Source: Strigamia acuminata (lineage: Eukaryota > Arthropoda > Chilopoda > Geophilomorpha > Linotaeniidae). From it: a DNA stretch of 64,000 nucleotides. Position 1 is the stretch's first letter; each line of letters begins with the position of its first letter. This document shows, in pieces, positions 1 to 64,000 of this stretch. The notes beneath the pieces were generated by a model. The model made no database searches. It saw nothing but the letters and a program-made list of their open reading frames with translations, and had not been told where the DNA came from. The stretch spans positions 4,464,001 to 4,528,000 of the forward strand of contig OX442319.1 of the NCBI GenBank assembly GCA_949358305.1, read 5' to 3'. Both the position numbers and the translations under genes were made by a program.

Positions 1-670
1 GGCTCGCCCCTCCGCCCGTCGGCGGGAGCCCCGACCGTCCCCCCTCTCTCTTTCGGCCGCCAAAGGATCGCCCCTCCGCTCGTCACAGATTTTTGTCAAT
101 ATTTGATGAATTTCAACAGATTTTCAGCAATATTTTACAGGACATTTCTGCTCTTTTGGATACATTTTCAAAGGTTTTATTGCTAAAATTCTGGGGAAAT
201 TTATCAAAAATTGACAAAAAATCGATGCAAGTTTTGTCAGAAACTGATAAAATCTTCTTAAACTCGTCCAACGCGCCGGCGAGTGCACATGCGGGGACAG
301 TGGGCACGTCCAGCCCGCGTGCACACTGTCAGATCGGGCGGTTTCGGGCACAGTTTGATCCGGGCAAATATCTAGCAAAACTTGCACCGATTTTTTGTCA
401 ATTTTAGACAAATTTCAGCGATATTTTACGAGACATTTCTGCTCGATTGGACACATTTCCAGGGGTTTTTTGTAAAACATTGATAAAATTCCGTGGAAAT
501 TTATCAAATATTGGCAAAATTCGGTGCTAATTTTGTCAAAAATTAGGAAAAAAAAATTTTCAAAACTTGTCCAACGTGCCGGTAAATCGAGCGCCCACAT
601 GCCTAGATAGTGCACGCCCAACCCGCCAAGGCTCGCCCCTCCGCCCGTTGGCGGGAGCCCCGGCCGTCCC

Positions 671-697
671 CTCTCTCTCTCTTTCTCTCTCTCTCTC
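671..697. repeat. CT microsatellite (representative)
   Basis: An interrupted CT run in the third GC linker of the 1,015-bp repeat. A second, uninterrupted run lies at 988-1006. Both recur in every 1,015-bp copy. On the minus strand they translate to Arg-Glu repeats, which accounts for the RERERE-like short reading frames throughout the array. Confidence 0.9.
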
Positions 698-877
698 GGG
701 CGCCCGGAGCTCGCCCCTCCGCCCGTCACCGACTTTTGACACAATTTTTGATGAAATTCAACGGAATTTTAGCAACGTTTTACAAAAAACCTGTGGAAAT
801 GTGTCCAACCGGGCAGAAATGTGTCGTAAAATGTTGCCGAAATTCTGTGAAAATTTGTCACAAATTGCCAAAAGTCG

Positions 878-1892
878 GTGCAAATTTTGTCAGAAATAGG
901 AAACAAAAAATTTAAAATTCGTCCAACGCGCCAGTAAATCGAGCGCGCCCATGCGTGGACAGTGCGCCGGCGGGAGCCCCGGCCGTCCTCTCTCTCTCTC
1001 TCTCTCGGCCGCCAAGGCTCGCCCCTCCGCCCGTCGGCGGGAGCCCCGACCGTCCCCCCTCTCTCTTTCGGCCGCCAAAGGATCGCCCCTCCGCTCGTCA
1101 CAGATTTTTGTCAATATTTGATGAATTTCAACAGATTTTCAGCAATATTTTACAGGACATTTCTGCTCTTTTGGATACATTTTCAAAGGTTTTATTGCTA
1201 AAATTCTGGGGAAATTTATCAAATATTGACAAAAAATCGATGCAAGTTTTGTCAGAAATTGATAAAATCTTCTTAAACTCGTCCAACGCGCCGGCGAGTG
1301 CACATGCGGGGACAGTGGGCACGTCCAGCCCGCGTGCACACTGTCAGATCGGGCGGTTTCGGGCACAGTTTGATCCGGGCAAATATCTAGCAAAACTTGC
1401 ACCGATTTTTTGTCAATTTTAGACAAATTTCAGCGATATTTTACGAGACATTTCTGCTCGATTGGACACATTTCCAGGGGTTTTTTGTAAAACATTGATA
1501 AAATTCCGTGGAAATTTATCAAATATTGGCAAAATTCGGTGCTAATTTTGTCAAAAATTAGGAAAAAAAAATTTTCAAAACTTGTCCAACGTGCCGGTAA
1601 ATCGAGCGCCCACATGCCTAGATAGTGCACGCCCAACCCGCCAAGGCTCGCCCCTCCGCCCGTTGGCGGGAGCCCCGGCCGTCCCCTCTCTCTCTCTTTC
1701 TCTCTCTCTCTCGGGCGCCCGGAGCTCGCCCCTCCGCCCGTCACCGACTTTTGACACAATTTTTGATGAAATTCAACGGAATTTTAGCAACGTTTTACAA
1801 AAAACCTGTGGAAATGTGTCCAACCGGGCAGAAATGTGTCGTAAAATGTTGCCGAAATTCTGTGAAAATTTGTCACAAATTGCCAAAAGTCG
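878..1892 (+). repeat. 1,015-bp tandem subunit, reference copy
   Basis: This is one of 32 complete copies in the window (landmarks recur at exactly 1,015 bp inside a unit). It alternates GC-rich linkers with three AT-rich modules at roughly 1101-1280, 1386-1590 and 1746-1892. The modules are diverged copies of one ancestor. Each holds a TTCARC/TTAGCAA...TTTTAC stretch, then AATTCyG(t)GrAAATTT, then a TCGrTGC...TTTTGTC stretch, and ends near GTCCAACGYGCCRG. The linkers carry CT microsatellites and the motif CTCGCCCCTCCGCCCGT. Copy borders fall within TCGGTGCAA of the third module, the likely place of the unequal exchange that multiplies the copies. Confidence 0.88.
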
Positions 1893-2194
1893 GTGCAAGT
1901 ATTGCTAGATTTGGGCGCATCAAACTGTGCCGAGATCTGACAGTGTCCACGCGGTTTTGAAGCGCCCACTGTCGACGCACGTGGGCGCTCAATTTACCGG
2001 CGCGTTGGACGAGTTTTGAAAAAAGTTTTTTCCTAATTTCTGACAAAACTTGCACCGAATTTTGTCAATATGTGATAAATTTCCATGGATTTTAAGCAAT
2101 GTTTTACAGAAGTCCGTCCCATCGGGCAGAAACGTCTCGTAAAATGTCGCTGAAATTCCGTGAAAATCTGTCAAAAATTGACAAAAGTTGGTGA
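1893..2194. repeat. Segment D (302 bp), with inverted monomer piece
   Basis: From about 1893 to 2085 this segment is the reverse complement of array sequence. Its complement contains CTCGTCCAACGCGCCGGTAA, then GACAGTGGGC, ACACTGTCAGATC and CACAGTTTGAT in the order seen on the plus strand at about 1273-1372. From about 2086 to 2194 the orientation returns to plus and matches the third AT module (TTTTACA, GGGCAGAAA, CTGAAATTCCGTGAAAAT). The segment is exactly 302 bp in every unit and always lies left of the GC-rich inverted-repeat block. Confidence 0.8.
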
Positions 2195-2264
2195 CCGACC
2201 CGCGGCGCGTCACGGCGCGGTCGGAGGACGGCCCTCGTCCCCAAAAACCACACTCCGGGTCACG
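2195..2264 (+). repeat. Left terminal inverted repeat, 70 bp
   Basis: It begins CCGACCCGCGGCGCG and contains CGTCCCCAAAAACCACACTC. It pairs with 3178-3247 with three mismatches. The flanking bases (TTGGTGA on the left, ACAAGAAAC beyond the right copy) give no matching target duplication. Confidence 0.85.
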
Positions 2265-2303
2265 TGGTCTCGCACTCGACTTTTTCAGTTTTCCCGTTTT
2301 CGG

Positions 2304-2330
2304 CCCGTTACGGCCAAGGACCGTAACGGG
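2304..2330. repeat. Perfect 10-bp inverted repeat, 7-base spacer
   Basis: CCCGTTACGG and CCGTAACGGG surround CCAAGGA. It lies just inside the left terminal repeat in every unit. Confidence 0.85.
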
Positions 2331-2340
2331 TCGAAAACGG

Positions 2341-2400
2341 GCCGCAACGGGTCGAAAACGGCCGCAACGGGTCGAAAACGGCCGCAACGGGTCGAAAACG
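2341..2400. repeat. 20-bp tandem repeat, three copies
   Basis: The period is GCCGCAACGGGTCGAAAACG at 2341, 2361 and 2381. Loss of one copy accounts for the 1,033-bp blocks (U4, U9, U13) compared with the 1,053-bp blocks (U0, U10-U12). Confidence 0.9.
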
Positions 2401-2404
2401 GCCC

Positions 2405-2616
2405 GCACGGGCCGTTAACGGGCCGCCGACGGTCCCGTCACAATCCCGTAACGGCTCGCACGGGCCGTTAACGGGCCGCCGACGGTCCCGTCACGATCCC
2501 GTAACGGCTCGCACGGGCCGTTAACGGGCCGCCGACGGTTCCGTAACTATCCCGTAACGGCCCGCACGGGCCGTTAACGGGCCGCCGACGGTCCCGTCAC
2601 GACCCCGTAACGGCCC
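2405..2616. repeat. 53-bp minisatellite, left array (four copies)
   Basis: Copies start at 2405, 2458, 2511 and 2564. Each contains GCACGGGCCGTTAACGGGCC, whose CCGTTAACGG core is a perfect palindrome. The right array (2837-3048) has the same orientation, so the two arrays are direct and not inverted relative to each other. Confidence 0.9.
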
Positions 2617-2630
2617 GTACGACCTCATGC

Positions 2631-2824
2631 GGGCCGTTAACGGGCCGTTAACGGGCCGTTAACGGCCCGTTAACGGCGTAAAACCAAAAACAGGATTCGA
2701 GATTAATGTCTATGAATGTTGTACGCGTTTTCATGTACGTGTTGTCGGTTGTTGATTTTTTCGATTTACACCGTCACGGCCCGTTAACGGCCCGTTAACG
2801 GCCCGTTAACGGCCCGTCAACGGC
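2631..2824. repeat. Long palindrome around the central spacer
   Basis: An 11-mer array (GGGCCGTTAAC repeated) at about 2631-2676 and its reverse complement at about 2776-2824 flank an AT-richer spacer of about 99 bp, which includes GTAAAACCAAAAACAGG. Pairing the arms by eye gives a stem of about 45 bp with two mismatches. The spacer is the least repetitive part of the block and may be the remnant core of the original element. Confidence 0.8.
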
Positions 2825-2836
2825 CCGCATGGGGTC

Positions 2837-3048
2837 GCACGGGCCGTTAACGGGCCGCCGACGGTCCCGTCACGATCCCGTAACGGCCCGCACGGGCCGT
2901 TAACGGGCCGCCGACGGTCCCGTCACGATTCCGTAACGGCTCGCACGGGCCGTTAACGGGCCGCCGACGGTCCCGTCACGATCCCGTAACGGCTCGCACG
3001 GGCCGTTAACGGGCCGCCGACGGTCCCGTCACGGTCCCGTAACGGCCT
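2837..3048. repeat. 53-bp minisatellite, right array (four copies)
   Basis: Copies start at 2837, 2890, 2943 and 2996. U3, U7 and U8 keep only two copies here, which removes 106 bp. That loss explains the 947-bp length of the U3 and U7 blocks. Confidence 0.9.
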
Positions 3049-3177
3049 TCGTTCCCGGACTTCGGCTCGCCGACGGCCCGTGCGACCTCATGCGGGCCGC
3101 TAACGGGCCGTCAACGGGCCGTTAACGGCCCGTTTTCGACCCGCTACGGCCCGTCACGGCCTGTTGGCCGTGCGACC

Positions 3178-3247
3178 CGTGACTCGGAGTGTGGTTTTTG
3201 GGGACGAGGGCCGTCCTCCGGCCGCGCCGCGACGCGCCGCGGGTCGG
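3178..3247 (-). repeat. Right terminal inverted repeat, 70 bp
   Basis: Reverse complement of the left terminal repeat, ending CGCGCCGCGGGTCGG at 3247. This end is the most constant landmark in the array and was used to set unit borders. Confidence 0.85.
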
Positions 3248-3576
3248 ACAAGAAACGACCCGGTCGGAAACCGAACCTCAGTGTCCAATCCGGCAGAAAT
3301 TGTGCGGAAGTTTAACCAAAAATGGCCAAAAGTCGGTGCAAGTTTTGCACGCAACAAACGTCCGATGTGACAGTGCCCATGCGGGTTGGACGTGCATGTG
3401 GGCGCGTGTGGGCGCTCGATTTACCGGCCCGTTGGACGAGTTAAACCAAAATTTCCCAATATCTTGCATAAATTTAAAGAAGATTTGACAGATTTCCAGA
3501 TTTTAAGCGATGTTTTACATAAGTCCGTCCCATTGCTGAAATTCCGTGAAAATTTGTCAAAAATTGACAAAAGTCT
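3248..3576. repeat. Segment E (329 bp), mixed-orientation monomer pieces
   Basis: This segment directly follows the right terminal inverted repeat. It starts with plus-strand third-module sequence (CAATC[G/C]GGCAGAAATTG, CCAAAAGTCGGTGCAAGTTT). It then switches to a minus-oriented piece at about 3380-3450, whose complement reads GTCCAACGGGCCGGTAAATC, and returns to plus orientation at about 3490. It ends with the dyad TTTGTCAA-AAA-TTGACAAA (3553-3571). Length is 329 bp in all units, counting both parts of U5. Confidence 0.8.
3553..3571. promoter_or_regulatory. Perfect 8-bp dyad with 3-base spacer
   Basis: TTTGTCAA and TTGACAAA around AAA occur once per unit in segment E, and degenerate versions occur in the AT modules. 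It could be a protein-binding dyad or simply a by-product of the AT-rich monomer. No function can be read from sequence. Confidence 0.35.
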
Positions 3577-5908
3577 GTGCAAATTTTGTCAGAAATAGGA
3601 AACAAAAAATTTAAAATTCGTCCAACGCGCCAGTAAATCGAGCGCGCCCATGCGTGGACAGTGCGCCGGCGGGAGCCCCGGCCGTCCTCTCTCTCTCTCT
3701 CTCTCGGCCGCCAAGGCTCGCCCCTCCGCCCGTCGGCGGGAGCCCCGACCGTCCCCCCTCTCTCTTTCGGCCGCCAAAGGATCGCCCCTCCGCTCGTCAC
3801 AGATTTTTGTCAATATTTGATGAATTTCAACAGATTTTCAGCAATATTTTACAGGACATTTCTGCTCTTTTGGATACATTTTCAAAGGTTTTATTGCTAA
3901 AATTCTGGGGAAATTTATCAAAAATTGACAAAAAATCGATGCAAGTTTTGTCAGAAACTGATAAAATCTTCTTAAACTCGTCCAACGCGCCGGCGAGTGC
4001 ACATGCGGGGACAGTGGGCACGTCCAGCCCGCGTGCACACTGTCAGATCGGGCGGTTTCGGGCACAGTTTGATCCGGGCAAATATCTAGCAAAACTTGCA
4101 CCGATTTTTTGTCAATTTTAGACAAATTTCAGCAATATTTTACGAGACATTTCTGCTCGATTGGACACATTTCCAGGGGTTTTTTGTAAAACATTGATAA
4201 AATTCCGTGGAAATTTATCAAATATTGGCAAAATTCGGTGCTAATTTTGTCAAAAATTAGGAAAAAAAAATTTTCAAAACTTGTCCAACGTGCCGGTAAA
4301 TCGAGCGCCCACATGCCTAGATAGTGCACGCCCAACCCGCCAAGGCTCGCCCCTCCGCCCGTTGGCGGGAGCCCCGGCCGTCCCCTCTCTCTCTCTTTCT
4401 CTCTCTCTCTCGGGCGCCCGGAGCTCGCCCCTCCGCCCGTCACCGACTTTTGACACAATTTTTGATGAAATTCAACGGAATTTTAGCAACGTTTTACAAA
4501 AAACCTGTGGAAATGTGTCCAACCGGGCAGAAATGTGTCGTAAAATGTTGCCGAAATTCTGTGAAAATTTGTCACAAATTGCCAAAAGTCGGTGCAAATT
4601 TTGTCAGAAATAGGAAACAAAAAATTTAAAATTCGTCCAACGCGCCAGTAAATCGAGCGCGCCCATGCGTGGACAGTGCGCCGGCGGGAGCCCCGGCCGT
4701 CCTCTCTCTCTCTCTCTCTCGGCCGCCAAGGCTCGCCCCTCCGCCCGTCGGCGGGAGCCCCGACCGTCCCCCCTCTCTCTTTCGGCCGCCAAAGGATCGC
4801 CCCTCCGCTCGTCACAGATTTTTGTCAATATTTGATGAATTTCAACAGATTTTCAGCAATATTTTACAGGACATTTCTGCTCTTTTGGATACATTTTCAA
4901 AGGTTTTATTGCTAAAATTCTGGGGAAATTTATCAAAAATTGACAAAAAATCGATGCAAGTTTTGTCAGAAATTGATAAAATCTTCTTAAACTCGTCCAA
5001 CGCGCCGGCGAGTGCACATGCGGGGACAGTGGGCACGTCCAGCCCGCGTGCACACTGTCAGATCGGGCGGTTTCGGGCACAGTTTGATCCGGGCAAATAT
5101 CTAGCAAAACTTGCACCGATTTTTTGTCAATTTTAGACAAATTTCAGCGATATTTTACGAGACATTTCTGCTCGATTGGACACATTTCCAGGGGTTTTTT
5201 GTAAAACATTGATAAAATTCCGTGGAAATTTATCAAATATTGGCAAAATTCGGTGCTAATTTTGTCAAAAATTAGGAAAAAAAAATTTTCAAAACTTGTC
5301 CAACGTGCCGGTAAATCGAGCGCCCACATGCCTAGATAGTGCACGCCCAACCCGCCAAGGCTCGCCCCTCCGCCCGTTGGCGGGAGCCCCGGCCGTCCCC
5401 TCTCTCTCTCTTTCTCTCTCTCTCTCGGGCGCCCGGAGCTCGCCCCTCCGCCCGTCACCGACTTTTGACACAATTTTTGATGAAATTCAACAGAATTTTA
5501 GCAACGTTTTACAAAAAACCTGTGGAAATGTGTCCAACCGGGCAGAAATGTGTCGTAAAATGTTGCCGAAATTCTGTGAAAATTTGTCACAAATTGCCAA
5601 AAGTCGGTGCAAGTATTGCTAGATTTGGGCGCATCAAACTGTGCCGAGATCTGACAGTGTCCACGCGGTTTTGAAGCGCCCACTGTCGACGCACGTGGGC
5701 GCTCAATTTACCGGCGCGTTGGACGAGTTTTGAAAAAAGTTTTTTCCTAATTTCTGACAAAACTTGCACCGAATTTTGTCAATATGTGATAAATTTCCAT
5801 GGATTTTAAGCAATGTTTTACAGAAGTCCGTCCCATCGGGCAGAAACGTCTCGTAAAATGTCGCTGAAATTCCGTGAAAATCTGTCAAAAATTGACAAAA
5901 GTTGGTGA

Positions 5909-6952
5909 CCGACCCGCGGCGCGTCACGGCGCGGTCGGAGGACGGCCCTCGTCCCCAAAAACCACACTCCGGGTCACGTGGTCTCGCACTCGACTTTTTC
6001 AGTTTTCCCGTTTTCGGCCCGTTACGGCCAAGGACCGTAACGGGTCGAAAACGGGCCGCAACGGGTCGAAAACGGCCGCAACGGGTCGAAAACGGCCCGC
6101 ACGGGCCGTTAACGGGCCGCCGACGGTCCCGTCACAATCCCGTAACGGCTCGCACGGGCCGTTAACGGGCCGCCGACGGTCCCGTCACGATCCCGTAACG
6201 GCTCGCACGGGCCGTTAACGGGCCGCCGACGGTTCCGTAACTATCCCGTAACGGCCCGCACGGGCCGTTAACGGGCCGCCGACGGTCCCGTCACGACCCC
6301 GTAACGGCCCGTACGACCTCATGCGGGCCGTTAACGGGCCGTTAACGGGCCGTTAACGGGCCGTTAACGGCCCGTTAACGGCGTAAAACCAAAAACAGGA
6401 TTCGAGATTAATGTCTATGAATGTTGTACGCGTTTTCATGTACGTGTTGTCGGTTGTTGATTTTTTCGATTTACACCGTCACGGCCCGTTAACGGCCCGT
6501 TAACGGCCCGTTAACGGCCCGTCAACGGCCCGCATGGGGTCGCACGGGCCGTTAACGGGCCGCCGACGGTCCCGTCACGATCCCGTAACGGCCCGCACGG
6601 GCCGTTAACGGGCCGCCGACGGTCCCGTCACGATTCCGTAACGGCTCGCACGGGCCGTTAACGGGCCGCCGACGGTCCCGTCACGATCCCGTAACGGCTC
6701 GCACGGGCCGTTAACGGGCCGCCGACGGTCCCGTCACGGTCCCGTAACGGCCTTCGTTCCCGGACTTCGGCTCGCCGACGGCCCGTGCGACCTCATGCGG
6801 GCCGCTAACGGGCCGTCAACGGGCCGTTAACGGCCCGTTTTCGACCCGCTACGGCCCGTCACGGCCTGTTGGCCGTGCGACCCGTGACTCGGAGTGTGGT
6901 TTTTGGGGACGAGGGCCGTCCTCCGGCCGCGCCGCGACGCGCCGCGGGTCGG
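5909..6952. repeat. Inverted-repeat block of U1 (1,044 bp)
   Basis: It has two 20-bp repeats and one extra 11-mer (four GGGCCGTTAAC copies before the spacer). That is 11 bp longer than the 1,033-bp form. U5 shows the same configuration. Confidence 0.85.
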
Positions 6953-9900
6953 ACAAGAAACGACCCGGTCGGAAACCGAACCTCAGTGTCCAATCGGGCA
7001 GAAATTGTGCGGAAGTTTAACCAAAAATGGCCAAAAGTCGGTGCAAGTTTTGCACGCAACAAACGTCCGATGTGACAGTGCCCATGCGGGTTGGACGTGC
7101 ATGTGGGCGCGTGTGGGCGCTCGATTTACCGGCCCGTTGGACGAGTTAAACCAAAATTTCCCAATATCTTGCATAAATTTAAAGAAGATTTGACAGATTT
7201 CCAGATTTTAAGCGATGTTTTACATAAGTCCGTCCCATTGCTGAAATTCCGTGAAAATTTGTCAAAAATTGACAAAAGTCTGTGCAAATTTTGTCAGAAA
7301 TAGGAAACAAAAAATTTAAAATTCGTCCAACGCGCCAGTAAATCGAGCGCGCCCATGCGTGGACAGTGCGCCGGCGGGAGCCCCGGCCGTCCTCTCTCTC
7401 TCTCTCTCTCGGCCGCCAAGGCTCGCCCCTCCGCCCGTCGGCGGGAGCCCCGACCGTCCCCCCTCTCTCTTTCGGCCGCCAAAGGATCGCCCCTCCGCTC
7501 GTCACAGATTTTTGTCAATATTTGATGAATTTCAACAGATTTTCAGCAATATTTTACAGGACATTTCTGCTCTTTTGGATACATTTTCAAAGGTTTTATT
7601 GCTAAAATTCTGGGGAAATTTATCAAAAATTGACAAAAAATCGATGCAAGTTTTGTCAGAAACTGATAAAATCTTCTTAAACTCGTCCAACGCGCCGGCG
7701 AGTGCACATGCGGGGACAGTGGGCACGTCCAGCCCGCGTGCACACTGTCAGATCGGGCGGTTTCGGGCACAGTTTGATCCGGGCAAATATCTAGCAAAAC
7801 TTGCACCGATTTTTTGTCAATTTTAGACAAATTTCAGCAATATTTTACGAGACATTTCTGCTCGATTGGACACATTTCCAGGGGTTTTTTGTAAAACATT
7901 GATAAAATTCCGTGGAAATTTATCAAATATTGGCAAAATTCGGTGCTAATTTTGTCAAAAATTAGGAAAAAAAAATTTTCAAAACTTGTCCAACGTGCCG
8001 GTAAATCGAGCGCCCACATGCCTAGATAGTGCACGCCCAACCCGCCAAGGCTCGCCCCTCCGCCCGTTGGCGGGAGCCCCGGCCGTCCCCTCTCTCTCTC
8101 TTTCTCTCTCTCTCTCGGGCGCCCGGAGCTCGCCCCTCCGCCCGTCACCGACTTTTGACACAATTTTTGATGAAATTCAACGGAATTTTAGCAACGTTTT
8201 ACAAAAAACCTGTGGAAATGTGTCCAACCGGGCAGAAATGTGTCGTAAAATGTTGCCGAAATTCTGTGAAAATTTGTCACAAATTGCCAAAAGTCGGTGC
8301 AAATTTTGTCAGAAATAGGAAACAAAAAATTTAAAATTCGTCCAACGCGCCAGTAAATCGAGCGCGCCCATGCGTGGACAGTGCGCCGGCGGGAGCCCCG
8401 GCCGTCCTCTCTCTCTCTCTCTCTCGGCCGCCAAGGCTCGCCCCTCCGCCCGTCGGCGGGAGCCCCGACCGTCCCCCCTCTCTCTTTCGGCCGCCAAAGG
8501 ATCGCCCCTCCGCTCGTCACAGATTTTTGTCAATATTTGATGAATTTCAACAGATTTTCAGCAATATTTTACAGGACATTTCTGCTCTTTTGGATACATT
8601 TTCAAAGGTTTTATTGCTAAAATTCTGGGGAAATTTATCAAATATTGACAAAAAATCGATGCAAGTTTTGTCAGAAATTGATAAAATCTTCTTAAACTCG
8701 TCCAACGCGCCGGCGAGTGCACATGCGGGGACAGTGGGCACGTCCAGCCCGCGTGCACACTGTCAGATCGGGCGGTTTCGGGCACAGTTTGATCCGGGCA
8801 AATATCTAGCAAAACTTGCACCGATTTTTTGTCAATTTTAGACAAATTTCAGCGATATTTTACGAGACATTTCTGCTCGATTGGACACATTTCCAGGGGT
8901 TTTTTGTAAAACATTGATAAAATTCCGTGGAAATTTATCAAATATTGGCAAAATTCGGTGCTAATTTTGTCAAAAATTAGGAAAAAAAAATTTTCAAAAC
9001 TTGTCCAACGTGCCGGTAAATCGAGCGCCCACATGCCTAGATAGTGCACGCCCAACCCGCCAAGGCTCGCCCCTCCGCCCGTTGGCGGGAGCCCCGGCCG
9101 TCCCCTCTCTCTCTCTTTCTCTCTCTCTCTCGGGCACCCGGAGCTCGCCCCTCCGCCCGTCACCGACTTTTGACACAATTTTTGATGAAATTCAACGGAA
9201 TTTTAGCAACGTTTTACAAAAAACCTGTGGAAATGTGTCCAACCGGGCAGAAATGTGTCGTAAAATGTTGCCGAAATTCTGTGAAAATTTGTCACAAATT
9301 GCCAAAAGTCGGTGCAAGTATTGCTAGATTTGGGCGCATCAAACTGTGCCGAGATCTGACAGTGTCCACGCGGTTTTGAAGCGCCCACTGTCGACGCACG
9401 TGGGCGCTCAATTTACCGGCGCGTTGGACGAGTTTTGAAAAAAGTTTTTTCCTAATTTCTGACAAAACTTGCACCGAATTTTGTCAATATGTGATAAATT
9501 TCCATGGATTTTAAGCAATGTTTTACAGAAGTCCGTCCCATCGGGCAGAAACGTCTCGTAAAATGTCGCTGAAATTCCGTGAAAATCTGTCAAAAATTGA
9601 CAAAAGTTGGTGACCGACCCGCGGCGCGTCACGGCGCGGTCGGAGGACGGCCCTCGTCCCCAAAAACCACACTCCGGGTCACGTGGTCTCGCACTCGACT
9701 TTTTCAGTTTTCCCGTTTTCGGCCCGTTACGGCCAAGGACCGTAACGGGTCGAAAACGGGCCGCAACGGGTCGAAAACGGCCGCAACGGGTCGAAAACGG
9801 CCCGCACGGGCCGTTAACGGGCCGCCGACGGTCCGCACGGGCCGTTAACGGGCCGCCGACGGTCCCGTCACAATCCCGTAACGGCTCGCACGGGCCGTTA

Positions 9901-10677
9901 ACGGGCCGCCGACGGTCCCGTCACGATCCCGTAACGGCTCGCACGGGCCGTTAACGGGCCGCCGACGGTTCCGTAACTATCCCGTAACGGCCCGCACGGG
10001 CCGTTAACGGGCCGCCGACGGTCCCGTCACGACCCCGTAACGGCCCGTACGACCTCATGCGGGCCGTTAACGGGCCGTTAACGGGCCGTTAACGGCCCGT
10101 TAACGGCGTAAAACCAAAAACAGGATTCGAGATTAATGTCTATGAATGTTGTACGCGTTTTCATGTACGTGTTGTCGGTTGTTGATTTTTTCGATTTACA
10201 CCATCACGGCCCGTTAACGGCCCGTTAACGGCCCGTTAACGGCCCGTCAACGGCCCGCATGGGGTCGCACGGGCCGTTAACGGGCCGCCGACGGTCCCGT
10301 CACGATCCCGTAACGGCCCGCACGGGCCGTTAACGGGCCGCCGACGGTCCCGTCACGATTCCGTAACGGCTCGCACGGGCCGTTAACGGGCCGCCGACGG
10401 TCCCGTCACGATCCCGTAACGGCTCGCACGGGCCGTTAACGGGCCGCCGACGGTCCCGTCACGGTCCCGTAACGGCCTTCGTTCCCGGACTTCGGCTCGC
10501 CGACGGCCCGTGCGACCTCATGCGGGCCGCTAACGGGCCGTCAACGGGCCGTTAACGGCCCGTTTTCGACCCGCTACGGCCCGTCACGGCCTGTTGGCCG
10601 TGCGACCCGTGACTCGGAGTGTGGTTTTTGGGGACGAGGGCCGTCCTCCGGCCGCGCCGCGACGCGCCGCGGGTCGG
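6953..10677. repeat. Satellite unit U2 (3,725 bp)
   Basis: Segment E 6953-7281, 1,015-bp copies 7282-8296 and 8297-9311, segment D 9312-9613, inverted-repeat block 9614-10677. A private A at 9136 (GGGCACCCGG) contrasts with G at the partner position 31129 in U6. Confidence 0.9.
9614..10677. repeat. Inverted-repeat block of U2 (1,064 bp)
   Basis: It carries a 31-bp partial duplication of the 53-bp repeat (CGACGGTCCGCACGGGCC junction near 9830) and the CCATCACGG variant after the spacer. Both recur in U6 and U14. U9 shares only the CCATCACGG variant. Confidence 0.85.
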
Positions 10678-13600
10678 ACAAGAAACGACCCGGTCGGAAA
10701 CCGAACCTCAGTGTCCAATCGGGCAGAAATTGTGCGGAAGTTTAACCAAAAATGGCCAAAAGTCGGTGCAAGTTTTGCACGCAACAAACGTCCGATGTGA
10801 CAGTGCCCATGCGGGTTGGACGTGCATGTGGGCGCGTGTGGGCGCTCGATTTACCGGCCCGTTGGACGAGTTAAACCAAAATTTCCCAATATCTTGCATA
10901 AATTTAAAGAAGATTTGACAGATTTCCAGATTTTAAGCGATGTTTTACATAAGTCCGTCCCATTGCTGAAATTCCGTGAAAATTTGTCAAAAATTGACAA
11001 AAGTCTGTGCAAATTTTGTCAGAAATAGGAAACAAAAAATTTAAAATTCGTCCAACGCGCCAGTAAATCGAGCGCGCCCATGCGTGGACAGTGCGCCGGC
11101 GGGAGCCCCGGCCGTCCTCTCTCTCTCTCTCTCTCGGCCGCCAAGGCTCGCCCCTCCGCCCGTCGGCGGGAGCCCCGACCGTCCCCCCTCTCTCTTTCGG
11201 CCGCCAAAGGATCGCCCCTCCGCTCGTCACAGATTTTTGTCAATATTTGATGAATTTCAACAGATTTTCAGCAATATTTTACAGGACATTTCTGCTCTTT
11301 TGGATACATTTTCAAAGGTTTTATTGCTAAAATTCTGGGGAAATTTATCAAAAATTGACAAAAAATCGATGCAAGTTTTGTCAGAAATTGATAAAATCTT
11401 CTTAAACTCGTCCAACGCGCCGGCGAGTGCACATGCGGGGACAGTGGGCACGTCCAGCCCGCGTGCACACTGTCAGATCGGGCGGTTTCGGGCACAGTTT
11501 GATCCGGGCAAATATCTAGCAAAACTTGCACCGATTTTTTGTCAATTTTAGACAAATTTCAGCGATATTTTACGAGACATTTCTGCTCGATTGGACACAT
11601 TTCCAGGGGTTTTTTGTAAAACATTGATAAAATTCCGTGGAAATTTATCAAATATTGGCAAAATTCGGTGCTAATTTTGTCAAAAATTAGGAAAAAAAAA
11701 TTTTCAAAACTTGTCCAACGTGCCGGTAAATCGAGCGCCCACATGCCTAGATAGTGCACGCCCAACCCGCCAAGGCTCGCCCCTCCGCCCGTTGGCGGGA
11801 GCCCCGGCCGTCCCCTCTCTCTCTCTTTCTCTCTCTCTCTCGGGCGCCCGGAGCTCGCCCCTCCGCCCGTCACCGACTTTTGACACAATTTTTGATGAAA
11901 TTCAACGGAATTTTAGCAACGTTTTACAAAAAACCTGTGGAAATGTGTCCAACCGGGCAGAAATGTGTCGTAAAATGTTGCCGAAATTCTGTGAAAATTT
12001 GTCACAAATTGCCAAAAGTCGGTGCAAATTTTGTCAGAAATAGGAAACAAAAAATTTAAAATTCGTCCAACGCGCCAGTAAATCGAGCGCGCCCATGCGT
12101 GGACAGTGCGCCGGCGGGAGCCCCGGCCGTCCTCTCTCTCTCTCTCTCTCGGCCGCCAAGGCTCGCCCCTCCGCCCGTCGGCGGGAGCCCCGACCGTCCC
12201 CCCTCTCTCTTTCGGCCGCCAAAGGATCGCCCCTCCGCTCGTCACAGATTTTTGTCAATATTTGATGAATTTCAACAGATTTTCAGCAATATTTTACAGG
12301 ACATTTCTGCTCTTTTGGATACATTTTCAAAGGTTTTATTGCTAAAATTCTGGGGAAATTTATCAAATATTGACAAAAAATCGATGCAAGTTTTGTCAGA
12401 AATTGATAAAATCTTCTTAAACTCGTCCAACGCGCCGGCGAGTGCACATGCGGGGACAGTGGGCACGTCCAGCCCGCGTGCACACTGTCAGATCGGGCGG
12501 TTTCGGGCACAGTTTGATCCGGGCAAATATCTAGCAAAACTTGCACCGATTTTTTGTCAATTTTAGACAAATTTCAGCGATATTTTACGAGACATTTCTG
12601 CTCGATTGGACACATTTCCAGGGGTTTTTTGTAAAACATTGATAAAATTCCGTGGAAATTTATCAAATATTGGCAAAATTCGGTGCTAATTTTGTCAAAA
12701 ATTAGGAAAAAAAAATTTTCAAAACTTGTCCAACGTGCCGGTAAATCGAGCGCCCACATGCCTAGATAGTGCACGCCCAACCCGCCAAGGCTCGCCCCTC
12801 CGCCCGTTGGCGGGAGCCCCGGCCGTCCCCTCTCTCTCTCTTTCTCTCTCTCTCTCGGGCGCCCGGAGCTCGCCCCTCCGCCCGTCACCGACTTTTGACA
12901 CAATTTTTGATGAAATTCAACGGAATTTTAGCAACGTTTTACAAAAAACCTGTGGAAATGTGTCCAACCGGGCAGAAATGTGTCGTAAAATGTTGCCGAA
13001 ATTCTGTGAAAATTTGTCACAAATTGCCAAAAGTCGGTGCAAGTATTGCTAGATTTGGGCGCATCAAACTGTGCCGAGATCTGACAGTGTCCACGCGGTT
13101 TTGAAGCGCCCACTGTCGACGCACGTGGGCGCTCAATTTACCGGCGCGTTGGACGAGTTTTGAAAAAAGTTTTTTCCTAATTTCTGACAAAACTTGCACC
13201 GAATTTTGTCAATATGTGATAAATTTCCATGGATTTTAAGCAATGTTTTACAGAAGTCCGTCCCATCGGGCAGAAACGTCTCGTAAAATGTCGCTGAAAT
13301 TCCGTGAAAATCTGTCAAAAATTGACAAAAGTTGGTGACCGACCCGCGGCGCGTCACGGCGCGGTCGGAGGACGGCCCTCGTCCCCAAAAACCACACTCC
13401 GGGTCACGTGGTCTCGCACTCGACTTTTTCAGTTTTCCCGTTTTCGGCCCGTTACGGCCAAGGACCGTAACGGGTCGAAAACGGGCCGCAACGGGTCGAA
13501 AACGGCCGCAACGGGTCGAAAACGGCCGCAACGGGTCGAAAACGGCCCGCACGGGCCGTTAACGGGCCGCCGACGGTCCCGTCACAATCCCGTAACGGCT

Positions 13601-14285
13601 CGCACGGGCCGTTAACGGGCCGCCGACGGTCCCGTCACGATCCCGTAACGGCTCGCACGGGCCGTTAACGGGCCGCCGACGGTTCCGTAACTATCCCGTA
13701 ACGGCCCGCACGGGCCGTTAACGGGCCGCCGACGGTCCCGTCACGACCCCGTAACGGCCCGTACGACCTCATGCGGGCCGTTAACGGGCCGTTAACGGGC
13801 CGTTAACGGCCCGTTAACGGCGTAAAACCAAAAACAGGATTCGAGATTAATGTCTATGAATGTTGTACGCGTTTTCATGTACGTGTTGTCGGTTGTTGAT
13901 TTTTTCGATTTACACCGTCACGGCCCGTTAACGGCCCGTTAACGGCCCGTTAACGGCCCGTCAACGGCCCGCATGGGGTCGCACGGGCCGTTAACGGGCC
14001 GCCGACGGTCCCGTCACGATCCCGTAACGGCTCGCACGGGCCGTTAACGGGCCGCCGACGGTCCCGTCACGGTCCCGTAACGGCCTTCGTTCCCGGACTT
14101 CGGCTCGCCGACGGCCCGTGCGACCTCATGCGGGCCGCTAACGGGCTGTCAACGGGCCGTTAACGGCCCGTTTTCGACCCGCTACGGCCCGTCACGGCCT
14201 GTTGGCCGTGCGACCCGTGACTCGGAGTGTGGTTTTTGGGGACGAGGGCCGTCCTCCGGCCGCGCCGCGACGCGCCGCGGGTCGG
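10678..14285. repeat. Satellite unit U3 (3,608 bp)
   Basis: Segment E 10678-11006, 1,015-bp copies 11007-12021 and 12022-13036, segment D 13037-13338, inverted-repeat block 13339-14285. It is the shortest unit class, shared with U7. Confidence 0.9.
13339..14285. repeat. Inverted-repeat block of U3 (947 bp)
   Basis: Three 20-bp repeats, and only two 53-bp repeats on the right side. The GGGCTGTCAACGG variant near 14145 is shared with U7 and U8. Confidence 0.85.
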
Positions 14286-17200
14286 ACAAGAAACGACCCG
14301 GTCGGAAACCGAACCTCAGTGTCCAATCGGGCAGAAATTGTGCGGAAGTTTAACCAAAAATGGCCAAAAGTCGGTGCAAGTTTTGCACGCAACAAACGTC
14401 CGATGTGACAGTGCCCATGCGGGTTGGACGTGCATGTGGGCGCGTGTGGGCGCTCGATTTACCGGCCCGTTGGACGAGTTAAACCAAAATTTCCCAATAT
14501 CTTGCATAAATTTAAAGAAGATTTGACAGATTTCCAGATTTTAAGCGATGTTTTACATAAGTCCGTCCCATTGCTGAAATTCCGTGAAAATTTGTCAAAA
14601 ATTGACAAAAGTCTGTGCAAATTTTGTCAGAAATAGGAAACAAAAAATTTAAAATTCGTCCAACGCGCCAGTAAATCGAGCGCGCCCATGCGTGGACAGT
14701 GCGCCGGCGGGAGCCCCGGCCGTCCTCTCTCTCTCTCTCTCTCGGCCGCCAAGGCTCGCCCCTCCGCCCGTCGGCGGGAGCCCCGACCGTCCCCCCTCTC
14801 TCTTTCGGCCGCCAAAGGATCGCCCCTCCGCTCGTCACAGATTTTTGTCAATATTTGATGAACTTCAACAGATTTTCAGCAATATTTTACAGGACATTTC
14901 TGCTCTTTTGGATACATTTTCAAAGGTTTTATTGCTAAAATTCTGGGGAAATTTATCAAAAATTGACAAAAAATCGATGCAAGTTTTGTCAGAAATTGAT
15001 AAAATCTTCTTAAACTCGTCCAACGCGCCGGCGAGTGCACATGCGGGGACAGTGGGCACGTCCAGCCCGCGTGCACACTGTCAGATCGGGCGGTTTCGGG
15101 CACAGTTTGATCCGGGCAAATATCTAGCAAAACTTGCACCGATTTTTTGTCAATTTTAGACAAATTTCAGCGATATTTTACGAGACATTTCTGCTCGATT
15201 GGACACATTTCCAGGGGTTTTTTGTAAAACATTGATAAAATTCCGTGGAAATTTATCAAATATTGGCAAAATTCGGTGCTAATTTTGTCAAAAATTAGGA
15301 AAAAAAAATTTTCAAAACTTGTCCAACGTGCCGGTAAATCGAGCGCCCACATGCCTAGATAGTGCACGCCCAACCCGCCAAGGCTCGCCCCTCCGCCCGT
15401 TGGCGGGAGCCCCGGCCGTCCCCTCTCTCTCTCTTTCTCTCTCTCTCTCGGGCGCCCGGAGCTCGCCCCTCCGCCCGTCACCGACTTTTGACACAATTTT
15501 TGATGAAATTCAACGGAATTTTAGCAACGTTTTACAAAAAACCTGTGGAAATGTGTCCAACCGGGCAGAAATGTGTCGTAAAATGTTGCCGAAATTCTGT
15601 GAAAATTTGTCACAAATTGCCAAAAGTCGGTGCAAATTTTGTCAGAAATAGGAAACAAAAAATTTAAAATTCGTCCAACGCGCCAGTAAATCGAGCGCGC
15701 CCATGCGTGGACAGTGCGCCGGCGGGAGCCCCGGCCGTCCTCTCTCTCTCTCTCTCTCGGCCGCCAAGGCTCGCCCCTCCGCCCGTCGGCGGGAGCCCCG
15801 ACCGTCCCCCCTCTCTCTTTCGGCCGCCAAAGGATCGCCCCTCCGCTCGTCACAGATTTTTGTCAATATTTGATGAACTTCAACAGATTTTCAGCAATAT
15901 TTTACAGGACATTTCTGCTCTTTTGGATACATTTTCAAAGGTTTTATTGCTAAAATTCTGGGGAAATTTATCAAAAATTGACAAAAAATCGATGCAAGTT
16001 TTGTCAGAAATTGATAAAATCTTCTTAAACTCGTCCAACGCGCCGGCGAGTGCACATGCGGGGACAGTGGGCACGTCCAGCCCGCGTGCACACTGTCAGA
16101 TCGGGCGGTTTCGGGCACAGTTTGATCCGGGCAAATATCTAGCAAAACTTGCACCGATTTTTTGTCAATTTTAGACAAATTTCAGCGATATTTTACGAGA
16201 CATTTCTGCTCGATTGGACACATTTCCAGGGGTTTTTTGTAAAACATTGATAAAATTCCGTGGAAATTTATCAAATATTGGCAAAATTCGGTGCTAATTT
16301 TGTCAAAAATTAGGAAAAAAAAATTTTCAAAACTTGTCCAACGTGCCGGTAAATCGAGCGCCCACATGCCTAGATAGTGCACGCCCAACCCGCCAAGGCT
16401 CGCCCCTCCGCCCGTTGGCGGGAGCCCCGGCCGTCCCCTCTCTCTCTCTTTCTCTCTCTCTCTCGGGCGCCCGGAGCTCGCCCCTCCGCCCGTCACCGAC
16501 TTTTGACACAATTTTTGATGAAATTCAACGGAATTTTAGCAACGTTTTACAAAAAACCTGTGGAAATGTGTCCAACCGGGCAGAAATGTGTCGTAAAATG
16601 TTGCCGAAATTCTGTGAAAATTTGTCACAAATTGCCAAAAGTCGGTGCAAATTTTGTCAGAAATAGGAAACAAAAAATTTAAAATTCGTCCAACGCGCCA
16701 GTAAATCGAGCGCGCCCATGCGTGGACAGTGCGCCGGCGGGAGCCCCGGCCGTCCTCTCTCTCTCTCTCTCTCGGCCGCCAAGGCTCGCCCCTCCGCCCG
16801 TCGGCGGGAGCCCCGACCGTCCCCCCTCTCTCTTTCGGCCGCCAAAGGATCGCCCCTCCGCTCGTCACAGATTTTTGTCAATATTTGATGAATTTCAACA
16901 GATTTTCAGCAATATTTTACAGGACATTTCTGCTCTTTTGGATACATTTTCAAAGGTTTTATTGCTAAAATTCTGGGGAAATTTATCAAATATTGACAAA
17001 AAATCGATGCAAGTTTTGTCAGAAATTGATAAAATCTTCTTAAACTCGTCCAACGCGCCGGCGAGTGCACATGCGGGGACAGTGGGCACGTCCAGCCCGC
17101 GTGCACACTGTCAGATCGGGCGGTTTCGGGCACAGTTTGATCCGGGCAAATATCTAGCAAAACTTGCACCGATTTTTTGTCAATTTTAGACAAATTTCAG

Positions 17201-18994
17201 CGATATTTTACGAGACATTTCTGCTCGATTGGACACATTTCCAGGGGTTTTTTGTAAAACATTGATAAAATTCCGTGGAAATTTATCAAATATTGGCAAA
17301 ATTCGGTGCTAATTTTGTCAAAAATTAGGAAAAAAAAATTTTCAAAACTTGTCCAACGTGCCGGTAAATCGAGCGCCCACATGCCTAGATAGTGCACGCC
17401 CAACCCGCCAAGGCTCGCCCCTCCGCCCGTTGGCGGGAGCCCCGGCCGTCCCCTCTCTCTCTCTTTCTCTCTCTCTCTCGGGCGCCCGGAGCTCGCCCCT
17501 CCGCCCGTCACCGACTTTTGACACAATTTTTGATGAAATTCAACGGAATTTTAGCAACGTTTTACAAAAAACCTGTGGAAATGTGTCCAACCGGGCAGAA
17601 ATGTGTCGTAAAATGTTGCCGAAATTCTGTGAAAATTTGTCACAAATTGCCAAAAGTCGGTGCAAGTATTGCTAGATTTGGGCGCATCAAACTGTGCCGA
17701 GATCTGACAGTGTCCACGCGGTTTTGAAGCGCCCACTGTCGACGCACGTGGGCGCTCAATTTACCGGCGCGTTGGACGAGTTTTGAAAAAAGTTTTTTCC
17801 TAATTTCTGACAAAACTTGCACCGAATTTTGTCAATATGTGATAAATTTCCATGGATTTTAAGCAATGTTTTACAGAAGTCCGTCCCATCGGGCAGAAAC
17901 GTCTCGTAAAATGTCGCTGAAATTCCGTGAAAATCTGTCAAAAATTGACAAAAGTTGGTGACCGACCCGCGGCGCGTCACGGCGCGGTCGGAGGACGGCC
18001 CTCGTCCCCAAAAACCACACTCCGGGTCACGTGGTCTCGCACTCGACTTTTTCAGTTTTCCCGTTTTCGGCCCGTTACGGCCAAGGACCGTAACGGGTCG
18101 AAAACGGGCCGCAACGGGTCGAAAACGGCCGCAACGGGTCGAAAACGGCCCGCACGGGCCGTTAACGGGCCGCCGACGGTCCCGTCACAATCCCGTAACG
18201 GCTCGCACGGGCCGTTAACGGGCCGCCGACGGTCCCGTCACGATCCCGTAACGGCTCGCACGGGCCGTTAACGGGCCGCCGACGGTTCCGTAACTATCCC
18301 GTAACGGCCCGCACGGGCCGTTAACGGGCCGCCGACGGTCCCGTCACGACCCCGTAACGGCCCGTACGACCTCATGCGGGCCGTTAACGGGCCGTTAACG
18401 GGCCGTTAACGGCCCGTTAACGGCGTAAAACCAAAAACAGGATTCGAGATTAATGTCTATGAATGTTGTACGCGTTTTCATGTACGTGTTGTCGGTTGTT
18501 GATTTTTTCGATTTACACCGTCACGGCCCGTTAACGGCCCGTTAACGGCCCGTTAACGGCCCGTCAACGGCCCGCATGGGGTCGCACGGGCCGTTAACGG
18601 GCCGCCGACGGTCCCGTCACGATCCCGTAACGGCCCGCACGGGCCGTTAACGGGCCGCCGACGGTCCCGTCACGATTCCGTAACGGCTCGCACGGGCCGT
18701 TAACGGGCCGCCGACGGTCCCGTCACGATCCCGTAACGGCTCGCACGGGCCGTTAACGGGCCGCCGACGGTCCCGTCACGGTCCCGTAACGGCCTTCGTT
18801 CCCGGACTTCGGCTCGCCGACGGCCCGTGCGACCTCATGCGGGCCGCTAACGGGCCGTCAACGGGCCGTTAACGGCCCGTTTTCGACCCGCTACGGCCCG
18901 TCACGGCCTGTTGGCCGTGCGACCCGTGACTCGGAGTGTGGTTTTTGGGGACGAGGGCCGTCCTCCGGCCGCGCCGCGACGCGCCGCGGGTCGG
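14286..18994. repeat. Satellite unit U4 (4,709 bp, three 1,015-bp copies)
   Basis: Segment E 14286-14614, copies 14615-15629, 15630-16644 and 16645-17659, segment D 17660-17961, inverted-repeat block 17962-18994. The first two copies carry GATGAACTTCAAC where most copies have GATGAATTTCAAC. The third has the second-position variant AATATTGAC. This points to duplication of the first copy rather than the second. Confidence 0.9.
17962..18994. repeat. Inverted-repeat block of U4 (1,033 bp)
   Basis: Two 20-bp repeats and four plus four 53-bp repeats. The retrotransposon target duplication begins only 5 bp beyond its right end. Confidence 0.85.
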
Positions 18995-18998
18995 ACAA

Positions 18999-19003
18999 GA
19001 AAC
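18999..19003. repeat. Target-site duplication GAAAC (left)
   Basis: GAAAC precedes the TGTAGGACAC terminus of the element. The empty site ACAAGAAACGACCCGG is present in every other unit, for example at 6953-6968. Confidence 0.95.
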
Positions 19004-19862
19004 TGTAGGACACTCGCCAAAATATTCATAAACGCAGTGGAAATAATAAAATACCCGATATATGAATGTCCTATCCAATAAATCGTCAAACGTCGGGCGG
19101 CGCGTCGTTAGGCTTTCCGGCGATGCGTATGCTCGGCGTCGTTCGCGTTGTGGAAACGTTCGCTCCTCGGGACGTGTATTCAACGTGAAATACAACGAAA
19201 ATAAATATAAAGTTTTGTAAAATAAATGTACTCACATGTGATAATGTTATATTATCACATATTAACCAATGTGAAACCAATGTCTGGGTTTCACAATCCA
19301 AGCTGTGTTCAAATGTAGTTGAATCTTAAATGTAATGTCCAAAACTGTTAGTTTTCCATGCCTAGAAAATAGGTGAAGTTGGTCCAATCTGGGCCTATTT
19401 TCATGAATGTATAATGAGGTGTCTGGCAGAAGAAAAACACACGTACACGGTTGAAAACTAAAACAGAATGAATGACTTTTATTCTGGTGACGTCATTGAA
19501 TTTACACACAGTACAAATCTTATGACAAAACGAAAAAGATAATAAATAAAGATACAATCTCTCACCACGATGATGTCATTGCTTTGACATCATCACCACA
19601 GACTAACACGTTACGAGAACATTAACACATTTCGTGTGGCGCCCTCGTACCGCATACAAGCAACAACACTATAACATTTTACATCAAATAAGCCGAAATT
19701 CATCCAGTTTATACAATAAACGATCAACATATATCAAACCATTTACTGACACAAATATGCTTTCACAATTTCGACTTAAGACTCTAAATTCTCGTATTTA
19801 AACAATGTTATACAATTCAATTATCAGATTTTAACGTCTAACAATTATCTCTTTATGTAACA
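19004..19862 (-). repeat. 3' LTR (859 bp)
   Basis: In element orientation it begins TGTTACATAAAG and ends GAGTGTCCTACA. By direct reading it is identical to the 5' LTR copy. Its promoter region would face leftwards into satellite unit U4, so read-out transcription of the array is conceivable. Confidence 0.95.
19569..19594. repeat. 10-bp perfect hairpin in LTR
   Basis: GATGATGTCA and TGACATCATC flank a 6-base spacer. The copy in the 5' LTR is at 24951-24976. Each arm contains TGATGTCA, a near-match to the CRE/ATF half-palindrome. Confidence 0.7.
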
Positions 19863-19874
19863 ATCACCTCCTTA
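19863..19874 (-). promoter_or_regulatory. Polypurine tract
   Basis: In element orientation TAAGGAGGTGAT sits directly before the 3' LTR. This is the expected position and composition of the plus-strand DNA primer, with AAGGAGG as its purine core. Confidence 0.8.
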
Positions 19875-19897
19875 AATGTTACACGTTATATCTTGAT

Positions 19898-22800
19898 TCA
19901 AACATCCAACATATCTGCACACAAGTCTTTTAACCGGTCCTGAGGCAGCCACTTTGTGAACAAATCTGCTAAATTCCATTTTGTCGGAATTTTCTCAATT
20001 GAGAAATACTTTTTCTCGAACCAGTCTCTTAAGAAGCAATAGCGTATTCGGATATGTTTAGTTTTAGAATTTTCAAGATCATTTTCCACAAATTGTATCG
20101 ATGACAACGAATCCGAATACACTATTGGCATATTAATATAATCAAAAAGCACACAGCTTTCGAATATGCTGGATAGCCAATATCCTTCCTGGACGGCGTG
20201 AACTAGCGCCAAATATTCCGCCTCCATAGTACTGCACGCGACGGAACTTTGTTTCCGACAACCCCAACTAATGAGGGCATCGCCCATAAACAATGCAAAC
20301 CCCCCAAAACTCTTGCAGTGATGGAGGTCCGTCGCCCAGGAAGCATCGGTGTAAATGCGCAAATCTGTATTTATACACTTTGATAAATTAACACAATAAT
20401 TTTTAGTATTCACAACGTATTGAGCAATTTGCACAAGAGCCTTGACGTGTTTCTGAGTGTAGCTTGTGTTAAATTGGGACATGTATATTGTGGAATATAA
20501 AATGTCCGGCCTTGTCCTGGACGCGAGGAACATCAAACTCCCGACCAGCGAACGATATGGAAAGTCTGAGTTCGGATCAACTTCTTTAACATTGTGATTA
20601 AACGTTGACCCGGCTGCAATAGGAACTCTCACTTTCGTATTTTGAGTCAAGTTGAATTTCACAGCCAACTTATCTATGAAATGCTTCTGGTGGAGGCATA
20701 CCTTCCCATTCTCACGATAAAATTTCACACCTAGCAATTTTGTGATCCGACCCAAGTTCACAATGTTGAATTTTTGTTTAATGAGGTCAATTAGGGCGCT
20801 CTGGGTTTCCACATCTTTTGCAAACAAAATCATGTCGTCCACGTATATCAAGAGGACGGCATTGCGATCAAAAGTGTAAACGCAATTGCATCCAATCACT
20901 TTGGTGAAACCCAAATCCAGCAGACTGGTATTTAACTCCTCGAACCACATCCTGCCGGATTGGTGTAATCCGTACAATGATTTGTACAGGAGCCAAACAT
21001 TGTCCGTTCCCGGTGTTTTGAATCCTTGGGGGATCTCCATATGTATGGGACAATCTAATTTGCCGTAAAGGTACGCGCATTTGACGTCCAGATGGACGTC
21101 GACCCAGCCACGCAAGATCACCAATAAACAGAAAAACAGTCGGATTAATGTGAAATTTACGACCGGCGAGAACACTTCTGTGTAGTCCACACCTTGCGTT
21201 TGTCTAAACCCTTGTGCGACTACCCTGGCACGATATCTCACAATATTGCCATCTTCGTCTGGTTTCAACTTGTATACCCATTTGTGACCCAAGACCTTGG
21301 CCTTCGGTCGCGGCACCTCCTCGTACACTTCTCTTTCTTGTAATGTTTCAATCTCCTCTTCCATCGCCTCTCTCCATTCTTTAGATTGAGGCGAGGAAGC
21401 TGCCTCCTCGTATGTTTTGGGCTGCGTGACAGCACAATACACGCTGATGGGAGGTGTCGTTGCAGTGAGAACCGTCTCCATTGGTTCCTCGTCGGACGAT
21501 TGCTCGATTGTATTGATGGGCTCCTTCACTGGGGTGAAATCGAATTTTAATGGATTGAAAAATATCCTATTTCCCCGGCAATACGCTTCAACATCTTTCT
21601 TTGTTTTCAAAGGCCCTGTGCCATCTGGTGCGTAAAACAGCACATCAATTCTCCCAGCTGTAACACCTCCTTGCCTGGTCACTTGCTCCCTATCCCACCC
21701 ATCTGCATCTGTGGTTCGGGTGGCAATTCGAGGTTTCTTAACTTTTGCCCCCCCTTGGACTGGCTGTGTGGGAATAGGCGCTTGGGCCATTGGTCCCACT
21801 TGTGGTGGGACCTGCGCGAGGGGTGCTGGGACTTTACGCATAACGGGAGGCGAACCCGGTGGTGTAGTGGGTGGCATCGGATCATGGAATTCCTGTTGAT
21901 ACAACCCACTCTCATCCGAATCGTAACCATTTGTATCCAAATCTGGTTGTTGAACATTTATGTCCACAGCATTAAAGGACTTCCAGTCCCTGGACTCATC
22001 AATGACTAAATGTTTTGTTTCGACTACCTCATTTGTAATTGGATTCCAAACCCTATAACCCCTTGTAGTGAATGCATACCCCACCAGTATGCCCTTCCAT
22101 GCTCTTGAGTCGAGTTTGCTAGCTCTTTTGGGTTTGGGAATATGTACGAAACATAACGAGCCAATTGCACGTAAATGCTTCACTGCCATGCTTCTTTGTC
22201 TGAATTTAATGTAAGGAATTTGTCCCTTCGCAAATAAATGTGGATACCTGTTCTTTAAATAAATGTAGCTGACAGCCAATTCTGCCCACAAAATCCACGG
22301 CAAATTTGTATCCTCAATTATTGCGCGCACATTGTTTAATATTGAGCGGTTTAATCGCTCCGCAATGCCGTTCATTTGTGCTGAGTACGGGTTTGTTCTT
22401 TGGGCACCAATGCCCTTTTGTTGCAGAAAAGAATCAAATTCCTTGCTGCAAAACTCTCCACCCCGATCCGTTCTAATTTCATGAACTTTCCTATTTGAAC
22501 GGCGCTCAACGCGCGCCAAGAATGTTTTAAAAATCGGAAAGGCCTCATCTTTTGTTTTCATAGGATAAACCCACGAAAAACGCGTTGCATCATCAACAAT
22601 GCACAACAGATAACGTGCACCACCCAGTGATGTTGTGGGGTTGGGCCCCCACACGTCTATATGCAACAATTCAAGCGGTTCCCCACGCTCGCGATCATCT
22701 CTAACTTTGTAATTAGCACGGGTTGATTTTGCAATTCTGCATGAATCGCACGCAAAATTGTTTAGATTTCCTGTGAAATCTAATCCCGTGGTCTCCTCAC

Positions 22801-24319
22801 TTTTCAACAACGTGGCTAGCCCCTGAACATGCATGTGGGCAAAACGCTTATGCCACGTGTCGACCGAAACTGCAAAACTTTGCACAACAGGTGCAGGTTG
22901 TTGGGAAACAATTTCATAATTTGGACTCTTGCTCTGCAATTGCTCAATTCGTTTTACAACATTTTGTTCAATCAATGGTAAAACCTGGGTAACATTTTGT
23001 GAAATTGGATTAACAATGGTATTTGACACATTTTGATTCATTTGAACCTGGCCTTGGACACGATACAATCCATCTGTCTGCCTGTTCGCTAACAATAAAC
23101 ACTCTTTGTTGTTTTGTAAATACACTCTCAACACACCATTGTAAATGTGTTGATTGAACCCTGCTTCATCAATTTTAGCACTCGAAATTAAATTGCGTTT
23201 GAAACCCTTGACAAAATACACATTTATTAAGTCCACATGGTTGTGGATTCCATTCGCAAATGTGCTGATGTTTACAGCACCACAGCCAGTAATACTAGCT
23301 GTGCCCTGGCCCAATTGTAATTTGGTTGGAGGTAATGACTTGAAAGTCTGAAAATATTCCAATTTTCCACATACATGGTCTGATGCGCCGGAATCCACAA
23401 ACCATGCGTCCTCATCACATACTTTTTCAATTGAATTGGACACACTTTCCCCCAAAAATGATGCATAAAAGGCTCCACGCAAACCCTTGCCTCGTTGGGG
23501 CTGTCCGCGCCCTTTGCCACGTCCACGAGTGTTGTCCTGTTGTTTTGTATTTGGCATTTGACAGTTCCGTGCAATATGTCCCTTTTCGTGGCAATTGTAA
23601 CATAAAATATTGGAAAAGTTGCTCTTACCTCCTTTGTTGTCTTGTTTCCTCGATCCTTGCTGATTGTTGGAAGCACTGACACTGAGAGCACTGGATTCCA
23701 TCGTTGGAGAACTCGTTCCTGTCGTGTATCGACGACGTGCACTCTCGGCAAGCAATGCCTCGGAAACTTTATCAAACGTGAAGTCCCCGTCACTCCACTG
23801 GTAAATAGCCTGCACTTGATGTTCGTAGTCTTTACGAATTCTATTTATTAAAGTATAGGCTTTTACTTTGTCATTCGGCTCTTGTTTTATTGATTTCAAT
23901 TCGTCGGCTGCCAATTCGACACGTGTGATAAACGTATCGACTTCCTCTTTATCGCCGCAACGTATCGTGTAGAAATCCTCGAGAATCTTTGCATTTCTCG
24001 CGACTGACGTGGGTTCATGCAGCTTTTTCAGGTAATCCCATACCTCTTTCGATGTATCCAGCTTTAACAGCGACGGTTTCAGTCTGGTTGCGACGCTGTT
24101 GCACAAAATTCCACGTGCACGAGCTTTCCGCTTCTCGTATTTCGCCAAATCCGCTGCCGACGTTCCATCCGGCGGCGCTTTAATTGTTTCGTCGTGGAAT
24201 CCCCACAAATTGAGTTCCTGAAGCAACAATTGAACGTCCACTTTCCACGTCTCGTAGTTGTTTTTGTCAAGCGGCGCGATTCCTGCCGCCGCCGACGCCG
24301 CGCTTCCCTTCGACGCCAT
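19898..24319 (-). CDS. gag-pol: Ty1/copia Gag-Pol polyprotein, 1,473 aa
   Basis: A single intact frame encodes the capsid protein and the enzymes for reverse transcription and integration. Residues 1-285 are Gag, with a CCHC zinc knuckle (C240, C243, H248, C253) that binds RNA. Aspartic protease has the DSGA active site at 309-312. Integrase has an HHCC zinc domain (H490, H495, C524, C527) and the catalytic triad D555, D618, E654 with 35 residues between the last two. A proline-rich linker spans about 813-855. Reverse transcriptase has D1078 and the YVDD box at 1159-1162. RNase H has D1325 (YTDASWA), E1366 (MEAEY) and D1403. The usual ADILTK-like tail motif appears as ADLFTKWLP (1451-1459). 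The start ATG is the first after the primer-binding site and has A at -3 and G at +4. There are no stops or frameshifts and every catalytic residue is present, so the product should be functional. How Gag is made in excess over Pol is not evident, because there is no frameshift or internal stop. Confidence 0.97.
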   Translation of the reverse strand: MASKGSAASAAAGIAPLDKNNYETWKVDVQLLLQELNLWGFHDETIKAPPDGTSAADLAKYEKRKARARGILCNSVATRLKPSLLKLDTSKEVWDYLKKLHEPTSVARNAKILEDFYTIRCGDKEEVDTFITRVELAADELKSIKQEPNDKVKAYTLINRIRKDYEHQVQAIYQWSDGDFTFDKVSEALLAESARRRYTTGTSSPTMESSALSVSASNNQQGSRKQDNKGGKSNFSNILCYNCHEKGHIARNCQMPNTKQQDNTRGRGKGRGQPQRGKGLRGAFYASFLGESVSNSIEKVCDEDAWFVDSGASDHVCGKLEYFQTFKSLPPTKLQLGQGTASITGCGAVNISTFANGIHNHVDLINVYFVKGFKRNLISSAKIDEAGFNQHIYNGVLRVYLQNNKECLLLANRQTDGLYRVQGQVQMNQNVSNTIVNPISQNVTQVLPLIEQNVVKRIEQLQSKSPNYEIVSQQPAPVVQSFAVSVDTWHKRFAHMHVQGLATLLKSEETTGLDFTGNLNNFACDSCRIAKSTRANYKVRDDRERGEPLELLHIDVWGPNPTTSLGGARYLLCIVDDATRFSWVYPMKTKDEAFPIFKTFLARVERRSNRKVHEIRTDRGGEFCSKEFDSFLQQKGIGAQRTNPYSAQMNGIAERLNRSILNNVRAIIEDTNLPWILWAELAVSYIYLKNRYPHLFAKGQIPYIKFRQRSMAVKHLRAIGSLCFVHIPKPKRASKLDSRAWKGILVGYAFTTRGYRVWNPITNEVVETKHLVIDESRDWKSFNAVDINVQQPDLDTNGYDSDESGLYQQEFHDPMPPTTPPGSPPVMRKVPAPLAQVPPQVGPMAQAPIPTQPVQGGAKVKKPRIATRTTDADGWDREQVTRQGGVTAGRIDVLFYAPDGTGPLKTKKDVEAYCRGNRIFFNPLKFDFTPVKEPINTIEQSSDEEPMETVLTATTPPISVYCAVTQPKTYEEAASSPQSKEWREAMEEEIETLQEREVYEEVPRPKAKVLGHKWVYKLKPDEDGNIVRYRARVVAQGFRQTQGVDYTEVFSPVVNFTLIRLFFCLLVILRGWVDVHLDVKCAYLYGKLDCPIHMEIPQGFKTPGTDNVWLLYKSLYGLHQSGRMWFEELNTSLLDLGFTKVIGCNCVYTFDRNAVLLIYVDDMILFAKDVETQSALIDLIKQKFNIVNLGRITKLLGVKFYRENGKVCLHQKHFIDKLAVKFNLTQNTKVRVPIAAGSTFNHNVKEVDPNSDFPYRSLVGSLMFLASRTRPDILYSTIYMSQFNTSYTQKHVKALVQIAQYVVNTKNYCVNLSKCINTDLRIYTDASWATDLHHCKSFGGFALFMGDALISWGCRKQSSVACSTMEAEYLALVHAVQEGYWLSSIFESCVLFDYINMPIVYSDSLSSIQFVENDLENSKTKHIRIRYCFLRDWFEKKYFSIEKIPTKWNLADLFTKWLPQDRLKDLCADMLDV

Positions 24320-24361
24320 TTTTCCGTCGTATCGTCGCTATTTTCCGTCGATATCGGGTTT

Positions 24362-24382
24362 TAGCAGAACCACCCTCTGCTA
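24362..24382. repeat. 7-bp hairpin overlapping the primer-binding site
   Basis: TAGCAGA and TCTGCTA flank ACCACCC. In the genomic RNA this could mask or present the primer-binding site. Confidence 0.6.
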
Positions 24383-24385
24383 CCA
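24368..24385 (-). promoter_or_regulatory. Primer-binding site for initiator tRNA-Met
   Basis: In element orientation TGGTAGCAGAGGGTGGTT directly abuts the 5' LTR. It matches the complement of the 3' end of metazoan initiator tRNA-Met at 17 of 18 bases. The plant initiator form would begin TGGTATCAGAG. Minus-strand cDNA synthesis would start here. Confidence 0.88.
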
Positions 24386-25244
24386 TGTAGGACACTCGCC
24401 AAAATATTCATAAACGCAGTGGAAATAATAAAATACCCGATATATGAATGTCCTATCCAATAAATCGTCAAACGTCGGGCGGCGCGTCGTTAGGCTTTCC
24501 GGCGATGCGTATGCTCGGCGTCGTTCGCGTTGTGGAAACGTTCGCTCCTCGGGACGTGTATTCAACGTGAAATACAACGAAAATAAATATAAAGTTTTGT
24601 AAAATAAATGTACTCACATGTGATAATGTTATATTATCACATATTAACCAATGTGAAACCAATGTCTGGGTTTCACAATCCAAGCTGTGTTCAAATGTAG
24701 TTGAATCTTAAATGTAATGTCCAAAACTGTTAGTTTTCCATGCCTAGAAAATAGGTGAAGTTGGTCCAATCTGGGCCTATTTTCATGAATGTATAATGAG
24801 GTGTCTGGCAGAAGAAAAACACACGTACACGGTTGAAAACTAAAACAGAATGAATGACTTTTATTCTGGTGACGTCATTGAATTTACACACAGTACAAAT
24901 CTTATGACAAAACGAAAAAGATAATAAATAAAGATACAATCTCTCACCACGATGATGTCATTGCTTTGACATCATCACCACAGACTAACACGTTACGAGA
25001 ACATTAACACATTTCGTGTGGCGCCCTCGTACCGCATACAAGCAACAACACTATAACATTTTACATCAAATAAGCCGAAATTCATCCAGTTTATACAATA
25101 AACGATCAACATATATCAAACCATTTACTGACACAAATATGCTTTCACAATTTCGACTTAAGACTCTAAATTCTCGTATTTAAACAATGTTATACAATTC
25201 AATTATCAGATTTTAACGTCTAACAATTATCTCTTTATGTAACA
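24386..25244 (-). repeat. 5' LTR (859 bp)
   Basis: Upstream LTR relative to transcription, so it should hold the active promoter. It reads as identical to 19004-19862 over its whole length, with the same offset (5,382 bp) at every landmark checked. Confidence 0.95.
24858..24877 (-). promoter_or_regulatory. Putative LTR promoter: CRE palindrome plus TATA-like box
   Basis: In element orientation the CRE consensus TGACGTCA (24877-24870) is followed four bases later by AATAAAAG (24865-24858), which could act as a TATA element. The arrangement suggests CREB/ATF-responsive transcription. AATAAA can also serve as a polyadenylation signal, so the TATA assignment is tentative. Confidence 0.45.
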
Positions 25245-25249
25245 GAAAC
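25245..25249. repeat. Target-site duplication GAAAC (right)
   Basis: It directly follows the TGTAACA terminus and is followed by GACCCGGTCGG, which resumes segment E without loss of bases. Confidence 0.95.
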
Positions 25250-27901
25250 GACCCGGTCGGAAACCGAACCTCAGTGTCCAATCGGGCAGAAATTGTGCGG
25301 AAGTTTAACCAAAAATGGCCAAAAGTCGGTGCAAGTTTTGCACGCAACAAACGTCCGATGTGACAGTGCCCATGCGGGTTGGACGTGCATGTGGGCGCGT
25401 GTGGGCGCTCGATTTACCGGCCCGTTGGACGAGTTAAACCAAAATTTCCCAATATCTTGCATAAATTTAAAGAAGATTTGACAGATTTCCAGATTTTAAG
25501 CGATGTTTTACATAAGTCCGTCCCATTGCTGAAATTCCGTGAAAATTTGTCAAAAATTGACAAAAGTCTGTGCAAATTTTGTCAGAAATAGGAAACAAAA
25601 AATTTAAAATTCGTCCAACGCGCCAGTAAATCGAGCGCGCCCATGCGTGGACAGTGCGCCGGCGGGAGCCCCGGCCGTCCTCTCTCTCTCTCTCTCTCGG
25701 CCGCCAAGGCTCGCCCCTCCGCCCGTCGGCGGGAGCCCCGACCGTCCCCCCTCTCTCTTTCGGCCGCCAAAGGATCGCCCCTCCGCTCGTCACAGATTTT
25801 TGTCAATATTTGATGAATTTCAACAGATTTTCAGCAATATTTTACAGGACATTTCTGCTCTTTTGGATACATTTTCAAAGGTTTTATTGCTAAAATTCTG
25901 GGGAAATTTATCAAAAATTGACAAAAAATCGATGCAAGTTTTGTCAGAAACTGATAAAATCTTCTTAAACTCGTCCAACGCGCCGGCGAGTGCACATGCG
26001 GGGACAGTGGGCACGTCCAGCCCGCGTGCACACTGTCAGATCGGGCGGTTTCGGGCACAGTTTGATCCGGGCAAATATCTAGCAAAACTTGCACCGATTT
26101 TTTGTCAATTTTAGACAAATTTCAGCAATATTTTACGAGACATTTCTGCTCGATTGGACACATTTCCAGGGGTTTTTTGTAAAACATTGATAAAATTCCG
26201 TGGAAATTTATCAAATATTGGCAAAATTCGGTGCTAATTTTGTCAAAAATTAGGAAAAAAAAATTTTCAAAACTTGTCCAACGTGCCGGTAAATCGAGCG
26301 CCCACATGCCTAGATAGTGCACGCCCAACCCGCCAAGGCTCGCCCCTCCGCCCGTTGGCGGGAGCCCCGGCCGTCCCCTCTCTCTCTCTTTCTCTCTCTC
26401 TCTCGGGCGCCCGGAGCTCGCCCCTCCGCCCGTCACCGACTTTTGACACAATTTTTGATGAAATTCAACGGAATTTTAGCAACGTTTTACAAAAAACCTG
26501 TGGAAATGTGTCCAACCGGGCAGAAATGTGTCGTAAAATGTTGCCGAAATTCTGTGAAAATTTGTCACAAATTGCCAAAAGTCGGTGCAAATTTTGTCAG
26601 AAATAGGAAACAAAAAATTTAAAATTCGTCCAACGCGCCAGTAAATCGAGCGCGCCCATGCGTGGACAGTGCGCCGGCGGGAGCCCCGGCCGTCCTCTCT
26701 CTCTCTCTCTCTCGGCCGCCAAGGCTCGCCCCTCCGCCCGTCGGCGGGAGCCCCGACCGTCCCCCCTCTCTCTTTCGGCCGCCAAAGGATCGCCCCTCCG
26801 CTCGTCACAGATTTTTGTCAATATTTGATGAATTTCAACAGATTTTCAGCAATATTTTACAGGACATTTCTGCTCTTTTGGATACATTTTCAAAGGTTTT
26901 ATTGCTAAAATTCTGGGGAAATTTATCAAAAATTGACAAAAAATCGATGCAAGTTTTGTCAGAAATTGATAAAATCTTCTTAAACTCGTCCAACGCGCCG
27001 GCGAGTGCACATGCGGGGACAGTGGGCACGTCCAGCCCGCGTGCACACTGTCAGATCGGGCGGTTTCGGGCACAGTTTGATCCGGGCAAATATCTAGCAA
27101 AACTTGCACCGATTTTTTGTCAATTTTAGACAAATTTCAGCGATATTTTACGAGACATTTCTGCTCGATTGGACACATTTCCAGGGGTTTTTTGTAAAAC
27201 ATTGATAAAATTCCGTGGAAATTTATCAAATATTGGCAAAATTCGGTGCTAATTTTGTCAAAAATTAGGAAAAAAAAATTTTCAAAACTTGTCCAACGTG
27301 CCGGTAAATCGAGCGCCCACATGCCTAGATAGTGCACGCCCAACCCGCCAAGGCTCGCCCCTCCGCCCGTTGGCGGGAGCCCCGGCCGTCCCCTCTCTCT
27401 CTCTTTCTCTCTCTCTCTCGGGCGCCCGGAGCTCGCCCCTCCGCCCGTCACCGACTTTTGACACAATTTTTGATGAAATTCAACAGAATTTTAGCAACGT
27501 TTTACAAAAAACCTGTGGAAATGTGTCCAACCGGGCAGAAATGTGTCGTAAAATGTTGCCGAAATTCTGTGAAAATTTGTCACAAATTGCCAAAAGTCGG
27601 TGCAAGTATTGCTAGATTTGGGCGCATCAAACTGTGCCGAGATCTGACAGTGTCCACGCGGTTTTGAAGCGCCCACTGTCGACGCACGTGGGCGCTCAAT
27701 TTACCGGCGCGTTGGACGAGTTTTGAAAAAAGTTTTTTCCTAATTTCTGACAAAACTTGCACCGAATTTTGTCAATATGTGATAAATTTCCATGGATTTT
27801 AAGCAATGTTTTACAGAAGTCCGTCCCATCGGGCAGAAACGTCTCGTAAAATGTCGCTGAAATTCCGTGAAAATCTGTCAAAAATTGACAAAAGTTGGTG
27901 A

Positions 27902-28945
27902 CCGACCCGCGGCGCGTCACGGCGCGGTCGGAGGACGGCCCTCGTCCCCAAAAACCACACTCCGGGTCACGTGGTCTCGCACTCGACTTTTTCAGTTTTC
28001 CCGTTTTCGGCCCGTTACGGCCAAGGACCGTAACGGGTCGAAAACGGGCCGCAACGGGTCGAAAACGGCCGCAACGGGTCGAAAACGGCCCGCACGGGCC
28101 GTTAACGGGCCGCCGACGGTCCCGTCACAATCCCGTAACGGCTCGCACGGGCCGTTAACGGGCCGCCGACGGTCCCGTCACGATCCCGTAACGGCTCGCA
28201 CGGGCCGTTAACGGGCCGCCGACGGTTCCGTAACTATCCCGTAACGGCCCGCACGGGCCGTTAACGGGCCGCCGACGGTCCCGTCACGACCCCGTAACGG
28301 CCCGTACGACCTCATGCGGGCCGTTAACGGGCCGTTAACGGGCCGTTAACGGGCCGTTAACGGCCCGTTAACGGCGTAAAACCAAAAACAGGATTCGAGA
28401 TTAATGTCTATGAATGTTGTACGCGTTTTCATGTACGTGTTGTCGGTTGTTGATTTTTTCGATTTACACCGTCACGGCCCGTTAACGGCCCGTTAACGGC
28501 CCGTTAACGGCCCGTCAACGGCCCGCATGGGGTCGCACGGGCCGTTAACGGGCCGCCGACGGTCCCGTCACGATCCCGTAACGGCCCGCACGGGCCGTTA
28601 ACGGGCCGCCGACGGTCCCGTCACGATTCCGTAACGGCTCGCACGGGCCGTTAACGGGCCGCCGACGGTCCCGTCACGATCCCGTAACGGCTCGCACGGG
28701 CCGTTAACGGGCCGCCGACGGTCCCGTCACGGTCCCGTAACGGCCTTCGTTCCCGGACTTCGGCTCGCCGACGGCCCGTGCGACCTCATGCGGGCCGCTA
28801 ACGGGCCGTCAACGGGCCGTTAACGGCCCGTTTTCGACCCGCTACGGCCCGTCACGGCCTGTTGGCCGTGCGACCCGTGACTCGGAGTGTGGTTTTTGGG
28901 GACGAGGGCCGTCCTCCGGCCGCGCCGCGACGCGCCGCGGGTCGG
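27902..28945. repeat. Inverted-repeat block of U5 (1,044 bp)
   Basis: Same configuration as U1, with two 20-bp repeats and the extra 11-mer. This is one of the shared indels that pair U5 with U1. Confidence 0.85.
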
Positions 28946-31900
28946 ACAAGAAACGACCCGGTCGGAAACCGAACCTCAGTGTCCAATCGGGCAGAAATTG
29001 TGCGGAAGTTTAACCAAAAATGGCCAAAAGTCGGTGCAAGTTTTGCACGCAACAAACGTCCGATGTGACAGTGCCCATGCGGGTTGGACGTGCATGTGGG
29101 CGCGTGTGGGCGCTCGATTTACCGGCCCGTTGGACGAGTTAAACCAAAATTTCCCAATATCTTGCATAAATTTAAAGAAGATTTGACAGATTTCCAGATT
29201 TTAAGCGATGTTTTACATAAGTCCGTCCCATTGCTGAAATTCCGTGAAAATTTGTCAAAAATTGACAAAAGTCTGTGCAAATTTTGTCAGAAATAGGAAA
29301 CAAAAAATTTAAAATTCGTCCAACGCGCCAGTAAATCGAGCGCGCCCATGCGTGGACAGTGCGCCGGCGGGAGCCCCGGCCGTCCTCTCTCTCTCTCTCT
29401 CTCGGCCGCCAAGGCTCGCCCCTCCGCCCGTCGGCGGGAGCCCCGACCGTCCCCCCTCTCTCTTTCGGCCGCCAAAGGATCGCCCCTCCGCTCGTCACAG
29501 ATTTTTGTCAATATTTGATGAATTTCAACAGATTTTCAGCAATATTTTACAGGACATTTCTGCTCTTTTGGATACATTTTCAAAGGTTTTATTGCTAAAA
29601 TTCTGGGGAAATTTATCAAAAATTGACAAAAAATCGATGCAAGTTTTGTCAGAAACTGATAAAATCTTCTTAAACTCGTCCAACGCGCCGGCGAGTGCAC
29701 ATGCGGGGACAGTGGGCACGTCCAGCCCGCGTGCACACTGTCAGATCGGGCGGTTTCGGGCACAGTTTGATCCGGGCAAATATCTAGCAAAACTTGCACC
29801 GATTTTTTGTCAATTTTAGACAAATTTCAGCAATATTTTACGAGACATTTCTGCTCGATTGGACACATTTCCAGGGGTTTTTTGTAAAACATTGATAAAA
29901 TTCCGTGGAAATTTATCAAATATTGGCAAAATTCGGTGCTAATTTTGTCAAAAATTAGGAAAAAAAAATTTTCAAAACTTGTCCAACGTGCCGGTAAATC
30001 GAGCGCCCACATGCCTAGATAGTGCACGCCCAACCCGCCAAGGCTCGCCCCTCCGCCCGTTGGCGGGAGCCCCGGCCGTCCCCTCTCTCTCTCTTTCTCT
30101 CTCTCTCTCGGGCGCCCGGAGCTCGCCCCTCCGCCCGTCACCGACTTTTGACACAATTTTTGATGAAATTCAACGGAATTTTAGCAACGTTTTACAAAAA
30201 ACCTGTGGAAATGTGTCCAACCGGGCAGAAATGTGTCGTAAAATGTTGCCGAAATTCTGTGAAAATTTGTCACAAATTGCCAAAAGTCGGTGCAAATTTT
30301 GTCAGAAATAGGAAACAAAAAATTTAAAATTCGTCCAACGCGCCAGTAAATCGAGCGCGCCCATGCGTGGACAGTGCGCCGGCGGGAGCCCCGGCCGTCC
30401 TCTCTCTCTCTCTCTCTCGGCCGCCAAGGCTCGCCCCTCCGCCCGTCGGCGGGAGCCCCGACCGTCCCCCCTCTCTCTTTCGGCCGCCAAAGGATCGCCC
30501 CTCCGCTCGTCACAGATTTTTGTCAATATTTGATGAATTTCAACAGATTTTCAGCAATATTTTACAGGACATTTCTGCTCTTTTGGATACATTTTCAAAG
30601 GTTTTATTGCTAAAATTCTGGGGAAATTTATCAAATATTGACAAAAAATCGATGCAAGTTTTGTCAGAAATTGATAAAATCTTCTTAAACTCGTCCAACG
30701 CGCCGGCGAGTGCACATGCGGGGACAGTGGGCACGTCCAGCCCGCGTGCACACTGTCAGATCGGGCGGTTTCGGGCACAGTTTGATCCGGGCAAATATCT
30801 AGCAAAACTTGCACCGATTTTTTGTCAATTTTAGACAAATTTCAGCGATATTTTACGAGACATTTCTGCTCGATTGGACACATTTCCAGGGGTTTTTTGT
30901 AAAACATTGATAAAATTCCGTGGAAATTTATCAAATATTGGCAAAATTCGGTGCTAATTTTGTCAAAAATTAGGAAAAAAAAATTTTCAAAACTTGTCCA
31001 ACGTGCCGGTAAATCGAGCGCCCACATGCCTAGATAGTGCACGCCCAACCCGCCAAGGCTCGCCCCTCCGCCCGTTGGCGGGAGCCCCGGCCGTCCCCTC
31101 TCTCTCTCTTTCTCTCTCTCTCTCGGGCGCCCGGAGCTCGCCCCTCCGCCCGTCACCGACTTTTGACACAATTTTTGATGAAATTCAACGGAATTTTAGC
31201 AACGTTTTACAAAAAACCTGTGGAAATGTGTCCAACCGGGCAGAAATGTGTCGTAAAATGTTGCCGAAATTCTGTGAAAATTTGTCACAAATTGCCAAAA
31301 GTCGGTGCAAGTATTGCTAGATTTGGGCGCATCAAACTGTGCCGAGATCTGACAGTGTCCACGCGGTTTTGAAGCGCCCACTGTCGACGCACGTGGGCGC
31401 TCAATTTACCGGCGCGTTGGACGAGTTTTGAAAAAAGTTTTTTCCTAATTTCTGACAAAACTTGCACCGAATTTTGTCAATATGTGATAAATTTCCATGG
31501 ATTTTAAGCAATGTTTTACAGAAGTCCGTCCCATCGGGCAGAAACGTCTCGTAAAATGTCGCTGAAATTCCGTGAAAATCTGTCAAAAATTGACAAAAGT
31601 TGGTGACCGACCCGCGGCGCGTCACGGCGCGGTCGGAGGACGGCCCTCGTCCCCAAAAACCACACTCCGGGTCACGTGGTCTCGCACTCGACTTTTTCAG
31701 TTTTCCCGTTTTCGGCCCGTTACGGCCAAGGACCGTAACGGGTCGAAAACGGGCCGCAACGGGTCGAAAACGGCCGCAACGGGTCGAAAACGGCCCGCAC
31801 GGGCCGTTAACGGGCCGCCGACGGTCCGCACGGGCCGTTAACGGGCCGCCGACGGTCCCGTCACAATCCCGTAACGGCTCGCACGGGCCGTTAACGGGCC

Positions 31901-32670
31901 GCCGACGGTCCCGTCACGATCCCGTAACGGCTCGCACGGGCCGTTAACGGGCCGCCGACGGTTCCGTAACTATCCCGTAACGGCCCGCACGGGCCGTTAA
32001 CGGGCCGCCGACGGTCCCGTCACGACCCCGTAACGGCCCGTACGACCTCATGCGGGCCGTTAACGGGCCGTTAACGGGCCGTTAACGGCCCGTTAACGGC
32101 GTAAAACCAAAAACAGGATTCGAGATTAATGTCTATGAATGTTGTACGCGTTTTCATGTACGTGTTGTCGGTTGTTGATTTTTTCGATTTACACCATCAC
32201 GGCCCGTTAACGGCCCGTTAACGGCCCGTTAACGGCCCGTCAACGGCCCGCATGGGGTCGCACGGGCCGTTAACGGGCCGCCGACGGTCCCGTCACGATC
32301 CCGTAACGGCCCGCACGGGCCGTTAACGGGCCGCCGACGGTCCCGTCACGATTCCGTAACGGCTCGCACGGGCCGTTAACGGGCCGCCGACGGTCCCGTC
32401 ACGATCCCGTAACGGCTCGCACGGGCCGTTAACGGGCCGCCGACGGTCCCGTCACGGTCCCGTAACGGCCTTCGTTCCCGGACTTCGGCTCGCCGACGGC
32501 CCGTGCGACCTCATGCGGGCCGCTAACGGGCCGTCAACGGGCCGTTAACGGCCCGTTTTCGACCCGCTACGGCCCGTCACGGCCTGTTGGCCGTGCGACC
32601 CGTGACTCGGAGTGTGGTTTTTGGGGACGAGGGCCGTCCTCCGGCCGCGCCGCGACGCGCCGCGGGTCGG
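28946..32670. repeat. Satellite unit U6 (3,725 bp)
   Basis: Segment E 28946-29274, 1,015-bp copies 29275-30289 and 30290-31304, segment D 31305-31606, inverted-repeat block 31607-32670. Super-repeat partner of U2. Confidence 0.9.
31607..32670. repeat. Inverted-repeat block of U6 (1,064 bp)
   Basis: Has the 31-bp partial duplication near 31825 and the CCATCACGG variant at about 32195, exactly as in U2. Confidence 0.85.
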
Positions 32671-35600
32671 ACAAGAAACGACCCGGTCGGAAACCGAACC
32701 TCAGTGTCCAATCGGGCAGAAATTGTGCGGAAGTTTAACCAAAAATGGCCAAAAGTCGGTGCAAGTTTTGCACGCAACAAACGTCCGATGTGACAGTGCC
32801 CATGCGGGTTGGACGTGCATGTGGGCGCGTGTGGGCGCTCGATTTACCGGCCCGTTGGACGAGTTAAACCAAAATTTCCCAATATCTTGCATAAATTTAA
32901 AGAAGATTTGACAGATTTCCAGATTTTAAGCGATGTTTTACATAAGTCCGTCCCATTGCTGAAATTCCGTGAAAATTTGTCAAAAATTGACAAAAGTCTG
33001 TGCAAATTTTGTCAGAAATAGGAAACAAAAAATTTAAAATTCGTCCAACGCGCCAGTAAATCGAGCGCGCCCATGCGTGGACAGTGCGCCGGCGGGAGCC
33101 CCGGCCGTCCTCTCTCTCTCTCTCTCTCGGCCGCCAAGGCTCGCCCCTCCGCCCGTCGGCGGGAGCCCCGACCGTCCCCCCTCTCTCTTTCGGCCGCCAA
33201 AGGATCGCCCCTCCGCTCGTCACAGATTTTTGTCAATATTTGATGAATTTCAACAGATTTTCAGCAATATTTTACAGGACATTTCTGCTCTTTTGGATAC
33301 ATTTTCAAAGGTTTTATTGCTAAAATTCTGGGGAAATTTATCAAAAATTGACAAAAAATCGATGCAAGTTTTGTCAGAAATTGATAAAATCTTCTTAAAC
33401 TCGTCCAACGCGCCGGCGAGTGCACATGCGGGGACAGTGGGCACGTCCAGCCCGCGTGCACACTGTCAGATCGGGCGGTTTCGGGCACAGTTTGATCCGG
33501 GCAAATATCTAGCAAAACTTGCACCGATTTTTTGTCAATTTTAGACAAATTTCAGCGATATTTTACGAGACATTTCTGCTCGATTGGACACATTTCCAGG
33601 GGTTTTTTGTAAAACATTGATAAAATTCCGTGGAAATTTATCAAATATTGGCAAAATTCGGTGCTAATTTTGTCAAAAATTAGGAAAAAAAAATTTTCAA
33701 AACTTGTCCAACGTGCCGGTAAATCGAGCGCCCACATGCCTAGATAGTGCACGCCCAACCCGCCAAGGCTCGCCCCTCCGCCCGTTGGCGGGAGCCCCGG
33801 CCGTCCCCTCTCTCTCTCTTTCTCTCTCTCTCTCGGGCGCCCGGAGCTCGCCCCTCCGCCCGTCACCGACTTTTGACACAATTTTTGATGAAATTCAACG
33901 GAATTTTAGCAACGTTTTACAAAAAACCTGTGGAAATGTGTCCAACCGGGCAGAAATGTGTCGTAAAATGTTGCCGAAATTCTGTGAAAATTTGTCACAA
34001 ATTGCCAAAAGTCGGTGCAAATTTTGTCAGAAATAGGAAACAAAAAATTTAAAATTCGTCCAACGCGCCAGTAAATCGAGCGCGCCCATGCGTGGACAGT
34101 GCGCCGGCGGGAGCCCCGGCCGTCCTCTCTCTCTCTCTCTCTCGGCCGCCAAGGCTCGCCCCTCCGCCCGTCGGCGGGAGCCCCGACCGTCCCCCCTCTC
34201 TCTTTCGGCCGCCAAAGGATCGCCCCTCCGCTCGTCACAGATTTTTGTCAATATTTGATGAATTTCAACAGATTTTCAGCAATATTTTACAGGACATTTC
34301 TGCTCTTTTGGATACATTTTCAAAGGTTTTATTGCTAAAATTCTGGGGAAATTTATCAAATATTGACAAAAAATCGATGCAAGTTTTGTCAGAAATTGAT
34401 AAAATCTTCTTAAACTCGTCCAACGCGCCGGCGAGTGCACATGCGGGGACAGTGGGCACGTCCAGCCCGCGTGCACACTGTCAGATCGGGCGGTTTCGGG
34501 CACAGTTTGATCCGGGCAAATATCTAGCAAAACTTGCACCGATTTTTTGTCAATTTTAGACAAATTTCAGCGATATTTTACGAGACATTTCTGCTCGATT
34601 GGACACATTTCCAGGGGTTTTTTGTAAAACATTGATAAAATTCCGTGGAAATTTATCAAATATTGGCAAAATTCGGTGCTAATTTTGTCAAAAATTAGGA
34701 AAAAAAAATTTTCAAAACTTGTCCAACGTGCCGGTAAATCGAGCGCCCACATGCCTAGATAGTGCACGCCCAACCCGCCAAGGCTCGCCCCTCCGCCCGT
34801 TGGCGGGAGCCCCGGCCGTCCCCTCTCTCTCTCTTTCTCTCTCTCTCTCGGGCGCCCGGAGCTCGCCCCTCCGCCCGTCACCGACTTTTGACACAATTTT
34901 TGATGAAATTCAACGGAATTTTAGCAACGTTTTACAAAAAACCTGTGGAAATGTGTCCAACCGGGCAGAAATGTGTCGTAAAATGTTGCCGAAATTCTGT
35001 GAAAATTTGTCACAAATTGCCAAAAGTCGGTGCAAGTATTGCTAGATTTGGGCGCATCAAACTGTGCCGAGATCTGACAGTGTCCACGCGGTTTTGAAGC
35101 GCCCACTGTCGACGCACGTGGGCGCTCAATTTACCGGCGCGTTGGACGAGTTTTGAAAAAAGTTTTTTCCTAATTTCTGACAAAACTTGCACCGAATTTT
35201 GTCAATATGTGATAAATTTCCATGGATTTTAAGCAATGTTTTACAGAAGTCCGTCCCATCGGGCAGAAACGTCTCGTAAAATGTCGCTGAAATTCCGTGA
35301 AAATCTGTCAAAAATTGACAAAAGTTGGTGACCGACCCGCGGCGCGTCACGGCGCGGTCGGAGGACGGCCCTCGTCCCCAAAAACCACACTCCGGGTCAC
35401 GTGGTCTCGCACTCGACTTTTTCAGTTTTCCCGTTTTCGGCCCGTTACGGCCAAGGACCGTAACGGGTCGAAAACGGGCCGCAACGGGTCGAAAACGGCC
35501 GCAACGGGTCGAAAACGGCCGCAACGGGTCGAAAACGGCCCGCACGGGCCGTTAACGGGCCGCCGACGGTCCCGTCACAATCCCGTAACGGCTCGCACGG

Positions 35601-36278
35601 GCCGTTAACGGGCCGCCGACGGTCCCGTCACGATCCCGTAACGGCTCGCACGGGCCGTTAACGGGCCGCCGACGGTTCCGTAACTATCCCGTAACGGCCC
35701 GCACGGGCCGTTAACGGGCCGCCGACGGTCCCGTCACGACCCCGTAACGGCCCGTACGACCTCATGCGGGCCGTTAACGGGCCGTTAACGGGCCGTTAAC
35801 GGCCCGTTAACGGCGTAAAACCAAAAACAGGATTCGAGATTAATGTCTATGAATGTTGTACGCGTTTTCATGTACGTGTTGTCGGTTGTTGATTTTTTCG
35901 ATTTACACCGTCACGGCCCGTTAACGGCCCGTTAACGGCCCGTTAACGGCCCGTCAACGGCCCGCATGGGGTCGCACGGGCCGTTAACGGGCCGCCGACG
36001 GTCCCGTCACGATCCCGTAACGGCTCGCACGGGCCGTTAACGGGCCGCCGACGGTCCCGTCACGGTCCCGTAACGGCCTTCGTTCCCGGACTTCGGCTCG
36101 CCGACGGCCCGTGCGACCTCATGCGGGCCGCTAACGGGCTGTCAACGGGCCGTTAACGGCCCGTTTTCGACCCGCTACGGCCCGTCACGGCCTGTTGGCC
36201 GTGCGACCCGTGACTCGGAGTGTGGTTTTTGGGGACGAGGGCCGTCCTCCGGCCGCGCCGCGACGCGCCGCGGGTCGG
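32671..36278. repeat. Satellite unit U7 (3,608 bp)
   Basis: Segment E 32671-32999, 1,015-bp copies 33000-34014 and 34015-35029, segment D 35030-35331, inverted-repeat block 35332-36278. Super-repeat partner of U3. Confidence 0.9.
35332..36278. repeat. Inverted-repeat block of U7 (947 bp)
   Basis: Three 20-bp repeats and two right-side 53-bp repeats, as in U3, with the same GGGCTGTCAACGG variant. Confidence 0.85.
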
Positions 36279-39200
36279 ACAAGAAACGACCCGGTCGGAA
36301 ACCGAACCTCAGTGTCCAATCGGGCAGAAATTGTGCGGAAGTTTAACCAAAAATGGCCAAAAGTCGGTGCAAGTTTTGCACGCAACAAACGTCCGATGTG
36401 ACAGTGCCCATGCGGGTTGGACGTGCATGTGGGCGCGTGTGGGCGCTCGATTTACCGGCCCGTTGGACGAGTTAAACCAAAATTTCCCAATATCTTGCAT
36501 AAATTTAAAGAAGATTTGACAGATTTCCAGATTTTAAGCGATGTTTTACATAAGTCCGTCCCATTGCTGAAATTCCGTGAAAATTTGTCAAAAATTGACA
36601 AAAGTCTGTGCAAATTTTGTCAGAAATAGGAAACAAAAAATTTAAAATTCGTCCAACGCGCCAGTAAATCGAGCGCGCCCATGCGTGGACAGTGCGCCGG
36701 CGGGAGCCCCGGCCGTCCTCTCTCTCTCTCTCTCTCGGCCGCCAAGGCTCGCCCCTCCGCCCGTCGGCGGGAGCCCCGACCGTCCCCCCTCTCTCTTTCG
36801 GCCGCCAAAGGATCGCCCCTCCGCTCGTCACAGATTTTTGTCAATATTTGATGAACTTCAACAGATTTTCAGCAATATTTTACAGGACATTTCTGCTCTT
36901 TTGGATACATTTTCAAAGGTTTTATTGCTAAAATTCTGGGGAAATTTATCAAAAATTGACAAAAAATCGATGCAAGTTTTGTCAGAAATTGATAAAATCT
37001 TCTTAAACTCGTCCAACGCGCCGGCGAGTGCACATGCGGGGACAGTGGGCACGTCCAGCCCGCGTGCACACTGTCAGATCGGGCGGTTTCGGGCACAGTT
37101 TGATCCGGGCAAATATCTAGCAAAACTTGCACCGATTTTTTGTCAATTTTAGACAAATTTCAGCGATATTTTACGAGACATTTCTGCTCGATTGGACACA
37201 TTTCCAGGGGTTTTTTGTAAAACATTGATAAAATTCCGTGGAAATTTATCAAATATTGGCAAAATTCGGTGCTAATTTTGTCAAAAATTAGGAAAAAAAA
37301 ATTTTCAAAACTTGTCCAACGTGCCGGTAAATCGAGCGCCCACATGCCTAGATAGTGCACGCCCAACCCGCCAAGGCTCGCCCCTCCGCCCGTTGGCGGG
37401 AGCCCCGGCCGTCCCCTCTCTCTCTCTTTCTCTCTCTCTCTCGGGCGCCCGGAGCTCGCCCCTCCGCCCGTCACCGACTTTTGACACAATTTTTGATGAA
37501 ATTCAACGGAATTTTAGCAACGTTTTACAAAAAACCTGTGGAAATGTGTCCAACCGGGCAGAAATGTGTCGTAAAATGTTGCCGAAATTCTGTGAAAATT
37601 TGTCACAAATTGCCAAAAGTCGGTGCAAATTTTGTCAGAAATAGGAAACAAAAAATTTAAAATTCGTCCAACGCGCCAGTAAATCGAGCGCGCCCATGCG
37701 TGGACAGTGCGCCGGCGGGAGCCCCGGCCGTCCTCTCTCTCTCTCTCTCTCGGCCGCCAAGGCTCGCCCCTCCGCCCGTCGGCGGGAGCCCCGACCGTCC
37801 CCCCTCTCTCTTTCGGCCGCCAAAGGATCGCCCCTCCGCTCGTCACAGATTTTTGTCAATATTTGATGAACTTCAACAGATTTTCAGCAATATTTTACAG
37901 GACATTTCTGCTCTTTTGGATACATTTTCAAAGGTTTTATTGCTAAAATTCTGGGGAAATTTATCAAAAATTGACAAAAAATCGATGCAAGTTTTGTCAG
38001 AAATTGATAAAATCTTCTTAAACTCGTCCAACGCGCCGGCGAGTGCACATGCGGGGACAGTGGGCACGTCCAGCCCGCGTGCACACTGTCAGATCGGGCG
38101 GTTTCGGGCACAGTTTGATCCGGGCAAATATCTAGCAAAACTTGCACCGATTTTTTGTCAATTTTAGACAAATTTCAGCGATATTTTACGAGACATTTCT
38201 GCTCGATTGGACACATTTCCAGGGGTTTTTTGTAAAACATTGATAAAATTCCGTGGAAATTTATCAAATATTGGCAAAATTCGGTGCTAATTTTGTCAAA
38301 AATTAGGAAAAAAAAATTTTCAAAACTTGTCCAACGTGCCGGTAAATCGAGCGCCCACATGCCTAGATAGTGCACGCCCAACCCGCCAAGGCTCGCCCCT
38401 CCGCCCGTTGGCGGGAGCCCCGGCCGTCCCCTCTCTCTCTCTTTCTCTCTCTCTCTCGGGCGCCCGGAGCTCGCCCCTCCGCCCGTCACCGACTTTTGAC
38501 ACAATTTTTGATGAAATTCAACGGAATTTTAGCAACGTTTTACAAAAAACCTGTGGAAATGTGTCCAACCGGGCAGAAATGTGTCGTAAAATGTTGCCGA
38601 AATTCTGTGAAAATTTGTCACAAATTGCCAAAAGTCGGTGCAAATTTTGTCAGAAATAGGAAACAAAAAATTTAAAATTCGTCCAACGCGCCAGTAAATC
38701 GAGCGCGCCCATGCGTGGACAGTGCGCCGGCGGGAGCCCCGGCCGTCCTCTCTCTCTCTCTCTCTCGGCCGCCAAGGCTCGCCCCTCCGCCCGTCGGCGG
38801 GAGCCCCGACCGTCCCCCCTCTCTCTTTCGGCCGCCAAAGGATCGCCCCTCCGCTCGTCACAGATTTTTGTCAATATTTGATGAATTTCAACAGATTTTC
38901 AGCAATATTTTACAGGACATTTCTGCTCTTTTGGATACATTTTCAAAGGTTTTATTGCTAAAATTCTGGGGAAATTTATCAAATATTGACAAAAAATCGA
39001 TGCAAGTTTTGTCAGAAATTGATAAAATCTTCTTAAACTCGTCCAACGCGCCGGCGAGTGCACATGCGGGGACAGTGGGCACGTCCAGCCCGCGTGCACA
39101 CTGTCAGATCGGGCGGTTTCGGGCACAGTTTGATCCGGGCAAATATCTAGCAAAACTTGCACCGATTTTTTGTCAATTTTAGACAAATTTCAGCGATATT

Positions 39201-41174
39201 TTACGAGACATTTCTGCTCGATTGGACACATTTCCAGGGGTTTTTTGTAAAACATTGATAAAATTCCGTGGAAATTTATCAAATATTGGCAAAATTCGGT
39301 GCTAATTTTGTCAAAAATTAGGAAAAAAAAATTTTCAAAACTTGTCCAACGTGCCGGTAAATCGAGCGCCCACATGCCTAGATAGTGCACGCCCAACCCG
39401 CCAAGGCTCGCCCCTCCGCCCGTTGGCGGGAGCCCCGGCCGTCCCCTCTCTCTCTCTTTCTCTCTCTCTCTCGGGCGCCCGGAGCTCGCCCCTCCGCCCG
39501 TCACCGACTTTTGACACAATTTTTGATGAAATTCAACGGAATTTTAGCAACGTTTTACAAAAAACCTGTGGAAATGTGTCCAACCGGGCAGAAATGTGTC
39601 GTAAAATGTTGCCGAAATTCTGTGAAAATTTGTCACAAATTGCCAAAAGTCGGTGCAAGTATTGCTAGATTTGGGCGCATCAAACTGTGCCGAGATCTGA
39701 CAGTGTCCACGCGGTTTTGAAGCGCCCACTGTCGACGCACGTGGGCGCTCAATTTACCGGCGCGTTGGACGAGTTTTGAAAAAAGTTTTTTCCTAATTTC
39801 TGACAAAACTTGCACCGAATTTTGTCAATATGTGATAAATTTCCATGGATTTTAAGCAATGTTTTACAGAAGTCCGTCCCATCGGGCAGAAACGTCTCGT
39901 AAAATGTCGCTGAAATTCCGTGAAAATCTGTCAAAAATTGACAAAAGTTGGTGACCGACCCGCGGCGCGTCACGGCGCGGTCGGAGGACGGCCCTCGTCC
40001 CCAAAAACCACACTCCGGGTCACGTGGTCTCGCACTCGACTTTTTCAGTTTTCCCGTTTTCGGCCCGTTACGGCCAAGGACCGTAACGGGTCGAAAACGG
40101 GCCGCAACGGGTCGAAAACGGCCGCAACGGGTCGAAAACGGCCGCAACGGGTCGAAAACGGCCCGCACGGGCCGTTAACGGGCCGCCGACGGTCCCGTCA
40201 CAATCCCGTAACGGCTCGCACGGGCCGTTAACGGGCCGCCGACGGTCCCGTCACGATCCCGTAACGGCTCGCACGGGCCGTTAACGGGCCGCCGACGGTT
40301 CCGTAACTATCCCGTAACGGCCCGCACGGGCCGTTAACGGGCCGCCGACGGTCCCGTCACGACCCCGTAACGGCCCGTACGACCTCATGCGGGCCGTTAA
40401 CGGGCCGTTAACGGGCCGTTAACGGCCCGTTAACGGCGTAAAACCAAAAACAGGATTCGAGATTAATGTCTATGAATGTTGTACGCGTTTTCATGTACGT
40501 GTTGTCGGTTGTTGATTTTTTCGATTTACACCGTCACGGCCCGTTAACGGCCCGTTAACGGCCCGTTAACGGCCCGTCAACGGCCCGCATGGGGTCGCAC
40601 GGGCCGTTAACGGGCCGCCGACGGTCCCGTCACGACCCCGTAACGGCCCGTACGACCTCATGCGGGCCGTTAACGGGCCGTTAACGGGCCGTTAACGGCC
40701 CGTTAACGGCGTAAAACCAAAAACAGGATTCGAGATTAATGTCTATGAATGTTGTACGCGTTTTCATGTACGTGTTGTCGGTTGTTGATTTTTTCGATTT
40801 ACACCGTCACGGCCCGTTAACGGCCCGTTAACGGCCCGTTAACGGCCCGTCAACGGCCCGCATGGGGTCGCACGGGCCGTTAACGGGCCGCCGACGGTCC
40901 CGTCACGATCCCGTAACGGCTCGCACGGGCCGTTAACGGGCCGCCGACGGTCCCGTCACGGTCCCGTAACGGCCTTCGTTCCCGGACTTCGGCTCGCCGA
41001 CGGCCCGTGCGACCTCATGCGGGCCGCTAACGGGCTGTCAACGGGCCGTTAACGGCCCGTTTTCGACCCGCTACGGCCCGTCACGGCCTGTTGGCCGTGC
41101 GACCCGTGACTCGGAGTGTGGTTTTTGGGGACGAGGGCCGTCCTCCGGCCGCGCCGCGACGCGCCGCGGGTCGG
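36279..41174. repeat. Satellite unit U8 (4,896 bp, three 1,015-bp copies)
   Basis: Segment E 36279-36607, copies 36608-37622, 37623-38637 and 38638-39652, segment D 39653-39954, inverted-repeat block 39955-41174. The three copies repeat the U4 variant pattern (GATGAACTTC, GATGAACTTC, then AATATTGAC), so this unit is the partner of U4. Its GC block is of a different type. Confidence 0.9.
39955..41174. repeat. Inverted-repeat block of U8 (1,220 bp, internal duplication)
   Basis: The central spacer occurs twice, starting at 40438 and 40711, through a 273-bp tandem duplication. The remainder matches the 947-bp class (three 20-bp repeats, two right-side 53-bp repeats, GGGCTGTC variant), not the 1,033-bp class of its partner U4. 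That implies an exchange within or near the block. Confidence 0.88.
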
Positions 41175-44100
41175 ACAAGAAACGACCCGGTCGGAAACCG
41201 AACCTCAGTGTCCAATCGGGCAGAAATTGTGCGGAAGTTTAACCAAAAATGGCCAAAAGTCGGTGCAAGTTTTGCACGCAACAAACGTCCGATGTGACAG
41301 TGCCCATGCGGGTTGGACGTGCATGTGGGCGCGTGTGGGCGCTCGATTTACCGGCCCGTTGGACGAGTTAAACCAAAATTTCCCAATATCTTGCATAAAT
41401 TTAAAGAAGATTTGACAGATTTCCAGATTTTAAGCGATGTTTTACATAAGTCCGTCCCATTGCTGAAATTCCGTGAAAATTTGTCAAAAATTGACAAAAG
41501 TCTGTGCAAATTTTGTCAGAAATAGGAAACAAAAAATTTAAAATTCGTCCAACGCGCCAGTAAATCGAGCGCGCCCATGCGTGGACAGTGCGCCGGCGGG
41601 AGCCCCGGCCGTCCTCTCTCTCTCTCTCTCTCGGCCGCCAAGGCTCGCCCCTCCGCCCGTCGGCGGGAGCCCCGACCGTCCCCCCTCTCTCTTTCGGCCG
41701 CCAAAGGATCGCCCCTCCGCTCGTCACAGATTTTTGTCAATATTTGATGAACTTCAACAGATTTTCAGCAATATTTTACAGGACATTTCTGCTCTTTTGG
41801 ATACATTTTCAAAGGTTTTATTGCTAAAATTCTGGGGAAATTTATCAAAAATTGACAAAAAATCGATGCAAGTTTTGTCAGAAATTGATAAAATCTTCTT
41901 AAACTCGTCCAACGCGCCGGCGAGTGCACATGCGGGGACAGTGGGCACGTCCAGCCCGCGTGCACACTGTCAGATCGGGCGGTTTCGGGCACAGTTTGAT
42001 CCGGGCAAATATCTAGCAAAACTTGCACCGATTTTTTGTCAATTTTAGACAAATTTCAGCGATATTTTACGAGACATTTCTGCTCGATTGGACACATTTC
42101 CAGGGGTTTTTTGTAAAACATTGATAAAATTCCGTGGAAATTTATCAAATATTGGCAAAATTCGGTGCTAATTTTGTCAAAAATTAGGAAAAAAAAATTT
42201 TCAAAACTTGTCCAACGTGCCGGTAAATCGAGCGCCCACATGCCTAGATAGTGCACGCCCAACCCGCCAAGGCTCGCCCCTCCGCCCGTTGGCGGGAGCC
42301 CCGGCCGTCCCCTCTCTCTCTCTTTCTCTCTCTCTCTCGGGCGCCCGGAGCTCGCCCCTCCGCCCGTCACCGACTTTTGACACAATTTTTGATGAAATTC
42401 AACGGAATTTTAGCAACGTTTTACAAAAAACCTGTGGAAATGTGTCCAACCGGGCAGAAATGTGTCGTAAAATGTTGCCGAAATTCTGTGAAAATTTGTC
42501 ACAAATTGCCAAAAGTCGGTGCAAATTTTGTCAGAAATAGGAAACAAAAAATTTAAAATTCGTCCAACGCGCCAGTAAATCGAGCGCGCCCATGCGTGGA
42601 CAGTGCGCCGGCGGGAGCCCCGGCCGTCCTCTCTCTCTCTCTCTCTCGGCCGCCAAGGCTCGCCCCTCCGCCCGTCGGCGGGAGCCCCGACCGTCCCCCC
42701 TCTCTCTTTCGGCCGCCAAAGGATCGCCCCTCCGCTCGTCACAGATTTTTGTCAATATTTGATGAACTTCAACAGATTTTCAGCAATATTTTACAGGACA
42801 TTTCTGCTCTTTTGGATACATTTTCAAAGGTTTTATTGCTAAAATTCTGGGGAAATTTATCAAAAATTGACAAAAAATCGATGCAAGTTTTGTCAGAAAT
42901 TGATAAAATCTTCTTAAACTCGTCCAACGCGCCGGCGAGTGCACATGCGGGGACAGTGGGCACGTCCAGCCCGCGTGCACACTGTCAGATCGGGCGGTTT
43001 CGGGCACAGTTTGATCCGGGCAAATATCTAGCAAAACTTGCACCGATTTTTTGTCAATTTTAGACAAATTTCAGCGATATTTTACGAGACATTTCTGCTC
43101 GATTGGACACATTTCCAGGGGTTTTTTGTAAAACATTGATAAAATTCCGTGGAAATTTATCAAATATTGGCAAAATTCGGTGCTAATTTTGTCAAAAATT
43201 AGGAAAAAAAAATTTTCAAAACTTGTCCAACGTGCCGGTAAATCGAGCGCCCACATGCCTAGATAGTGCACGCCCAACCCGCCAAGGCTCGCCCCTCCGC
43301 CCGTTGGCGGGAGCCCCGGCCGTCCCCTCTCTCTCTCTTTCTCTCTCTCTCTCGGGCGCCCGGAGCTCGCCCCTCCGCCCGTCACCGACTTTTGACACAA
43401 TTTTTGATGAAATTCAACGGAATTTTAGCAACGTTTTACAAAAAACCTGTGGAAATGTGTCCAACCGGGCAGAAATGTGTCGTAAAATGTTGCCGAAATT
43501 CTGTGAAAATTTGTCACAAATTGCCAAAAGTCGGTGCAAATTTTGTCAGAAATAGGAAACAAAAAATTTAAAATTCGTCCAACGCGCCAGTAAATCGAGC
43601 GCGCCCATGCGTGGACAGTGCGCCGGCGGGAGCCCCGGCCGTCCTCTCTCTCTCTCTCTCTCGGCCGCCAAGGCTCGCCCCTCCGCCCGTCGGCGGGAGC
43701 CCCGACCGTCCCCCCTCTCTCTTTCGGCCGCCAAAGGATCGCCCCTCCGCTCGTCACAGATTTTTGTCAATATTTGATGAATTTCAACAGATTTTCAGCA
43801 ATATTTTACAGGACATTTCTGCTCTTTTGGATACATTTTCAAAGGTTTTATTGCTAAAATTCTGGGGAAATTTATCAAATATTGACAAAAAATCGATGCA
43901 AGTTTTGTCAGAAATTGATAAAATCTTCTTAAACTCGTCCAACGCGCCGGCGAGTGCACATGCGGGGACAGTGGGCACGTCCAGCCCGCGTGCACACTGT
44001 CAGATCGGGCGGTTTCGGGCACAGTTTGATCCGGGCAAATATCTAGCAAAACTTGCACCGATTTTTTGTCAATTTTAGACAAATTTCAGCGATATTTTAC

Positions 44101-45883
44101 GAGACATTTCTGCTCGATTGGACACATTTCCAGGGGTTTTTTGTAAAACATTGATAAAATTCCGTGGAAATTTATCAAATATTGGCAAAATTCGGTGCTA
44201 ATTTTGTCAAAAATTAGGAAAAAAAAATTTTCAAAACTTGTCCAACGTGCCGGTAAATCGAGCGCCCACATGCCTAGATAGTGCACGCCCAACCCGCCAA
44301 GGCTCGCCCCTCCGCCCGTTGGCGGGAGCCCCGGCCGTCCCCTCTCTCTCTCTTTCTCTCTCTCTCTCGGGCGCCCGGAGCTCGCCCCTCCGCCCGTCAC
44401 CGACTTTTGACACAATTTTTGATGAAATTCAACGGAATTTTAGCAACGTTTTACAAAAAACCTGTGGAAATGTGTCCAACCGGGCAGAAATGTGTCGTAA
44501 AATGTTGCCGAAATTCTGTGAAAATTTGTCACAAATTGCCAAAAGTCGGTGCAAGTATTGCTAGATTTGGGCGCATCAAACTGTGCCGAGATCTGACAGT
44601 GTCCACGCGGTTTTGAAGCGCCCACTGTCGACGCACGTGGGCGCTCAATTTACCGGCGCGTTGGACGAGTTTTGAAAAAAGTTTTTTCCTAATTTCTGAC
44701 AAAACTTGCACCGAATTTTGTCAATATGTGATAAATTTCCATGGATTTTAAGCAATGTTTTACAGAAGTCCGTCCCATCGGGCAGAAACGTCTCGTAAAA
44801 TGTCGCTGAAATTCCGTGAAAATCTGTCAAAAATTGACAAAAGTTGGTGACCGACCCGCGGCGCGTCACGGCGCGGTCGGAGGACGGCCCTCGTCCCCAA
44901 AAACCACACTCCGGGTCACGTGGTCTCGCACTCGACTTTTTCAGTTTTCCCGTTTTCGGCCCGTTACGGCCAAGGACCGTAACGGGTCGAAAACGGGCCG
45001 CAACGGGTCGAAAACGGCCGCAACGGGTCGAAAACGGCCCGCACGGGCCGTTAACGGGCCGCCGACGGTCCCGTCACAATCCCGTAACGGCTCGCACGGG
45101 CCGTTAACGGGCCGCCGACGGTCCCGTCACGATCCCGTAACGGCTCGCACGGGCCGTTAACGGGCCGCCGACGGTTCCGTAACTATCCCGTAACGGCCCG
45201 CACGGGCCGTTAACGGGCCGCCGACGGTCCCGTCACGACCCCGTAACGGCCCGTACGACCTCATGCGGGCCGTTAACGGGCCGTTAACGGGCCGTTAACG
45301 GCCCGTTAACGGCGTAAAACCAAAAACAGGATTCGAGATTAATGTCTATGAATGTTGTACGCGTTTTCATGTACGTGTTGTCGGTTGTTGATTTTTTCGA
45401 TTTACACCATCACGGCCCGTTAACGGCCCGTTAACGGCCCGTTAACGGCCCGTCAACGGCCCGCATGGGGTCGCACGGGCCGTTAACGGGCCGCCGACGG
45501 TCCCGTCACGATCCCGTAACGGCCCGCACGGGCCGTTAACGGGCCGCCGACGGTCCCGTCACGATTCCGTAACGGCTCGCACGGGCCGTTAACGGGCCGC
45601 CGACGGTCCCGTCACGATCCCGTAACGGCTCGCACGGGCCGTTAACGGGCCGCCGACGGTCCCGTCACGGTCCCGTAACGGCCTTCGTTCCCGGACTTCG
45701 GCTCGCCGACGGCCCGTGCGACCTCATGCGGGCCGCTAACGGGCCGTCAACGGGCCGTTAACGGCCCGTTTTCGACCCGCTACGGCCCGTCACGGCCTGT
45801 TGGCCGTGCGACCCGTGACTCGGAGTGTGGTTTTTGGGGACGAGGGCCGTCCTCCGGCCGCGCCGCGACGCGCCGCGGGTCGG
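41175..45883. repeat. Satellite unit U9 (4,709 bp, three 1,015-bp copies)
   Basis: Segment E 41175-41503, copies 41504-42518, 42519-43533 and 43534-44548, segment D 44549-44850, inverted-repeat block 44851-45883. Copy variants follow the same order as U4 and U8. Confidence 0.9.
44851..45883. repeat. Inverted-repeat block of U9 (1,033 bp)
   Basis: Same length class as U4 but with the CCATCACGG variant near 45408, which otherwise marks the 1,064-bp blocks. It is a mosaic of two block types. Confidence 0.85.
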
Positions 45884-48800
45884 ACAAGAAACGACCCGGT
45901 CGGAAACCGAACCTCAGTGTCCAATCGGGCAGAAATTGTGCGGAAGTTTAACCAAAAATGGCCAAAAGTCGGTGCAAGTTTTGCACGCAACAAACGTCCG
46001 ATGTGACAGTGCCCATGCGGGTTGGACGTGCATGTGGGCGCGTGTGGGCGCTCGATTTACCGGCCCGTTGGACGAGTTAAACCAAAATTTCCCAATATCT
46101 TGCATAAATTTAAAGAAGATTTGACAGATTTCCAGATTTTAAGCGATGTTTTACATAAGTCCGTCCCATTGCTGAAATTCCGTGAAAATTTGTCAAAAAT
46201 TGACAAAAGTCTGTGCAAATTTTGTCAGAAATAGGAAACAAAAAATTTAAAATTCGTCCAACGCGCCAGTAAATCGAGCGCGCCCATGCGTGGACAGTGC
46301 GCCGGCGGGAGCCCCGGCCGTCCTCTCTCTCTCTCTCTCTCGGCCGCCAAGGCTCGCCCCTCCGCCCGTCGGCGGGAGCCCCGACCGTCCCCCCTCTCTC
46401 TTTCGGCCGCCAAAGGATCGCCCCTCCGCTCGTCACAGATTTTTGTCAATATTTGATGAATTTCAACAGATTTTCAGCAATATTTTACAGGACATTTCTG
46501 CTCTTTTGGATACATTTTCAAAGGTTTTATTGCTAAAATTCTGGGGAAATTTATCAAAAATTGACAAAAAATCGATGCAAGTTTTGTCAGAAACTGATAA
46601 AATCTTCTTAAACTCGTCCAACGCGCCGGCGAGTGCACATGCGGGGACAGTGGGCACGTCCAGCCCGCGTGCACACTGTCAGATCGGGCGGTTTCGGGCA
46701 CAGTTTGATCCGGGCAAATATCTAGCAAAACTTGCACCGATTTTTTGTCAATTTTAGACAAATTTCAGCGATATTTTACGAGACATTTCTGCTCGATTGG
46801 ACACATTTCCAGGGGTTTTTTGTAAAACATTGATAAAATTCCGTGGAAATTTATCAAATATTGGCAAAATTCGGTGCTAATTTTGTCAAAAATTAGGAAA
46901 AAAAAATTTTCAAAACTTGTCCAACGTGCCGGTAAATCGAGCGCCCACATGCCTAGATAGTGCACGCCCAACCCGCCAAGGCTCGCCCCTCCGCCCGTTG
47001 GCGGGAGCCCCGGCCGTCCCCTCTCTCTCTCTTTCTCTCTCTCTCTCGGGCGCCCGGAGCTCGCCCCTCCGCCCGTCACCGACTTTTGACACAATTTTTG
47101 ATGAAATTCAACGGAATTTTAGCAACGTTTTACAAAAAACCTGTGGAAATGTGTCCAACCGGGCAGAAATGTGTCGTAAAATGTTGCCGAAATTCTGTGA
47201 AAATTTGTCACAAATTGCCAAAAGTCGGTGCAAATTTTGTCAGAAATAGGAAACAAAAAATTTAAAATTCGTCCAACGCGCCAGTAAATCGAGCGCGCCC
47301 ATGCGTGGACAGTGCGCCGGCGGGAGCCCCGGCCGTCCTCTCTCTCTCTCTCTCTCGGCCGCCAAGGCTCGCCCCTCCGCCCGTCGGCGGGAGCCCCGAC
47401 CGTCCCCCCTCTCTCTTTCGGCCGCCAAAGGATCGCCCCTCCGCTCGTCACAGATTTTTGTCAATATTTGATGAATTTCAACAGATTTTCAGCAATATTT
47501 TACAGGACATTTCTGCTCTTTTGGATACATTTTCAAAGGTTTTATTGCTAAAATTCTGGGGAAATTTATCAAATATTGACAAAAAATCGATGCAAGTTTT
47601 GTCAGAAATTGATAAAATCTTCTTAAACTCGTCCAACGCGCCGGCGAGTGCACATGCGGGGACAGTGGGCACGTCCAGCCCGCGTGCACACTGTCAGATC
47701 GGGCGGTTTCGGGCACAGTTTGATCCGGGCAAATATCTAGCAAAACTTGCACCGATTTTTTGTCAATTTTAGACAAATTTCAGCGATATTTTACGAGACA
47801 TTTCTGCTCGATTGGACACATTTCCAGGGGTTTTTTGTAAAACATTGATAAAATTCCGTGGAAATTTATCAAATATTGGCAAAATTCGGTGCTAATTTTG
47901 TCAAAAATTAGGAAAAAAAAATTTTCAAAACTTGTCCAACGTGCCGGTAAATCGAGCGCCCACATGCCTAGATAGTGCACGCCCAACCCGCCAAGGCTCG
48001 CCCCTCCGCCCGTTGGCGGGAGCCCCGGCCGTCCCCTCTCTCTCTCTTTCTCTCTCTCTCTCGGGCGCCCGGAGCTCGCCCCTCCGCCCGTCACCGACTT
48101 TTGACACAATTTTTGATGAAATTCAACGGAATTTTAGCAACGTTTTACAAAAAACCTGTGGAAATGTGTCCAACCGGGCAGAAATGTGTCGTAAAATGTT
48201 GCCGAAATTCTGTGAAAATTTGTCACAAATTGCCAAAAGTCGGTGCAAGTATTGCTAGATTTGGGCGCATCAAACTGTGCCGAGATCTGACAGTGTCCAC
48301 GCGGTTTTGAAGCGCCCACTGTCGACGCACGTGGGCGCTCAATTTACCGGCGCGTTGGACGAGTTTTGAAAAAAGTTTTTTCCTAATTTCTGACAAAACT
48401 TGCACCGAATTTTGTCAATATGTGATAAATTTCCATGGATTTTAAGCAATGTTTTACAGAAGTCCGTCCCATCGGGCAGAAACGTCTCGTAAAATGTCGC
48501 TGAAATTCCGTGAAAATCTGTCAAAAATTGACAAAAGTTGGTGACCGACCCGCGGCGCGTCACGGCGCGGTCGGAGGACGGCCCTCGTCCCCAAAAACCA
48601 CACTCCGGGTCACGTGGTCTCGCACTCGACTTTTTCAGTTTTCCCGTTTTCGGCCCGTTACGGCCAAGGACCGTAACGGGTCGAAAACGGGCCGCAACGG
48701 GTCGAAAACGGCCGCAACGGGTCGAAAACGGCCGCAACGGGTCGAAAACGGCCCGCACGGGCCGTTAACGGGCCGCCGACGGTCCCGTCACAATCCCGTA

Positions 48801-49597
48801 ACGGCTCGCACGGGCCGTTAACGGGCCGCCGACGGTCCCGTCACGATCCCGTAACGGCTCGCACGGGCCGTTAACGGGCCGCCGACGGTTCCGTAACTAT
48901 CCCGTAACGGCCCGCACGGGCCGTTAACGGGCCGCCGACGGTCCCGTCACGACCCCGTAACGGCCCGTACGACCTCATGCGGGCCGTTAACGGGCCGTTA
49001 ACGGGCCGTTAACGGCCCGTTAACGGCGTAAAACCAAAAACAGGATTCGAGATTAATGTCTATGAATGTTGTACGCGTTTTCATGTACGTGTTGTCGGTT
49101 GTTGATTTTTTCGATTTACACCGTCACGGCCCGTTAACGGCCCGTTAACGGCCCGTTAACGGCCCGTCAACGGCCCGCATGGGGTCGCACGGGCCGTTAA
49201 CGGGCCGCCGACGGTCCCGTCACGATCCCGTAACGGCCCGCACGGGCCGTTAACGGGCCGCCGACGGTCCCGTCACGATTCCGTAACGGCTCGCACGGGC
49301 CGTTAACGGGCCGCCGACGGTCCCGTCACGATCCCGTAACGGCTCGCACGGGCCGTTAACGGGCCGCCGACGGTCCCGTCACGGTCCCGTAACGGCCTTC
49401 GTTCCCGGACTTCGGCTCGCCGACGGCCCGTGCGACCTCATGCGGGCCGCTAACGGGCCGTCAACGGGCCGTTAACGGCCCGTTTTCGACCCGCTACGGC
49501 CCGTCACGGCCTGTTGGCCGTGCGACCCGTGACTCGGAGTGTGGTTTTTGGGGACGAGGGCCGTCCTCCGGCCGCGCCGCGACGCGCCGCGGGTCGG
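45884..49597. repeat. Satellite unit U10 (3,714 bp)
   Basis: Segment E 45884-46212, 1,015-bp copies 46213-47227 and 47228-48242, segment D 48243-48544, inverted-repeat block 48545-49597. First of three consecutive units of equal length. Confidence 0.9.
48545..49597. repeat. Inverted-repeat block of U10 (1,053 bp)
   Basis: Three 20-bp repeats and four plus four 53-bp repeats, the same class as the reference block in U0. Confidence 0.85.
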
Positions 49598-52500
49598 ACA
49601 AGAAACGACCCGGTCGGAAACCGAACCTCAGTGTCCAATCGGGCAGAAATTGTGCGGAAGTTTAACCAAAAATGGCCAAAAGTCGGTGCAAGTTTTGCAC
49701 GCAACAAACGTCCGATGTGACAGTGCCCATGCGGGTTGGACGTGCATGTGGGCGCGTGTGGGCGCTCGATTTACCGGCCCGTTGGACGAGTTAAACCAAA
49801 ATTTCCCAATATCTTGCATAAATTTAAAGAAGATTTGACAGATTTCCAGATTTTAAGCGATGTTTTACATAAGTCCGTCCCATTGCTGAAATTCCGTGAA
49901 AATTTGTCAAAAATTGACAAAAGTCTGTGCAAATTTTGTCAGAAATAGGAAACAAAAAATTTAAAATTCGTCCAACGCGCCAGTAAATCGAGCGCGCCCA
50001 TGCGTGGACAGTGCGCCGGCGGGAGCCCCGGCCGTCCTCTCTCTCTCTCTCTCTCGGCCGCCAAGGCTCGCCCCTCCGCCCGTCGGCGGGAGCCCCGACC
50101 GTCCCCCCTCTCTCTTTCGGCCGCCAAAGGATCGCCCCTCCGCTCGTCACAGATTTTTGTCAATATTTGATGAATTTCAACAGATTTTCAGCAATATTTT
50201 ACAGGACATTTCTGCTCTTTTGGATACATTTTCAAAGGTTTTATTGCTAAAATTCTGGGGAAATTTATCAAAAATTGACAAAAAATCGATGCAAGTTTTG
50301 TCAGAAACTGATAAAATCTTCTTAAACTCGTCCAACGCGCCGGCGAGTGCACATGCGGGGACAGTGGGCACGTCCAGCCCGCGTGCACACTGTCAGATCG
50401 GGCGGTTTCGGGCACAGTTTGATCCGGGCAAATATCTAGCAAAACTTGCACCGATTTTTTGTCAATTTTAGACAAATTTCAGCGATATTTTACGAGACAT
50501 TTCTGCTCGATTGGACACATTTCCAGGGGTTTTTTGTAAAACATTGATAAAATTCCGTGGAAATTTATCAAATATTGGCAAAATTCGGTGCTAATTTTGT
50601 CAAAAATTAGGAAAAAAAAATTTTCAAAACTTGTCCAACGTGCCGGTAAATCGAGCGCCCACATGCCTAGATAGTGCACGCCCAACCCGCCAAGGCTCGC
50701 CCCTCCGCCCGTTGGCGGGAGCCCCGGCCGTCCCCTCTCTCTCTCTTTCTCTCTCTCTCTCGGGCGCCCGGAGCTCGCCCCTCCGCCCGTCACCGACTTT
50801 TGACACAATTTTTGATGAAATTCAACGGAATTTTAGCAACGTTTTACAAAAAACCTGTGGAAATGTGTCCAACCGGGCAGAAATGTGTCGTAAAATGTTG
50901 CCGAAATTCTGTGAAAATTTGTCACAAATTGCCAAAAGTCGGTGCAAATTTTGTCAGAAATAGGAAACAAAAAATTTAAAATTCGTCCAACGCGCCAGTA
51001 AATCGAGCGCGCCCATGCGTGGACAGTGCGCCGGCGGGAGCCCCGGCCGTCCTCTCTCTCTCTCTCTCTCGGCCGCCAAGGCTCGCCCCTCCGCCCGTCG
51101 GCGGGAGCCCCGACCGTCCCCCCTCTCTCTTTCGGCCGCCAAAGGATCGCCCCTCCGCTCGTCACAGATTTTTGTCAATATTTGATGAATTTCAACAGAT
51201 TTTCAGCAATATTTTACAGGACATTTCTGCTCTTTTGGATACATTTTCAAAGGTTTTATTGCTAAAATTCTGGGGAAATTTATCAAATATTGACAAAAAA
51301 TCGATGCAAGTTTTGTCAGAAATTGATAAAATCTTCTTAAACTCGTCCAACGCGCCGGCGAGTGCACATGCGGGGACAGTGGGCACGTCCAGCCCGCGTG
51401 CACACTGTCAGATCGGGCGGTTTCGGGCACAGTTTGATCCGGGCAAATATCTAGCAAAACTTGCACCGATTTTTTGTCAATTTTAGACAAATTTCAGCGA
51501 TATTTTACGAGACATTTCTGCTCGATTGGACACATTTCCAGGGGTTTTTTGTAAAACATTGATAAAATTCCGTGGAAATTTATCAAATATTGGCAAAATT
51601 CGGTGCTAATTTTGTCAAAAATTAGGAAAAAAAAATTTTCAAAACTTGTCCAACGTGCCGGTAAATCGAGCGCCCACATGCCTAGATAGTGCACGCCCAA
51701 CCCGCCAAGGCTCGCCCCTCCGCCCGTTGGCGGGAGCCCCGGCCGTCCCCTCTCTCTCTCTTTCTCTCTCTCTCTCGGGCGCCCGGAGCTCGCCCCTCCG
51801 CCCGTCACCGACTTTTGACACAATTTTTGATGAAATTCAACGGAATTTTAGCAACGTTTTACAAAAAACCTGTGGAAATGTGTCCAACCGGGCAGAAATG
51901 TGTCGTAAAATGTTGCCGAAATTCTGTGAAAATTTGTCACAAATTGCCAAAAGTCGGTGCAAGTATTGCTAGATTTGGGCGCATCAAACTGTGCCGAGAT
52001 CTGACAGTGTCCACGCGGTTTTGAAGCGCCCACTGTCGACGCACGTGGGCGCTCAATTTACCGGCGCGTTGGACGAGTTTTGAAAAAAGTTTTTTCCTAA
52101 TTTCTGACAAAACTTGCACCGAATTTTGTCAATATGTGATAAATTTCCATGGATTTTAAGCAATGTTTTACAGAAGTCCGTCCCATCGGGCAGAAACGTC
52201 TCGTAAAATGTCGCTGAAATTCCGTGAAAATCTGTCAAAAATTGACAAAAGTTGGTGACCGACCCGCGGCGCGTCACGGCGCGGTCGGAGGACGGCCCTC
52301 GTCCCCAAAAACCACACTCCGGGTCACGTGGTCTCGCACTCGACTTTTTCAGTTTTCCCGTTTTCGGCCCGTTACGGCCAAGGACCGTAACGGGTCGAAA
52401 ACGGGCCGCAACGGGTCGAAAACGGCCGCAACGGGTCGAAAACGGCCGCAACGGGTCGAAAACGGCCCGCACGGGCCGTTAACGGGCCGCCGACGGTCCC

Positions 52501-53311
52501 GTCACAATCCCGTAACGGCTCGCACGGGCCGTTAACGGGCCGCCGACGGTCCCGTCACGATCCCGTAACGGCTCGCACGGGCCGTTAACGGGCCGCCGAC
52601 GGTTCCGTAACTATCCCGTAACGGCCCGCACGGGCCGTTAACGGGCCGCCGACGGTCCCGTCACGACCCCGTAACGGCCCGTACGACCTCATGCGGGCCG
52701 TTAACGGGCCGTTAACGGGCCGTTAACGGCCCGTTAACGGCGTAAAACCAAAAACAGGATTCGAGATTAATGTCTATGAATGTTGTACGCGTTTTCATGT
52801 ACGTGTTGTCGGTTGTTGATTTTTTCGATTTACACCGTCACGGCCCGTTAACGGCCCGTTAACGGCCCGTTAACGGCCCGTCAACGGCCCGCATGGGGTC
52901 GCACGGGCCGTTAACGGGCCGCCGACGGTCCCGTCACGATCCCGTAACGGCCCGCACGGGCCGTTAACGGGCCGCCGACGGTCCCGTCACGATTCCGTAA
53001 CGGCTCGCACGGGCCGTTAACGGGCCGCCGACGGTCCCGTCACGATCCCGTAACGGCTCGCACGGGCCGTTAACGGGCCGCCGACGGTCCCGTCACGGTC
53101 CCGTAACGGCCTTCGTTCCCGGACTTCGGCTCGCCGACGGCCCGTGCGACCTCATGCGGGCCGCTAACGGGCCGTCAACGGGCCGTTAACGGCCCGTTTT
53201 CGACCCGCTACGGCCCGTCACGGCCTGTTGGCCGTGCGACCCGTGACTCGGAGTGTGGTTTTTGGGGACGAGGGCCGTCCTCCGGCCGCGCCGCGACGCG
53301 CCGCGGGTCGG
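49598..53311. repeat. Satellite unit U11 (3,714 bp)
   Basis: Segment E 49598-49926, 1,015-bp copies 49927-50941 and 50942-51956, segment D 51957-52258, inverted-repeat block 52259-53311. All landmarks are offset by 3,714 bp from U10. Confidence 0.9.
52259..53311. repeat. Inverted-repeat block of U11 (1,053 bp)
   Basis: Same class as U10. No difference from it was found by eye. Confidence 0.85.
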
Positions 53312-56300
53312 ACAAGAAACGACCCGGTCGGAAACCGAACCTCAGTGTCCAATCGGGCAGAAATTGTGCGGAAGTTTAACCAAAAATGGCCAAAAGTCGG
53401 TGCAAGTTTTGCACGCAACAAACGTCCGATGTGACAGTGCCCATGCGGGTTGGACGTGCATGTGGGCGCGTGTGGGCGCTCGATTTACCGGCCCGTTGGA
53501 CGAGTTAAACCAAAATTTCCCAATATCTTGCATAAATTTAAAGAAGATTTGACAGATTTCCAGATTTTAAGCGATGTTTTACATAAGTCCGTCCCATTGC
53601 TGAAATTCCGTGAAAATTTGTCAAAAATTGACAAAAGTCTGTGCAAATTTTGTCAGAAATAGGAAACAAAAAATTTAAAATTCGTCCAACGCGCCAGTAA
53701 ATCGAGCGCGCCCATGCGTGGACAGTGCGCCGGCGGGAGCCCCGGCCGTCCTCTCTCTCTCTCTCTCTCGGCCGCCAAGGCTCGCCCCTCCGCCCGTCGG
53801 CGGGAGCCCCGACCGTCCCCCCTCTCTCTTTCGGCCGCCAAAGGATCGCCCCTCCGCTCGTCACAGATTTTTGTCAATATTTGATGAATTTCAACAGATT
53901 TTCAGCAATATTTTACAGGACATTTCTGCTCTTTTGGATACATTTTCAAAGGTTTTATTGCTAAAATTCTGGGGAAATTTATCAAAAATTGACAAAAAAT
54001 CGATGCAAGTTTTGTCAGAAACTGATAAAATCTTCTTAAACTCGTCCAACGCGCCGGCGAGTGCACATGCGGGGACAGTGGGCACGTCCAGCCCGCGTGC
54101 ACACTGTCAGATCGGGCGGTTTCGGGCACAGTTTGATCCGGGCAAATATCTAGCAAAACTTGCACCGATTTTTTGTCAATTTTAGACAAATTTCAGCGAT
54201 ATTTTACGAGACATTTCTGCTCGATTGGACACATTTCCAGGGGTTTTTTGTAAAACATTGATAAAATTCCGTGGAAATTTATCAAATATTGGCAAAATTC
54301 GGTGCTAATTTTGTCAAAAATTAGGAAAAAAAAATTTTCAAAACTTGTCCAACGTGCCGGTAAATCGAGCGCCCACATGCCTAGATAGTGCACGCCCAAC
54401 CCGCCAAGGCTCGCCCCTCCGCCCGTTGGCGGGAGCCCCGGCCGTCCCCTCTCTCTCTCTTTCTCTCTCTCTCTCGGGCGCCCGGAGCTCGCCCCTCCGC
54501 CCGTCACCGACTTTTGACACAATTTTTGATGAAATTCAACGGAATTTTAGCAACGTTTTACAAAAAACCTGTGGAAATGTGTCCAACCGGGCAGAAATGT
54601 GTCGTAAAATGTTGCCGAAATTCTGTGAAAATTTGTCACAAATTGCCAAAAGTCGGTGCAAATTTTGTCAGAAATAGGAAACAAAAAATTTAAAATTCGT
54701 CCAACGCGCCAGTAAATCGAGCGCGCCCATGCGTGGACAGTGCGCCGGCGGGAGCCCCGGCCGTCCTCTCTCTCTCTCTCTCTCGGCCGCCAAGGCTCGC
54801 CCCTCCGCCCGTCGGCGGGAGCCCCGACCGTCCCCCCTCTCTCTTTCGGCCGCCAAAGGATCGCCCCTCCGCTCGTCACAGATTTTTGTCAATATTTGAT
54901 GAATTTCAACAGATTTTCAGCAATATTTTACAGGACATTTCTGCTCTTTTGGATACATTTTCAAAGGTTTTATTGCTAAAATTCTGGGGAAATTTATCAA
55001 ATATTGACAAAAAATCGATGCAAGTTTTGTCAGAAATTGATAAAATCTTCTTAAACTCGTCCAACGCGCCGGCGAGTGCACATGCGGGGACAGTGGGCAC
55101 GTCCAGCCCGCGTGCACACTGTCAGATCGGGCGGTTTCGGGCACAGTTTGATCCGGGCAAATATCTAGCAAAACTTGCACCGATTTTTTGTCAATTTTAG
55201 ACAAATTTCAGCGATATTTTACGAGACATTTCTGCTCGATTGGACACATTTCCAGGGGTTTTTTGTAAAACATTGATAAAATTCCGTGGAAATTTATCAA
55301 ATATTGGCAAAATTCGGTGCTAATTTTGTCAAAAATTAGGAAAAAAAAATTTTCAAAACTTGTCCAACGTGCCGGTAAATCGAGCGCCCACATGCCTAGA
55401 TAGTGCACGCCCAACCCGCCAAGGCTCGCCCCTCCGCCCGTTGGCGGGAGCCCCGGCCGTCCCCTCTCTCTCTCTTTCTCTCTCTCTCTCGGGCGCCCGG
55501 AGCTCGCCCCTCCGCCCGTCACCGACTTTTGACACAATTTTTGATGAAATTCAACGGAATTTTAGCAACGTTTTACAAAAAACCTGTGGAAATGTGTCCA
55601 ACCGGGCAGAAATGTGTCGTAAAATGTTGCCGAAATTCTGTGAAAATTTGTCACAAATTGCCAAAAGTCGGTGCAAGTATTGCTAGATTTGGGCGCATCA
55701 AACTGTGCCGAGATCTGACAGTGTCCACGCGGTTTTGAAGCGCCCACTGTCGACGCACGTGGGCGCTCAATTTACCGGCGCGTTGGACGAGTTTTGAAAA
55801 AAGTTTTTTCCTAATTTCTGACAAAACTTGCACCGAATTTTGTCAATATGTGATAAATTTCCATGGATTTTAAGCAATGTTTTACAGAAGTCCGTCCCAT
55901 CGGGCAGAAACGTCTCGTAAAATGTCGCTGAAATTCCGTGAAAATCTGTCAAAAATTGACAAAAGTTGGTGACCGACCCGCGGCGCGTCACGGCGCGGTC
56001 GGAGGACGGCCCTCGTCCCCAAAAACCACACTCCGGGTCACGTGGTCTCGCACTCGACTTTTTCAGTTTTCCCGTTTTCGGCCCGTTACGGCCAAGGACC
56101 GTAACGGGTCGAAAACGGGCCGCAACGGGTCGAAAACGGCCGCAACGGGTCGAAAACGGCCGCAACGGGTCGAAAACGGCCCGCACGGGCCGTTAACGGG
56201 CCGCCGACGGTCCCGTCACAATCCCGTAACGGCTCGCACGGGCCGTTAACGGGCCGCCGACGGTCCCGTCACGATCCCGTAACGGCTCGCACGGGCCGTT

Positions 56301-57025
56301 AACGGGCCGCCGACGGTTCCGTAACTATCCCGTAACGGCCCGCACGGGCCGTTAACGGGCCGCCGACGGTCCCGTCACGACCCCGTAACGGCCCGTACGA
56401 CCTCATGCGGGCCGTTAACGGGCCGTTAACGGGCCGTTAACGGCCCGTTAACGGCGTAAAACCAAAAACAGGATTCGAGATTAATGTCTATGAATGTTGT
56501 ACGCGTTTTCATGTACGTGTTGTCGGTTGTTGATTTTTTCGATTTACACCGTCACGGCCCGTTAACGGCCCGTTAACGGCCCGTTAACGGCCCGTCAACG
56601 GCCCGCATGGGGTCGCACGGGCCGTTAACGGGCCGCCGACGGTCCCGTCACGATCCCGTAACGGCCCGCACGGGCCGTTAACGGGCCGCCGACGGTCCCG
56701 TCACGATTCCGTAACGGCTCGCACGGGCCGTTAACGGGCCGCCGACGGTCCCGTCACGATCCCGTAACGGCTCGCACGGGCCGTTAACGGGCCGCCGACG
56801 GTCCCGTCACGGTCCCGTAACGGCCTTCGTTCCCGGACTTCGGCTCGCCGACGGCCCGTGCGACCTCATGCGGGCCGTTAACGGGCTGTCAACGGGCCGT
56901 TAACGGCCCGTTTTCGACCCGCTACGGCCCGTCACGGCCTGTTGGCCGTGCGACCCGTGACTCGGAGTGTGGTTTTTGGGGACGAGGGCCGTCCTCCGGC
57001 CGCGCCGCGACGCGCCGCGGGTCGG
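53312..57025. repeat. Satellite unit U12 (3,714 bp)
   Basis: Segment E 53312-53640, 1,015-bp copies 53641-54655 and 54656-55670, segment D 55671-55972, inverted-repeat block 55973-57025. It matches U10 and U11 except near its right end. Confidence 0.9.
55973..57025. repeat. Inverted-repeat block of U12 (1,053 bp)
   Basis: The right flank reads GGGCCGTTAACGGGCTGTC near 56875, where U10 and U11 read GGGCCGCTAACGGGCCGTC. U13 shares this change, marking a switch of sequence type inside the block. Confidence 0.85.
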
Positions 57026-60000
57026 ACAAGAAACGACCCGGTCGGAAACCGAACCTCAGTGTCCAATCGGGCAGAAATTGTGCGGAAGTTTAACCAAAAA
57101 TGGCCAAAAGTCGGTGCAAGTTTTGCACGCAACAAACGTCCGATGTGACAGTGCCCATGCGGGTTGGACGTGCATGTGGGCGCGTGTGGGCGCTCGATTT
57201 ACCGGCCCGTTGGACGAGTTAAACCAAAATTTCCCAATATCTTGCATAAATTTAAAGAAGATTTGACAGATTTCCAGATTTTAAGCGATGTTTTACATAA
57301 GTCCGTCCCATTGCTGAAATTCCGTGAAAATTTGTCAAAAATTGACAAAAGTCTGTGCAAATTTTGTCAGAAATAGGAAACAAAAAATTTAAAATTCGTC
57401 CAACGCGCCAGTAAATCGAGCGCGCCCATGCGTGGACAGTGCGCCGGCGGGAGCCCCGGCCGTCCTCTCTCTCTCTCTCTCTCGGCCGCCAAGGCTCGCC
57501 CCTCCGCCCGTCGGCGGGAGCCCCGACCGTCCCCCCTATCTCTTTCGGCCGCCAAAGGATCGCCCCTCCGCTCGTCACAGATTTTTGTCAATATTTGATG
57601 AACTTCAACAGATTTTCAGCAATATTTTACAGGACATTTCTGCTCTTTTGGATACATTTTCAAAGGTTTTATTGCTAAAATTCTGGGGAAATTTATCAAA
57701 AATTGACAAAAAATCGATGCAAGTTTTGTCAGAAACTGATAAAATCTTCTTAAACTCGTCCAACGCGCCGGCGAGTGCACATGCGGGGACAGTGGGCACG
57801 TCCAGCCCGCGTGCACACTGTCAGATCGGGCGGTTTCGGGCACAGTTTGATCCGGGCAAATATCTAGCAAAACTTGCACCGATTTTTTGTCAATTTTAGA
57901 CAAATTTCAGCAATATTTTACGAGACATTTCTGCTCGATTGGACACATTTCCAGGGGTTTTTTGTAAAACATTGATAAAATTCCGTGGAAATTTATCAAA
58001 TATTGGCAAAATTCGGTGCTAATTTTGTCAAAAATTAGGAAAAAAAAATTTTCAAAACTTGTCCAACGTGCCGGTAAATCGAGCGCCCACATGCCTAGAT
58101 AGTGCACGCCCAACCCGCCAAGGCTCGCCCCTCCGCCCGTTGGCGGGAGCCCCGGCCGTCCCCTCTCTCTCTCTTTCTCTCTCTCTCTCGGGCGCCCGGA
58201 GCTCGCCCCTCCGCCCGTCACCGACTTTTGACACAATTTTTGATGAAATTCAACGGAATTTTAGCAACGTTTTACAAAAAACCTGTGGAAATGTGTCCAA
58301 CCGGGCAGAAATGTGTCGTAAAATGTTGCCGAAATTCTGTGAAAATTTGTCACAAATTGCCAAAAGTCGGTGCAAATTTTGTCAGAAATAGGAAACAAAA
58401 AATTTAAAATTCGTCCAACGCGCCAGTAAATCGAGCGCGCCCATGCGTGGACAGTGCGCCGGCGGGAGCCCCGGCCGTCCTCTCTCTCTCTCTCTCTCGG
58501 CCGCCAAGGCTCGCCCCTCCGCCCGTCGGCGGGAGCCCCGACCGTCCCCCCTCTCTCTTTCGGCCGCCAAAGGATCGCCCCTCCGCTCGTCACAGATTTT
58601 TGTCAATATTTGATGAATTTCAACAGATTTTCAGCAATATTTTACAGGACATTTCTGCTCTTTTGGATACATTTTCAAAGGTTTTATTGCTAAAATTCTG
58701 GGGAAATTTATCAAAAATTGACAAAAAATCGATGCAAGTTTTGTCAGAAATTGATAAAATCTTCTTAAACTCGTCCAACGCGCCGGCGAGTGCACATGCG
58801 GGGACAGTGGGCACGTCCAGCCCGCGTGCACACTGTCAGATCGGGCGGTTTCGGGCACAGTTTGATCCGGGCAAATATCTAGCAAAACTTGCACCGATTT
58901 TTTGTCAATTTTAGACAAATTTCAGCGATATTTTACGAGACATTTCTGCTCGATTGGACACATTTCCAGGGGTTTTTTGTAAAACATTGATAAAATTCCG
59001 TGGAAATTTATCAAATATTGGCAAAATTCGGTGCTAATTTTGTCAAAAATTAGGAAAAAAAAATTTTCAAAACTTGTCCAACGTGCCGGTAAATCGAGCG
59101 CCCACATGCCTAGATAGTGCACGCCCAACCCGCCAAGGCTCGCCCCTCCGCCCGTTGGCGGGAGCCCCGGCCGTCCCCTCTCTCTCTCTTTCTCTCTCTC
59201 TCTCGGGCGCCCGGAGCTCGCCCCTCCGCCCGTCACCGACTTTTGACACAATTTTTGATGAAATTCAACAGAATTTTAGCAACGTTTTACAAAAAACCTG
59301 TGGAAATGTGTCCAACCGGGCAGAAATGTGTCGTAAAATGTTGCCGAAATTCTGTGAAAATTTGTCACAAATTGCCAAAAGTCGGTGCAAGTATTGCTAG
59401 ATTTGGGCGCATCAAACTGTGCCGAGATCTGACAGTGTCCACGCGGTTTTGAAGCGCCCACTGTCGACGCACGTGGGCGCTCAATTTACCGGCGCGTTGG
59501 ACGAGTTTTGAAAAAAGTTTTTTCCTAATTTCTGACAAAACTTGCACCGAATTTTGTCAATATGTGATAAATTTCCATGGATTTTAAGCAATGTTTTACA
59601 GAAGTCCGTCCCATCGGGCAGAAACGTCTCGTAAAATGTCGCTGAAATTCCGTGAAAATCTGTCAAAAATTGACAAAAGTTGGTGACCGACCCGCGGCGC
59701 GTCACGGCGCGGTCGGAGGACGGCCCTCGTCCCCAAAAACCACACTCCGGGTCACGTGGTCTCGCACTCGACTTTTTCAGTTTTCCCGTTTTCGGCCCGT
59801 TACGGCCAAGGACCGTAACGGGTCGAAAACGGGCCGCAACGGGTCGAAAACGGCCGCAACGGGTCGAAAACGGCCCGCACGGGCCGTTAACGGGCCGCCG
59901 ACGGTCCCGTCACAATCCCGTAACGGCTCGCACGGGCCGTTAACGGGCCGCCGACGGTCCCGTCACGATCCCGTAACGGCTCGCACGGGCCGTTAACGGG

Positions 60001-60719
60001 CCGCCGACGGTTCCGTAACTATCCCGTAACGGCCCGCACGGGCCGTTAACGGGCCGCCGACGGTCCCGTCACGACCCCGTAACGGCCCGTACGACCTCAT
60101 GCGGGCCGTTAACGGGCCGTTAACGGGCCGTTAACGGCCCGTTAACGGCGTAAAACCAAAAACAGGATTCGAGATTAATGTCTATGAATGTTGTACGCGT
60201 TTTCATGTACGTGTTGTCGGTTGTTGATTTTTTCGATTTACACCGTCACGGCCCGTTAACGGCCCGTTAACGGCCCGTTAACGGCCCGTCAACGGCCCGC
60301 ATGGGGTCGCACGGGCCGTTAACGGGCCGCCGACGGTCCCGTCACGATCCCGTAACGGCCCGCACGGGCCGTTAACGGGCCGCCGACGGTCCCGTCACGA
60401 TTCCGTAACGGCTCGCACGGGCCGTTAACGGGCCGCCGACGGTCCCGTCACGATCCCGTAACGGCTCGCACGGGCCGTTAACGGGCCGCCGACGGTCCCG
60501 TCACGGTCCCGTAACGGCCTTCGTTCCCGGACTTCGGCTCGCCGACGGCCCGTGCGACCTCATGCGGGCCGTTAACGGGCTGTCAACGGGCCGTTAACGG
60601 CCCGTTTTCGACCCGCTACGGCCCGTCACGGCCTGTTGGCCGTGCGACCCGTGACTCGGAGTGTGGTTTTTGGGGACGAGGGCCGTCCTCCGGCCGCGCC
60701 GCGACGCGCCGCGGGTCGG
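57026..60719. repeat. Satellite unit U13 (3,694 bp)
   Basis: Segment E 57026-57354, 1,015-bp copies 57355-58369 and 58370-59384, segment D 59385-59686, inverted-repeat block 59687-60719. Its first 1,015-bp copy has CCCCTATCTC (A at 57538) and GATGAACTTC. Its second has the TTCAACAGAATTTT variant of U1 and U5. Confidence 0.9.
59687..60719. repeat. Inverted-repeat block of U13 (1,033 bp)
   Basis: Two 20-bp repeats, with the GGGCCGTTAACGGGCTGTC variant of U12. Confidence 0.85.
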
Positions 60720-63700
60720 ACAAGAAACGACCCGGTCGGAAACCGAACCTCAGTGTCCAATCGGGCAGAAATTGTGCGGAAGTTTAACCAAAAATGGCCA
60801 AAAGTCGGTGCAAGTTTTGCACGCAACAAACGTCCGATGTGACAGTGCCCATGCGGGTTGGACGTGCATGTGGGCGCGTGTGGGCGCTCGATTTACCGGC
60901 CCGTTGGACGAGTTAAACCAAAATTTCCCAATATCTTGCATAAATTTAAAGAAGATTTGACAGATTTCCAGATTTTAAGCGATGTTTTACATAAGTCCGT
61001 CCCATTGCTGAAATTCCGTGAAAATTTGTCAAAAATTGACAAAAGTCTGTGCAAATTTTGTCAGAAATAGGAAACAAAAAATTTAAAATTCGTCCAACGC
61101 GCCAGTAAATCGAGCGCGCCCATGCGTGGACAGTGCGCCGGCGGGAGCCCCGGCCGTCCTCTCTCTCTCTCTCTCTCGGCCGCCAAGGCTCGCCCCTCCG
61201 CCCGTCGGCGGGAGCCCCGACCGTCCCCCCTATCTCTTTCGGCCGCCAAAGGATCGCCCCTCCGCTCGTCACAGATTTTTGTCAATATTTGATGAACTTC
61301 AACAGATTTTCAGCAATATTTTACAGGACATTTCTGCTCTTTTGGATACATTTTCAAAGGTTTTATTGCTAAAATTCTGGGGAAATTTATCAAAAATTGA
61401 CAAAAAATCGATGCAAGTTTTGTCAGAAACTGATAAAATCTTCTTAAACTCGTCCAACGCGCCGGCGAGTGCACATGCGGGGACAGTGGGCACGTCCAGC
61501 CCGCGTGCACACTGTCAGATCGGGCGGTTTCGGGCACAGTTTGATCCGGGCAAATATCTAGCAAAACTTGCACCGATTTTTTGTCAATTTTAGACAAATT
61601 TCAGCGATATTTTACGAGACATTTCTGCTCGATTGGACACATTTCCAGGGGTTTTTTGTAAAACATTGATAAAATTCCGTGGAAATTTATCAAATATTGG
61701 CAAAATTCGGTGCTAATTTTGTCAAAAATTAGGAAAAAAAAATTTTCAAAACTTGTCCAACGTGCCGGTAAATCGAGCGCCCACATGCCTAGATAGTGCA
61801 CGCCCAACCCGCCAAGGCTCGCCCCTCCGCCCGTTGGCGGGAGCCCCGGCCGTCCCCTCTCTCTCTCTTTCTCTCTCTCTCTCGGGCGCCCGGAGCTCGC
61901 CCCTCCGCCCGTCACCGACTTTTGACACAATTTTTGATGAAATTCAACGGAATTTTAGCAACGTTTTACAAAAAACCTGTGGAAATGTGTCCAACCGGGC
62001 AGAAATGTGTCGTAAAATGTTGCCGAAATTCTGTGAAAATTTGTCACAAATTGCCAAAAGTCGGTGCAAATTTTGTCAGAAATAGGAAACAAAAAATTTA
62101 AAATTCGTCCAACGCGCCAGTAAATCGAGCGCGCCCATGCGTGGACAGTGCGCCGGCGGGAGCCCCGGCCGTCCTCTCTCTCTCTCTCTCTCGGCCGCCA
62201 AGGCTCGCCCCTCCGCCCGTCGGCGGGAGCCCCGACCGTCCCCCCTCTCTCTTTCGGCCGCCAAAGGATCGCCCCTCCGCTCGTCACAGATTTTTGTCAA
62301 TATTTGATGAACTTCAACAGATTTTCAGCAATATTTTACAGGACATTTCTGCTCTTTTGGATACATTTTCAAAGGTTTTATTGCTAAAATTCTGGGGAAA
62401 TTTATCAAAAATTGACAAAAAATCGATGCAAGTTTTGTCAGAAATTGATAAAATCTTCTTAAACTCGTCCAACGCGCCGGCGAGTGCACATGCGGGGACA
62501 GTGGGCACGTCCAGCCCGCGTGCACACTGTCAGATCGGGCGGTTTCGGGCACAGTTTGATCCGGGCAAATATCTAGCAAAACTTGCACCGATTTTTTGTC
62601 AATTTTAGACAAATTTCAGCGATATTTTACGAGACATTTCTGCTCGATTGGACACATTTCCAGGGGTTTTTTGTAAAACATTGATAAAATTCCGTGGAAA
62701 TTTATCAAATATTGGCAAAATTCGGTGCTAATTTTGTCAAAAATTAGGAAAAAAAAATTTTCAAAACTTGTCCAACGTGCCGGTAAATCGAGCGCCCACA
62801 TGCCTAGATAGTGCACGCCCAACCCGCCAAGGCTCGCCCCTCCGCCCGTTGGCGGGAGCCCCGGCCGTCCCCTCTCTCTCTCTTTCTCTCTCTCTCTCGG
62901 GCGCCCGGAGCTCGCCCCTCCGCCCGTCACCGACTTTTGACACAATTTTTGATGAAATTCAACGGAATTTTAGCAACGTTTTACAAAAAACCTGTGGAAA
63001 TGTGTCCAACCGGGCAGAAATGTGTCGTAAAATGTTGCCGAAATTCTGTGAAAATTTGTCACAAATTGCCAAAAGTCGGTGCAAGTATTGCTAGATTTGG
63101 GCGCATCAAACTGTGCCGAGATCTGACAGTGTCCACGCGGTTTTGAAGCGCCCACTGTCGACGCACGTGGGCGCTCAATTTACCGGCGCGTTGGACGAGT
63201 TTTGAAAAAAGTTTTTTCCTAATTTCTGACAAAACTTGCACCGAATTTTGTCAATATGTGATAAATTTCCATGGATTTTAAGCAATGTTTTACAGAAGTC
63301 CGTCCCATCGGGCAGAAACGTCTCGTAAAATGTCGCTGAAATTCCGTGAAAATCTGTCAAAAATTGACAAAAGTTGGTGACCGACCCGCGGCGCGTCACG
63401 GCGCGGTCGGAGGACGGCCCTCGTCCCCAAAAACCACACTCCGGGTCACGTGGTCTCGCACTCGACTTTTTCAGTTTTCCCGTTTTCGGCCCGTTACGGC
63501 CAAGGACCGTAACGGGTCGAAAACGGGCCGCAACGGGTCGAAAACGGCCGCAACGGGTCGAAAACGGCCCGCACGGGCCGTTAACGGGCCGCCGACGGTC
63601 CGCACGGGCCGTTAACGGGCCGCCGACGGTCCCGTCACAATCCCGTAACGGCTCGCACGGGCCGTTAACGGGCCGCCGACGGTCCCGTCACGATCCCGTA

Positions 63701-64000
63701 ACGGCTCGCACGGGCCGTTAACGGGCCGCCGACGGTTCCGTAACTATCCCGTAACGGCCCGCACGGGCCGTTAACGGGCCGCCGACGGTCCCGTCACGAC
63801 CCCGTAACGGCCCGTACGACCTCATGCGGGCCGTTAACGGGCCGTTAACGGGCCGTTAACGGCCCGTTAACGGCGTAAAACCAAAAACAGGATTCGAGAT
63901 TAATGTCTATGAATGTTGTACGCGTTTTCATGTACGTGTTGTCGGTTGTTGATTTTTTCGATTTACACCATCACGGCCCGTTAACGGCCCGTTAACGGCC
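60720..64000. repeat. Satellite unit U14 (right-truncated)
   Basis: Segment E 60720-61048, 1,015-bp copies 61049-62063 and 62064-63078, segment D 63079-63380, inverted-repeat block from 63381 to the window end. It shares the CCCCTATCTC change with U13 (A at 61232). Confidence 0.9.
63381..64000. repeat. Inverted-repeat block of U14 (620 bp visible)
   Basis: The 31-bp partial duplication near 63597 and CCATCACGG near 63968 place it in the U2/U6 class. The right half lies beyond the window. Confidence 0.85.

Follow-up and report, generated by a model that had tools for sequence, protein, structure and literature searches.

The foldback transposons FB and Galileo of Drosophila share one structure (i.e., a loop flanked by long inverted arms that consist of tandem repeats) and belong to different superfamilies, MuDR and P, respectively; Galileo, as a P-type element, generates a 7-bp target duplication. 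The element described here has comparable arms but differs from both in superfamily and duplication, being apparently of the piggyBac type. Its target is TTAA, and neither the 8- to 10-bp duplication of FB and Tetris (Mutator type) nor the duplication typical of Galileo was found. A preliminary description of the locus had likened it to FB and Galileo, a likeness that does not extend to lineage, given the TTAA target and the linked piggyBac-type transposase. Foldback elements are also treated in the accessible text of PMC4079207, which describes Tetris, a foldback transposon of Drosophila virilis (TIR-220 satellite), as likewise having long inverted arms with internal tandem repeats, and reports that repeats within the element were amplified into satellite-like arrays. 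According to the same text, Tetris is flanked by 8- to 10-bp duplications, its authors suggested a Mutator affiliation, no transposase was found, and its arrays comprise up to 66 copies of ~220 bp, whereas the unit here is ~3.7 kb. Unlike the Tetris arrays in that account, the array here is still bounded by the ends of its element and was subjected to an empty-site test. Tetris is nevertheless the nearest precedent for the satellite step.

Elements of the piggyBac superfamily target TTAA (PMC9587614, accessible text), carry a DDE_Tnp_1_7 transposase, and include very large members, as here. Teratorn, a giant piggyBac-superfamily element of fish, is fused with a herpesvirus (PMC6431247 and PMC10175614, accessible parts); foldback arms and a satellite interior, both present here, go unmentioned in the accessible part of its description (PMC6431247). 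Kolobok as a whole also generates TTAA duplications, and the accessible text of PMC9587614 describes head-to-tail multimers of KolobokP with target duplications at the outer ends, but KolobokP differs from the element here in its 5'-RR ends, long terminal direct repeats, 3- to 5-bp duplications, and transposase. In MITE-derived satellites (e.g., miDNA4 of Xenopus tropicalis), the monomer was born in a non-autonomous DNA transposon, as here, but the elements are small, unlike the large transposon described below (PMC9659126, accessible text); the words piggyBac and TTAA are absent from the main text of that review as available to us. Our literature survey, which covered mostly titles and few subscription papers, did not turn up any report of piggyBac-type ends bounding a satellite array, and the titles found under the genus name Strigamia included no work on this satellite.

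We analyzed a window of 64 kb (i.e., the whole stretch C8:4,464,001-4,528,000; no N) in a 237.5-Mb genome. The host is very probably the centipede Strigamia acuminata. Its COI sequence (contig C157) is 84% identical to that of the centipede Mecistocephalus marmoratus, the best named match, 83% to those of horseshoe crabs, and 81 to 82% to those of other centipedes, values that by themselves do not separate these groups. A block of ~1 kb recurs through the window. Very probably, this block corresponds to the palindromic inner region of a large, foldback-armed transposon of the piggyBac superfamily, the inner arms of which were amplified into a satellite, and the window lies in a 111-kb copy inserted at TTAA in a Copia gene.

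The anatomy of the block (Table 1) agrees with the preliminary description, which had reported a block of ~1 kb with 70-bp inverted ends, 53-bp and 20-bp repeats, and an AT-richer center within a long palindrome, recurring through the array. The two ends of block 1 are inverted and identical at 67 of 70 positions without gaps, a match that cannot be attributed to chance, since a back-of-envelope estimate (~0.28 match per base) gives a p value near 1e-32 per comparison. Block 1 matches its own reverse strand at 68% over positions 1 to 1053, and a 996-base piece of it, folded as single-stranded DNA, gave a z value of -17.1 (20 shuffles). Tandem Repeats Finder called the 53-bp unit across positions 2397 to 3047, with 11-bp palindromic runs flanking the center. 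The window holds 14 complete blocks, every one with 67/70 ends; they are 947 to 1220 bp long and spaced 3694 to 4896 bp apart, except for one spacing of 9940 bp that contains a nested Copia element. The 20 bases to the left of the block are identical in all 14 cases, and the 20 bases to the right are identical in 13, the remaining one being interrupted by the Copia element. No target duplication adjoins any of these 14 blocks, and no tRNA or Rfam match was found within the 64-kb window; together with the genome size and the arthropod COI, this speaks against a prokaryotic or phage source.

Table 1. Coordinates of the features of the 64-kb window
Feature	Position	Strand	Description
Satellite array, ~3.7-kb units	1..64000	+	Interior of one TTAA-bounded unit, ends outside the window
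Block 1	2195..3247	+	Imperfect palindrome over its full length; transposon inner arms, probably fused
Left 70-bp inverted repeat	2195..2264	+	Occurs subterminally in both arms of the transposase-bearing element (mismatches/70: 2 in one arm, 3 in the other)
20-bp tandem repeat	2321..2426	+	5.2 copies, Tandem Repeats Finder
53-bp minisatellite, left half	2397..2625	+	
Central AT-richer spacer	2680..2775	+	
53-bp minisatellite, right half	2829..3045	+	
Right 70-bp inverted repeat	3178..3247	-	
Rest of unit 1	3248..5908	+	Diverged modules in both orientations and 1,015-bp direct repeat; 2,057/2,661 bp match transposon arms
Block 2	5909..6952	+	
Block 3	9614..10677	+	
Block 4	13339..14285	+	Short, 947 bp
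Block 5	17962..18994	+	Adjoins nested Copia
Nested Copia LTR element	19004..25244	-	Inserted into array
Block 6	27902..28945	+	
Block 7	31607..32670	+	
Block 8	35332..36278	+	Short, 947 bp
Block 9	39955..41174	+	Long, 1220 bp; 273-bp internal tandem duplication, two centers
Block 10	44851..45883	+	
Block 11	48545..49597	+	
Block 12	52259..53311	+	
Block 13	55973..57025	+	
Block 14	59687..60719	+	
Block 15	63381..64000	+	Truncated by window edge

With 15 blocks in 64 kb and stretches that are 99 to 99.8% alike, the window has the long, homogeneous head-to-tail arrangement of satellite DNA. A 15.4-kb stretch is repeated in the array at 99.84% identity (window positions 3251 to 18641 and 25244 to 40654; offset, ~22 kb); therefore, the array also grew by steps larger than one unit. 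The nested Copia element is very young, with LTRs identical over 859 bp, a GAAAC target duplication, and an open frame of 1473 aa. Its polyprotein scores above the cut-off for a methyl-CpG-binding domain (PF01429; residues 873 to 933; E value, 4e-7) between the integrase and the reverse transcriptase, and the protein has only distant matches (25 to 33% identity).

The array containing the window is bounded by a T5 end (C8:4,429,692) and a T3 end (C8:4,540,833), with TTAA beside each. This element spans 111,142 bp, the sequence of which was read except for ~40 kb. When the outer flanks were joined in script at a single TTAA, they gave one unbroken Copia frame (...LDKTLKKIGFKPSPEDPCLYVIF...), and the array thus reads as a precise TTAA insertion; an insertion that duplicated TTAA would account directly for this frame, and the join serves as the empty-site test. 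The satellite lies between the T5 and T3 ends of the element, contrary to one of the two alternatives offered earlier, by which the satellite had captured the element.

The exact length of the array hinges on the assembly of near-identical repeats, such as the 15.4-kb stretch, and the unit count may be off. It is very unlikely, however, that the 111-kb extent as such is an assembly artefact (i.e., a false join or a wrong number of units). Neighboring units are indeed ~99% alike, and contig joins do exist, as the published contig N50 of 1.8 Mb and the 343 contigs imply (PMC10556566, accessible part); against this, the window contains no N, many unit-length variants serve as markers, the nested Copia element provides an anchor in the middle, and the same arrangement is seen, at a separate TTAA site, in a compact element of 9.3 kb, the units of which are satellite-like.

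Material of the block is not restricted to this array, since at up to 3 mismatches the genome contains 1,994 matches (976 forward, 1018 reverse) to 35 bases of the central spacer. Among the ~100 matches listed, all on C1, there are isolated places as well as other tandem arrays; confinement to the present array, which would have spoken against a transposon origin, was thus not observed. Eight of these places were read. In isolated copies (e.g., L041), the homology continues beyond the 70-bp repeats through the arms and further modules up to a sharp end, CCCCAAGG/TTAA (a slash marks the boundary), which abuts unrelated sequence. The T5 end reads TTAA/CCTTGGGG... and the T3 end reads ...CCGAAGG/TTAA (in fuller form, TTAA/CCTTGGGGTATGTG... 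and ...CACTCGCTTCCGAAGG/TTAA, respectively). A search with TTAA/CCTTGGGGTATGTGTGCGG gave 120 and 125 genome matches on the two strands for T5 (up to 1 mismatch), and one with GGTGCACTCGCTTCCGAAGG/TTAA gave 91 and 101 for T3 (up to 3 mismatches). At least 57 of these 192 T3 matches are exact including TTAA; the 100 listed matches comprise these 57, a further 16 with one mismatch, and 27 with two, and many of the 27 are tandem junctions with ATAG in place of TTAA. A different sequence, ending in CCGAGCTCGC/TTAA, was considered as the other end of the element and rejected, as the T3 search and the tandem units of L047 show CCGAAGG.

The outer flanks are unlike one another in most copies read. TTAA flanks both ends in 6 of the 7 elements checked, a proportion that is not unbiased because TTAA was part of the pattern by which most of these loci were located; the seventh, the C80 element, has TTAA and TTAT, and L040 (ATAT at T5, TTAA at T3) and one T5 end in L039 (TTAT) are further exceptions among the copies read. 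Members of the piggyBac superfamily have short terminal inverted repeats of ~12 to 19 bp. Here, T5 (CCTTGGGG) and the reversed T3 (CCTTCGGA) agree at 6 of the first 8 bases, and a BLAST comparison did not extend the match at the tips; for this superfamily, such terminal repeats are weak.

The position of the 70-bp repeats within the element is best seen in a transposase-bearing copy of ~31.7 kb (C1:51.72-51.76 Mb), which has TTAA at both ends. The left 70-mer of the block occurs there 289 to 358 bp from the T5 end and 762 to 831 bp from the T3 end, inward-facing in both cases, with 2 mismatches in one arm and 3 in the other; the best collinear inverted match between the arms (85%) starts at 281 bp from the T5 end and at 754 bp from the T3 end. 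The 70-bp repeats are therefore subterminal and not termini, as had been assumed. Like foldback elements, this element has long inverted arms of tandem repeats, but its arms are not terminal. On our reading of L041 and L048, the left 70-mer in the window may represent two neighboring arm repeats fused by deletion. The arms also account for most of the satellite. Of a 3,714-bp satellite unit, 3,110 bp match the arms (E value, ≤1e-6), including the portion outside the block given in Table 1, while the reversed unit, used as a control, matches them over 0 bp.

These results bear on the reading that the block is a mobile foldback element in its own right (FB- or Galileo-like), the ends of which are the 70-bp repeats and which was incorporated into a satellite at a later time. 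Its inverted ends, internal tandem repeats, and loop, together with the many copies of its center elsewhere, would suit such an element. However, homology in the dispersed copies read runs past the 70-bp repeats into longer arms, the same 70-mers are subterminal in a transposase-bearing element, and the 20-base flanks of the blocks in the window are constant and show no abutting duplication. Among the small part of the genome matches that was read, no copy ends at the 70-bp repeats with a duplication. We consider this reading highly improbable. The earlier interpretation of the block as transposon-derived and foldback-like stands; the rank assigned to it (i.e., an element with 70-bp termini) and the direction of capture do not.

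Elements at separate TTAA sites form a size series, from 4.4 kb without satellite units through 9.3 kb with two short-form units to 111 kb. The smallest (4,427 bp, in L054) retains both arms, and no PF13843 match is listed for it. The 9.3-kb element (C1:59.44 Mb) has TTAA at both ends. In the 5.3 kb of it that was read, the unit of the window is matched from two starts 2,679 bp apart (98.8 to 99.5%); the first of these units contains one copy fewer of the 1,015-bp submodule, and a further block junction follows 2,679 bp on. The first 1,400 bp of this element are 99.8% identical to those of the 111-kb element, and those of the C80 element are 100% identical; inward of T5, short and long copies alike have most of the initial 1.3 kb in common.

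To survey such elements, we defined T5/T3 pairs as adjacent, same-oriented ends among the matches listed, which gave 61 pairs covering 2.16 Mb of the 237.5 Mb. Among the ends listed, pair sizes range from 3.7 to 138 kb (the largest, on C80, lacks a clean TTAA), and the pairs with a transposase match measure 31.7 to 105 kb. The best 40 of 934 satellite-block candidates, a set selected by similarity, show complete identity over 1,053 bp and lie on 11 contigs. At least 18 of the 40 are inside T5/T3 pairs, in six elements, and 29 of the 40 have a T3 end within 140 kb on the expected side among the ends listed.

Several results weaken the idea of two unrelated events, in which a pre-existing array was caught between the T5 and T3 of different copies that were joined by recombination. 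In its favor, repeat-rich regions contain many T5 and T3 ends, and head-to-tail multimers and half copies exist. Nevertheless, a Copia frame runs without interruption across a single TTAA when the two sequences outside the 111-kb unit are joined, the orientation of the satellite relative to T5 and T3 is the same in all six bracketed elements, and the satellite unit itself consists of transposon arm sequence. Such a coincidence is improbable to a high degree.

Profile PF13843 (piggyBac DDE_Tnp_1_7) gave 131 matches in the genome and 0 in 14 control genomes (116 of 346 candidates scored). We grouped the matches by strength and profile range into sets of 13, 52 (profile positions 32 to 148), and 44, excluding 22 further rows that are mostly second pieces of the same genes. 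At least 23 of the 52 are located inside T5/T3 pairs (22 pairs), all 23 antisense to the T5-to-T3 direction, in contrast to 0 of 13 and 0 of 44 in the other groups among the ends listed. The other 29 of the 52 are unbracketed among the ends listed, 8 of them on contigs without a listed end. Since not all ends are listed and many contigs are short, the bracketed counts for the transposase (23/52) and for the blocks (18/40) are lower bounds; partial and rearranged copies certainly exist as well. An exon reading from the ~31.7-kb copy matches PF13843 at 5.4e-22 and is the only one of nine readings from that copy with a Pfam family above the cut-off. Membership in the piggyBac superfamily fits both the TTAA target and this linked transposase. 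Among readings of at least 110 aa with a G+C content below 58% from ten loci, we recognized no transposase by eye, and Copia-type frames were present. A PHD-finger-like reading lies near the transposase (L061:2387-2713; below the Pfam cut-off) and may hint that the large element carries more than a transposase.

The preliminary description had noted neither a transposase nor a target duplication and had suggested looking for a transposase gene with the same termini; a piggyBac-type transposase linked to the ends and evidence of a TTAA target site have now been found, the gene being located between T5 and T3 in other copies. That the transposon instead belongs to Kolobok, the other TTAA-targeting superfamily, with the nearby piggyBac transposases unrelated to it, is extremely improbable: the TTAA target would suit Kolobok and the head-to-tail multimers recall those of KolobokP, but Kolobok ends at TTAA read 5'-RR ... 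YY-3' (PMC9587614, accessible text) and those here begin with 5'-CC, and the 23 matches of one PF13843 group that lie between the ends all have one orientation.

On the basis of these data, we propose a stepwise origin of the satellite from the piggyBac-type transposon. The transposon has long subterminal inverted arms of GC-rich 53-bp minisatellites around a spacer, with the transposase gene located between the arms in large copies (~32 to 105 kb end to end). Internal deletions would unite the arms and produce short foldback-like copies (~4 kb) without a transposase, presumably mobilized in trans. Arms composed of repeats and palindromes may be prone to deletion and unequal exchange, which would yield short copies first and satellite units afterward. 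In one lineage, the inner arms including the block would have been amplified head to tail, probably by unequal exchange, into units of ~2.7 kb and then of ~3.7 kb.

A further, tentative suggestion, which we regard as possible but rather doubtful, is that whole arrays, tens of kilobases to over 100 kb in size, are moved intact by a cut-and-paste transposase of the piggyBac type acting in trans, in place of growing after insertion, so that the satellite would spread between chromosomes and be homogenized as one founder array seeds many sites. Transport of such a loaded element is possible in principle, because engineered Sleeping Beauty, piggyBac, or P systems have moved inserts of 100 to 200 kb (PMC6431247, accessible part).

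The array thus looks like the swollen interior of a transposon, and a satellite can here be traced to the mobile element that probably made it, which touches on the old questions of how satellites originate and how one satellite reaches several chromosomes. One genome contains the transposase-bearing source together with a small foldback derivative, a 9.3-kb element in which there are few units, and the 111-kb element. All of them share one pair of ends, and the insertion site of the 111-kb element is precise, so that the path from transposon arm to satellite can be tested step by step. The Tetris precedent would thereby be joined by a case from a different superfamily and from an arthropod only distantly related to Drosophila.

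Several minor observations concern the arrangement of copies. Elements often occur head to tail. On C1, 18 junctions of this kind were found, and their T3-to-T5 linkers are all equally long; the linker in L047 (L047:89-154) reads ATAG...TTAA, which would suit the spread, as a unit, of a multimer that had captured one flank. On C115 (73406-211026), T3 ends are arranged partly mirror-wise, with T3 pairs 11,974 bp apart on both sides and on opposite strands, which may reflect a large palindrome or a false join. L040, L050, and L052 have 3.1 to 3.9 kb in common at 97 to 99% identity, including a stretch between two blocks (~L040:2200-4130) in which no gene was recognized by eye. Finally, another piggyBac-like group (C9:2744343, C5:13633158, and 42 more) has matches embedded in open frames as long as 1,950 aa, and several of its copies are located near contig ends (C8:5218, C4:3566, C142:378, and C145:98).
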